In this document: positions 1-64,000 of the stretch, piece after piece
How the letters are laid out: the number at the start of each line of letters is the position of its first letter
How positions within the stretch are numbered: position 1 is the first letter of the stretch
From: Lineus longissimus
Taxonomy: Eukaryota > Nemertea > Pilidiophora > Heteronemertea > Lineidae
Reading direction: 5' to 3'
NCBI RefSeq assembly: GCF_910592395.1
Contig: NC_088326.1
Location: 12,901,001 to 12,965,000, forward strand
Length of the DNA: 64,000 nt
Notes under the pieces: model-generated
The model's database searches: none
Told to the model about the DNA's origin: nothing
Seen by the model: only the letters and a program-made list of their open reading frames with translations
Program-made: the position numbers and the translations under genes

Positions 1-1407
1 AGAATTTTGTTGATTTTCTCGATGTGAGAGAGTTTTCACATAGTCTCGTCCCATCATTTTCTACCTCATTTACCTTCACCTGTGGCATTGCCATTTCTCA
101 ATTAATTCATTGACCTAGATTTAAGATGTAAAAATCTTGTGATTCGCCACCTGATTGTGCCGCACAATATCCACGACATCATTCCTTGTAGTATTGTAAT
201 CGTTTTGCTTGGCCGAACTTTGCTTTTGATATCTTTATATACTACATGAATATTCGCCGGGAAAACCTGAGCAAACACATACTGGAAAACATTAACATGT
301 CTCAGTTTCGTATGGCACACGATGAGAGGGGGAGAAGACTGGGAAGATTATACGTCGTAACAATCGTTATCGGGTGAGTAGGCCTCATCTTCATCACAGG
401 CGCTTTCTTCTTCTCGTATTATCGGTGCTAGCAAGAGATAACAAGAAAAATTTGTCACGTTTTCTTGGAGTAATCAAGAATATAACGACGAATCCTTTTC
501 ATGATATTCTCATGCTGTTGGGAAGATAAAATGATTGATTTCTCCCCAGAATAACCGTGGTGTGATTAGTTTGTGGTTTGGGGGGGGGGGCATAATTTGA
601 TGGTATGGACCTATAAACTTGCCGCCTAGGTATTTCCCAGACGACCACTCTCCAGCGGCAACGTAGGACCATACAATGTATACACCCAATGGTTGTTGGA
701 GAGTGTCTTAGTGCATTGTTGGAGAGTGTCTTAATGCACTGAACCCAGAGTATGCTTCAGACAACTTCGATCACGATGGACCCCAGACCGTAGATCGAAG
801 TTTTATTCATCATTAATGGTTTCGTCGTTAATCTTTAAAACCAGATTCAGTGGCTGTGTCAGTGAGAATGCATACATGATAACTACTGCACTCATGCATT
901 GATTCGGGTTGCCAGTATCGAAATAGTCTGGTGCTCTGTTCATGAATGCGTCAAGACCCCAGTCGCCTAATACAAGGAGACTGAGTATAGTTAGCTTGAC
1001 ATTCACTCCTCAAGTATCATATGTAGAGGTTTTCATCAGCCTTATACATGTACATGTATATGCATTATGGTATCAGGCATCAATAAGCTATCTAGACGAG
1101 TCATGTCTTGTCGATCCTGGCTCGTGTAATCGGCCTCGTTCCGCGAATATATATCTCTTGAGTGCCAATTCCCTGTATCCGAGGCTGTTACCAAGGTACC
1201 ACTAGTTGTTTTTGACAAGTTTCGTGTAGTTTGGTTGAAGCTGGCGATGAGATATCGTGTTTAACAACGCCTACCAGTATTGGAGAAAACTGGTATTGGT
1301 ATTTGTTAAGCCAATTCATCACGCGGGGAATATCAAGTGTCAAAGAGAAGCTATGGGCAGGAACGAGGAGTACAAATATTGGTATCCAAGTGACTAATAT
1401 TTAAAAG
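1..1407. other. no gene seen
   Basis: I find no exon with convincing splice borders or protein similarity here. A G-run lies near 580-590. An open frame on the minus strand near 803-1006 looks like a secreted peptide but has no ATG. Confidence 0.5.
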
Positions 1408-1671
1408 TTGTTTTCAGATAGATCTGGCCAAAGGTACTTGGCTGACCTCTTGTTACTGAACAGTAATAGTGTGATCACATATAGTAATGTTACACAGTCC
1501 TGGGCAGCCGGTGTCATAGTTGACCAGCTTGTTGACACCGTGAAAGAGCATTGATTAGGCCCACCCCAAGGATCTAGTTTTGTGCAACACCACTGTCCTT
1601 TGGTAAATGTGATATGGTGACATTTCCTAGTTCAACTGAGTACCTATGGCCAGAACGATATGAAAAACACT
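1408..1671 (+). mobile_element. short inverted-repeat element, family T2, copy 1
   Basis: The element opens with TTTTCAGATAGATCTGGCCA and closes with the near inverse, ...GGCCAGAACGATATGAAAAA. Terminal inverted repeats of about 27 bp enclose a non-coding core that includes GTCATAGTTGACC. Related copies lie at 39256-39532 (inverted), 48265-48521, 52893-53158 and, as a short version, 56739-56845. This is the layout of a non-autonomous DNA transposon (MITE); the superfamily cannot be assigned by eye. Confidence 0.8.
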
Positions 1672-3141
1672 ATCGAGAGTTAGGAAACTTTGATATATCG
1701 CACACCTTCGATCATACTCCGGCGCAGTGATAGTAGCTGCCTTCTTTGCTTGAATACTATGTCTGCTTTGGAGAATGCGCAATCCAGCTGACCACACCCA
1801 ACCTCGACAATAAACCACGTCCGCAGGAGGCTGCACATTGCAAAGCTGGTATATCCTCAATAAAAGCTGGTACACTTCTTCTTCATGAGTCAGTTGCTTT
1901 CATCATCGTTTTGATGTTTATGAGACTGATAAAGTAAGGCCAAAGCTAGGTCGGTGTGTTGAAACCCGGGTGTTGAACAGCGCCGCAAGCACTAGTTAGA
2001 ACAAAAGAGGAAAAGGGCTCTTGGCGAACAGATGCAAATGAATGAGTTGAATTCCCCTGTAGGCTGCTGAGAAGGAAGTGATATATCCGATGCCATCAGC
2101 CAAAACTCAATAATCAGCATGTGTAGTTGGCATGGACAAAGGTGTTCATTGTAAACACGAATACCCCCAAGGTGTTTTCAAAGTCTTAAGAACCTTGGTA
2201 ATGATTACCGCAAACGTACTAACTTTGCCAGACAAAGTTCACTTGCTAACATTGCCACCACTGAAACAAAGTTATCAACTTTGCCACCTGCTAAAATATC
2301 TGCCAGAGACAGAAAAGAGGTACAATGTATTGTTATATCAAAAGGAATTGAAACTCCAGGGGAAACAGTGTCGTCGCATAATATCTATTTCTTGGCGATG
2401 TTGAGCATGCTGATTGGAACTCGGCCGCAATGGCATTGTGGTCCATTGCTGTGGTGTTGCCAAGACGTCCTGCTCTCCCCGTTGCTATGCCCTGCTATGC
2501 CTGATTTAGGCCTATATGAGTTTGAAGGTGTGTCACTCACACGGCATTAGTAACCATATGCTGCTCGGTGATATGATCTCGGGAATCTGAGGATAGACCT
2601 TGATGTGTAGGCTACAGATATTAGGGTAGGGCTGGTGTTTCCTGTTCTCTCTCGTTGGCTGTAAGGCCTTGTATCTGTAGTAGGCGTCGGTATCTAAATG
2701 GTGTTCGTTTCTTCATGTCGTAGCTGTCTTCGTTGTCCTCTCGTCCTGCTATTATAATCGTTCCACCTAATCGCTGCTATGTGCGGAAAAGGATCTGTCA
2801 TCGGCGCGTAAAATCGGTAATTTCAGAGTTTGAGATTGCTATTGACTCGCAGGTCGCTGCCTTCTCGTGTTTCTGTAGTAATCACAAAATATTAGCGTAA
2901 GACAAGGATACTGTGGCGAAACCTTAATCAATTCTATCGATCTCCTGTCAACACCAGTGACCAGGGCTGTCATTAAGCCGCGGAAAGAGATTTGGTGTTG
3001 CTGGTGACCGTAACCGGATTGGACAAATAATGAGAAAATTGTCGTGAAACTGCCGGTGTACAAGTTTAAAATGTCCTAGGATAGAATGCCCGGGAAACAA
3101 AGGATTCTATTATGCGCTTCAGTCTCTGAGCTATTGTTACA
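1672..3141. other. no gene seen
   Basis: Open frames here are short and overlap on both strands without splice signals or recognisable protein motifs. No RNA gene was recognised. Confidence 0.45.
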
Positions 3142-3305
3142 CCCACGCTCGGCACTCGCGCGATGTGTAACCCACGCTTGGCACTCGCGCGATGTGTAAT
3201 CCACGCTCGGCACTCGCGCGATGTCATAGCTGCGCTTGGCACTCGCGCGATGTCATAGCCGCGCTTGGCACTCGCGCAATATGTACCCGCAGCTTGGCAC
3301 ATCGT
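3142..3305. repeat. 29-bp GC-rich minisatellite, about 6 units
   Basis: The unit reads roughly CGCTCGGCACTCGCGCGATG plus a variable linker (TGTAACCCA or TCATAGC). Units start near 3142, 3171, 3200, 3229, 3258 and 3287 and decay toward the right end. It lies about 110 bp upstream of the tRNA-Ala gene and is much richer in CpG than its surroundings. Confidence 0.9.
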
Positions 3306-3414
3306 GTGGGTATAATGCATAGAGACCCCGGGCAATGACCAACCACAAGCGACTGCGGTGCTCTAATGCGACATTCGATTTTGATTTGGGCCAACTTCTC
3401 CTGATATGTATCGT

Positions 3415-3486
3415 GGGGATGTAGCTCAGTGGTAGAGCGCTCGCTTTGCATGCGAGAGGCCCCGGGTTCAATCCCCGGCATCTCCA
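3415..3486 (+). tRNA. tRNA-Ala (anticodon TGC)
   Basis: A full 72-nt cloverleaf can be drawn. The acceptor arm GGGGATG pairs with CATCTCC (one G-T pair). The D arm is GCTC/GAGC and carries the A box. The anticodon stem CTCGC/GCGAG carries loop TTTGCAT, so the anticodon is TGC (reads GCA/GCG). The T arm is CCGGG-TTCAATC-CCCGG and carries the B box; the discriminator is A. There is no intron and no encoded CCA, as expected in a eukaryote. A T-run 14 nt downstream would stop RNA polymerase III. All paired positions look intact, so this is probably functional. Confidence 0.96.
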
Positions 3487-3499
3487 GAGAAATCCTACC

Positions 3500-3503
3500 T
3501 TTT
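3500..3503 (+). terminator. RNA polymerase III T-run for tRNA-Ala
   Basis: This is the first TTTT after the tRNA 3' end, in CCTACCTTTTGC, at the usual spacing for a Pol III stop. Confidence 0.7.
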
Positions 3504-5996
3504 GCATTCACGCTGCCAACAGCCAGACCATTGCTTGGAAATGTCGATGACATGCCGGCATTGGTATCATTCTTTTTTTTGGTGACATTGACCATGAAAT
3601 TAAATCGAGCAGCAGAATCGAGACTAATTCATCATTTTCACTAGGCAAAACTCCAAGGCGCCATCTTTGTGTTTTATGTCTACATTCTACCGGCCTCGTT
3701 TTTAGGGGGCTCATGCACTATTTTTGTTGGCATGCGACATTGCCTGGCCGAGGCCGGTAGCAAAAAGTCAGTGCACGGGCGCAGAATAGCAATACAATGA
3801 TGGCACCCGTCTGGAAAGGTGCGCCGACAAATGCTACTTTGAGAGAGCGCTGCTGAAACAAGGTCGGGAACCAATCAAACAAGATTTACAAGGCAGTTTT
3901 TGACGTTATCTTGGGTCAACCTGTCGACTTATTGACATTCGGAAACCTGCTTGTGTTATGTCAGTGTTTAGACGTGTTTCCATCGTTCTATGGACTGATA
4001 ACAAGCTGGTCAACATTGTAGTACCTCATCGTGGTTTTGCTGTGGCAACCACGAGACGATAGGGAGGTATCAATAACTATTCTAAAACACCTTACATCAA
4101 ACAGTAAGAGTGAACACCTCAATTTGTTGAAATAGCGTGGAGGACGACTCAGGTAGAGAGAGCGATCACGCTCAACTAAACTCCTATGCAGTCCATTTCG
4201 TCATCCTGATCGTCCATCCTCTCTGTACCGGGCTACAGGACAAGGCCGGTCCACAGCGTCCGGAGTGTACTCTCAACTTGCTCACTTGCGGGTGTTCGGC
4301 ATTAGCGAGTTTTCGCAAATCCCCCGTAGGCGTTCACGTTGGCCTTTCGGGGGATTTTCGAAACTCCCTATTGTATCGATAACGCCCGTCAGCAGTGTCA
4401 GGTCCTGTCATAGAACACACGACCATACACTCATATCTTATCGCAGGCCAAAGCTGATAAGCTTGACAGGTATTTTCATGCCCATTGATAGCCTGCAAGA
4501 CTAAGACACATTATCTAGTCTCTCGAGATAGTTTTGCGAGGAACCAGGTTTTATCGACAAGTCACCTAAAGCACGTGAGTAAAGTGGTACGTGGCTGATG
4601 CACCGTATTCTGTTTCTCAAAGCCGATATTTCGTTACTCTAGCCTCGGAAATCCCAGCCGCCGATTCGAACTATCCACCGGAGCGGCCCGGTATCCTGGT
4701 AACCCCCAGCACCACCCACGAGATCGACAGAAACTCAGCGCTAACTAATTCACGTGATCTGTTTATTCCTGACTTCTGTGGAGCATTTTTTAAAATCTTG
4801 CTCCTCCCTCATTTTCAGAATATATAGCAGAATCAAGTTCATGACATCAGGCCTCATACCACAAGGGATTATGGTTACAAGGCGTACAGGGTTATGAACT
4901 TGAGAGCTCAAGAACTTAAGGATACTATACGTGACAGTGACTTAAGGTACATAAGTTCGTTCAAGGAATCTACTAAGGACACAACTTCGTGAGATTATAC
5001 GGTAACACGCTTCAGGGATAGCAGTTAGCACAAGTTGGAGAGCATCAAGTTAAGATACCAGTGGCATTAAGAAAGTATCAACACCAGTACAGTGTGTCTT
5101 TAGAAATCGGATACGCCTGTTACGAATTTCGTTAAGACTCTAAAGAATTCTTTTCGTTTGGATAACGGTGCGTCTCGTGAAGAGATTTCGTTTCCCAATA
5201 TTCTCCAAAAGTGTATCAGGAGTTTGAGTACACCCTAAAGAAAAGCATCAAATTGATCCATCCACGCACGATCTTGCAGGAAGTTTCTTCAGTAATCTTC
5301 GCTAGGAAGTCTTTCTGGTTTTGTTCTCTTAGCTACTCGGAGTCTTGAGCTTTGGAATTTCAAGTTTGCAAGGGGAACACAGCTTTCACCACGAGGTTTT
5401 GGCGCAAATAATATGCTTGAGTGAGGCGTGGAATACATTTAGATTTTGACAGTGCTGCGTCGAGCTGATGCAAATTGCTTGGAACTTTAATCTGATACAT
5501 GTCCTACTTGACGATTTCTGGCGGTAAATTAGGTGACCGTGACGGTGTAAGCTTCAGCATTGGTGTTCGAAAGCTTCGATGAAGTGGATAGGTGTTTGGA
5601 GCGCACAGGAAAGCAACATTTGACATTCTGAATTGATTCCAGGGGTTAATACTCAGAGGAACCCTTGATCTTTGGGTCTACTAAGCGCACGGTTTTCCGG
5701 CGTACATGGCGCCGAAAGTTGCATTCTGTGGCATGAAAGCACTCTAAGTAACATTGAATGCGAGATATTTACTCGAGTGACCCGTCACCGACTTACGTTA
5801 AGTGAGCTTTCACATCAGTTATCGCAAGCGCAGGCTATTTTCTAATTTACACACCATACATCCATGCTTACGTACGAATATTGATTACTGTTGTAGTCAG
5901 GGGGTGGCGTGCTATATCTCGGTTTTATGACACAAATATAGATCTTGAATATCTATATAATATATACTCGTACCGGTATTGATAAACATATATGCT
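3504..5996. other. no gene seen; 5' flank of the ankyrin gene
   Basis: Small open frames on both strands lack splice borders or motifs. The last few hundred bases are AT-rich (ATATAATATATACTC near 5955) and probably hold the promoter or leader of the ankyrin gene. No start site can be fixed. Confidence 0.4.
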
Positions 5997-8900
5997 ATGG
6001 CACAAGAGCAGATATTAAACTACCGCAAGACTGGCATCTTTAAAGCTATAGAACGCGGGGATTTAGTAAAAGTCGAACTCCTCCTAGACGGGATTCCGGT
6101 GGACCAAGTCCAGCAGTTGCTGACGAGTCGCTACGAGACTACGTTGCTGTTACGTCGTCCCTCCAATGCCCGGGAGTATTATGTCAAGTTACCGACGCCG
6201 CTGATTATGGCCACGGCAGAGTGGTATACAGAGATATTGGAGTATTTAGCGAGTTATAAATTCGGGCTGGATCAGTGTGCTGACGTGGAGGATATGAGTA
6301 ACTCCCCGACTGTGTACGCAGATGTCCCGGCGCTGTGTTTGGCCGCGATGACCGGGAAGCTCAAGATGGTGCAGAGTCTGGTCAGCCACGGCGCGACCGT
6401 AAATCAACAAACGAGCATCGGCGACACAGCGCTTTTTGAATCGTGTTTTGAAGGCCACCTGTCGATTGCGCAATACTTGATCCAAAGTGGTGCCAGTATA
6501 GAGCTGGCGAACAAGAAGAAGATTACACCGCTGATGATTGCGAGTTACGCGAATAATTTCAGCATTGTGAAAATGCTGGTGAATTTAGGAGCGAACGTCA
6601 ACAAGCGGGATGAGAAAGGACGGAATGCCGGATTCTATTGCGTCCCTGCTGGGAACTTGTCAACTTTTCAATTTCTTGTTGAAAATGGCGCCAGCGTTCA
6701 ACCGGATGCAAGCGGAATGACTGTCCTCATGGAGGCAGCACATCACGGCCATTTTGAAATGGTGAAATACTTCGTGGAGAATTCGGAGAAGTTAGGATTG
6801 GATGTGAACGCGTTCGATGCTAAAGGTAGGAATACACTCTTCTATTGTGCAGAGGGAGGGCGTGATGATATATTTCAGTTTCTGGTTACCAGAGCAACCA
6901 CGATCCGGCCAGCAGACGACGGAAGTACCATCCTGATGGTGTCGGCCTTGAAAGGTCATCACCAGATGGTGCAGTATCTCCTTGACAACACGGAGAACCT
7001 TGGCATCGACATCAACAGGAAGGACAACAAGGGCAGAAACTGCCTGTTCTACTGCGTGTCCGGCGGAAATATTGACATTTTTGACAACATACTCCGCCAT
7101 GACGCCTTGGTCGTGGCCAGCGATGACGGGGTCACACTTCTTATCCAAGCGGCGGGAAAATCGGAGGTCGCATTCGGCCAGCATCTTCTAGATCGCGCCG
7201 AAAATATAGGTTTAGATGTCCATGCGAAGGACAAAGATGGCTGGAACGCACTGTTTTATTGCATAGCGAGTGGAAACATGGAACTGTTTACACAAATAAT
7301 GCACAAAGGGGTGAAACCTAGTATTGCATTGGATGGGCGAAACCTAGTTATGCAAGCAGTTGTTAAGGGCGACATGGAAATCATCCGCCATGTTTTGGTG
7401 TGCGCGCCAAAATTTGACATTGACTTGAACGAAGTGGATGACGAAGGAAGGAACGCCCTGTTCTATTGCATTCCCGGGGAGGAATTCGAGGTTTTGAACT
7501 TCTTGTTAGAAAATGGCCTCAGCCCGATCCTTGCTAACGACAATACAACACTTTTGATGCACGCGGCTGAAAAAGGCAAAACAAACTTCTGTAGCTATTT
7601 ACTCGCGCATGCGCAGGAGTTAGAGCTGCACGTGGACCAGATGGATTCGGAGGGTAGAAATGCGTGTTTCTACGCCGCGAAAGGCGGGTACGTTTCCACT
7701 CTTGATATGTTATTGTCACGTGGCGCAACCGTGAATAGCTCTGTTCAAGGTCGAAGTCTCCTGATCGAGGCTGCTTCCAGAGGTCATGTCAAGGTCATAG
7801 ACTACCTATTGGAGCATCACCGCGAAATATTCTTGGACATTAACCAAAAGGACGCTGACGGGAAGACCGCAGCGCTTCATTGCCTTGAGGGAGGATATTT
7901 GGAAGCATTCAAATTGCTACATCAAAAAGGATGTACCGTATCGGCGGATAAAAATGGAGTTACGGCTCTAATGATCGCCGCGAGCCAGGATGAGGACTCC
8001 AGCCTCCGATTCATACTCAACAATATCGCGGAGTTGAAAATAGACATCGACGCGGTGGATTCCAACGGCGAGAACGCGCTCAACTACGCCAAGAAAGCGA
8101 AAAACACCAAAGCAATTGTGGGACTTCTCACCGCGGGGATTTCGCTTCTCGTCTCAAGCGGTGGATACAATATTCTGTTGGACTGCATGAAACTGAAGGA
8201 CTATGACGTCATGAATTGTTTGCTAGCTTCCGGGATTGATTTGACCGAACCTGTGAATTCTCGAGATAGTTTCGGTTTGAATTCGCTCCACTATTGCCTT
8301 GATATGGAGAATCTAAAGTTGTTGGAGACGCTGGGGAAGTACTATGACCCGTACGCGGATGCCGACAATGAGGGGGTCACCTTGCTCATGAAGGCGTGCC
8401 GGCAGACCAACCTAGACATCATCAAATACATCGTGGAGGATCTCTATGTTGACGTCCACTGCAAAGACAACACGGGCCGAAATGCCCTGATGCACAGCGT
8501 TGAAGCCTCGCAGATCACTAACATGAAATATCTTCTCGCATTCGGCGCCATATTTGAAAATGACAACTCTGGCAGGACGCCAATAATGGCTGCGGTACAA
8601 GCGGACGACACCGCAGTGCTCACGCATCTTTTGAAATACAACTTCCGGAAACGCGACGCCATTGTTGACAAGGACAAAAATGGTAAAAACGCGGTTCACT
8701 ATTGCGCAAAATCGAAATCTGAGGAAACTTTTAAACTTTTGATAAAATACAAATGTCATTTAGACGCGGAGGACCATTCTGGAGAAACGGCGCTTATGGG
8801 AGCCTCCAGAAACGCAAATCTAGTCATTGTTCGTCTCCTGATTCAAAATGGTGCCTTCCCAAATGCTAAGAATAAACGGAACCGGAACTCCCTCCATTAC

Positions 8901-9153
8901 TGCTTCGAAAACGAGGCACCGACACTTCCGGTCGTGAAGCTGTTGGTGGAAAGCGGATGTGACCCAAACCAGCGTGATGAAACCGGAAGCACTCCTCTGA
9001 TGCTGGCCGTGAAGCATGATAATTTACGACCAATCAAATACCTGCTAGAAAATGGTGCCGATCCGACGATGCAGAACAATGAAGGAAGAGACGTCATGGC
9101 ACTCTGCCCACCAGAGCGTCATGTGATCAAAGTGCTTCTTGGGAAATACACAG
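5997..9153 (+). CDS. giant ankyrin-repeat exon, N-terminal part of a probable ankyrin-CARD protein
   Basis: One open exon of 1,052 codons. About 30 ankyrin repeats fill almost all of it; ankyrin repeats are protein-binding scaffolds, and no enzyme domain is visible. From residue ~210 two repeat types alternate: a ~32-residue type opening GRNALFYC or GRNxLFYC, and a ~37-residue type opening GxTLLMxAA and ending near LGLDVNxKD, giving a ~69-residue super-repeat. The start is the ATG in TATGCTATGGCA; no other ATG precedes it in frame. At 9153/9154 the frame reads AAATACACAG|GTAAGA, a good phase-1 donor. Without splicing, the frame runs on through a Pro tract to TAA at 9333-9335, a possible short isoform with AATAAA near 9509. 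The CARD exon at 29913-30211 has the matching phase; joined, they give 1,151 residues. No signal peptide or membrane segment is seen, so it is probably intracellular. Confidence 0.88.
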
Positions 9154-10791
9154 GTAAGATAGCATTTACTATCAGCAATCTCCCCCCCCCCCCCTCGGTG
9201 ACCATGCACCACCTTCCTAAAAAGCAGCATGTTTACGTTTGCCACAGGCTCCCTTATTTGCCAATCAGAAGCCCAGAATCCTGCACCCCGGCACAGTCAT
9301 TTGTTAGAACCAAACACAATGGAGCATTTACTTAAGACGTCGGGAAAACTTTGTAGAGAGTGGAAATTTTTATTGTTTGCAAAGAACTAAACACAGCATC
9401 TTTCATATGTTGTGAATCCACCATCGAAGTTTTTAAAGACTGCTTTGAGCAGAATGTGGAGTCCCTGATTGGTCGATAGAGCAGACATTTTACAAAAATC
9501 CCTTCAGGAATAAATCGTGACTGTCTACCTTTAACCTGTATGAAGCGTGTGTACCTTTAAGATGAATTACTATAATTTCCTTGTAACGAGGGCTTTGAAA
9601 ATGTTTTCATTTAATCAGACCCCAGGATCCTTTATTATTGGTGATTAGAGTAAGCCAAGGGCAAGTAGGCGACAACTCGGGAAATGAAGAAATCCCTCAT
9701 CAAAGATGGCGAGGCCGGTTATGCCAAGGCAGCTTCCAACATTTCAAAGTACATTTTGAACAGAAAGTGCTTTATCTGTCAGACTGTGGTTGGAACGTGA
9801 AGCGCAATACAGAACATGAGAAGTATTTCAGTACAGTTTTTCAATGGTTCAGGTTGAATCCACATGAGTTGGCTGCGTTACTTCGAAGTCAATTTCTACT
9901 TCTTCGCCGAGTTTACATGAAGACAGGCGAACAGTGGCTTTACCTCATGTGTAGGACCATGAAATAATTGTACGCCGGCGTGTCAATCTATTGCGTAGCT
10001 TTATGAAAAATTGGCTTCCCACCCGTTCAGAACAAAGAGGAAATAGACGGTATTTGTCCAAGATCAAGAGAGACATTCTTTTCATCTTTCTCGTCCAACT
10101 CAGCATGGATGAATGACGATCTTTGTGTAATAGACTTATACAGTATAAGCTGTAAGAAAACCACACGTATTGTACAGAAGTGGCGTATACACTCTCCATA
10201 ATGGTCTCAATGAGGCAGAAAGCTCCGAATGACAATAGCCACAAGATATTGATGCAACCAAACCAACACTGGCAAGCCAATCCTGACATTATCAGAACAT
10301 CTGAACTTGTGATCAGAATTCGGTTTACACTTGCTTACATTCGAAGTCAAGCCAGCTGCTGTTTTCATAATGCTCAGGGCAGTTACGATCGCTAGAAGAG
10401 ATAACGGATATATGATTGGTTGTCAGAAAATGACATCATACGTTATACCGAAAATGCTCTGTCTTAATGCCAATGAAATTGGCACAATCAGATTGACTTC
10501 TTGAATAAATCAATTTTCTGCGAGCGATTTAATGATGTCAGTTGATTCCGGGGCTTATAATGATGTCAAGGTCGATTAGTTGTGCGGAGGGCATCAATGC
10601 TTTTGTGTTTCTGGGCAAGGTTGGCCTTGTCAACACGGGCTGAAGTCATAGAATTCCTCCAGCTATTTTTGTGACAATTCTGACCCACGGCAGCTGGCCA
10701 TCTGCCTCGACTGTTTTCAATATATCACAGTGTTGTCGAGAGTCCGAGTTGGGGGCTAAAACTGAACAAAAATATCATTATTGAAAGCTAT

Positions 10792-11045
10792 TGACATGAC
10801 CATTCATTCGAAAGTACTCGGTCAGCACGAACTGATGGGGCCATCAAACCTATTACCTTGACCATTCGTGGGAAAGCTCTCAGTCAATACTTCCTGATGG
10901 TACTATGTGTTAACCTTTTGACATGACTATTCTTTGGCAATTTCTCAATCAGCACTTTCTAATGATAATATTATAAAACCTACTGAAGGAAAACTCGCTT
11001 GAAAGATCTCAATCACACACACATTCTGAATGTAGCATTGCCATG
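10792..11045. repeat. diverged ~65-bp tandem repeat, about 4 units
   Basis: Successive blocks share TTGACatgaccATTC...CTCagTCA...CTGATGgtac. They begin near 10792, 10857, 10917 and 10981. Identity is low, so this is an old array. Confidence 0.6.
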
Positions 11046-11644
11046 ATCAGTTTACGTTTTGAGGTTCTAAAGTGTCAACACGATTCGGTCATCTCCCCCC
11101 GGCCACAATCGAATATCGATGAAAGACAGGTTAATTCTGATGATGAGTTGGTCCTGATCCATGATTGGTCAATATCCACCCCAGGCAGTGGTTACAACTA
11201 ACGACTTGTTGATTTAACATTTACCACAGAAGGTTTGAAGGGATTTACCATTTTTGCCATGATCAATGGAGGTTTGACGTTTTAAAGGGTTAAAACAATT
11301 TAGTCAATGACCCCGGCTTTGATCTGATATCGATGAAACGGTGACAGTTAACGAGAGGGCACTGACTCAAACAGGATTTCGCGCATGACAATACGTCTGT
11401 ATTGATCGCTTCATCGTTAGATAATGGGGATAATAAACCAGACAACCTATTGAAAATCAAGAGAGGTCCGATTCGTTATCCGCAGTTGACCTTATCAACA
11501 GCAAAGATAACCTTTCGTGATCATCCACGTTCGATTGACCAAATCAAGTCGACAAGTGCCGATTTTGATCAGATATCTTGACTGAGGTTGTGTACTGAAT
11601 CATCGTTTAGAGGCCGTCAAACAAATCTGTAAAGGTCATATCGT

Positions 11645-11805
11645 CGATTATGGCCAGCTGGGCCCGGTTGTTCAAAGCTCATCCGCTATCTGGTTTGGCG
11701 GCCGCTGGACCACTGTGATCTAAGCGTGCCTACAAGTTTGTGCCGTTAGTCTCAGCTACCGCTCTGCTAACGCTGAGTTAGCGGAATCTCAAGGGCTCAT
11801 GGTCA
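11645..11805. repeat. GGGCCCGGTTGTTCAAAG-type interspersed repeat
   Basis: The stretch opens with GGGCCCGGTTGTTCAAAGCT, a word that marks common short repeats in many animal genomes, and has inner complementary segments around GCTAACGCTGAGTTAGCGGA. I see no coding capacity. Confidence 0.4.
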
Positions 11806-12333
11806 CCTGATCGATTGTTCCACCTACAAAAAGTCAATGTCGCTCGAGATGTCTATTGTAAGGAAACACTGGAATATGGGCAGCAACCGAAAACGTTGCA
11901 CCGGAAAATTTGGCCACTGGGTGGCTCACAGCCGAGTTTATCGTAACCTACTCTGCACACATCAATCCCATCGACTTGCTTGACGTTTGTTCAATCACGC
12001 TATCGTGAATCCTTTTACGTTATTTCTTTATGGCAATCACATCCCTTGGTCACATCCTGTATTCTGAAGACCTCAGCCATTTCATGTGACAAAGGCAAGA
12101 CGCATGGCCAGCCAGTGATGTCGCCTAATCTCCCAGAATCTGACCATTGTCACCATACCTCCATCCCCGGGCTATCTCTCAAAATTGGCCAGACTTGATT
12201 CGCGATATTAACTCGCCACACGGCCTCACATCTCCCGTTCAATTCGCCCACGGTGCGCGATCCGTTACGACGGACACTAACCAAACTGGTGACCAAATGA
12301 GTACGAATGTGTGAACGAAAGCGTTAGTCCGGA

Positions 12334-12550
12334 GTTATATAGGGTTCACGTTGTCACTTGTCAGGATTCACTTGTCACGGCGGTTTAATTGAATTAGGCT
12401 TGAAAACACGACGTGAGGGTGAAAAGTGACATCGCGAATCGTATGTAGCCCGCTCTTTGGAAATGACTTGTTCGTTCTTCATATCACGCATGAAAAGTGA
12501 ACTGTGATACGTTCCATGAGAAAACGTGAACTCTATACCGGTATAATCGC
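12334..12550 (+). mobile_element. short inverted-repeat element, family T1, copy 1
   Basis: The copy starts CCGGAGTTATATAGGGTTCA and ends with the near inverse, AACGTGAACTCTATACCGG. It contains the diagnostic word TCGTATGTAGCCCGCTCTTT. Other copies lie at 14276-14486, 21549-21765, 26936-27083 (short), 30677-30826 and 44236-44471. There is no open frame; the layout is MITE-like. Confidence 0.8.
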
Positions 12551-12738
12551 CAGAGTTGCCCTCTTGTAGGACCTCAGTAATTGTATCAAGTCAGCAGCGA
12601 AAGGGTTAACTCTCTTTTGTGCGTACCTGATCAGTTATTGTGACCAGCACCAACGGGAGACTTCATATCAATATTGTGTTTGTCCAAGCGTAACGGTCAA
12701 TACGCTAACTAACGTCATATTTATTGGTGAATCATACG

Positions 12739-13110
12739 CAGCGATAGATGAATTAGCTGCGAATTGCTTGGCCAGGTCTTGGGGGCTCGGATTGCAGTGA
12801 TTGCGTTACAAGTGCGACTCGCGGAGGCAGGGGCCATACTGGGCATCTGAGGGGAGGAGGAGGGGAGGGGGGACGACAGGTAAAGATACTGCATGGATCA
12901 CCTGCGGCGATGGACGAATCAGCTGCGAACTGTGGTCGGCCAGGAGTCGGGCGCTGGGATTGCAGTGATTGGGTTACTAGTGTGACTTAGGGCGGTGCCG
13001 GGGACAGTGGGTGGGGGCAGGCCGAGTAAAGACACTGCGTGAATCATCCGTCGCGATAGACCGATTGGCTGTGAATTGCGTGGCCAGGGCCGGGGGTTCG
13101 GGGGGGGGGG
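12739..13110. repeat. ~150-160-bp tandem triplication
   Basis: Three units begin GCAGCGATAGATGAATTAGC (12739), GCGGCGATGGACGAATCAGC (12904) and GTCGCGATAGACCGATTGGC (13050). Each runs into TTGGCCAGG or a close variant and then a purine/GGGG-rich tract. The array ends in a G-run at about 13098-13110. Confidence 0.8.
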
Positions 13111-14275
13111 GGTAGTGTGTAAGGAGAGGGTTGTTTAGTATACAGGTACATATTGATATGGATCTAATCATTGTAGAGAAAGAAGTTGAAAGGTCAGACT
13201 AGAATTTTTAAACTAAACAGTATTTACTTAACTTTGTATTGTCTATGTATGAAAAAACGACCTCATCTTCTCGAGCCAATTTCAACAACCTGTCATTAGC
13301 GCTCAAAGGGTGAACACTTAGCTCTACTTTGCCATTAATGGTCTCTAATGACACCCAGTGTCAGCCAAAAAGAGCATACGCTGTCATTCCTTATAGTTGC
13401 AGATCATAACCTAATTGAAGATGACAGGTGCTCGTCAAGTAGAATCGAATGTCAGCTACACTTACCTCCAAGTACATTTGTGACTTACTCGTGAATCGAT
13501 TCTCGAGCTTCTTGTACATGTTTTGTAACTGTAAACCGAAAAAGTTTTGCGGACCCGCTGAAGTAAAATCGTGAAAATTATTTTTCCCGAAATTTTCACG
13601 AACGACATAAATATAGGCGCGAATATTCGGTGGTTTACTTTATAGTTTAAAAGAATAAGAATCATAAAGGTTCTGCTTTATGACATGAACTACATCACAT
13701 TATCTCTGCTTTACGCTTTGATCTTCACGGTTTTTCCACGTTTTGTCGTTGAAAGCCATTGACACCATGGTGCTAAATAAGATCATGTTTTGATTTTTAT
13801 TAACCTTGACTATAACATTGTAACGAAAACGTATTTATCAAGTATGGATTAATCTATACTTCCTACTATGTATAATCTGCTGGATCGCAGTCACATCCAA
13901 CAGGACGTGTGCACCTCAATTTCCACTGTAATCTATAAAAGAGCTTCGCAATTTGATAATATGTGACACATTGTGGTCTGTGGTTTCGGTGGCCATTTAC
14001 GTGTAATTTGACACATAATTCGTGATTGTTAGTCCATTTAGTCATTTCATGTCAGATCTTTAGATTCAGATTCAGATCGGCGTTGTCATGAAACCGCGGC
14101 GGAATAACTTTACTTGCCGATTAAACCTCCTAAACGGATTATTGCAGAAACATCGTTCCTCTCCGTGTTTCCTCGTAGATCAGACTTCACTCTTAATTAG
14201 AAATAAAGCTTTTTGAGATTTTGAAAACTCTTTAATGGTTTTTTTCAGTCAACACGAGAACGCACTCCGTATAAG

Positions 14276-14486
14276 ACCGGAGTTATATATGTTTCCCCGT
14301 TTTCACATGTATCGTGTCACTGTTCACTTTTCATGCGTGACATGATCGAAGAGCGGACAAATAATTTCCAAAGAGCGGGCTACATACGATTCACGAGGTC
14401 ACGTTTCACTCTCACGTCGTGTTAGTTGACTCGTGACAAGCAAATCAAGACAAGTGACAACATGAATCCTACATAACTCCGGCCGA
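14276..14486 (-). mobile_element. short inverted-repeat element, family T1, copy 2
   Basis: Inverted relative to copy 1. The core GCGGGCTACATACGATTCAC is clear and both ends carry CCGGAGTTATAT-like termini. Confidence 0.8.
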
Positions 14487-16394
14487 GGAATTTCTTCGAA
14501 ATGAAATACATTTTTGAGAATCTCAAAGCCTTTAGATTTATTTCATTTTACCGTGAAACCTCGAAGGGTGCTTTGTCCTGGCCGGAAAAAATCTTATGGC
14601 TTTTCAGAAGCTCAAAAAGCGGTTTTTCTAAGAACATACCAGTGTATTATATATGTAGTACAAAAAACACATGGCTTATTTCTAGCATGATCAATGTTCC
14701 TAATTAAGTTATCATGCATAATTCAGACATAATGACTTCGGATGCATATGTTACGAAGTGGATTTGGCGCGGTAACTCTTAGTAACCGGCTACAAACACA
14801 AGCATCTTTGTGTTTATAAATTGATGACTAAACTTGGCAAAAGTATATAGCCGCATGAGAGTCTATAATCGTCATCATTTTGACACCAACATTTGGGGAA
14901 TTAGAACCATGATTTTCCTTTTTTGGCTTGTAAGCTATAATGTTATTGTCGTCAACTCTATTCCAAACAAATTACTTCAGTATCAAGCCTATGAAGGTAT
15001 AACTTTATAGACCAACATCAGAATTTTCATTAGCATTAACGTTGGCATGCAGTGTTTCGATTAACGCCCACGCAGCCCAGGAAATGAAAAACAAAAGCGC
15101 CACACCCTTCTTCTGCATGTTAAATTTGCGTGTACGGTACCTATATGAACTTCCCCTGTTATTTTAACTGTCTATTTATGGCATTTGATCTCCCCTGTTC
15201 AGAAGACCAATAATACGTACACATTTAGAAACGTGTCTGCTCAAAAACCGATATGAAATAGCTGATAGACCTGATTTACAAGTGAGAAACGTCTTCGAGT
15301 ATAAGCGAACAAACACGTAAAACTATAGCGACGGAAAGACACAAAGGTCGCGAATGCAGGTCAAAGTCTTAAGGGTGACCATAGGTATCGCTAGGTATGG
15401 CTAGAAGTTGAAATTCTATAGCAGTTAGAACTCTTTCGAATCGAAAGTGAAAGTGAAAGCCAATTTAAAACTAGGAAGACTAGTACTGTTCTCTAAAAAA
15501 CAAGGAATAGACTTTCACCATTGAAGTTGGCTTTCACTTCGTTTTGAAAGAGCCAAACAATTTGGAGATTATCGATAAATTCTGTAAGATTTTATGATCT
15601 CGACAATTCCATCAAAACTGCTCTCAGAAATCCATTAATGGTGAACACAGCCATAATCAAAGGAATGAAAATCCCCGTCAGGCGACCCGATGGCATAATG
15701 TGTAATAATTTCCACAGATTGATCCTAAAATCAGGCAAAAACAGAACATGAAAATTCACTTTCGATAATGGCGAAAGAACCTTCCGGGAACGCAATCGAT
15801 GATCTCACCACTTCGGCCTTTATGATATCCAATCTCGTGCCTAGGGGTCATTGATTATGCGCCATTTTGACTGTTGACGATGTCGTTGTCTTCACTGATT
15901 CTGCGAGATTATCGTCTTTTTTCAGCAGTCGTCCTGTCGTACCCTTAAAATGCTGATTCCATGATAGTATTTTTCGCTTTGATGGCCGCTGCTTCAAACT
16001 ACATTTTTGTGATTTGGAATTTTTGAAATGCTGCCCGAAATGGAGGTGGGCAAGTGACGAAATGTCCCCCTCTGCGGGAATGCCATTGAAAGTACACCGT
16101 CGATTTGGATTTTCGTTCGAAAGTAATCGACTTGTACTTTGTCCGCCTGATTACCCTGAGACTTTAATAAAAGTCATAATTGCTCCGATATAAAGTCTTG
16201 TGTTGATGTATCACGTCTGCGCCCCGGGCTGAGATTTTACCGCGGAGTCCCCGAGCAACCATCGATTTGAATAACGTTCTGAGCACCCGACCGTGAATTT
16301 TACCATATACTTGTTGATTGTTAGGCAGTGTGACGGTTGGCGTTAACCTTATAAGGACTGGTACTGTTTGTGATAATATTATACAGTGTCGCCT

Positions 16395-16690
16395 TGTCAA
16401 ATGGGGCTTCGGCCCCAAGGCTGTGGAATGAACTTCCTCTGTCCATCCGATCGACAGCTGACCTGGGCATCTTCAAGAAGGCATTGAAAACCTATCTTCT
16501 TAAATTAGCCTATTTTTAAATCAGTTTTTAATCATGTGGTCCTAAATTGTTTTATTGTTTTATTGCTGTACTTTTAGTACTTTGAGCACATTATTTCTAA
16601 GATTGTAAGGTGCCTTTGAGCAATTCGTTGATAAAGGCACCTAAAAATATGTTTTAATAATAATAATAATAATAATAATAATGATAATTG
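16395..16690 (+). mobile_element. 3' end of a LINE (non-LTR retrotransposon) with TAA-repeat tail
   Basis: The frame ending at TAA 16517-16519 reads ASAPRLWNELPLSIRSTADL followed by FKKALKTYLL, the typical C-terminus of LINE reverse-transcriptase proteins (CR1/L2/Rex-like). A short 3' region and a (TAA)n microsatellite follow at about 16653-16683. The element is strongly 5'-truncated and dead. Confidence 0.8.
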
Positions 16691-19600
16691 CAGAGTAGAC
16701 TCTCACATGAAACATATGCTATCATCAGAAAGTTCTCATCTTGAGCTTGCCAATGAGTGGTCATGTCAATAAGTTTACAAATAGTTGCATCGTTAAGTGT
16801 TCATCAATAGCTTTTAGGTAAAGGCCTATCGAGCCTTATGAAAGCTATTTCGTGGGGTTTCGCGGGAGAATCTCTGACATCCCTCCAGCTGAACTGAGGG
16901 TAGGAGATCATCCATTCCTTGCCAGACACTGCAGACTGCGGGCATTGTCGTGTATGAAACGCGTCAGCTTGGAACTCCAGGCATTCTACCATTAATTAAT
17001 AACAGCCAAATGAATACACAGACTGCATCCCGCTGAGGCGAGTCCAATAGACCGCACTACTCAACTATGGCTCAGAAACCCGTTAGACAAACAAAGAAAA
17101 AGCAATCAAATAAATTAACGTTTATCAGCTACATACAAATGCCAATTAATTTTACTGTAGGGGAAATAAAACTGTCTGTTTGACTTTTAAAACAGCTGTT
17201 ATTGTCGTTTTACAATAACATACTACCTTGGCTATACAACTCGTTACTACATATAGTAATCTATATTAACCTTTAGAAAGTCAGGGCAAGTATTGTCTGC
17301 CTTCCTCTTCCATTGTGTTTACACATGAATAGTCAACTCATTCGAGGAGTCCAAGGCTTGGAACGAGCTGATACCAAAGGAAGGTCATAAATTGACGAAA
17401 TAAGTGCCATTGTTCAATAGATTTATAGTTGAATGCGATCAAACGATGTCATTTCCGATTGGAGAATGTAAATTTCACTTCATGGTTGACCCAATGACAA
17501 ATGAACTGATCAGGCTGCTTTTACCACAGCAGTACGTCTCGTGCAATGTGTAGTGTGTCTGTCTTTTCAACTGACATTATACATGTGAGTCTAGAGTACT
17601 ACATCCCTAGTGTCTCCAGCTGCCCGTGACGCTAATATGAAAACGCAAACGGGCCAGGAGGCAATGAGTTTTAATCATCAGCCCTGCGGCTGCAAAGCAT
17701 TGTAGAGATTTCGAGCATGACCAAAAAGCATAAAACATTAGAGGCATTGCAATTAGGAAGAGTTACGTATACGAAGAGTTTGGCGTCCAGTTTAGTGCAG
17801 ACTAGTAACTTGTGTCTGGACGATATGTATTGGACATTTACGGTGCCAGTTCAACCAACGGAGGCACGTGTATGGAAGTCAGTGTCTTTGGCCGCGATTA
17901 CTTTCACATGTAAAGAGTCACTGTCTTAAATGTCCCGCTGGAAAAAGTGTCCCTCATATTGCATGGCGATGGCTTAAAGTATGTTTCAAAAGTGACCCAC
18001 GATCTTCGTGTATTGGGCAAGGCCTGAATTCTTTTAACTGCGAGGGGAGGGGAAAACTAAGATTATGTTGCTTGACAACTTGATAATTTACCGCGTCCTC
18101 AAACAAAACTGGCATCGAAAGCGGTGATGGTTCAGAACAGGCCCGTCCGAACATCGCAGAATATCACTCCGGCAGATCTTCTCATTATCGCAGAGTGTCT
18201 TCGCAGATTATGGTTGTCACTTAAGATACGTGGTGCACAACAAACGAGCCACAAGAAGAGGTCAGAACAAGTCGTCTGCTTTACAAGAAACAAGGAATTA
18301 CTGGCACGTGATTTATTGACTCTATTTCATTGTTGAAAATAGACTGAAAATTTGATTTTGAATTTCTTCAGGGAACGGTAGTTGTCATACGGAAACTAAA
18401 TCTTGTCTAAAAGGGTTTGGTGCCTTATGTTTTGTATAGAAATACCCTTCTAAAACAAGAGGAATATTCCTTAAACTTTTCATTTTATCGTGGGAACTAC
18501 ATGTATACCCACAATGCACTGCGGGGAGTAAATCGGCGACAAAGCTACGCGAGTGATGCGGCGGTTGGCGTATGTATCATTCTTCTTGGCATCACGAAAA
18601 CACCCGACTACTTCTGAGTACCTTCCGGAAATGCTCGAAACATTCCGAGATGTTGGCGAGTATGACGTCAAACGATAAAAAGTGCTGTCAAGCTGATAAA
18701 CTGGCGTCTTCTGTTCACTGTATAGGAGTAAATCCTTAGCGGGAGAAAGTACATCCATCAAACCACGCGAAAAATATATCGTCAAGAAAGATACGTGCAT
18801 TACAAGTGAGATTTATAGAGGTCAAGGTCAAACTGATTCTGGGCTCAATGCATGTCTGAGATTGTGTATCGGATGTGTGCGATCCATCATGTGCAAATCC
18901 CACTTCAGCTGAAAATATAAGAGTAATGAACTTGTATACATTCACTAATGCATTCCGTAATGAAGCACTGAGTTATTGAAAAAGTGTCACGTGGAAGTGT
19001 AAGGACGGTTATTTTGGATATGTGAAGAATGTATGGATGACACCTTAACCAGGTTAACGCATTTTCAGCTCTTTATAGCTTTCTCAATGAATGTTTTAAT
19101 ATATCTTCTACTTTCTTTCCCCCATGCGTCACCAGCCCTCGGCCTCTGGAACTACATAGGCCTCAAAGGTAGGAAACTATAGTCGTGTCACTGATTCTTT
19201 CAGCGTAAAGCACTTCGGTTTGTATCTGTAGCTACGGTGCACCTCTCCGTTCTTTTTGTCAATGTTTACATCGTCATTTCACTTTTAAAACAAACACTTT
19301 TGTCATTTTTAGTTCTCACACCTGGACGAGTTGCTCCACTGTAGTTTGTCGTGGTAGTCGTTGTTTTGTACACTTTTCAGTTCGTTTCTTTCACTTTTCT
19401 CGTCGTTGTATGTCCGCCATTTTCAAGCATTGTAAACAAATCCCGTTGGTTGTATGTCTGTCGTTGCTTGAGTCAATGGCGAGAGATTGTTAGCAGATTC
19501 CTAGAGGCGATCTCTAACAGTTTATGCGGAGGCTTTGGGGCAAGTATACGGCTGTTTTCTATCACGGCAGACATTATTGCCGTGGAAACGCTTCCGACAA

Positions 19601-20189
19601 GATCACCATGATGAGGCGTACGATATTTTTGTATCGGAAGCATAAAAAAGGTTTCCCATCTCATAACGTACGGAATGATTGTCTCTTGCACCTGTTGTGG
19701 CGGTTGATTGGATGAAATGATCCGGATGGACGTCTGGATTCAGGCGCTTAATTGAATTTTGTCGCTACAAATTGCCTTCTTTGTTGTAATGCATGCAGTT
19801 TAGGCTTTTGCTTGGTAAACGTATTTCCACGTGTATATGCCCCCTCCCCCAACCGACGCGGAGAGAATCTTTCAGATTTAGATAAGTAAACCCGTCCTGT
19901 TGCCTTAAAGGCGTGGTTTGTTCGTGTATAAATTGTTTTTTTCTGTCCCACAGGTAATCAATTAGAAATAAACCATATAGTACAGCAACCAGGCACACCT
20001 ACATGTACCTGATGAATGGAGACGATGTAGAGTACAATATCGATGTAAACAACAGCAGTGTTAAAATTCATATGAATTTTGGTAGGCCTGATTAGAAATC
20101 ATCAACTTCAATTTCTAATTTCAATCGAAGAAACGTGATCTTTAATGTGCTTGATTCCTTAGACCAACTCCTAATCTAACTGCAACATG

Positions 20190-20710
20190 ACCGCGCAGAA
20201 CAGTCGGTTCTAATGGGTTCAGCTTTGTAGATTTTAAGATATTTCATTTGTCATCCGAATCCATGCTTTGTAGAATGACAGCTCGAGGTGTAAGCTATAG
20301 ACACCAGTGATCTTAAATCTTACGGTAGAATATAAGATTATTCTTCAGGTGTTTCGTGGCTTTATGTGCCACGGCAGCCTTTAGAGAAAAACCTGTGAGG
20401 ATTTGTGCTGCAACAGACCCAGGCGTATGCCGACCCTAATGGATTCAACTTCATAGCTTTTAAGATACTTGATGTCCTCTCCAGAGGCTTCTAATCAGAG
20501 GTTTTATGGTCTCTGCCTAAAATTAGAGACTTGGGCATCGCAATTATCACACCAAGTTGATAAATTATACATCGGAGGCAGAATATCGAGAGTGCAGTTA
20601 CACGTACATGTAGGTAGAGGTACACTTCATTTGCTTCGGAAACTAGTAAAGATTTCGAGTATTTAGATGTTTCGAGTCTAGAGGCCTCATTCACGATCCA
20701 TGCTTTGAAA
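20190..20710. repeat. diverged direct duplication, ~235-bp period
   Basis: CTAATGGGTTCAGCTTTGTA...TTTTAAGATATTT near 20210 recurs as CTAATGGATTCAACTTCATA...TTTTAAGATACTT near 20440. A shared TCCATGCTTTG follows in both (about 20262 and 20697). Confidence 0.45.
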
Positions 20711-20850
20711 TTAAAACCAGGTCCCAGTTATGCAAAGGTAGTTCAGTTGCGATTTTTGGTTTATAATAACCAGCTTCTTCAAGTGGTATCCCACTCAATT
20801 CGCAAGATTCGGACAAATACCACTAAACCTTACGTTGTATCTTGCCCATA

Positions 20851-21542
20851 AGCTGACATCCATGCATGAAAACCCAAACGGCCAAGTTAAAAAACCCAAA
20901 CGCCCGACCACCAAACGACCAACTGCACTTGAAACTTGATAGACACCCAGCGTCTGGTCTCACTTGACTGCACAAACAACAAGTGCATTGACAAGACAGG
21001 TCACAGAGACACACTCGTGTAAAGAAAAAAATAAAAATATTCCTCGAGCGGGTTCGAACACGGCACCCTCGCCAGTTGATCCTGACCGTCTTACCCACTA
21101 GGCCATGAAGCCGTTGTTACGTATAAACATATTTTTCAGGTTTTCATTTCACGTACAAGCTGACAGAATGGCGTCTTTTGTGCGATCAGTACCATTTTCA
21201 GTTTCAAAGTGGCCTTTAAAATTTGCCCTTTTACAATATTGGCAAAGTGAATTCATAAGATACATAATCAGGAGATGAACATGACACCCTCTGATGATTA
21301 TAGGAGCACGCAGCTATTTTTCGAGTTTTAAAGTTGCAAAACAATTTCCCGCTTTGTTAGAATCAAAACCATGCAAGTATTGAGGAACTGTCTGATGAGG
21401 TGGCATTTGATTTCAAAAAATGGTCCCGTGAGGTTGCAATGGCCACTTTTGAAACATGGCTGACCGGCCGTTCATAGCATGACGGACGGGCGTTAGTGTT
21501 TTCTAACTTGGCCGATAGGATTTTTATGCATGCATGTCAGCT
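20851..21542 (-). mobile_element. ~690-bp inverted-repeat element with tRNA-like core, copy A
   Basis: Both ends carry long terminal inverted repeats of about 55 bp: AGCTGACATCCATGCATGAA at the left, and at the right the inverse of AGCTGACATGCATGCATAAA. Inside, on the minus strand at about 21043-21115, lies a tRNA-like sequence with a possible A box (TGGCCTAGTGGG) and a good B box (GTTCGAACCC). Copy B is at 52126-52886. The terminal repeats suggest a DNA transposon that carries a Pol III-type or SINE-like core. No protein is encoded. Confidence 0.75.
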
Positions 21543-21548
21543 CGTCAG

Positions 21549-21765
21549 GCCGGAGTTCTAAAGGATTCACGTTCTCACTACCGTCTTGTCATGTTTCACT
21601 TGTCACGAGGTAACTGACTTTGCTTGAAAACACGACTTGAGGGTGAAAAGTGACATCGTGAATCGTATGTAGCCCGCTCTTTGGAAATGACTTGTCCGTT
21701 CTTCATCTCACGCATGAAAAGTGAACAGTGATATGTTGTACATGTAAAATCTATATAATCGTAGC
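21549..21765 (+). mobile_element. short inverted-repeat element, family T1, copy 3
   Basis: It starts CCGGAGTTCTAAAGGATTCA seven bases after the tRNA-cored element ends, and contains TCGTATGTAGCCCGCTCTTT. Confidence 0.8.
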
Positions 21766-24700
21766 CGAATGGAGTGTTACCCTGGACTGAAGCAACCACC
21801 TTTCTTGCTTGCATAAATTGTGCTTCTGTAGTTGTAATGCCCTATAAAACATCCAAGTTGTTACCAAACAACTATTTTGGAAGTATCTTGGAGTCAAAAA
21901 GAGACATATCGTTTTTTTTGGCGTCGAGAAGTTGCTGACAGTTAAGTAAACACACTTTATGCATTATGGATGTATGTTTCCGACATGAATAATGTAAGAA
22001 TGGTGGCGTTGGCGCGTTGTCAAGACAAATATCTGGAAAATATCTTCCTATAAAGTCAATACAATGATAGCTCAAGAAATGAAAGCAACATCTTTTCCAA
22101 AGAGGTGGTCAAAATATCTTACAAAACCTTCTCATGATACATAGGTTCTAATTCATTGGGAAAATTAAACATATCTTTTGAAATCTTTCTTTATATTCTC
22201 GGGTTTAAATAAATAGTTCAGAGGAGGGAGAATGGTGTAGAACAACTTTGTTAACCTGTACAAAACATTGTTTTGTTTTTCGCATTATCGGGCGTATTCG
22301 ATCCGATAAAAAAATACTATCCAATTTCAAAGTGATATTTGCGCGATGTTCTTTGAGCGTGGTGTTGTTAGCCTATAGAATATCAATATCTGAACATCAA
22401 AAAGCTTAATGCTATATAAGGTAAGATGCATCTCGGGCTCTGTTGCCATGGCTCAAAAATGGTATAGGATTTCAAAGCAATACGCATTTCAACTCGTTTT
22501 TTTTTTCGAGAAATCCCAAACTTCTATTCGATCCGTTCTGACATACAGGCCGGGAACTTTTCTTCTAAAGTAAGCCAAGGAACAAAAGACTTATGAAGTT
22601 GCTACAGGCGAATTAAAAGAAATATCCTATTCAAGATAAGCCGTAACACCTCGGGACCTCGACGTCAGGAGTATGGCGCATTAAAGGCAAAGTTTGCGCT
22701 TGAAAATTGTTTATAAGTGGTCAGCTGGAAGTGTACATTTATCTCTACTGGTGGCAGCAGTGGGCAAAAACGTCCTTTAAACGTATCTACCACTCTCATC
22801 ACGTGCTGTCATGGTCGCCGTCCTGGCTTTTTAATAAGCTAAGTTGCCAGAACCATCGCATGATCATTGCCATGATTGCCTATTCCCGAGTGACATCAGT
22901 TCACCTTGAGTTCCCATTCCTTGCGTGCAGCCAGCTTCTAAATGGGACGACAAAACGTATTGACAATCTAAATAATAAGGTTCCTCTATCTATCTCCGCA
23001 TAAACAAATGCCTTTTGTGGTGGATGCTCTCTCAAAGAAAGTTCAGAAGACTTCTGATCAGACATGACCCTTTATTGTGTATCTCAAGGAGCTTTTGATG
23101 TTTGGCTTTAACTTATCCCTCATCAATCACAATTAGACTTCTGCGCTGCCCCGTAACTACGTCGTTCCTCGCGGGCAAAACAGACCGCCATTTTGTTTCA
23201 CCGACTCCATGATTCGTGTAGCAGATCACAGGCACGTGAAAGTACTAAAATCACAGCCATCATTCGTAAAAAGACTCCAATCGCACCAGTCGGAGTTTGA
23301 ATAATCGCTACAGCAAAGTGTAATTTTGCCGCTTGGTGACCACCAGGGCGGGAAACTGGGATGAGTCCTTAAACGGGGGACCGTGACCCTTAGCGTCTCC
23401 TCCTACACAGTCAGAGATGAGTAAACACTGTGATGGCAATTGTGCTACCAGGAACTTTATTGATGGCTGCGAGTAAACATGATTACTAGACGTCTCATAT
23501 AGCTCAATACAGCGTTACATTCAGCATATAATTACGTAAACGATATTTGTATCTGGGAGTCACAAGACACGGTGTAGTTACCTGCTCCAAATGTTCTTTT
23601 CTGTGATACTATGGGACAGAATGTATGTGATTTCAAATGTTCTAACTTTGGTTGTAAAATATACAAATGGCGACTAAAAAATACTTAGTGCCGTTTCCGC
23701 TAAGAAAGAGGTCTCATTCATCCTACTCAATCTCCAAGCTTCGCCATTGGTATAAGCTGCGAAGTAATTAATTAACTCAGTTCACTACCGCATACAGCAA
23801 CTCTCACTGGACATTGTAACATACCTTTTAAACTTTTGTTAGCAACATGGAGATAATATTTGCGTCTCGTTTATCCTAACTGACGTATTTCAAGACTCTG
23901 CAAATATGAACTGCCTCACGCCCTAAAGGCCTATTCAAACATTTCTTGAGGTATTTCCGGTAGCTAAGGGTGTCGCTTAGCAACGGACAACGTTGTTATC
24001 TGTTGCCTTGGCAACATTGGTATTGAATATCATAAACTCTGTAGTTACTAATGCCCCGAAGTGCTCCACAAAGTATTTTTACCAAATACAGTATTTCTAA
24101 AAGTAAACTCTTAAAATCTCTTAGAATTTTCGACAGAATCAAAATCTATTAGACAGATCATATTTCTAAAGTGCGTTTCCCTCAAAGATATAGAATTCTT
24201 GTAATTTTATCTGACAGCGTATAGCAAAGGTATTCGCTTTAACCGTTGGCAACATATCGGAGCGAATGCTGTCGCAAATCCCTGACGATTTGCTGGTCTC
24301 GGCCGCGGCTTTGGTCATGTTGCAAAACAGGTTGAATATTGACATTCTGACATATCTCAGTCAGAACAGTTTGCCATTTATTGACGGCAATCAAAAAACC
24401 TACAGAAACAACTATTTGTGTTGAAATCAACAAGTACCTTGTGGACCAGATTACAAGTGGCATACAACGTAATCCAACCCCGTTCCCTAGAGTGCTAGTA
24501 ACACAATACAACATCAAACGCACACAGCTTGTGTGTCCCACTCAGAAAGACAAGCCGTCGCCTTATCCTAGAAAAACGCTTTGATGTCAATATCAACACA
24601 TTGTGAGAACAAATACTTAAATATCGTGAGCTTTGTGCTTCAGATTTACTAAGGCTGAGCTGACTTTGCGCGTATTTCACTCTAAAAGTGCATAAAATCG

Positions 24701-26935
24701 CTGTGCATTTTGGCTAATTGCTGTACATTTCAGCGCACTGAATGTACAGTCATCGCCGGAAGATTACTCGATAGCAGTTCCAGTTCAAGAACATGCTCAA
24801 AAAGCTTGTTGGGTGAACAGGTTTTTTCACCGTAAAAATGCAGGTAATGCTCAGATTGAAGCGTTGGTAGAGGTGTTCATCTGAATTCCACTGAAGACCG
24901 GGGTTAAAGTGTAAGGTCGGATGATAACCTGTATCGTAGTTGACATCAGCCTACAGAATGTATCAGTTGGTTCGTTCTATGGTCGCCGCTCGATGTAAAG
25001 GCGGTGCCCTCATTCATTACTGGAATCAAAGCTTTGATTAGTGGCACACACTGCTTTGATATTCACTCTTTGTTTAGGGCGGGCTTCGTTGTTGACCTTT
25101 GCTTTATGGCGATAATATCAAAGAAATCACGTGCAGCAATGTATGCTTTGCTTCGATGGATTTTTCATTGAAGAGAGACTAGAGACATGCCTGTTGTTGC
25201 CCATCTTTTTCTCGGTTGAACCAAAGAGCGACAAATCTAAGGATTTTTGTCATGATGACAATAGGAGCCTTGAACTTATATGTCATGATTGAATCCTGGG
25301 GAAAGCCTCATGATGTAAAATAAACAGATCCGAGGAGTCTCAGGCGTGGCGCGGATTACGAATGATCCGGTTCACTTCACAAAGAATGAACACGTCCATT
25401 CTTTGATTCACGCATAAACTTGATGACCTCACGCCAGAAATGAAATGAAGCGAAGCAAAGTACAAAATGGAAGCCTATGTAACAGGGCTCATTGAAAATA
25501 CTATGTTAATTCTTGGGTTCACCAATGATCCGTGAATAATGAGGCGTGAGGAGTGAAAAGTGAACGTTTACGTAACGTCTGCCTTAACGGATTTTTATTG
25601 AACACTGTACATGTATAAGTAGAGGTTCGTTTTCGTGGTGAGTCTCTGGTATTGGTCAACCGATTGTCTTTACCTTTGATCCGATGGCTTTCGAATATAT
25701 TGCGATCGTAGGTGCTCATACGATCTGTATCTCACCGGAAGACATGGTTTATGATAAAACGCGACAAGCAGGTGGAATCATCGCTGAAACGAAGACAAAC
25801 TGGCAATAATGGACCTGCATCATTAGTGCGATGTGTGTTACATCTGCGAAGGAATCACTCGACATGTGATGTAATTACGAGGTGCTATATATCGAGAAAT
25901 ACACAGCAGAGCTTGCTCCAGCGCATGGTACGAACTTGTTTTTATTGTAGTGCAAAAATGTCACCTAATAGTCGAGTCAGGAAGGTCAGGAAGATAGGAA
26001 GGCTCGAACATGCTAGCCTTGTCTCGTCCTAAAACATAACATCTGTTAAGAAATTGATTGGGACAAATTTGTCATGCTACAGATGAAATTTTTTTTTTCA
26101 AGTCCAAATATTTTTTTTATTCGTTTCCTTCTTCTCAAAATGCAGAAACATCATCAGTCCCAAAAAAATTTTGACTTTCAGAATTTTGCACTTCTGAAGA
26201 AATTCAAATTTGAAAGATGAAAAAGTTTTAAGTCCAAATATATTGTTTTAATTTTTTTTTCTGCTCAAAATGAAGAATTCAACCTTGGTCCCATGAGTGG
26301 TCGTGTTACCGGGGTTTCACTGTATACCTTTGTAGAGTACTTCTGAGGTCGACAGGCATAGAATTCGCCCGAAACAAAGGTGAAATCGCTGTCAACAGTC
26401 ACCTGGGTAATAATGTCGCCTCTTGCAGCAAACAGCCTGCAACATATGGTTGTCAACGTCGTTGGAGTGGATTGTTCTGTTCCAAAATTACCATGTTCTC
26501 TATTATGAGCTAATAAACCAACAGAGTATCCCCTAGATAGCAATATTGCAATCATTCGTTCAATTTATTCAGTTTACATGATATATTTGCATGATGGCCA
26601 ACACTTTCCACCCTAAACTGATTCAAATATGCATGCACAATCTTTCGAATGACGTACATCAACGTGTTTATCTTTCGAGTTCAAGGATATTTGAAATTAA
26701 CAATTAATAGCGTGTCACCTGACTCAATTACAACTCCCACGTGACCGTCAATTAAATTAACAAGAAATTGTCATAACATTTCTTGATAACAATCTTTGTT
26801 AATTTAGATTCATTGACGAACTGTTGATATTGACTTCTTTGGAGAAGAGGTAGGGGAATGGGTTACAAGAGAGCTGTCATCATCTCGAACCTCAGCACAT
26901 CAGGTGAAACCTGGGCGCATTTTCTGCATCCTGTT

Positions 26936-27083
26936 CGGCCGGGATACATAGAATTCACGGTGTCACTTGTCACGTTTCGTATGTCACATGTCACTTGTCA
27001 TGAGCATGTTCGTTAACTGACTTAAGCTTGACACATGACATGGCATGAGGGTAAGATGATTCAGAATCCTATGTATCCCGCTC
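26936..27083 (+). mobile_element. short inverted-repeat element, T1-related, copy 4
   Basis: A compact variant with well-matched ends: CCGGGATACATAGAATTCAC at the left and ATCCTATGTATCCCG at the right. Confidence 0.65.
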
Positions 27084-27290
27084 GTTCGTCGTCCAAAAGT
27101 GACACGTTAGTGGCAGATTGAACACTCTGAAAACCCAGTGTAATATCACACTGCCAAGATTACATGAAGATCAGTGCATGGCCGATCGAAAAGCAATCAA
27201 TACCCATCGACAAACAAACTCATGTACATGTAGTTGTTTTCAATGATTTGCTCTTATGTCACGGTATTAATCGTGATCGCAGTGCGCAAG

Positions 27291-27632
27291 TTAAAGGGAA
27301 CTGGAACCGCCGAGCGATTTATTCAACTTTTCGACTTTCACCGCCCGAGAAAGTCAAACTTCCAACTTCCTATTCGAGTTCAGATTTGTAGCTCCGCCCC
27401 AGTGCCCGAGCATGCGCAGTTCAATTTGTTATTATTGAGAATCATGTGAGAATCACGTGAGTCATGCGATCTTTCATTCATGAGTTTTCGTAGTAAATTC
27501 CATAGTAGTGACGTCACTCAATGATTGACAGCTAGGCGCCATGTTTCATTCATTCCTCGTTCTGATCACCCGATACGCGGGAAATGAAAACGAGGTCATA
27601 CGAACTGGCTTGGCGGTTCCAGTTCGCTTTAA
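27291..27632. mobile_element. TTAA-flanked MITE with GAACTGGAACCGCC ends
   Basis: TTAA at 27291-27294 is followed by AGGGAACTGGAACCGCC. The right end is the inverse, GGCGGTTCCAGTTCGCT, followed by TTAA at 27629-27632. A TTAA target duplication is the hallmark of the piggyBac group. No transposase is encoded, so it would need one in trans. Confidence 0.75.
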
Positions 27633-29249
27633 GAAATCACTATGATCTAGGTTTATGGATTCTCAATATCTACCAGGTCAAGATGGTTAGTCAGTTGTAG
27701 GACTCTCATGGTGAGTGCATTAACTGTGTACAAACGTCAGCTCAAAACGACCGCTAAGAAATGGCGTATGTATGTATATGTACACAAAGTCCCTGGATAC
27801 GGGGTATCCAGAAACCCTGCTGCCGTAGACCGGCTGAACTTGCAAAGAGACTAACTACTGGTAGAAGAGAAAGCCGGAAGACAAGAGTATTAATTAGAAT
27901 ACATGTAGTTTATTCGCACTTACTTGATTTAGGAGTTTCTGATTTAGCTAGACACTATTGGATGCAAGCTGGGCCGCCCAAGAGAGGAGAGAGAGAGATC
28001 TGACGTGCCCAGTACTTAAATACCCAGACGCCAAGTCACGAGCTCAGAGTCCAGGATTACGGGAGACGAATACTGCTGTCGCCGCAATCCCCCGACTTGG
28101 AACCGCGTGACTCGGACACCTGGACTCACTGCTTATAATGTGTAATACTATTAATCAAGGCTAAGAACAATGGCGAACAGCTTGATAAGGCACGTTCGGT
28201 ATACTTCAAACGAGTTGAGTTAACCCTATGAACACCGTGAAGCCTACCTTTTAAGGGCTTCACGGTACATATAATGCATGTTTTATCAAAGTCTGGCCGA
28301 TACGACATCTGACGGTCAGAGGTATAACTTCTGAAGGCAAATGGCGGAACCATTTGAAACGTCAAGGTGATGACTAACATTGATTGAGTAAAACTATCTT
28401 TACATATTTCACGATGAAATGAACGTTTTCGCAGGTATATTTCATCAGGCCTTGAGTCGAAGAAGTAGGAAAATGCCTTGTATGTATCACAAAGTTTTGT
28501 CGATATGTCGGCGTAGTCCCCACTCCAGCTCCGTGGGTTAACTTTTCCGTTATCTCTGCCAGGCGGTTGCCGGGTTTAAACAACTCGTTGTCCACCTATC
28601 TCATCTTGTCTCAGTGGACTTGACATTCGTCTGTCAATTATCTATCAACTTGTCCTATAATTAATCAGCCATTGATTGGCATCATACAGGGTGCGTCAGA
28701 AAGAAACAGGACTTTTTAATTGGTGAGATACTATCGAAATCAATCCAAGACAAAGTGTATAGGTGTTAGTCGTTTTACCAGCACGACAAGAGTTGAGCTA
28801 AAACTCTACCAATCCTGGCATTTGTAGCTAGCGACAGCAGCGGCTTCTGTCAAAGCCAAATGCAATACTAAACATGTACTACGTACATTAAACCTGTGTG
28901 TTTTGAAGTATTTTTGTATGTTGAGCAAAAATTGCTTTGTTGTTCTTTTATGTTTTAAAAATTATTCCAACGTACCAATACAGCAATAAGCTGACAGGGC
29001 TTTCGCATTTCAATAAAATCACTACAATTATAAGTCGCTTGATTTATACACACGATACTAACCAAAAGGATTTATTCATTAAAAATTGCGATTTATGACT
29101 TTAATCTGTAGTTAGCGTGTTAGTCGTGGTGAAATTCATGTGAAGGCTAGATTGGTTAGAAGTCTAAAGTCAGTTTAAAATGTCTGCATCATTAAGTTTT
29201 TATGCCCCCTGCCTCACAATGAAAATAATTCTCGCCTCGCCAAACCGGT

Positions 29250-29335
29250 ATAATGTCTTTTAACAAAGCCCACTCGCATCTTGTCCTGAATTCCCATTGT
29301 TCTACCGTCTTATCAAATGGGCAGGGGCATTATCC
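29250..29335 (+). repeat. fragment of repeat family T3
   Basis: It matches the middle of the 190-bp repeat seen intact at 49677-49866: AACAAAGCCCACTCGCA, then AATTCCCATTGTTCTACCGT. Confidence 0.55.
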
Positions 29336-29912
29336 TCCTGGCCAGGTAAATTCTCACGCCCAATTTGTTCCTTTAATACGTCGCTACTGTGTTCAATGAA
29401 ACCCCACAATCTCAGTGCTAGCGCTTCTCGAGAAACCCTTCGTTGCCATCACACACTGCTGAGCTTCCCCGCATATTTATGTACCCCATTCTTAAGCTTT
29501 TTACCATGAATGGCAAAGAAATACGCTCTTTTGATATCCACAACTCGCCTTGCCAACGATTTTTTCTTACTCTTTCACGCTGATATCAAGCCATACATTT
29601 TCGCTCCAGTTTATTCAGCGGTCTTCTCGCCTTTCATTGAGGATACCGCACAAGGTTCATCATGTAGGCTGTTTGAATACACTGTTTTGCCATTTAGTTA
29701 TTCAGTGCTCCGGCGTTCTAGAGAACGCTAATTCCATCTTTGCTGATCTTCAGGGCCTTTGACTTATGACTTACCGACCTGATGTGATGCGGTTGGGGAA
29801 GGAGCATGCAACTGACCGTGGCAGGCGAATATATTATTCCCCAGAGCACTTTATAACGTGGTGTTTCTACTCTCAGCATCCAATTATAGACCTGTTACTT
29901 CTATCTTTCCAG

Positions 29913-30211
29913 CCATGGACAAGAGGCACCAAGCCATCCTCGACCGCCATCTTGACACCATGAAGTCAGAGGTCAAGGCCAACTTGCTGCTGCCATATTT
30001 GATTGACCAAGGCATCGTCAGTGCGCAGGCGCTAACGGAACTGGAACGAGAGGAAGTCGAAACGACCAAGATGGATCGTCTGGTGTCGATGTTGACCAAG
30101 AAAGGACCTCGTGCCTTCGATGTTCTGTGCAGTGCATTGAAGAACAATTATGAGACTTTGGCATATGAGTTGATGACTGAATCGCAGGGTGGGGACGAGT
30201 TTTATGTATAG
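29913..30211 (+). CDS. CARD domain exon, probable C-terminus of the ankyrin protein
   Basis: The acceptor is CTATCTTTCCAG|CC. The exon reads A-MDKRHQAILDRHLDTMK and on to stop TAG at 30209-30211, 99 residues in all. Positions 2-90 form a caspase-recruitment domain: LLPYLIDQGIVSAQALTELE is helix 2-3 and KKGPRAFDVLCSALKN is the signature seen in caspase-2, caspase-9 and CRADD CARDs. CARDs pair with other CARDs to build apoptosis or inflammation complexes. The exon enters in phase 1, matching the ankyrin donor 20.8 kb upstream, and no nearer phase-1 coding exon was found on this strand. An ATG is its second codon, so a separate short CARD-only gene with a non-coding first exon is the alternative. 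No protease domain follows. Confidence 0.85.
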
Positions 30212-31852
30212 CAAGGGTAATGAATTGGCGTGAAACTTTGGATGTTTTGTAAGCTTATGTTTTATGTTTTGCCCAATATTTTGACCTCTTGCGAATCTGC
30301 GGAGGAGTCACCAAACTTCGCTTCATAATAGTAACATTGTCTGGTTCAGCCCGCAACCGTATCGGGATTCTTCTTTGCCGAAAGGGCTATGAACAAGACG
30401 CAAAGATCATTGTTCACATTCGCAATCAATGAAAAATGCAATGCCTTTCATCTCGCATCTATTAACGAAGTCTGTCTCACAGAAATTATTTCGTTGCCAT
30501 GGTGACATTTGAAGCATAGGCCTAGCCTTATGAAGAATTTCCAATTATTCGCCTGATAACAAATTCTTCCGATGATAAAGCATTGAGTGCTTTAACCCTT
30601 TGTGCAACTACAGCAGCTTACCAACTAATTTGTGTGTTTGTGATCTGACCAGTAGGTCCAATTTAAATCACCTGTAAAAAAACGAACAATTCATTTCCAA
30701 AGATTGGGCTACATACGATTCACGAGGTCACATTTCACTCTCACGTCGTGTTTCCAAGCCTGAGTCAGTGAACACGTGACAAGTGAAACATGGCAAGAGA
30801 CAATGTGAATCCGATATAACTCCGGCCTTATGGTCTGGATGACCGTCGCAGAGAATGATATCGGCCGATTTCCCTATCAACGTGGTGTGATGTCGACTTG
30901 CCAATAGGAATTGGTATTACAGTAGAAAATAGACTACCACGCCATCTGCCTTATGAAAATTAAACCTGAAAGTTCACAGAAGCAAAAGCAAGCAAATGTG
31001 ACGTCGTGCTAAATTGGTACCCAAAATCCAAGTTTCCTCTCAACGGAATGAACCAATTTAACTACTGTGTTGTTTTTTTTCTCTCTCTAGGAAACAAAAC
31101 AAGTTAAGTTTCTTGGACTCATCGTCCTTGTTCGCGAGTGTATGTTTGTTGTATCACGTGATCAAATGCATAATCACGAAATTAAGCCATGCAATAATAA
31201 TGTATATACATGTACTTATATGAATGTCCAACGCATAAACTTCGTAATCACATTTACCGAGACTTGTATAATCGAGATTAATTGATTCACTCTCCGTTTG
31301 TATCGCGTAAATGTCGTCGAGTGAAAAAGCAATTCCAGATTTCTAGATTAGTACGTGATGTACCACGAGGCGGCGGCATCTGACCACGATTTTTGCGCAT
31401 CCTGTCGGTAAAACTTATAACTATTCCATGATTGTCGTTGATCTCAAAACACATGTTTGCAATAAGGTAATTCTTCCTGATAATAAATTGGATGCAATAT
31501 GAACTGACTTTCTTACTTCATTTTATTCAGGGTGTACCACTGACCATTGGCAATAAATAGATAAAATAAAAACGGTATACGCTGAGCAAAATGTCACACA
31601 TAGTATAAATGAATGAAAAATAAAGGTCTGACTAACAAATTGTTGGTTTTTGTTCTGAGGAAAGTGGTGATTACAGGAATGAATAAAACAGGCGTCATCA
31701 GATTTGGAAAGACGGCCTAAAACACTTCATACAGTATTCACACAATACAATGGAGGGAAAATCAAAAACCAGGGCGGCCGAATGAAATTAGAGACCGCAG
31801 AGAGAACTTGCAATAGATTTTGATAGAAGGCTTAAGAGTGCTGTGTGATTTG
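30212..31852. other. no gene seen between the CARD exon and the GT15 gene
   Basis: It holds one T1 element and AT-rich spacer. TTTATT near 31521 (AATAAA on the minus strand) could be the poly(A) signal of the GT15 gene. Confidence 0.45.
30677..30826 (-). mobile_element. short inverted-repeat element, family T1, copy 5 (partial)
   Basis: The core GGGCTACATACGATTCACGA and the terminus GATATAACTCCGGCC are clear; the other end is missing. Confidence 0.7.
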
Positions 31853-32830
31853 CTAAGATGTAATGACACGAAATTTATGATTATAACCAATATCATTCTC
31901 AAAGTTGAAAAGTCTATCCCATTCTAAAAATACCGCTAGAACTACAGACTTTATAGGTGCATCCCCCCAACGACGATAATATATACCGCCAGAGTTATCA
32001 ATGTACTTCAGATACTGCTGAACCTTTGCTGAGCGCCAGAAATCTATTCTACTGACTTCAAAATTATTATAAAACATTTTTCTACTGGGCCATTTGTCTA
32101 AAAATGTAGGTGTTATCTCCATATTTTTGATGTATTTTTCGGTTTGAGGCCATAATTGTTCTACGCATGTTTCCCTGTCCTCCGTTATATGAATGTATCC
32201 ATAAATGTGTTTATTTTCCTCCATTCTTTTAAAAATGTCAAAATTTATCTCCCGCGTGAAGATGGAGTCCGTATCGAGACGCCAGTAGTAATCCAACCCA
32301 TCAAATATCTTCTCCTTGTACACCAGCACCGCGTTGAATCTGCACATGTTCCGGTACGTCACTGGCATACCGCTACACGAGTCCATTTCGGGAATGTCCG
32401 TAAGATGCTTCGGCGGGGAAATATCAACCTTTTGTAAAAATAAATTCGAAGATGACAGACTCCGCAAACTGTCCAATAGGAGCTCGGCCATTCCACCTTC
32501 GTGGAAGACAATCACGGGGTAATCAAACTTCTGGTTGAAGTACGTATCTAGCGATCGCAGCGCCATCTCAAGGAGAACGATGCGTTTAGTGTCCGTGAGA
32601 AAATAAATGGCGGCCTTCGGTTTATCAGTTGGCCAGTCCTTGAGAAGTTTCTCAAATCTTTTACGCTCATTGAGAGTATAATTCCCGTTCGAGTTTGCGG
32701 AGCACTCTGCACCCCCGTCACAGTAGTATAGTATTGACAACACGCATGCTGACACGAATATACAGAAAGTCAGTAGGATGACACGAATTGACTTTTGAGA
32801 AGGCCGGAAACCTATTATTGACTTCATCAT
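31853..32830 (-). CDS. type II membrane glycosyltransferase, GT15 (KRE2/MNT1) family
   Basis: A single exon of 325 residues. A short cytoplasmic N-terminus and one membrane anchor (about residues 16-36) precede a lumenal catalytic domain, the usual Golgi type II layout. GT15 landmarks run in order: YRNMCRF (159-165), YYWRLDTDS (181-189), NNFEVSRIDFWR (255-266), RRWGDAP (286-292), ENDIGYNH (311-318). Fungal members use GDP-mannose to add alpha-1,2-mannose to O- and N-glycans. The fungal EPD triad at the metal site is DTD here (186-188), which may alter donor choice; Glu258, Asp290 and His318 are kept at family-conserved positions. The start is the first of two adjacent ATGs; an AG just upstream could be an acceptor for a non-coding 5' exon. 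The family is best known from fungi, so an intronless animal copy is unusual. The family call is firm, the substrate open. Confidence 0.93.
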   Translation of the reverse strand: MMKSIIGFRPSQKSIRVILLTFCIFVSACVLSILYYCDGGAECSANSNGNYTLNERKRFEKLLKDWPTDKPKAAIYFLTDTKRIVLLEMALRSLDTYFNQKFDYPVIVFHEGGMAELLLDSLRSLSSSNLFLQKVDISPPKHLTDIPEMDSCSGMPVTYRNMCRFNAVLVYKEKIFDGLDYYWRLDTDSIFTREINFDIFKRMEENKHIYGYIHITEDRETCVEQLWPQTEKYIKNMEITPTFLDKWPSRKMFYNNFEVSRIDFWRSAKVQQYLKYIDNSGGIYYRRWGDAPIKSVVLAVFLEWDRLFNFENDIGYNHKFRVITS

Positions 32831-34212
32831 GTCCTGCACGGGATCTTTCCGACACTACATCCGATCCTCGTAACGGTAGATTAGAATCCTCGATTATAGA
32901 AGGGGACGAGTGTCTCAAAATAGAAGATAGGTATGATTCAGCAGATGTCATCGGTGATTACTTCAAGCTCGGTATTTCTTCTCGCATTTCTGTCAGTCAG
33001 TTATTTTCTCATGGGTCCGTTCTTACATTCATCACTCCAGATTGTGAACCCTATTCTGTCGCGATATTGATTTTTACAATGAGTGTTTCAACTGTTATGC
33101 CTACAAGATTTAAACAATGTCACATTGTCATGCAAGTATGGGCGTATGAACGTAGCGATACGTGTAATATTTTCAGACCGTGACGGTCGCCAATTCGTCG
33201 TGGTGGAGATTAGCTCTATGTTTACCAAGCTAATACCGAAAGCTTATACGGCTAATAGGGCGTGCTGTGCTGACATTGAACTACTTATATTGTTGTTCCA
33301 AGGCGAACCAATCGTTACGATGTCGGTCCATCAAGCGTAGTCAGGTTTTGATGTTTCCTGTGAATGATGTAATCCCTTGACGGTGCATGCCGTATTGCGT
33401 GTATACTGCTGATGACGATTTCGTAGCGAGTGAAAAAGAAAGTTTTCTTTTTCGAGTCAAACCTTCGAATTCTGAGCTGTGCCTGAAGATATGAAATGAA
33501 ACGCTAGTTGTTATCGTCGAAAATGGTGATTTTCTTAGCAAGAATAGTTAGAAATTCTGCTGATGCATCGGTAATTTGAACAGATCGAGGATGAGAAACC
33601 ATGGCAACAATAAAACGACCCGCCGCCATCTTTGGTACTTTTAGTACTTTGGCTGCGAATATTTCGTAAATTTACATAAATTTACATAAATAAATAATTT
33701 AAAAAAATTTATTGAAGTGACGCGTGAAATTTTATTTTTGAAAAATCCTGCATTTTGAAATTTCCATATCAACTGTGCCACCACAGGATAATGTACATAC
33801 GCATTATTTCACAATGCAAGCAATGTTTGGGCCTATTCGAAATACCGCTGTTTTCAAGAGGAGAGACATTCAAAACTACAAGGCAGATGTGTACTTTACG
33901 CACTCCTGGTAAATAGTAACTCCATTGGCCAATACATGAATAAAAAATCACACAAACCTTAAACTGTGATCGATAAATTCGGCACAAATATTAATCCACC
34001 GATCGCCAGCCACCAGATTCACTATAACAAGCTTCTCTCATCAAGGAGGTTTTACTGATGAAACAAAACTGTTGTCCTCCAACAAGCTGTCCAAAGTGGC
34101 TGTCCGAGTCGGCTTCGGTAACAAAATGCACCCGGGATTTTACATGCCCTTCATCGAGGTATTGTTTAATGAATGCGGCTAACGTATATATAACGTTGGC
34201 ACTTGCCCCTTA
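32831..34212. other. no gene seen
   Basis: Short frames only, some antisense to the GT15 leader. An AT-rich block lies near 33660-33760. Confidence 0.4.
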
Positions 34213-34348
34213 GGCACCTTCTCCATAGAGCTATACCCTATACTACACTATACGCGAACAATGGCTTCACAAAGGGTGCATGACCATGAAACTATTGTTC
34301 GCGTATAGTATAGTATAGTATAGGGTATAGCTCTATGGAATAGGTGCC
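34213..34348. repeat. long inverted repeat (stem ~50 bp, loop ~31 nt)
   Basis: The left arm 34213-34262 (GGCACCTT...GCGAACAAT) is matched by the right arm 34294-34348 (ATTGTTCGCG...AGGTGCC), with a few extra ATAGT units in the right arm. The transcript would fold into a long hairpin. It may be a tiny MITE or a hairpin RNA source. Confidence 0.85.
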
Positions 34349-34627
34349 TTATATTTGCGCTTAAAATCAAATCAATGTTTGTAGGCCAAGAACGTCTGGG
34401 CATGCAACTGGTCAATTTTAGTAGCAGGAAACACCGACAACAGCACGACAATGGAGTTTTTCACAACAAAGCTTAAGTATAAAGACTGTGCGTTATGGCT
34501 TTAAGTGTTACGTCACTGATTAGGCCCTAAGTGTTGTTTGTTGTAATCCGAAATACACGATTGTATGTGATCATAATTACGATGAATATGACCACTATAG
34601 ACCAACCTGCATTTGGAAGTTAAGATT

Positions 34628-34903
34628 ATGGGACTAAAATCTTTGAAATTGTTGGGGGGTTTTCTCGTCACATTTGGATTTTTTCTTGTCCAGGCCACCT
34701 GTCGTTGTGGCCGTCGTGGTGAGGGCAAAAAACTAGAGCGGCTCATTGCAATGTTTACAGAAGCCTGGACGATACTATGCCGAATATCCAACACGGCGGT
34801 TCACGCTCCAGTTTACAGAAGATATCAGCTTGTTTCCGAAATACTTCGCTTCGAAACTCAAATGATGCACTTTGAACAGATAAGAGTCATCATCGTCATC
34901 TGA
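34628..34903 (+). CDS. possible small secreted protein (uncertain)
   Basis: An ATG frame of 91 residues begins MGLKSLKLLGGFLVTFGFFL, which scores by eye as a good signal peptide. It is followed by VQATCRCGRRGEG and a Lys/Arg-bearing segment to TGA. It lies 230 bp upstream of the DUF4773 gene on the same strand. There is no homology I recognise, no intron, and an antisense frame of similar length covers much of it, so it may be chance. Confidence 0.3.
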   Translation: MGLKSLKLLGGFLVTFGFFLVQATCRCGRRGEGKKLERLIAMFTEAWTILCRISNTAVHAPVYRRYQLVSEILRFETQMMHFEQIRVIIVI

Positions 34904-35134
34904 CAGCAAAACAACACTCACTATCCGACTTCTAGACCACGACCTACTGTCCTTAGTCCATCCTTAGATAGGCCTAAAGTGAACCACGGACTAATCTATG
35001 CATATCCATGTAGAATATACAAGAAATAACCTGACCAGGTTAGCTTGAAACTCTGATTTCAATATGTTTATAAACATCGGTGACAGTTCTCAATATCAAT
35101 TTGTTCAATTCGACGTTCGCGAGCTAACATCAAA

Positions 35135-37977
35135 ATGCGGATTTTAATTGTTCTTTTCGCCTTCGTGGCTATTTGTAGTGCAGCTGAGGGAGCGCATGCG
35201 CATCGCTTCTTCCAGAAGCTTTTCAAAGGTAGGGTCATCCCGAAAAAACCTTTTAGACCTGTTTTTCACATAATTCAATAGAGACGTTGAAAATGCTTAC
35301 CAATCACGTGTACGTCTACGTGTACGCGCGTAGTATGATAATCCCACACGATGTTAAATATGAAAGCGCCCTGTATGAGTGGTACTCCCTAAAATGTGTA
35401 TTTTACGGGGTTTTTTTTGTAAATTTCACTGAACAGTTTTCCACTGGAGGGGGGGGGGGGCTACATCTATGTTCAAATGTTGAATTACTATATATATTCA
35501 GTACAAATGCACTATGTCGGTTATATCGACGTTAGGACATAAACTGGCTGTGCTTTCTTGCACTCAATTGTAACTTAGTTGTATGAATCAGACATTGTTT
35601 GCCTGACCAAACTCGTGAAACAACGAAGTATAATATCGATCGTGCTAAATTTAGCTTTGGTCAATATCACGTAAACAAGTGCGTCCGTACTCTTTCTGGC
35701 TTGTTATCAAAGTTAGTTAGTTTAATATTAGTTTGCCCTTTGCCTCTCAGTTAAAAGAATTCAGGCCTAGCCCAATACACGGAATATTGTCTTTAAACAA
35801 CTTTTTTTCCCAGGCAACGAGGAAGTCCGACACTATGAGGGGCTGGACGATGAAGAGATCAGGAATCACGTGAACAGACTGCTTGAGAGTGTCGGAAAGT
35901 TGGCCCAGTTGACCCAGGATCAGAAGACGCAGGACACAGGCTGCCAATGTGTCGGGGATACCTGCGGATGTTGCGCCGATTTTAACTTGCCTTCGTTGAA
36001 GATAGATGCAACAGGTAACCAAGGAATCCAATATGGCTGTCATCTGACCTTCTTTTCGAAGATCCATTCAATTAGCCTTAACCTCAATACGCCGATTTGA
36101 ATCATCCTACCAAATGGCCGCTTCTGGAATCAGTGTGTATTTCAGCTTGTATTGTTCAGGTTCAGTGACCTAGTCGAATGATCTCGTCCCGAAGACCCTC
36201 TACGCTCTAAATTGTCTCACTTATGCACTTATTTTACCATAAGAACGAGGTGTTTCTGGAAAGATCTCAGTAAAACCACTTTGCAAATGAAAATAGACTT
36301 AAACTGGGCGATATCCTGGTGACCTCTTAAACCTGGGATCAGCCAGTTCGATTACCAGGCCCAAAAAGCTTCTTCTAGGCGCTGGAATTCGGTTCTTTTG
36401 CGGCAGAGCTGAAAACGTGAAGTGTCATATGGCGGTAGAAAATCGTAGATGGCTGCCACAGCTTTAAAATGACAGAAATATTGAAGAGCTGTGATCAATA
36501 CAAATTTTAGGACGTTATGTAACAAGCCGTATCAAAATACTACCATTGAAAGCAGTAGCGAAGTAATTTTGAGTTATTCTGAATCGGTGAAGTATGTATA
36601 CTGAAAATGGTTTTGCTTGAGTTGTTATTCACCCGTAATATGGGATCTCCCTTGACAACGTTACGATAAACTAACCCTATCTGGGCCGTGGACAAACAAA
36701 CACTGTATTTTGTGTCAGTGGCAGATGACGGCACACCACTTGAATCATAAAGCAAACTTAATTGATTAATTGGTGGCCGTATAGGTAAATAATGGTTATG
36801 CAATACTTTTGTGAGCACAGTTATTCGCTTCTCTCTTGTTGTAACCACATTGCTTGTCGCGGGTTTGAAGGCGATGTGGTCAAACTTGCCATTGGTTACT
36901 TCGGCCCGACGGACCAGATTCCGGAAAATGGCCGACATGGAGCAGAGCAATAGGTGTCCTCGGGATGATCAATGGCTCCAAAATGGTTTACATTCGTTCT
37001 GCTCTAGATTGTTGATTTTTGCTAGGCCCTTATCTACAATCAGGCCACCTCCCTACCTTCAGGTTCCAGTGATTTGACATGAGAAACATTGCTCAATCTT
37101 GTGTCGGATTGAAAGATCTATTGCCAATTACGGACATTTTATTTCATTTTCAATAAGAAATGTTCTACGGTACATTGGCATAAAATCTTATAATCAAATC
37201 TTAAGCCCCAAAGAGCCATAGCCGTGTATGTTGAAAACACATCGACTCCTTTCTTTACAGCTTGCGTGAACTTTACGTACAACCCTCAGACACAGAATAT
37301 CAGTCTGACCATGACCTACAACAATAAGACACTTCTCAACGAAACGGTCTCTCGTAAGTCTTAACCTGCTCACCCTCATTTCCCTGTATGGATGACTCCA
37401 GTTAATGCATTAGACGAGTCCATAAGAAAAAAGTGGGTGTGTGAAGGTATTTGCCAAACCTGGAGTCCCTATGTACAAGATTTGCTATCTGAGTTTTTTC
37501 GCAGTATCGGTTCTGCTGGAAGCCATTTTAGTAGGGAAAACGAACATATTCCTGACATCTCACGACCCTGACCAAATCTTTGGAGAAGTCACAGCCAATC
37601 TGAAAGCCGTTTTGGATTGAAAAACCCAACACATCACATACCTCGCCTGTCATTTCACTGGCGTTTTATTTGTTGCAGTTCACGATCCGCCACCACTATG
37701 CTCTGGCCTCCCGTACGTCGCCACCTGGTGTACGATCTTCTACAACATCACATTCACCCCCGAAGTACGATTTTGCCTCCGGTACGAGCTCCGTCTATTG
37801 GGGACAACCATACTTAGGATACCATTTGGTTGCTATACACTCCCGAGCAGGGCGGGAGAGGCGATGACGACAGTTCCGCTCCCAATGCCTGCGAAACGAG
37901 TCCACCTGGCGAACATTCTCCACAGGCAGAAGTTGCAGAAGGAATGGGTCATCAAATCGCACAGGGAGATGTTGTAG
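35135..37977 (+). CDS. secreted DUF4773-like Cys-rich protein, 4 exons
   Basis: Exons are 35135-35228, 35814-36014, 37261-37353 and 37679-37977, all joined in phase 1; lengths sum to 687 nt, giving 228 residues. Exon 1 is a signal peptide (MRILIVLFAFVAICSAAEG). The mature part has the Cys order I associate with DUF4773: GCQCVGDTCGCCADF, then ACVNFTYNPQTQNISLTM, then DPPPLCSGLP and a distal WC...FC...GC set. The PPPLC piece following the beta-like segment fits that family's core. The function of the family is unknown. An alternative terminal exon at about 37505-37620 (acceptor TTTTTTCGCAG, stop TGA) could give a shorter form lacking the PPPLC half. A repeat fragment ends 11 bp before the exon 2 acceptor. 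The family name is from memory of the pattern. Confidence 0.8.
35757..35802 (+). repeat. fragment of repeat family T3
   Basis: AATTCAGGCCTAGCCCAATACACGG-type left end, ending 11 bp before the exon 2 acceptor of the DUF4773-like gene. Confidence 0.65.
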
Positions 37978-38125
37978 TTGGACTCAAATCCGATAGGGGC
38001 CTATTCATTGATGTCGTGCACGATATTTCTTGTCATCTTAGGACTATCGACTTCCTTCACTGGGGCGCGGTACTTGCCATCGTCGCTGTTGTTGTTGGGA
38101 TAGACGTCCCCCGCTGTGATATCAA

Positions 38126-38131
38126 AATAAA
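38126..38131 (+). promoter_or_regulatory. poly(A) signal AATAAA for the DUF4773-like gene
   Basis: AATAAA lies 149 nt after the stop codon. A second AATAAA at 38463-38468 could serve a longer 3' end. Confidence 0.6.
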
Positions 38132-39255
38132 AGAAATGCTTTAAAGGTGGAGGAAGATATTGTTTAGTGGGCCATTTTAAAACAGAATATATCAATTTCT
38201 TGCGTGGCCGTTCGCGAACTCTTTACATATAGTTCATCGCTGTTTATATTAGTGCTCGCCCTTTACAAAGTGGTGTCATATGTAGGCTGACGACACGCGA
38301 AGGTGTTTATAAGTGCATCATGGTGCAACATGATGGATGACCTTTGGAACACTCTGTATATGCTTTTTGTAAATAGCCATTTATGCATACCAGTTCCATG
38401 CATCTATATTGATTCAACTGTAATTTCATCTTCATGATTTGCATTACTGATGATTATATAACAATAAATCATATGGATATAGTCAAGAATAACCTACTTT
38501 TTTTTACATCGATTTTCGAAATTGTAGGCTCTTTGCTGTGCCTTTTTATACTGCATGCGCAGTAGCTATTCTCGCAAATAGAAATTCTCTATACTATACA
38601 AATCGAGACCGTTTTATGGGAGCTCACATTCCGCCACAAAGCTTGAGGCCGGAGGTAAACAGAATAAAACATAATAACGACTGCTCTATGTCCATAATTA
38701 CCATTTGCAAATACATTTTCTGCATCTTCATTTTCATTTTCGAAGTAACAATGATCGTTGATATCTAAATGATTCAATCATCGTATGATTTTTTACATAC
38801 CACACTTCACAAACGAGTTACGATATTTTTATCTACAGTCTGTGTTCAAACACATAGGCCTGTGACACGGCTTTAGGTCGTGTCATCATCATCTTATTTG
38901 TATGGGAGAATTCATATTATTCTAATCACTCCATGGCACTATTCTCGTGATGTATCCAGTATCTCGAATCTCTCATTGAGAAGTCATGGCACAGCTTTTG
39001 GTCTACATCTGATGAAGACTAACTGAGATTTGAGATCAGAATTGATGAACGCCCAAGAATTGTGTAAGCAAAGGAACTGGTAAGTTTTATTTTTACTGTG
39101 AAAGTTGAAAAGTTTCGAGGGAAATTCGAGCCAAAATGTGACCAGGGTCTAACATGCCATTATCTTTACTTTTCTCGATATGCATTGCAGATGTTTTCTT
39201 TCCTCAGCAAACCGTGAGGTAATGGCTAGGCCTGAAATCTTTTAACTGCCAAGTA
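38132..39255. other. spacer between the DUF4773-like and factor B genes
   Basis: No coding signal. It must hold the factor B promoter and any non-coding first exon, since an acceptor precedes the factor B start codon. No TATA box or other element can be fixed by eye. Confidence 0.4.
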
Positions 39256-39532
39256 TCGTGTTCGTTCTGGCCAAAGTTCTCGGTTGAACTCAGGAATGTG
39301 AATTGATCACCTTTACCAAAAGAAATTGGTGTTGCACAACACCAGATTATCCAACACCAGATTATCCTTCAGGTAGGCCTAACCGATGCTCTTTCACGGT
39401 GTCAACTAAAGCTGGTCAACTATGACACAGGCTGCCCGGGGCTGTGTAACATTACTATTTGTGATCACACTATACAGTTTAGTGGCAAGAGGTCAGCCAA
39501 GTACCTTTGGCTAGATCTATATGAAAAACACT
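39256..39532 (-). mobile_element. short inverted-repeat element, family T2, copy 2
   Basis: Inverted copy ending GTACCTTTGGCTAGATCTAT. It stops 42 bp before the acceptor of the first coding exon of factor B. Confidence 0.8.
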
Positions 39533-39591
39533 ATAAGGAGCATACAAGACGTAATGCAGTTGTGTTTTTTTCAGTTAGGACGGTCATTAGC

Positions 39592-42500
39592 ATGATTGGC
39601 TACACGTATTGCATTCTGGTCGTCCTGATCGTCATGACCTTGCGCGGGGCAGAAAATAACAGAGTCGATTCGGCGTATGGAGATGATTTCGGTTAGTAGA
39701 GTTTACATACTCGAGCCGGCGCAGTAATAATAGTGTAATGATGCGGTCTTGCTGTCATAGCTTGAATTGGCCGCCATTGAATCAAAATGTGCTGAAATTG
39801 CTCATCTAAGTATTTATCGGGATTTGTGTGCCTTTTTTATTTCTCAATATTAAAAAAGTTTTCATTATTGCCCTTCATATCTTTGACCGAACTGTTTTCT
39901 CCTAACACTGAGTGATTTTTGGTGGTTTTATGCGCACTTTTTTCGTCGCGTACTACGGAAAATTACTGTGAGGTCAGGTTTTTTTGTGCAGACGATGAAC
40001 TCAGGCAAGGTGAGTTTTGGCCCTTAAACAGATGGAGCTCACAAAGTGACGAATCAAGTGGTCGCCACTCTAATCTAACTTAGATTAGAGTGGCGTAGAT
40101 TCTAAGCCAACAACCTTGAAAAATGGAAAGGATTGCTCATCATGACGACCCCTAACAAGAATGAAGTGAACCAAACTGTCGATCTGAGTGAGAGGGCCCA
40201 ACTTCTAGATAGTTGGACTGTTCACCCCTTCCACTTTCAGAAAACCCGGATATAGCGAGAATGGCCAAATCAAAACAACAACCAGCTCCAGTACCTAACA
40301 GAGGTAAGGTATTATGTTCGCCCTAAATTAGTAAATTTTAGACCTAATACAACACCTTAAATGGTCGAGGCAGGGGCTTCTTAACCATCCACCAGGCGGC
40401 GTTGCAGGACATGTATTAACGTGTGTGTGTAGACAGCGTAATCGTCCACGATGAGGAGAAACTGAATATTCGAAGTGGATCAGAGCACTATATTCAAAAC
40501 GAGGCCCAGTGTTCTTCTCGGTGGGCAAAACAGTGAAACCCCCACTAGTGGCAGAAATCTGGCGGTATTGCACGATTAGCCTTTATAGACCCAAACCCGC
40601 TTCCCAGAGGGCGGATTGATGAGGCGGGCTGTCACTAATTGCAGGAGGTTTTCCTCAGTTGGTCTCAAGGCCTAGGAATTTCTGATCTCAGGTCTTGGTT
40701 GTTATAAGAGGTGGAATATTTGGAATTAGGAACAAAGAAGAAGGTGGAACGAAAAAGCACCTATTAATAGGGAAAAAGCCTAATATATGGCCCACCATAC
40801 ATCACGTGTTGTGCAATTAAGTGCCAAACTTTGGCATTTGATTGATTACTGCAACATTGCTGCGTTTCTCCATGATTTAAAAAAGGCGGTTACATTTCGT
40901 TCACGCAATATTACATTCTAACATGCTTATCATACAATGCATTGCACACATTGCGCTTACAGAGCTTGCCGATGGGGATGTCTGGGTTCAGATATCCCTA
41001 CTTGTGGGTCTCACCACGGATTTGAAATAGATAAGCTTACACCACGAAACTTGCAGGGTGCTCTTTTTCAATGAAAATTGTTGTCCGGGTTTCGATTTTG
41101 TATCCTTAATAAATATACTTTACAAGTGCGTCCTTCCGAGCGTGGTCTCTCAGTAACAAATGCTTTCTATTTCAGTCTGGCATACCTTTGCTATCAGATT
41201 TCGCCTGTTCGCTAAGCTATTGGGCGATCTGATTGAAATATACAGTAAAGAAGGTAAGATGAACTCTACTGCATAGGCCCGGGGCTAGCTTTCGATCAAG
41301 GGGTGGAGGCGCGCGCTCCCTGCTAACTCGAGAATTGTGCTCTCTTCAAAAGAAACGTCTTCGAAACGTAATTTCGAATAAATTACACGAGAGGGCAGTC
41401 ATTGCATCGATGCCTTCATCAACATTACGAAAGGGTGACTTTCTATTTTACTTCAAGCTCGGGGTCAAGGTCAAGGTCAAGGTCAAAGTCAAGGTCAAAC
41501 TGCTCTTAAACGGAAATTAGCTCATGATGAACCTTGTGCCCTTGGAATATAATCAACGTATCAGTTATACAACACGTTGAGGATGCTTTTTCAGATTATG
41601 TGACCATTACCTTCAAATACTTTGCCCCTTACATTTCAGGCCTTGTCCAATACACGGTCTAAACAATCTTATCAAACGGTTATCAGGGCAATATTGATGA
41701 CATCGACCCCCACGAAACAACTGTAACGGGGGTTGATAGGCCTAAACGGACCAGGGCAAATAAACGTAGACGATGTTTTCTTCTTGTTTGTAAGTTAATA
41801 GTGCCTTTCTTTTACTTGATTTGCTTTTCCAGACTGTTCAAAACCCATTCTCGCGCCTGGGACACTCGCAAAATACACTTTTGAAAGTGAGACATTTTCT
41901 CATGGAACGAAATTGTTGTTCTTCTGTAAGGCCGGCTACTACTTCCAGAAGATTGTGCAGAAAGTCAGATCGGGTTGCAAAGAATACGAATATGATGGGG
42001 AAAATGGATGTGATCCTAAAAGTGGTCAAACCAAAGATACTATCAGCTTCAATACCACACAAAGAAAGCTTGAGTGTATCGGGCCGTATTGGAGCAGTCC
42101 CGCACCCTCGTGTATTGGTAAGTGTTCAAGATCTTCATCATCTGCGTTCGAAATCGTAGAGATGCATGCTCGACGGTCAGTTCGATTTCGATAGCGACGT
42201 CGGCTGTCCAAGAGTGTTCAATTACAAAGTCTCAGCGCGTTAGGGTCAGGGTTGTGTTCTTTCGCCAGTATTCCTCTGTATTTTTATAAGGGAGCAGGTC
42301 TACAGAGCCCCCGAGCGCTGTGGTAAGGTTGATGTCCTTTGGTCAGTATTCCTCTCAATTCTTCATCCGGGAGCAGATGAGCTTGAGTCAGGTCCTTCAG
42401 CTGCGCATTCATATTGAGCAGATTCTGCCTGCATCCCCCCCCCCCCACCACATCAAAGCGCTCAAATTAAATGCTTTGTATTCAGCCGGTATAATCGGTG

Positions 42501-45500
42501 GCGATGTTATTTTCAGTGGCGTTTGTTTATGATTTCAGCGTTCACGTGCCCCGTTCCAACTGTTTCAAACGGAAGATGGCGTACTAATCAACCTCGGATC
42601 AAGCACAGAGAGGTTGTTACCATTACCTGTGACCCAGGTTATCTCACCCTCGGATCACCCTCAATCAAATGCAGTATAAAGCAGGCGAACATAAATGACG
42701 GTTGGAATATAGAACCACCGTCGTGCAGAGGTAAACAAACCGATAGACTGTAAATTCAGGATCGGAATTAGGACACCAAAAGCGTAGGGCTCTTAACGCA
42801 GTGCCGATCTGATTAGACTAGAGTCTCTGACGCTGTGAATCCTCGGACCCAGCCTCGTCCCAAGTCATTGCGCCTCCGCTATTTCCTGACGCAATATTTT
42901 GATTTTGCATCACTGCGCTCTGATTCGTTTCCTTATCACAAAAAGAGGGCAACATTATTACGACATCACCAGATTTCTCTGAAGTGTTTGATACCACAAT
43001 TTGCCTCTCGGCAAACTTATTTTTCAACCTCATTTTCGCAGAGATAAAGTGTGCTCAACCGAAAAGACCAGAAAACGGGATCATATCGAACAAAAACTCG
43101 TCCAACCAGAACAGGATTGGCGCAGAAATCGAGATCATTTGTCAACGATATTTCCTGTTAGATGGTTCTAAAAAAAGGAAGTGTATGGCGAATGGCCGGT
43201 GGTCAGGGACCGATGCAACATGCCAACCCACACGTGTCCAAGGTAACTTTGGGTGCTGCATGTCAACCCACGCGTGTCGAAGGTAACTTTGGGCGCTCCA
43301 TGTCAACCCACGCGTGTCCAAGGTAACTTTCGGCGCTCCATGTCAACCCACGCGTGTCGAAGGTAACTTTCGGCGCTCCATGTCAACCCACGCGTGTCGA
43401 AGGTAACTTTCGGCGCTCCATGTCAACCCACGCGTGTCGAAGGTAACTTTCGGCGCTCCATGTCAACCCACGCGTGTCGAAGGTAACTTTCGGCGCTGCA
43501 TGTCAACCCACGCGTGTCGAAGGTATCTTTCGACGCTGTATATCAACCCACGCGTGTCGAAGGTAACTTTCGGCGCTGCATGTCAACCCATGCGTGCCGA
43601 AGGTAACACGTGTCCGCCCAACCTGTCTTTCGGCGACGCAAAAATCTGTAGAAAAAGGACTAATGTTGTGTACTCAGCGATCCGCATACATACGGATCCA
43701 TGATAAGGCAATGAGCGCAACCTGCTTATCATCCCCCTAAGAAACAAATTATTTTTTATTGATACGTCATATTTATATGTCATGTTTTCAGATATTGCAC
43801 ATTGTCCCGTGCCTGTTATTCCATACGGGGCGAAAAGGTATTGCGAGAGAAAGTCTGGCGATAGATGCGTTTACGATGAAGGCGCTGTGGTCACCTACAA
43901 ATGCTTTGATGAATTCATATCTGGCGGGCCCAGTCGTATCAAGTGTAACGGAAAAGGTCATTGGGAGCCCGCTGATCTGCCAAAGTGCGAGGGTACGTTC
44001 AGGAATGGTGGAGCCAGAATGAACAATATTTAATGGCAATATTTTATGAGAGTAAGATCGTATACTGTATAGATATACGTAATTATCACGATTGTTAGCC
44101 GATTTAGTGGCTCCATTAAGAGCAGTGGAGCAGTAGGATGCCTTCTATACGGTCAACATCACCTTTAGAAGGTAGTTCCAGGTTTAAAATGGCCACAATT
44201 TAGTCCGCTTTATCACTGTTTTTTCTCGAGCCGTTTTAGGCTGCGATTATATTATAGCGTTCACGTTTTCACGTTGTTACGTGTCACTGTTCGCTTTTCA
44301 TGCGTGACATCATGAAGAACGAACAAGTCATTCCCAAAGAGCGGGCTACATACGATTCACGTTGTCACGTTTCACCCTCACGTCGTGTTTTCAAGCCTAA
44401 GGCAGTTAACTCGTGACAAGTGAAACAGAATCATGACAAGTGACAACATGAATCTTATATAACTCCAGCCTTTTGCGTATATTTGCAGCATTATTCAGTT
44501 TCGATGACCCCAAAAGTTTGGCAAGAAACTTCGGTGAGCTGTTTGATAAGATTCATAAGATTGATGAATACCTGGACACGGATGTAGGACGCATTCTGGA
44601 CCTTAACGCACCAGGAGGATGCGACATTACATTTCTTCTCGACTCCTCCGGTAGTATCACACAAGATGAATTCGATGATACTATCGCGTTCATCAAGCTT
44701 TTTGCTGAGAAGGTAATCTATCTCTCAGTTCCACAGCGCTAGCCAAGCGGCCATAGGACCATCCCTGCACAGTTGACTACATGGCACTATAGTCGTCTAT
44801 CCTCTGCGAGGCGGATCGGATCCCCCGTCCTTTTCCCCGTCCATTCCTTCACATCGTCCATCCGAATCCTCTTTTGTCGGCTGCGTCTCTGGTTTCCTTC
44901 TACTGTGCCCTGCAGTATGATGATCGCAAAGGTTACCTTGGCTCTTGTTATGTGGCAAAACAACCCTAGCTTCCTCTTCTTAGCCGAAGTCAGCAGGCTG
45001 TCGTGGCGTCCGAAGAGCTGAACGACCAGCTCTCTGACCTTGATGATGGTGGTATGAGTGAGGAGGTATGCGGTCACAGTTTAGCCCATGACTGCGGTGA
45101 CAGTTGAGCATCATGATTTCGCACTGCAGCCTAAAAAGACGTGCATACAAATATGCAGAAATTATTCAAATAAGAAAATATAGTAAGTAGTCCACATTTC
45201 TATTTCTTTCATATATTTCAGGTTGGTGTATCGAAGAGACATAATGGAGTAAGATTTGCAGCCTTATCGTTTGCTGCCAATGCTACAAATGACTTCGATG
45301 CGAACTACGGATTTCACACCTTTCCAGCAAAAACTGTAGAAGAAGTCAAGGGCTTGTTAGATAAGCTTGGTTACATAAGTAAGTTTGCCTGCAGTATGCT
45401 GCACTGTCTTTGTCGAGAAATCTGGGTAAATGAGGCACATGTCCGTCAAAGGTTATCTATCTTGTGAGACCAACCTCTTCATCCCGGTGCAGACTTTTAT

Positions 45501-48500
45501 GTATTTGAAGTTGCTCGACCTGTCTAGAGTTGCCCTCTTACGGAGGAATGTCGACTTATTTTCCTCAGGTGGCGGCACGAACATCAGAGGTGCGCTGACG
45601 TACTACGAAGAGGAGATGCTTCGACAAAATCGTGGAAAGAGAAAAGATGCCAAGCAGTACTTGTTCCTTTTTTCAGATGGTAAGATTAGTATTGTTTTTA
45701 ATCAGCAAAGACAGTGGGGTTGTGCCAGAATGTCCCTTTCAATACATACCCTGGTAGTCTGGTTATTGATTTGCTTTAAAAAAACACCCTCGCGACATCT
45801 GTAGTAGAATCGTCTATTGTGTTTGACATGGTGATAGGGATAGCGTCTCATCGTGAGGAAAACGGCACTGCAAATACGATTGAAAGAATGTAACAAAATC
45901 TACACTTGGAACACTTTCAGTTCCGAACAACTTGTGGGTCGTTTCGTTAAGGTGAGCTAACCGTACGTCGGTTGATATCAGTCCATCTAATTCAGATAAC
46001 ATGCTCGCTAGTATTGGACACAGCAGTTGTATCGGTGTTGTTGGTATTGAATGCATTACCCTGCCGAGGACTGAGCGAGAACTGTAGCGACAACACTAAA
46101 CCCGGCCGGGTGTCTGAATAGTATGGTTTCTTACAGGCCAGTACAACCTTGGGGGTAACCCAGAGGACGTAGCCTCACGCCTCCGTTCAGAGAAGAAGGT
46201 AGAAATATTCGTGATGAAGATGGGCAATGGGAAGGAGGCGTTGAAAGAAAAAACCAACACCAGAGTTCTCATGTCAATATCTTCAGAAAACAAGTTCGAT
46301 AAAGACGGAAATAAAGATCAGCATTTCTTTCAATTCAAAGATTATTCAAGCGTCATTAACTTTTTGGTACAGATGTTGCTCAACGGAAGCATTGGTAAGC
46401 AAGTTAGGTCACATTGACTGTTTACTACAAAAGCTGGTAAGTTATACAATATTGGAGGCTTTTTCCGACTTCTTGGTTTTTTCCGACTTTCTTGGGAAAT
46501 CCTAGTATGTTTCATAGGTTTTCTAGAAATCCAACCTTTCAGAGAAACACGGACGATGTCGGATCTTTGTCGGAAAAATCAGCAAAAAGTTCGCAGGAGG
46601 CTTTTTCTGATTTCTTGTTCTTCTATTTCCGATACTTTAGACTACAGTGAATGCGGTGTCGCCGGCACGACTAACATCACCGATGGCGACATTATCAGGG
46701 ATAAACCTGCCAACCTTTTCGCCTGGCCGTGGATGGTAGCAGTCATGGAAGCAAAGGCTAACAATGTGAAATTCAGAGAAGTACGTAGATATGTCATGGG
46801 AAACGCATTACAGGAATAAGGTATCACTCCCTCAATGACATTTTTCTTTGCCTGATTAACTATTTGCTATGCCTTATTTCCGGCGCCTTTTACCGTGAAG
46901 ATCTATTGTAAATACGGTTTGTCTGGCCGACCCTGGGTGGTGCCGGCGTATCTGGCAAAGGGCCTATTAACATTCACTACCGGTGAGTCGGCATATTCAA
47001 ATTGAAGTTGTCACAAGATGACAGTAATTCACTCTTAAAGTTGAAGTCGGAGTGGGAGTCGTATATTATTATTATCTATTTATTTAAGTGTCATCCATAA
47101 TATATAATGGCCAGCCATATCTGGCTTACAAGACACTACTATATGTACGTTTCGTTCGGGGGCTGCCGCGAGAGCCCGCGCGACCTCTCAATACCGAGTT
47201 CATACCGCGCGAGATTCTTGTTATCGTAAAGCGTCTATGTCAATTCATAACAGCCTCCTCAACAGGTGACGGTGTATAACCTTGTTTGCCCCTTACCCCG
47301 GTGTCGAAAGAATTTAAACATTAGCCCAATAACGGTCTATTGTCCTTAGAAATCGATCGATTTTAGAAAGCGATCTTCGACCATTGCTTGTGAAATAAAA
47401 ATTCTTTCAACTGTTGTGTGGTTTGACGTGCAATATTTATATTGCGATGGTCGTTTTCAGCACACGCAAGTATGTGGTGGAACCGTTCTAGATAATGAGT
47501 GGATACTGACTGCAGCACACTGTTTTCAAGGCGATACATATAATAATCCAAGGAGAGTCATGGTCAAGTTAGGTAAATTTGATACGTTATGATAGCATTC
47601 GGTATAAAATTGTCCTGAAACCTGATCCACTGTTGTTCAGATACGCTTGTTCGGCAAATTCTTTAAGATATTCCTGGTAATGACCTACTTTTAGGATGTT
47701 AAACCCAAACGTGCCAGAATTGACTTAATGTTTATCTTCTTCTGCGTTCGACCTTTATGAGATGCACGATATTGACAGTCAATCCACTTTTGGTGGAGAG
47801 TTGGACCACAGAGCCCCAGAGCTTTGTCGAAATGGTAGTGTCCCTTGGCCCGTATTTCTCTCTATTCTTCATTGAGGAGCTGGTACAGAGCCCCAGAGCT
47901 TTGTGGTCAGAGTGGTGTCCCTGGCATGGCCAGTATTTCTCTCTATCCTTCATTAGGGAGAAGGTCTGAAGCCACAGAGCCCCAGAGCCTTGTGGTCAGG
48001 GTGGTGTCTTTTGGCCAGTATTCCTCTCTATTCTTCATTAAGGAGCTGGTACAGAGCCCCAGAGCTTTGTGGTCAGTGTGGTGTCCCTGGCATGGCCAGC
48101 ATTTCTCTATATCCTTCCTTAGGGAGCGCTTGTTCGGCTAATTTTTCTTGCAGATACTTGGTAATGACCTACTTCTCGATTGTTAAAAACCAAACGTACC
48201 ATAGTTGCCTTTATATTTCTGATTTATTACAAGTGGCTTCATTTTAATTTACATACATTGTATAGTGTTTTTAAGATAGATCTGGCCAAAGGCACTTGGC
48301 TGACCCCTTGTCACGAAACCACAACTAGTATAATGTTACACAGCCCTGGGCATGTAGCCGGTGTCATAGTTGACCGGCTTATAATAGACACAGTGTATGA
48401 ACATTGGTTAGGCCTAACCTTAGGATAATCTAGTGCAAAACCACTATGTTTTGGTTGACGTGTTCTTGTCACATTCCTGAGTTCTACTTAGTACCTTTGG

Positions 48501-50895
48501 CCAGAACGATATGAAAAACATTTTACAATGTCTGAATTTCAGGTGCGATTGATTTTAAGAAGGCTCTATTCGACCGCCCCGACATCTTTGAGATGAAAGT
48601 TAGGTCAATGCATATTCATGAGAAGTGGTCCGTCGATCGAGATACCAAGAAGAAGTTTGCCAATGACACCAACTGGGCGCATGATATAGCGCTGCTCCGC
48701 CTTGATAGAGAAGTCCCGTTCTCCAAGAGTGTCCGACCAATTTGTTTGATTCCCGAAAACACATCAAACAACGGTAATTACTAGTAAGAATCAAAATATC
48801 TGTGCTCACCAGCCAGCACAGACTCTGCGTTCCACATCAATGGGGCTGGTCATTCCTCCCCGTTTCAAGACCTTATTCCATGGTGCCCGGGCTTTCTCGG
48901 TCGCTGCTCCGCGGCTGTGGAATGACCGGCCACCACAGAGCAGGTGTGCTGGTTCGATGGACAGTGAATGCCAATCTCAAGTAATCTGTTCTTCGTTTTC
49001 AAGAGAACTGCCACCCATATTTTAAATGGGCAGCCAGTTTTGTTTTCTTTAGGAGTTCAAGTTCTAGCCAGAATGGTGCTACATGTAGTTTTTTCTCAGG
49101 CAATAAGTATTGGTCAATTGGAGTGTTGTAAAATTGATTATGATATTGGTAAAGGGTTCTTCTCAACACATCTAAAATTTGGTGAGGATTGATCCTGTTA
49201 GACCTAAGAAGTACCTTTTTTACCTAAACCTAGGCACAGCAATGTTCACGTATTGTACACTGTGCCTAATACAGGGCTCTTGCCTATACATCTGATCCGA
49301 TGGTTTTTGGCATTTTCAGAGATTAAGGATAAGATTGCAGTGGTAACCGGTTGGGGCCAGTTCGATACGAGTGACGTGGATGGACAGAGGTCAGACATCC
49401 TGAGACAAATCAAACTTCCAGTTGTCACGCCAGACGAAAACCAAGAGAAGTGTAAAATCCATCATCGGGCGGAGAAATTCATATGTGCAGGTAATATTGA
49501 CTGGTTTCGTGATTTGCATATCCTCTCTAACTTTCTATTACCAGCTACTGACACAGGGGTTTGTACACTGCCAGAAATGATAATAATCAATACGTCATCA
49601 CTTCTTTCTTTAATGTAAGCAGTGCTGCATTGAGATAGTTAATAAGTTGTTTAGCACATTACCTCGCATTTAAAACAGAATTCAGGCCCAGACCAACACA
49701 CGGTCTATTGTATTTAAACAAAGCCCGCTCGCACCTAGGCCTAAATTCCCATTGTTCAACTGTCTTATCAAAAGGCTATCAGAGCAAATCTTGATAACAT
49801 CGACCCCCGCGAAACAGCTTTCATGGGGGTCGATAGATCAACAGCGACAAGGTCAAATAAACGTAATGGTCACGGACATACCCTGCGCAGCCAGAAATGA
49901 TTAAATCCAGGTAATCACTTCTAGTTTTGATGAACAGGATTGTATGGAGTTACGATAATAATGATAATGTTTGCTGATAACAAGTCGAGATTAATCCATA
50001 CTTGCTAATAAGAATAAGACGCAAAATATATCTTGCGGAGACAATACATGCGAAAACCCGTCCTTCCCATATAAACATCATTTTGACGAGACGAGGGGAT
50101 ATTCTGTCTGTGGACCCACGATATTCTATAACATCTGAGCCTTGTCTACTTATCTCGCTTTTCCAGGCGGAGAGAACAGAGTTGATGCTTGCAAAGGCAA
50201 CAGTGGTGGTCCGCTGATGGTCGAGTTTTTGGCGGAAAACAATCAACCATCCTGGAACCAAATAGGTAAGTTTCAGACCGTTTCAAGTTTTCGAGACAAA
50301 ACCATAATCACACAAGCTCATCTTCTCATACGCGTTTCACCAGGCGTATATCGCACAGGGTCACTGTCTATGGGCAAATGCCATTCTCTAAGGTGAGATT
50401 AAGACTACTCTCTCTATGCGCTAAGCGGGACAAGCCAGAACGCCAACACTGCAGTCAGACAATGGGTGATATGAATAAAGACTAGCAAATGCTTTTATCG
50501 AAATCTCCATGTACATTTACACTAGGCCTTTCTGTACAAAACCATGTACATTTACACTAGGCCTTTCTGTACAAAACCGGAGTAAAAGCATTTGCTAGTC
50601 TTTAATCATATCACCCAATATGTTCCCTCTAGATGATCCCTTAAACAGTATAAACAATTTTGTGATCGGAGCGAGTTTGTTTTTTTAAACTAAGCTTGGA
50701 CTAATAATAAAGAGAGAGAGGAAACGAGTTTCTGGTACATGCAATTTCAATAAGAATATTGTCACTTCTGTAGGTATTGTTTCCAGTGGATTTGGCTGCG
50801 CCAACAAGCTGGCATATGGACGGTACACAGACATAAGGGCGTACAGGCAGTGGATCAAAGGTATTATGACGAATAACACAAAAGCAAGGGAATAA
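39592..50895 (+). CDS. Bf: complement factor B/C2-like serine protease, 18 coding exons
   Basis: Exons: 39592-39691, 39992-40009, 40241-40303, 41176-41253, 41833-42117, 42539-42730, 43042-43242, 43792-43992, 44489-44712, 45222-45378, 45569-45679, 46137-46394, 46641-46780, 47461-47572, 48543-48773, 49320-49490, 50167-50265, 50774-50895. They sum to 2,763 nt (920 residues plus stop), all phases consistent. Residues 1-20 are a signal peptide; 21-86 match nothing I know; 87-181, 182-245, 246-312 and 313-379 are CCP modules; ~410-625 is a VWA domain with MIDAS DSSGS (431-435) and SGGTN; ~630-920 is the protease with His696 (TAAHC), Asp761 (HDIALL) and Ser860 (GNSGGP). Factor B binds activated C3 and, after factor D cleavage, becomes the C3 convertase; VGR|ILDL (Arg414) is the likely cut site. 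Asp854 gives trypsin-like pocket chemistry; residue 194 is Asn859, not the usual Asp. An acceptor at 39573-39574 implies a 5' UTR exon. Confidence 0.94.
40063..40095. repeat. perfect 16+1+16 palindrome in factor B intron 2
   Basis: CGCCACTCTAATCTAA is followed by one C and then its exact reverse complement. No mismatch. Confidence 0.95.
41463..41499. repeat. GGTCAA hexamer array in factor B intron 4
   Basis: Six near-perfect GGTCAA/AGTCAA units, giving several overlapping TCAAGGTCA words, the extended half-site bound by ERR/SF-1-type nuclear receptors. It may be only a microsatellite. Confidence 0.7.
41637..41772 (+). repeat. repeat family T3, internally deleted copy
   Basis: It keeps the AATACACGGTCTA left part and the CGACCCCCACG...CGGGGGTTGAT hairpin and ends GCAAATAAACGTAG. 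It lies in factor B intron 4. Confidence 0.75.
42243..42388. repeat. two units of an ~80-bp minisatellite in factor B intron 5
   Basis: Units contain GGCCAGTATTCCTCT-like and CAGAGCCCC(C/A)GAGC words. The same unit forms a larger array in intron 14 (47795-48128). Confidence 0.65.
43221..43620. repeat. 40-bp minisatellite, 10 units, overlapping the CCP3 exon end
   Basis: Ten units of exactly 40 bp start at 43221, 43261, 43301 and so on to 43581. The unit is TGTCAACCCACGCGTGTCGA followed by AGGTAACTTTCGGCGCTCCA. Unit 1 is the last 22 nt of factor B exon 7 plus its splice donor; later units repeat both. Units 2-7 are nearly identical; unit 8 has GGTATC, and unit 10 decays after GGTAAC. Confidence 0.98.
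44236..44471 (-). mobile_element. short inverted-repeat element, family T1, copy 6
   Basis: It contains GCGGGCTACATACGATTCAC and ends TCTTATATAACTCCAGCC, only 17 bp before factor B exon 9. Confidence 0.8.
47643..48210. repeat. ~80-bp minisatellite (4 units, 47795-48128) bracketed by a direct repeat, factor B intron 14
   Basis: Four units repeat CAGAGCCCCAGAGCTTTGTG and a GGCCAGTATTTCTCTCTAT-type segment. On each side lies a copy of CGCTTGTTCGGC...GGTAATGACCTACTT (47647 and 48127), so the array sits between direct repeats of about 80 bp. Confidence 0.8.
48265..48521 (+). mobile_element. short inverted-repeat element, family T2, copy 3
   Basis: TTTTTAAGATAGATCTGGCC start and GTACCTTTGGCCAGAACGAT end. 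It stops 21 bp before the acceptor of factor B exon 15. Confidence 0.85.
48815..49060 (+). mobile_element. LINE 3' fragment in factor B intron 15
   Basis: The frame reads GLVIPPRFKTLFHGARAFSV then AAPRLWND, the C-terminal signature of LINE reverse-transcriptase proteins. A shift in frame leads to FKRTATHIL. Truncated and decayed. Confidence 0.75.
49677..49866 (+). repeat. repeat family T3, full-length copy (~190 bp)
   Basis: It opens AATTCAGGCCCAGACCAACA, carries AAAGCCCGCTCGCACCTAGG, has a hairpin of ATCGACCCCCGC against GGGGGTCGAT, and ends near CAAATAAACG. There is no open frame. Other copies: 41637, 54229, 59783, 60519 (inverted), 63087, 63843. Confidence 0.85.
50464..50617. repeat. inverted repeat enclosing a 35-bp tandem duplication, factor B intron 17
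   Basis: Arms GGGTGATATGAATAAAGACT... (50464-50499) and the inverse ...AGTCTTTAATCATATCACCC (50581-50617) flank two copies of CATGTACATTTACACTAGGC...CAAAAC. Confidence 0.9.
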
Positions 50896-50949
50896 AGTTG
50901 TCGCCCGTTATTTTAAGGCGCATGTTACAATGCCGCTGTCTATAAGAAC

Positions 50950-50955
50950 AATAAA
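50950..50955 (+). promoter_or_regulatory. poly(A) signal AATAAA for factor B, proximal
   Basis: 55 nt after the stop codon; a duplicate lies at 51136-51141. Confidence 0.75.
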
Positions 50956-51135
50956 AAACGTCATTACGTCATGAATACCATAGCCAATCAGAGGCTTACA
51001 AGGCGATACACAGACATAAGGGCATACTTGCAGTGGATCAAAGGTATTATGACGAATGACACAAAAGCAAGGGAATAAAGTAGTCGCCCGTTATTTTAAG
51101 GCGCATGTTACAATGCTCCTGTCTATAAGAAGAAC

Positions 51136-51141
51136 AATAAA
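51136..51141 (+). promoter_or_regulatory. poly(A) signal AATAAA, duplicated distal copy
   Basis: It arose with the 183-bp duplication; use of it would give a longer 3' UTR. Confidence 0.6.
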
Positions 51142-51184
51142 AAACGTCATTACGTCATGAATACCATAGCCAATCAGAGGCTTA

Positions 51185-52125
51185 CAAGGCTTTTGCAGGA
51201 TAAATCACTCTGTTGACCAGAGTGAACATAAATGACTACTTTCTGGTACAAATGCTAATTTATTGCATCCTTCATCCAAGTAATATATTTATATATGACT
51301 GGCACATAGTATACACTAGAACATGTAAAAAGATTTTTCGCAATGGCTATTCAGCGGGTCATAACTAAGGTAAGCGAGGAGAACTTCTTTTATCCAAGTG
51401 AATCTGGAATTGATTGAGCGACCCGGATACTGTTACGTCACGCCACCCAATCTCCCAGTCTCGTCGTTGGTAACAGTTGCTTAGTAAACTGTTTACTAGT
51501 GTATACATTTGGCCACTTCCGGTTGGTCTCTTTCGGTTAGAGGCAGCAGAAAGCAGCTAGTCGTCTCATTGGGAGATTGTACGCCACCCTCTGTTGAGCG
51601 GAAGTATGCACATTATATTTTTCATGACGAAAGAAAAAAACTTGCAATTTCTTTCAGGATAATAAGTAAGCCATTTTATTCTCGAATCATTCATAGAAAG
51701 AACATAAAAACGTCGAGTGGTTTGTGTACATATCAGAGAGGTTCAGATCCCGATCTGGGAACGAGGTTGCATTTTCACGACGGATACCTCGATGTTGTTG
51801 GAAATGCCACAAAGCCAACTGTCTTTTGTGTAGGACAAAGACAGGAAACAATAAATTGACTAGAAGAGTTCAACCAGAGAAAAAGTTAACTCGACCTCGG
51901 ATCAAAGTTTTAACCTCTCTAATATTTCGACGTTCCCGTTTTTATCACCTGTCCTAACTTAAAGGCAAGGTTTGTTTGAGTATATTGTTAACAAGTGGCT
52001 CGCTAACAATAACTAATTGACATGGTCATAGTGCAGTCAATGCACACGCCAACGCGATGCAAACTGGCATGGTTGGTGTTGTCACATCGCATGATAATAA
52101 AGCGGCAGTGTCAAAATGTATTTAA
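51185..52125. other. no gene seen downstream of factor B
   Basis: A 116-codon frame at 51509-51859 lacks an ATG and splice support. Nothing else is recognised. Confidence 0.4.
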
Positions 52126-52886
52126 AGCTAACATGCATGTATAAAACCTTAACGGCCAAGTTAGAAAACACAAACGCCGACCACCAAACAACCAACTGCA
52201 CTTGAAACATGATAGACACCCAGCTACTGGTCTCACTTGACTGCACAAACAACAAGTTCATTGAAGAGACAAGTCACAGAAGAAAAAATGAAAAAATATT
52301 CCTCGAGCGGGTTCGAACTCGAAACCCTCGCCACATGATCCTTGCCGTCTAACCCACTATGCCATGAGGCCGTTAAAGTAAACGCTCATATTTTACAGGT
52401 TTTGATTTCACGTAAACAAGCTTCATAGAATGGCGTCTTTTGTGCACATGTCCTATTTTGAGTTTTAAAGTGGCCTTAAGAAGTTAATATTGGCAAAGTG
52501 AATTCATGAGATACATAATCAGGAGATGAACATGACACCCTCTGATGATTATAGGAGCACGCAGCTATTTTTCGAGTTTTAAAGATGCAAAACAATTTCC
52601 CGTTTTGCTAGTATTAAAACCATGGGTGACTTGAGGAACTGTCTGATGAAGTGGTGTTCGATTTCAAACGATGGTCGTGCGAGATCGCAATGGCCACCTA
52701 TGCTCATATCAGCGCACCACTACCAGTGGCCCTGTTGTTGAATACGGTAGCGCCACTGCGGCCGGCTGGTAGTCTATCATATCTGAGAGCGTTCGCAACA
52801 TGACTGACCGGTCGTTAAAAACATTGCGGACGGGCGTTAGTGTTTTCTAACTTGGCCGTTAGGGTACTTATGCATGCATGTCAGCT
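52126..52886 (-). mobile_element. inverted-repeat element with tRNA-like core, copy B
   Basis: It is related to copy A along its length, with ends AGCTAACATGCATG... and ...TGCATGCATGTCAGCT. The tRNA-like core at about 52303-52378 (minus) has TGGCATAGTGGGTTAG and GTTCGAACCC. It carries an extra ~70 bp near 52700-52790. Confidence 0.75.
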
Positions 52887-52892
52887 TCAAGG

Positions 52893-53158
52893 TGTTTTTC
52901 AGAAAGATCTGGCCAAGTGTACTTGGCTGACTTTTTGTCACTAAACTGTAACAGTGTGATCACAAATAGTAATGTTACACAGCCCTGGGCAGCCGGTGTC
53001 ATAGTTGACCGGCTTTAGTTGACACCGTGAAAGAGCATCGGTTAGATACCCTAAAGAAAATCAAATGTGGTGCAACACCACTAACTTTTCGTAAATGTGA
53101 TCTGGTCAAGTCCCTGAGTTCAACAAAGTATCTTTGGCCAGAACGATATGAAAAACAC
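52893..53158 (+). mobile_element. short inverted-repeat element, family T2, copy 4
   Basis: GTGTTTTTCAGAAAGATCTG start and TTTGGCCAGAACGATATGAA end; it begins six bases after the tRNA-cored element. Confidence 0.85.
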
Positions 53159-53367
53159 TTCATTAAAGTACATGTACGTACACAGGTATTTACATTATTT
53201 AAAATCTTAACTTCAAGTTCAAATTTCAAATCTTGAATGAACGAGCCTCGACTTATAATCCATGATCTGTGAATAAACGTTAACAAGTCAATTAGTGAAA
53301 GTCCAGGCTGTCAATCATTGTTTCTCTACATCTATTTGGGCATGCCAATCATTGTCACGTGGCCTTG

Positions 53368-54844
53368 TCAATTATCTAACGGTGTTATCTCCATCGTTAT
53401 CTTCCCATAATCTGGGGCATTTGGATTCCATTCTGAAATATAAGATAAAAACAAGAATAAAACGGTAGTACGTATAGATGTTGTCCAGCACCGGTGTAGA
53501 AGTTTAAATATTCCCTTGGAAAAAGTGTCCGGTGCTATTGTATATGTTGTCGGATTAAGATATGGTTATAGAAACTCCAAATTATGCGAGACTTCGTCGC
53601 TCAAAGCAGCAGTCATGCTGGCTAATTTCGCGGTTCGAATTCTCAACAGTTTCACTGTCTCCATCCCAAAGATACTGCGGCACCGTGTGGCGGAAGTGCT
53701 TGGACATTGCGAGGAATTAAAACGGTACTTTGAAGCACTTTTTGGTTAGCAAAATCCCACCAATATGTCGTCTTTATCAGTTAGGATCCTTGAGATTCCA
53801 TGGTTGTCCTCCAATAGTAATTTTCTCACAAAATATCGCAGTCCTGCTCGTGAGGATTTATCAACCTCTTCACTAAGTCACGTTACACTCTGCCTGCTGC
53901 ACTGATGTTTGGTAAGCGTATACTTTGGTCACTAATTCATGAGATCAGAAAACGGTACGGAAACGGATTACCGCCATATACACATATGTACTAAGATACC
54001 TTTTGATTTGCGAATTAATGGTACTGTCTGAAACAAACTTACCACACTTGCAGGGCCTTTCCTTTGGGACATCGCTTGATATTGCTGCAGTTAGAGAAGA
54101 AATTGCAAATTAGCTGGAGATGGAGGAGGTGATCAGTCTATTTGAAATATAAATTCTTGGTAACAGCTCACTATGTAAAACTAATGAAAAGAAGTCAACA
54201 CTTGTGTGCTTCTTTTTTCGTGCAAGCGTGACCTTTGAATTGTGATAACACCGACCCCCACGAACCAGCTTTTATAGGAGTCGATAAACCTAAACCGGGA
54301 AGGGCAAATAAACGTTGTGCATGTAGTGAGTGGAGTGCAATCCTGTAGAATGTGGGTACTTACTGCAGTCACACGCCTGGCCTGGAAAATGGAGCAAATA
54401 TTGTGATGATAACTGATGGAGTCAGAGCCAGTACGACCTATGTGGCAAATAGGTCGTCTAGGATGTGGCACATCAGAATGTCTGACTGACGCTTACCTTT
54501 CCATAGATAGATGGAGCTGTAAGTGTTATGTTAATTTCTGGTACTACGTCACATAATAACCTCTTGGTCTCAGTATGGCCAATAAAGCTTTCAAACCAGT
54601 AGGATCTATTTCATGATGGAGAGTAAGCACACTGAACAGCAAAACAACACTTGTCGTATACAAGATGAAATAATTGGTCAAAGGTTTTAAAAGGATAACT
54701 TTAAGTATTTTCGAAGGCCTAATTTCCCTGGTGAGATCTCCTGCTGCGGTCGCCAGGGCCAAGATAGGATTTGTCTGAATGATAAGTAAACTTACTGTAA
54801 ACAATAATGGAGAGAAACAAAAGCATCACCAAAACCGTCCTCAT
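53368..54844 (-). CDS. small secreted CxC peptide gene A (microexon family)
   Basis: Four exons in transcription order: 54796-54844, 54364-54381, 54043-54084, 53368-53432. All joins are phase 1 and lengths sum to 174 nt, giving 57 residues. Exon 1 is a signal peptide (MRTVLVMLLFLSIIVY) that starts directly at an acceptor (TTTCAG|ATG), so a non-coding exon lies upstream. Exon 2 is an 18-nt microexon coding SQACDC. Exon 3 ends ERPCKC. Exon 4 codes EWNPNAPDYGKITMEITPLD-N and stop; its acceptor follows a strong pyrimidine tract. The mature peptide is about 40 residues with two CxC pairs and an acidic tail. It matches no family I know. It shares exon plan and CxC spacing with genes B and C. Function unknown; secretion is inferred from the signal peptide. 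Exon 4 is the least certain part. Confidence 0.68.
54229..54317 (+). repeat. right half of repeat family T3
   Basis: Contains CGACCCCCACGAACCAGCTT, a matching TCGATAAACC, and ends GCAAATAAACG. It lies in an intron of peptide gene A. Confidence 0.7.
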
Positions 54845-57042
54845 CTGAAACCAAGATTTAAGTATTTTATTGGCAGATGTAGCTGTTTTTTACCAAGACC
54901 CTCTGACCTCAGAACGAGGTTAATCGTTTTTCCCAGTAATGATGGATATACAAATGGAAGGTATTTTGGAATGTCTGATTTACGACATATTCCAAAAGGA
55001 CCGGTCCCATGTGACGAGCGGAGCCGAACAGCTGCGCAATGCTGAGACCCATTTCAGGGGGCTCAACTTGATCAAAAAACAGATAGACATAATTTTCTTT
55101 ATAGAATGTATAAAAAAAATCGATCCTGTCCATCTCATTTACGACATCTTTTATCATTGCATCATCTTTTATCGAGCTATCATTGAAGTTTTCTACTATT
55201 GAAAGAAATACAACTGCTTTGTTATTAATACTAACGCAATAACGGCATCATTATACGCCATATCACCAAAAATTCAATTTTGTTCCAATTCAGCTCAAAT
55301 GGCGATAACACGCACGACGTGGCGATCATGTCTTCCGATGTAATTAAGAAAAATCACGACAGCCAGTAGAAAACAAAATGACAGTAATAATCTATTTACC
55401 TTTATTTCTGCTCGAAGACAATTCTCTCGACGTTAAACGAAACACCTGCTTTACTCGAACAGCCGTTTAGTATCGCGGAAAGATTCCAGAAAAGTAACGC
55501 TTATGGTGCATTGACACTTCATCATTCCTTTACACGGCTTCTGAGCATGCGCCAATTAGAGCGCTATGATTGGATGATATTGATATTCAAGGTTGTCAAG
55601 ACAAGTGAATAAGTTTCTTGAATAATTAGACCAGATTAGAAATGGAATGTTTGAAAATTAAGATCGCACGTTGTCAGATCGTTTTCGAGCGTATGAGGAA
55701 AAAAAAGATTCTGCTGCCGTATGTCGTCGACGGATTTTCGCATGGTATCTTCATCACGCATTCTGCCAAATCATTCAAGATAAAACTATACTAAACTAAT
55801 CAGTTAAAATATGCACAATCTGTCACAAGCTTCATCAACGCCCATCAAATGTTATCAAATGTTATCAAGGGCGTTGATACGACTTCAAGCAAACAGTATT
55901 AAAAACCATTACTATTTACATTGTCACGTAATTAACATAATTAACATTGCGTGACGTAGCAATCACGTGACGTGTGGACATTGCTACTCAATCAATGTGT
56001 CTGTTCATCGCGAAAATTAATGATTGCTGCCCTACGCAACATTTATGCTTATCCATAAAATCACCTAAAAACACACCAAAAAGTTCATATTTTATTTACA
56101 AAGATCATATTTTGTTATTTATTGAAACAGTGAACCGATTAATGAAAGAAGCTGGCACTTGTTAGGCATGTATACGACTGGAGACGCAGTAGATGACGTC
56201 GGATTATCAAAAATCTGAATCTCCGGGGAAGATGGCGGCACTTGATCGAATCCACGGTTTGAAATTTGATTTAAATGTCGTCACTGTGCGAGTTTGGGTG
56301 TTTGCCGACACTGTTCTTTAAGTCACTAAAGATAAAGCTACACATCGAAAGATCGGAAACCTGCCAGTCATGATATATTGCAGTAAGATTGATATAACAA
56401 ATTGGCTGATTTCTGATGTTAGACAAGGTTTCATATGACGTAATTATTATTATATCAATACTTAGATACATTGTGGGTTCGATAACACATTTCTCGTGAC
56501 CCTCGGCAGAGAGCTTCGCTAATTGCCAAGTCCTATGAACGAGATGGTCACGATTACTGGTACCTTTTGCCTGAGACCGGCCACGCAAACACCTCGACCG
56601 AATGTGAATCTCCTCGACCAGACGGAAGCTGGCCATTACCTCCGATTTGAGGCGATGGCGCACAACAATTACGCAAAAGGAATGGCATCCTTACGAAGAG
56701 CTGTGATTGAAGGAGGACGAAGTGTGTGAACATGGTAAAGTGTTTTTCAGATTGATCTGGCCAATGGTACTTGGTTGAACATGGCTGAATGTGATCTGGT
56801 CACAATCCAGTGTACCTTTGGCGAGAACGATATGACGAACACTTTAAATGCATTTTATCGGCGACGGCTTTTGAAGAATTCCATCATGCCTTTTAAGTTT
56901 ATGAAAGGTGAAATACAAGAGTCGGGCAAATAAGAAAAAGCGGCTTATGACACGAACTCTGACGATCGTAAGGTTTTCGAGACCTAAGAATTGAGGAACA
57001 TAAGTTGGAATGAAGCTATGAGTATTTGGGCGAGTTACTTGT
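54845..57042. other. no gene seen between peptide gene A and the GPCR
   Basis: It holds a short T2 element. AT-rich spacer includes the imperfect hairpin around 55840-55880. A frame near 56500-56650 resembles degraded transposon coding (AKSYERDGHDYWYLLPETGH) but I cannot place it. A leader exon for gene A should lie just above 54845. Confidence 0.4.
56739..56845 (+). mobile_element. short T2 element, internally deleted
   Basis: TGTTTTTCAGATTGATCTGG and GCGAGAACGATATGACGAAC termini flank only ~55 bp. Confidence 0.75.
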
Positions 57043-58263
57043 CTAGCGTCGTAGACAGCATTTCTGTATACGTTTTCCCAGAAGGAAAAATGTATTTTTC
57101 ACGTTGGACCGAAACGATGAACTACTAAGGCAGTACAGATAACCGTTAATACACATATTCAAATCGTTTAGAAAGAAAACTAACCACTGGATTATGAAGT
57201 TCATAATTGCCTCCTCACAGTTCCATTTATAGATAAAATCTGCTGTTACCATTAAGGGCATGTGGGCAGTTACGTGGGACGGACCAGTGAGAATTAAGAA
57301 CAGTAACGAGGTCAAGACACACATGAGAGTGACTTGACGATCTTTGGCGTTCTGTCGTCGTTGTTTCTCATCGCCTCCCATCTGCTGCCGAGATTTGGCC
57401 GAGATTCTCATGGTTATTATGATTGTGCAGTTATTCACAATCAATGTCGCGAAAGGTAAAAACCCCTGTAAGACGTTGTTTTTCCATCCCATGTACCCAT
57501 CCGGGGCGATTGTATAGCACCGACCTTTGTAATGTATTGTAAAGAGTAAGTAATCAAGGTTTAACGTAAGACAACAAAAAAATGTTATGATTACCGCGAC
57601 GAGACCTCTTCCTGGGGAAAATAGTGTCACAGCTCTAAACGGGAGTGCCACGGCGACAACACGTTCAATTGACAGCAACACCAACAGGTAGATGGTAAAG
57701 GTAACGAATGTGTCATACACTAACATCTGAAACCTACAAAACAAGTTGTTCATTTTTATGGAGGATCTGATCCATTGATACCCGAACCTTATCGTGAGGT
57801 AAAATGATTCACAGACCGCCAGCGTCGAAATGTATATGAACGCCGAACTCTTGCGAATCTTCGGCAAGGAACCTAAAAGAACTAACCCATTTCCGACGTA
57901 GCACGTTGGAAGCAACATGAAATCGACATTGCTACTAACAAAACTGTGAAACTTCAGAGCACGTCTTAAATGTGGTTCGGTCCGGAATCTACTCGTGTCG
58001 CACAGAATCTTTCTTCCTGGTATAGCTGGAACGTTTTGAACGGTCGTCAAACGCATGGTTGTGTTATTATTTGGATAACTCATGCTGGCGTAGATTTCCT
58101 GGCCGCCATTTTGGATAGTCACGGACCCGACGTTCCTCCCGCAGCATGCAGTGCCAAGGATGATAAACAAAACATATGCTTTGAATATCGGAACAACGTA
58201 GTTGAGAGAAGAACAGCTTCTGCGGTCGAAGCGGGCATAAAGGACAATGAAACACCGCATCAT
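57043..58263 (-). CDS. class A (rhodopsin-like) GPCR, peptide-receptor type, single exon
   Basis: A 406-residue intronless protein. A hydrophobic N-terminus (~20-41) may be a signal peptide; N66/N67 are glycosylation sequons. Seven membrane segments follow from ~108. Landmarks: Asn125 (GN, 1.50), Cys176 (3.25) with Cys249 in loop 2 for the conserved disulfide, ERV at 200-202 in place of DRY, Pro270 (5.50), Pro328 (6.50), and NGYLY at 373-377 in place of NPxxY. The end of TM7 (LNDLNMCINGYLYCLSSSSF) resembles invertebrate neuropeptide receptors such as the FMRFamide type. Unusual points: Glu152 where Asp 2.50 is nearly universal, and no Trp in TM4. It should signal through G proteins at the cell surface; the ligand is unknown. 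It lies between peptide genes A and B on the same strand. Confidence 0.88.
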   Translation of the reverse strand: MMRCFIVLYARFDRRSCSSLNYVVPIFKAYVLFIILGTACCGRNVGSVTIQNGGQEIYASMSYPNNNTTMRLTTVQNVPAIPGRKILCDTSRFRTEPHLRRALKFHSFVSSNVDFMLLPTCYVGNGLVLLGSLPKIRKSSAFIYISTLAVCESFYLTIRFGYQWIRSSIKMNNLFCRFQMLVYDTFVTFTIYLLVLLSIERVVAVALPFRAVTLFSPGRGLVAVIITFFCCLTLNLDYLLFTIHYKGRCYTIAPDGYMGWKNNVLQGFLPFATLIVNNCTIIITMRISAKSRQQMGGDEKQRRQNAKDRQVTLMCVLTSLLFLILTGPSHVTAHMPLMVTADFIYKWNCEEAIMNFIIQWLVFFLNDLNMCINGYLYCLSSSSFRSNVKNTFFLLGKRIQKCCLRR

Positions 58264-59434
58264 TTTGCTCTACAAGGAGTCAACTTCAGAGCAAAAGTAA
58301 TATGAATTACTACTTTCAGAAAACCGGTTGAAAAACTTCCTCTGTAAACTTTAACCGTGTGCACTCCTTCTGCGACATTGAATACTCGTGCAGAAGTCTT
58401 AGAAAAATGGCACATGCGAGGTTTCACGTGAGTCTTTTCGGATTTGAAGCTTGAAATGAATGAAATAATACGGTAAAACTTCATCGAACAAAAAGAGCGA
58501 AGGTTGTTCTCATTGTTATCAACAGCCTACACGTGACACCGCCAAGTAAAAATTGGAAAGGGCAGGACGACCGAATGAAATCAGCCAAAATGTCGTTAGC
58601 CGAAATTCTCGTTCTAAATTTGTAGACTTGACCAAGTTCAACAAGCCTTCCTCTTCTGCACAACACACGTGCGCAATTGAATCTGCTTGTTGCATTACTA
58701 GGTCTGAAACGATATGATATAATGATGCTGCTGTCTCATAAAAACGATTTGTTTGAAACATTAGCTAATAATGTAGCTTCAGGCACTTTTGTAGCCAAAG
58801 GTTGAGGACAGAATTACAGTAATTATTCCGCCTCAAATTCGTGTGGCGCAGGTTTTGTGTTTCCTCTACAACTACACATAACATACCATGTGATCACGAA
58901 TCGATCAAGAATAATAATATAGAAAACAAAACAATTCAACGATTTTATTTTGATCAGCTGCATTTTAATCAACAAAATACACAAAACATCGAGCGCGTGC
59001 ATGCGTCCGCTATTCCCCGTTTTCCTATTCTAGTTTTTGATATCTTGGTCGATTCGATTCTTTCTTGGTAGAGCCGGCGCCATCATGATATGGCCGACGC
59101 CATCTTGGTGAGACCGACGCTATCGTTGATGCATTACTTAAGAGTTGATATCGAATGTCATAATTTTTACAACTGCAATCCCGTCAGTAGATTCCCACTC
59201 TAAAAAGGAAATTCAACCGGTCATATACAAGCTTTGTGTTTGTGAAAGGATGGCCTTGCCTGCTACATGTACCTGTTTCTACAACAGCTGTGGCCATGTT
59301 TATTATTTAGCTGAGCCTAGTCTATTTTGGGCGGAAGAGGTGCTTCATTTTACAGAAAACACCATGATTTAGGGGTTGCGGCAGTGCTGGTTTTGATAAG
59401 CTGGGCAGGAGTGATCATGCTCACGATAAAATAT
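58264..59434. other. no gene seen upstream of the GPCR
   Basis: Minus-strand short frames (58260-58484, 58519-58761) may be leader sequence of the GPCR. GCCATCATGATATGGCCGAC-type imperfect repeats occur near 59070-59130. Confidence 0.4.
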
Positions 59435-60447
59435 TTACAGATTTAACTCTACAAAAATGTTAATCATTCGTGGTCTATTGATTTGGCACTTTTCGATCCG
59501 TCGCAGACACCAGTCTGTGTCCCTCCGTAAGGTAATATTACAACGACCATTCCTTCCAATCCGACCTCCGAAACCTGCAATGGTCAGATCTGAATTTGCC
59601 CAACTTCCACCTCAACATAGGTATAAGATGGCGGCGAGGAGTTAATACTCACGACAGTTGCACACTTCAGTGTCATTCGCCGTCGACAGATCAGGAATTC
59701 CTGAAAGAACAAGAAAAACGTGCCAGTGCGACTGCAACTTGATCAGCATTATAATGTCTGCCCCCCATCTCGCAGTTTTTAAAATTCAGACCTAGCCTTA
59801 CACACGGCCTATTGTCTTTGAACAAAGCCCGCTCGCACTAAGGCCTAAATTCCCATTGTTCTACTGTCTTATCAAAGGGTGATCAGGGCAAATCTTGATC
59901 ACATCGACCCCCGCGAAACAGCTTTCATGGGGTCGATACGCCAAAACCGACAAAGATAAATAAACGCAAGGTGTAAATTGAGCGGGTTTTGATTGCAGCG
60001 ATCATGCTTATTCTGATTCACTTTGCTACTTACTGCAAGTACAGCCTTCACCTGTAAGAGAAAATCATTTAGAACTCTTCAAGATCTTGAGAGACAATTT
60101 CATCATTTACATATCAATTTGGTTCGGGTTCGTCAAGGATCAAGTGGCTCAATAATTCTCGAAAACGCTTTCTGCGAATTGACAAGTAATGACATTTGTA
60201 ATTTAACTTTATAACTGCTTTAACTAACTAGTAGATAACTCTATTTGCTATGAGATAGCCACATCATCATCTACACAGGCGCTACTGATTGCATCAGCAG
60301 TTACAAAAACAACGATTGCCATTTAGCGCGTATTAGTCACCATTGATGTCCATCTCCAGCCATGATCGAAGTGGTACTGCGCAGATTTCACTTACTGTGT
60401 CCGATTAAACCGACAAGGCACAGCATCAGGACCAAAACGATCTTCAT
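59435..60447 (-). CDS. small secreted CxC peptide gene B (microexon family)
   Basis: Exons in transcription order: 60396-60447, 60034-60051, 59653-59700, 59435-59574. Joins are phase 1; 258 nt give 85 residues. Exon 1 codes MKIVLVLMLCLVGLIGH, a signal peptide that begins right at an acceptor (TTTTCCAG|ATG); a likely 5' exon ends at a GTAGGT donor near 60822. Exon 2 is an 18-nt microexon coding SEGCTC. Exon 3 ends TEVCNC. Exon 4, less certain, reads RFGGRIGRNGRCNITLRRDT and on through two more Cys to VELNL-stop; an alternative acceptor would extend it upstream to 59589 in the same frame. The mature peptide is basic with about seven Cys. No known family. The first three exons match genes A and C in order, phase and CxC endings. 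Confidence 0.62.
59783..59972 (+). repeat. repeat family T3, full-length copy
   Basis: AATTCAGACCTAGCCTTACA start, AAAGCCCGCTCGCACTAAGG, hairpin CGACCCCCGCG/TGGGGTCGAT, end AAATAAACGCAAGG. It lies in an intron of peptide gene B. Confidence 0.85.
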
Positions 60448-60518
60448 CTGGAAAATGGAAAAATAAGATTTCATTACGATTATTTGCACTGGCCGATTTA
60501 GGTCTATAGATCGCGACC

Positions 60519-60655
60519 ACCCTGAGAGGTTTGGTAGGGGGTCGATATTATTAAGATTTGTCCCTTATTAAGACCACAGAACAGTAGGAATTTAGGCCTA
60601 GGTGCGAGCGTGCTTTGTTTAAAGTCAGTAGACCGTAAGGTTCTGTAATTTTCAA
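60519..60655 (-). repeat. repeat family T3, inverted partial copy
   Basis: Reverse complement reads AAAGCACGCTCGCACCTAGG, then AATATCGACCCCCTACC. Confidence 0.7.
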
Positions 60656-61860
60656 ATGAAACAAACATTATATTACACTGATGCATAACTGACTTTGTGA
60701 TCTTAATGCAATTTAAGAACATTCGATGCCAACAAACTTATATAGATTACAGTGGAAATGCTGCTTTTCGCAGTAGACGTAGGGCGAACTTTTTCAGAAA
60801 TATGATGCTGTCTGGACCTACCTTCAGTGTCTATATATGATGCTAGTCGTGGAACTCTAGTATCCTCGCTGGATGAAGCAATGTATCTGAGGCTCCACGG
60901 TGAGAATATCGGCCGAAGTTGTTCAATGAAAATCTGGGCCTCCAATTGCTCCAAGATACGTAGTTCTTATAAAATACTCCCATGTAACGCTTCTGATAAG
61001 ACTTGAAATAGGTGATTATTCAAAATGGCGATTTCACTGTGCTGGTGAATATCAAGACCGCAGGCCAAATCCGCAAAGCTGTCTTTCGTGACAGTTTTTC
61101 AGTGGTAAGGAAAATACTCTTATCGTGATGAATGAGATGATAGCAGTTCCTACCAAATTATTCGCTGCACCTGAACGAGGTTTACTGACTTTAATCACGA
61201 GAATGTCTACTGATCATGTTTTGACTCCAAGGTGGTCGAACATGCTTCCGTTAGTCGTGCCACCTCGGAGGCATCCTTTCAGTTAAAAGTAGTTAAAATG
61301 ATTTTCTCGTTACAAGTATCAATGTCTCTGGTTTACGAACAACTACTTTTGTTTTATGTGAAGTAAGCATCTAACTTATCACGATAAGTGCATTTTACTC
61401 TGCACCCAAAATATTGTCAAAATTTCAAAAACTAAACCTGAATGAGGTCACGACCTAATTATCGTGAAGTCTCTGATGATGTCCACACAGTTCAGTGTGC
61501 ATCTGACACACCAAGAGTGGAGTGGTACGCCAGGGTAACATTGTCACGCAACCATATGCATTATCTGTGTGCATTACCTATATGCATTATCTGTGTGCAT
61601 TATCTGTATTTGACAGAACCAAGCCCATTATGATACACAAAACACAGTTTCTGAGCCTGTTTCAAATGTTAAAATGAGAAAAAGATGATATTATCTTAGG
61701 GGCGTATTTATGCCAGATGATGATGGGATCTATTCAGTGCTGTGATGTAGATGATATGCTCGAACGTGCGCATGCGTTGCTCTGGTAACATGGCGGCCAA
61801 ACCGATATTCTCCCGCCCTACGTGGGCGATTGAAATCATTCAAAAAGATACTGTACAGGG

Positions 61861-62010
61861 TCGTCCTGGATAAAAGGTCCCATTCTGAATCCAGGTGTAC
61901 ATGTCGTCCTGGATAAAAGGTCCCATTCTGAATCCAGGTGTACATGTCGTCCTGGATAAAAGGTCCCATTCTGAATCTAGGTGTACATGTCGTCCTGGAT
62001 AAAACGCCAT
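61861..62010. repeat. 43-bp minisatellite, 3.5 units
   Basis: Units start at 61861, 61904, 61947 and 61990. The unit is TCGTCCTGGATAAAAGGTCC followed by CATTCTGAATCCAGGTGTAC and ATG. Confidence 0.95.
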
Positions 62011-62213
62011 TATCTGCATCCGGGGTGCATAAGGGAAAATAAGGAACAGTCAAAGACAAAGAATAACTCAAACTCATCACATGTGTATTGCTACAGTGCA
62101 TTTATAATGTACAAAGAAATATCAAGCTGTGCTTTTGCGCCAATCGTCCCTGCCGATCATAAGGATTACACGTATTAATACATTTCATCTTCGAAATCCT
62201 GTACATGCAGAGT

Positions 62214-62275
62214 GCTTCTTAAAACTTGACACAGAGAATGTTTCCCGTACTAAGTTTTAAGAAACACCCTGTATT
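62214..62275. repeat. short hairpin with mariner-like ends
   Basis: GTGCTTCTTAAAACTTGACA at the left and the near inverse AAGTTTTAAGAAACACCCTG at the right, just past the stop of peptide gene C. Probably a tiny MITE in the 3' UTR or flank. Confidence 0.6.
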
Positions 62276-62286
62276 ATAGCAAATTA

Positions 62287-63752
62287 TTAACAGTCGCTGC
62301 TACTCGAACTGGAGCTGGAACTGGAACTAGATGAACTGGATGAGCTTGATCCACCCATCATCAATACTGAATTACCATGGAGATTTATAAATGGCATTTG
62401 GCAGCTTTCAGGGCTATTTACGCTGAGGCCGCCCGGGCCGGTGCCACCCGCTGAAATATAGAGGTGAGGCGAGGTATCAGAATGATATTCAACTATAATG
62501 GAACTGGAAATCCGGCCAGCAACACAGATTATTACAAGTCAGTTACACAGAATTCAGATAGAAGTTTATTAACACAGCTTCAAGAAGATCAGACAAGTTT
62601 TCAGTATCAGTGTCAGTATTATGGTGTCGTAATCCTATTGGATTTTTGCCAGAGGTATATGGAGACCAATACGCTACTGTCTATCTATGTGGGACCCTTC
62701 AGTTGCCCTGGCGCAGGCAGGACTACGTCTTTTAGTCTCATCTGACAGACCTTCAGTAATTTATCTCATATTGATCGAGCCCCAATAGTCGTTGTCTAAT
62801 AGATATCACTTTGCAATATGCAAAATGTCTTATTAGATGTATAACACACGTCACCAGATTTCCCCTGTGTATGCTACATGTATTTTCTAACTTACCACAC
62901 GAGCACGGTATGATGCCGTTGACCACGACCGCGCTACTTGAACTGCTGCTGCTGGAGCCCGCCCTCACTGGGAGAGATATGCCTGAAAAGAAACTTAGTT
63001 CCACTGCAGTGACGGAAGCAGGAAACGGTGGGGCTTTTCCAAAGAGTTGACTCGACAGTGGTAACTACATTACGTTTTGTGCCAAAGGAATTTAGGGCTA
63101 GCCCAATACACGGTCAATTGTCTTCAAAACAAGGCCCGCTCACACCTTGGACCTAAATTCCCATTGTTCAATTGTCTTATGGAAGGGTTACTAGCCAAAA
63201 TATTGCTACCATCGACTCCCTGATCAAAAATACTTCGATGAGGGACACTAGGCCAAAATCCGATTAACGTATTGTAACCAAAATGCATGTGAAAGCAGTA
63301 AAACCGCTCTTTTCTTCTATAATAGTCGTTGATTAAGAAATATGCGCCACTCTAAGTAATTTGTCGTGAAAAATAATCACTTACTACATTCGCAGCCTGG
63401 AAAATAGATAAGAAATTTATATGAAAGTGTTATGTATTAGGGGCTCGCCAAAATATCTAGTACGCTATCAGTGGAAAAGGACCGTGGCCAGCAGAGGATA
63501 ATCGAATTCAGAAGAAAAAGCAATGGGAGATGAAGGTGATCTTTTTTTGAAAATGCAGGGAAAAGTCGTTAAGCTATTAAGGTGAATGTGCTACAACGAT
63601 ACAAATCTACGATGATGTTGAACGAAAAATTCCCTCAATCTGTAAATTAGGGTCTATGTAATTGCCATCACCAGGAGAGAGAAAAGAAGATTCTTACCGT
63701 AGGTCAAAGCCACAACAGCAAACGATATTGACAAAACCAAGAGGATTTTCAT
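62287..63752 (-). CDS. small secreted Cys/Ser-rich CxC peptide gene C (microexon family)
   Basis: Exons in transcription order: 63698-63752, 63385-63396, 62896-62982, 62287-62450. Joins are phase 1; 318 nt give 105 residues. Exon 1 codes the signal peptide MKILLVLSISFAVVALTY, three bases after an acceptor. Exon 2 is only 12 nt and completes GCEC. Exon 3 codes SISLPVRAG, eight Ser, then VVVNGIIPCSC. Exon 4 codes AGGTGPGGLSVNSPESCQMP, then FINLHGNSVLMMGG, 18 consecutive Ser and the end DC. The Ser codons mix TCN and AGY, which points to selection on the protein rather than plain codon slippage. Six Cys in the mature part: two CxC pairs, one ESC, and a penultimate DC after the Ser tract. No family recognised. 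The Ser tracts could be O-glycosylated or phosphorylated. All borders are clean GT/AG. Confidence 0.75.
63087..63268 (+). repeat. repeat family T3, copy with degraded right end
   Basis: GGAATTTAGGGCTAGCCCAA start, AAGGCCCGCTCACACCTTGG, then a weakened CGACTCCCTGAT hairpin. It lies in intron 2 of peptide gene C. Confidence 0.75.
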
Positions 63753-63842
63753 TTTCTGTAATACACAAATATCGGTTTATAACCTCAAAAAGCAGGTTGT
63801 CACAGAACTCACAGTAACGTTATTTTGCCCTTACCCGTAGTT

Positions 63843-64000
63843 TAGAGAATTCAGACCTGGTCCAATACACGGTCTATTATCTTTGAACAAATCCTGCTCG
63901 CACCTACATGCCTAAATTCTACTTCTTCTTCATCATTATCAAAGGGTCGTCATGACAAATCTTGATAATACCGACCCAAGGAAACGGCTTCTATGGGGAG
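63843..64000 (+). repeat. repeat family T3, runs off the window end
   Basis: GAGAATTCAGACCTGGTCCA start, then ACACGGTCTATTATCTTTGA, then TACCGACCCAAGGAAACGGC; the right end is outside the window. Confidence 0.75.

What the first reader, a model, noticed from the sequence alone, without database searches (positions are those of the whole stretch)
53368..63752. Three tandem genes for short secreted CxC peptides with a shared microexon plan, not visible as open reading frames
Genes A (53368-54844), B (59435-60447) and C (62287-63752) lie on one strand. Each has a 16-18-residue signal exon, a 12-18-nt microexon completing a CxC pair (SQACDC, SEGCTC, GCEC), a 42-87-nt exon ending in a second CxC (ERPCKC, TEVCNC, IIPCSC) and a terminal exon. 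Every join is phase 1, total lengths are multiples of three, and each ATG lies at or within three bases of an acceptor, so all have a leader exon. Shared structure with little sequence identity suggests an old, fast-evolving family. I know no family with this pattern. They lie beside factor B, so a defence or signalling role is possible but unproven.
Basis: partly seen in the sequence, partly recalled or inferred. Interest (0 to 1): 0.88.

Follow-up and report, generated by a model that had tools for sequence, protein, structure and literature searches.

The report
Three tandem microexon secreted-peptide genes
An unidentified animal genome appears to hold three neighbouring genes for very short secreted cysteine peptides, each split into the same four small exons; they look real and match no family we could search, but no RNA data were available to prove the splicing.

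Summary
At the stated places on the minus strand lie three four-exon gene models (57, 85, 105 aa); all nine internal joins are phase 1 and all donors are near consensus. A scan for the plan (signal exon, CxC microexon, CxC exon) found complete chains only at these three genes, and none in 200 dinucleotide shuffles. Of 187 symmetric microexon-like segments under a loose rule, only these three show CxC in an open frame.

Weak parts: the terminal exons, C's exon-3 acceptor, and kinship. Outside the plan and the cysteines, similarity among A, B and C is not significant. All-phase-1 joins are not special: a DUF4773 gene in the window has them too. No relative turned up in Pfam, the PDB (10, 25, 26, 53) or the protein collection (16, 41); not every peptide went to every search. 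The host genome could not be searched: 11 requests did not complete.

Best reading: an orphan family of secreted, probably disulphide-bonded peptides, resembling schistosome microexon genes in principle but not filed with them. Function is inferred only.

The parts
54796..54844 (-). Gene A exon 1: signal exon (MRTVLVMLLFLSIIVY), acceptor AG directly before ATG
   Evidence: recovered by scan
54364..54381 (-). Gene A exon 2: 18-nt microexon, SQACDC with split codons
54043..54084 (-). Gene A exon 3: 42 nt ending in CKC
53368..53432 (-). Gene A terminal exon (EWNPNAPDYGKITMEITPLDN, stop)
   Evidence: good acceptor but choice not unique
60396..60447 (-). Gene B exon 1: signal exon (MKIVLVLMLCLVGLIGH), acceptor AG directly before ATG
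60034..60051 (-). Gene B exon 2: 18-nt microexon, SEGCTC
59653..59700 (-). Gene B exon 3: 48 nt ending in CNC
59435..59574 (-). Gene B terminal exon (3 more Cys; 78-nt intron before it; weak acceptor); AATAAA 130 nt past stop
63698..63752 (-). Gene C exon 1: signal exon (MKILLVLSISFAVVALTY)
63385..63396 (-). Gene C exon 2: 12-nt microexon, GCEC
62896..62982 (-). Gene C exon 3: 87 nt, Ser run, ending in CSC; two other in-frame acceptors at 63003 and 62967
   Evidence: this acceptor only, the other two
62287..62450 (-). Gene C terminal exon, two more Cys, ending in a long Ser run and DC

Best explanation
A, B and C are three paralogous genes of an animal. Each makes one short secreted peptide, of about 38, 65 or 86 residues if the signal is cut just before the first Cys. 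The microexon adds the first CxC right behind the signal peptide, and exon 3 ends with the second CxC. Inferred: the two CxC pairs form two disulphides that pin a variable loop (11, 13 or 26 residues), while the last exon gives each peptide its own tail (acidic in A; basic with three more Cys in B; Ser-rich with two more Cys in C). Released from secretory cells, they would act outside the cell as effectors or ligands, the constant part being the pinned core and the variable parts deciding the target. Because exons 2 and 3 are symmetric and phase 1, skipping either keeps frame; skipping exon 2 would remove the first CxC. Shown: the gene models, the plan and the lack of relatives in the collections searched. 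Inferred: splicing, paralogy, disulphides, secretion and role.
For: Exact gene models with uniform phase and near-consensus donors. Complete chains of the plan occur only at these three places and not in 200 shuffles, and only 3 of 187 microexon-like segments show CxC in an open frame. All three exon 1s pass a hydrophobicity rule for signal peptides, and possible cleavage sites lie close to the CxC (von Heijne matrix recalled from memory; no SignalP). The three genes lie within about 10.4 kb on one strand.
Against: There is no transcript evidence. Mature sequences of A, B and C are not significantly alike, whether cysteines are held fixed (p 0.16-0.74) or shuffled too (p 0.06-0.22), and terminal exons show no similarity above shuffles. 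Terminal exons and C's exon-3 acceptor are not uniquely determined. No homologue was found for B or for the three-sequence profile, so constraint on the sequence cannot be shown.
Confidence: 0.6

Rival explanations
1. Protease-inhibitor reading: signal peptidase cuts just before the first Cys, leaving a free N-terminal Cys-x-Cys that chelates the zinc of metalloproteinases, as the N-terminal Cys-x-Cys of TIMPs does (zinc chelation recalled), but on a mini-scaffold.
For: A site directly before CxC is the best-scoring one in B and the second best in A and C (matrix recalled). The first CxC comes immediately behind the signal in all three. [quoted passage not shown]
Against: In A and C another cleavage site scores higher (8.84 against 5.20, and 6.93 against 4.75). 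No TIMP/NTR match in Pfam at E up to 10. 38-86 residues look too few for an NTR fold, A above all (judgement), and there is a second CxC.
Confidence: 0.1
2. Divergent, shortened relatives of the DUF4773 family, which also has paired CxC/CxCC and phase-1 introns and has a gene in this window.
For: DUF4773 gene at 35135-37977 (+), E 7.2e-25, three introns all phase 1, CQC then CGCC.
Against: Alignments of A, B and C with it do not beat shuffles (p 0.26-0.53; terminal exons against its exon 3 p 0.18-0.69). Both CxC pairs lie in one exon there and in two exons here. No PF15998 hit for A, B or C.
Confidence: 0.07
3. The front halves are real but the terminal exons are partly wrong, so the true peptides differ in their C-terminal parts.
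For: Any acceptor downstream gives some tail; alternatives are listed for all three genes; B's chosen acceptor has a weak pyrimidine tract. No AATAAA/ATTAAA within 600 nt for A and C.
Against: Among the candidates listed, C's chosen acceptor has the highest pyrimidine count and A's the joint highest (13 each). B has an AATAAA 130 nt past its stop.
Confidence: 0.3
4. Chance or decayed genes: the pattern was assembled by eye from random splice-like signals.
For: The motif was defined after looking; no relatives found; little sequence similarity among the three.
Against: 0 chains in 200 shuffles and no other CxC microexon in 64 kb on either strand; the reading frames of all three models are intact.
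Confidence: 0.05

Closest known systems
Schistosome micro-exon genes (MEG)
   Same: Short secreted proteins; signal peptide as the main constant; short exons, mostly multiples of three, between longer introns; few conserved motifs (abstract beginning and passages of PMC10526429).
   Different: Those passages give short exons of 6-81 bp (3-81 in the abstract), in the vast majority 15 bp, and a hydrophobic motif after the signal. Here each gene has one 12-18-nt and one 42-87-nt symmetric exon and a CxC..CxC plan. No MEG sequence was compared.
TIMP / NTR-domain inhibitors
   Same: Cys-x-Cys at or near the mature N-terminus.
   Different: No NTR match in Pfam, shorter, a second CxC. Molluscan TIMP genes have mostly five exons (132 of 142; PMC10755359, passages).
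DUF4773 (PF15998)
   Same: Signal-like start, paired CxC motifs, phase-1 introns; a copy in the same window.
   Different: Longer domain with more Cys; both CxC in one exon; no significant similarity.
CXC chemokines (recalled)
   Same: Small secreted protein with CxC behind the signal exon (recalled).
   Different: No Pfam match for A, B or C at E up to 10; two CxC pairs; exon plan recalled to differ.

Membership tests
Schistosome MEG genes | Signal peptide at the N-terminus | tested here: met
   Hydrophobic signal-like exon 1 in 3 of 3; no SignalP run
Schistosome MEG genes | Genes composed of short exons (3-81 bp; most 15 bp, multiples of three) | tested here: inconclusive
   Coding exons of 81 nt or less: A 4 of 4, B 3 of 4, C 2 of 4; only two symmetric internal exons per gene and none of 15 nt. 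Ranges from PMC10526429
Schistosome MEG genes | Hydrophobic/aromatic motif ended by a basic residue after the signal | tested here: not met
   Motif as quoted in PMC10526429, compared by eye with the peptides: CxC follows the signal instead
Schistosome MEG genes | Sequence similarity to known MEG proteins | not tested
   No MEG sequence was fetched
TIMP (PF00965, accession recalled) | NTR domain match | tested here: not met
   No Pfam family for A, B, C at E up to 10; mature parts: A none, B only DUF1285_N at 0.24, C with Ser runs removed none. HMMER's filters drop most matches above about 0.1
TIMP (PF00965, accession recalled) | Cys-x-Cys as the mature N-terminus | tested here: inconclusive
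   Best predicted site in 1 of 3, second best in 2 of 3
DUF4773 | Match to PF15998 | tested here: not met
   window's own DUF4773 gene matches at 7.2e-25
DUF4773 | Residue similarity to the window's DUF4773 protein | tested here: not met
   Not above shuffles in 3 of 3 mature peptides and 3 of 3 terminal exons; signal exons of A and C are above shuffles (p 0.015, 0.005), B's is not (p 0.054), read as general signal-peptide likeness

The most novel reading that the evidence does not exclude
A microexon-gene system outside flatworms: a tandem cluster whose phase-1, symmetric exons let one constant CxC..CxC frame be combined with different loops and tails by exon skipping or swapping between neighbouring genes, making a diverse secreted peptide repertoire from a few genes that ordinary ORF-based annotation misses. 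(That the host is not a flatworm is itself inferred from its neighbours, not shown.)
Probability: 0.2. Interest if true: 0.75.

Novelty: new variant of a known kind. Interest (0 to 1): 0.42.

Why it matters
If real, it is a family of very short secreted peptides that escapes ORF-based annotation, because its key cysteines sit on a 12-18-nt exon. That makes a general point testable: how many secreted peptide families are missed for this reason. If the host is not a flatworm, it would also suggest that the microexon way of building secreted peptides arose more than once.

Tried and rejected
DUF4773 kinship was tested with shuffles and not supported. Kinship of the terminal exons by a CQ motif shared by B and C was seen by eye and not significant (p 0.17-0.23). 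Similarity of introns: a dispersed repeat lies in introns 2 of B and C, and a part of it in intron 2 of A, all in the same orientation. It also lies upstream of C and (reversed) between C and B, and at five other places (about 18.0, 29.3, 35.7, 41.7 and 49.7 kb), so it is not evidence of shared intron descent. The ferredoxin-thioredoxin reductase hit of B in the PDB (E 0.16 and 0.43) was judged chance. Naming the organism failed: the GPCR's relatives (4 of 4910 candidates at E up to 1e-5, the best 41% identical) carry no informative name. The phage collection search with the GPCR gene found nothing and was uninformative. Not searched: C alone against the PDB, and A or C alone against the protein collection; they went in only through profile A2, with C's Ser runs shortened. 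In eight paper searches I recognised, among the titles and abstract beginnings listed, no paper describing this plan; three of the eight listings were cut short, the other five were shown whole, and most subscription papers are not in the library. Papers: passages only were seen of PMC3679795, PMC10755359, PMC10526429 and PMC5825161; search listings only for the rest.
Full report
WHAT IS THERE. A (54844-53368), B (60447-59435) and C (63752-62287) are on the minus strand. Each has a 49-55-nt signal exon, a microexon (18, 18, 12 nt) whose last full codons give CxC, an exon of 42, 48 or 87 nt ending in a second CxC, and a terminal exon. All nine internal joins are phase 1; seven of nine donors are GTAAGT. 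Products are 57, 85 and 105 aa.

IS IT MORE THAN CHANCE. A scan of both strands for the plan with strict splice signals found 5 signal-like exons, 3 CxC microexons, 4 CxC exon candidates and 4 chains. Two of the signal-like exons are on the plus strand and belong to nothing; everything else belongs to A, B and C, C appearing twice through alternative acceptors. In 200 dinucleotide shuffles the means were 1.73 signal-like exons, 0.01 microexons, 0.005 CxC exons and no chain; single shuffles reached at most 6, 1, 1 and 0. With loose signals there are 187 symmetric microexon-like segments, of which 3 show CxC in an open frame, all of them these, all phase 1. A relaxed scan for CxC exons gave 9 candidates: 5 are exon-3 forms of A, B or C. 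Of the other four, two are overlapping plus-strand segments near 54.27 kb, one is an extended form of A's microexon, and one lies at 21.1 kb. The motif was taken from the finding, so the scan shows specificity in this window, not an independent discovery.

WHAT IS LESS FIRM. B's terminal acceptor fails the pyrimidine cut-off, and each gene has other acceptors downstream. AATAAA lies 130 nt past B's stop; no AATAAA or ATTAAA lies within 600 nt for A and C. The leader exon is inferred from an AG at (A, B) or 3 bases before (C) each ATG, and C's does not pass the acceptor rule; trans-splicing onto that AG is possible too, and was not tested.

ARE THEY ONE FAMILY. The order of parts, the phase and the tandem position argue for it. 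Residues do not: pairwise scores of the mature parts (C with its Ser tail shortened) do not beat shuffles, with cysteines held (p 0.16-0.74) or not (p 0.06-0.22), nor do terminal exons (p 0.17-0.52). Signal exons of A-B and B-C score above shuffles (p 0.011, 0.005) and A-C do not (0.24), but A-DUF4773 and C-DUF4773 do as well (p 0.015, 0.005; B-DUF4773 0.054), so this shows only that they are signal-peptide-like. BLAST of introns and flanks against the window found shared DNA only as dispersed repeats and one tandem array.

NEIGHBOURS. A single-exon rhodopsin-type GPCR lies between B and A on the same strand (PF00001, E 1.1e-15; best PDB relatives alpha1A-adrenergic receptor at 9.6e-6 and CCR5 at 2.8e-5). 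On the plus strand from about 41.8 kb there are Sushi repeats (three above the Pfam cut-off, one below), a VWA match just under the cut-off, and trypsin-like TAAHC and DIAL motifs at 47.5 and 48.7 kb. At 35135-37977 (+) lies a DUF4773 gene, E 7.2e-25, whose three introns are all phase 1. So at least one other secreted-type gene here is built with phase-1 joins only.

RELATIVES. Pfam at E up to 10: none for A, B, C; for the mature forms only a chance-level DUF1285_N to B at 0.24. PDB: one hit to B at 0.16 (whole) and 0.43 (mature), none for mature A or the profile; C alone was not searched. The 5.8-billion protein collection: no candidate for B; 498 candidates for the three-sequence profile, none at E up to 1; A and C alone were not searched. 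That collection finds only relatives sharing exact five-residue words, so absence there says little about animals. The window's own genome and its relatives could not be searched: 11 identical requests did not complete.

HOW IT PROBABLY WORKS. See Best explanation. The TIMP-like alternative was examined because the first CxC comes directly behind the signal. A cleavage site just before it ranks first in B and second in A and C by a matrix recalled from memory. It remains a lead, with no sign of an NTR domain.

VERDICT. A real, specific and unexplained sequence pattern, most likely three genes of an orphan secreted-peptide family; expression, kinship and function are unproven.

Noticed in passing
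window 35135-37977 (+): Four-exon DUF4773 (PF15998) gene with a signal-like start, all three introns phase 1, E 7.2e-25.
   Followed up: partly
window 34628-34903 (+): Open frame of 91 aa with a signal-like start followed at once by CRCGRRGEGKK; no Pfam match at E up to 1. It lies just upstream of the DUF4773 gene.
   Followed up: no
window 57043-58269 (-): Single-exon rhodopsin-type GPCR gene between B and A; best relative in the protein collection 41% identical over 71%.
   Followed up: partly
window 31853-32854 (-): Glyco_transf_15 (KTR/MNT-like mannosyltransferase) frame of 333 aa, E 9.9e-43; recalled as mainly fungal, here among animal-type genes.
   Followed up: no
window 41820-48700 (+): Factor B-like gene: Sushi repeats, VWA fragment, TAAHC and DIAL protease motifs; no intact DSGG in the three plus frames of 40-52.5 kb, perhaps split by an intron.
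   Followed up: partly
window 61852-62004: Tandem array, 43-bp unit, 3.5 copies, 97% matches, some 280 nt downstream of gene C.
   Followed up: no
window 59771-59969, 63084-63220, 63820-63998, 60472-60636, 49677-49868 and others: Dispersed repeat of up to about 190 bp, several copies in introns 2 and flanks of these genes and elsewhere.
   Followed up: partly
window 29816-30211 (+): CARD domain frame, E 6.6e-10.
   Followed up: no
window 5961-9335 (+): 1124-aa stop-to-stop frame of ankyrin repeats with a DUF7829 match.
   Followed up: no
window 3414-3487 (+): tRNA-Ala (TGC) gene; also the only Rfam match in the window at gathering score.
   Followed up: no
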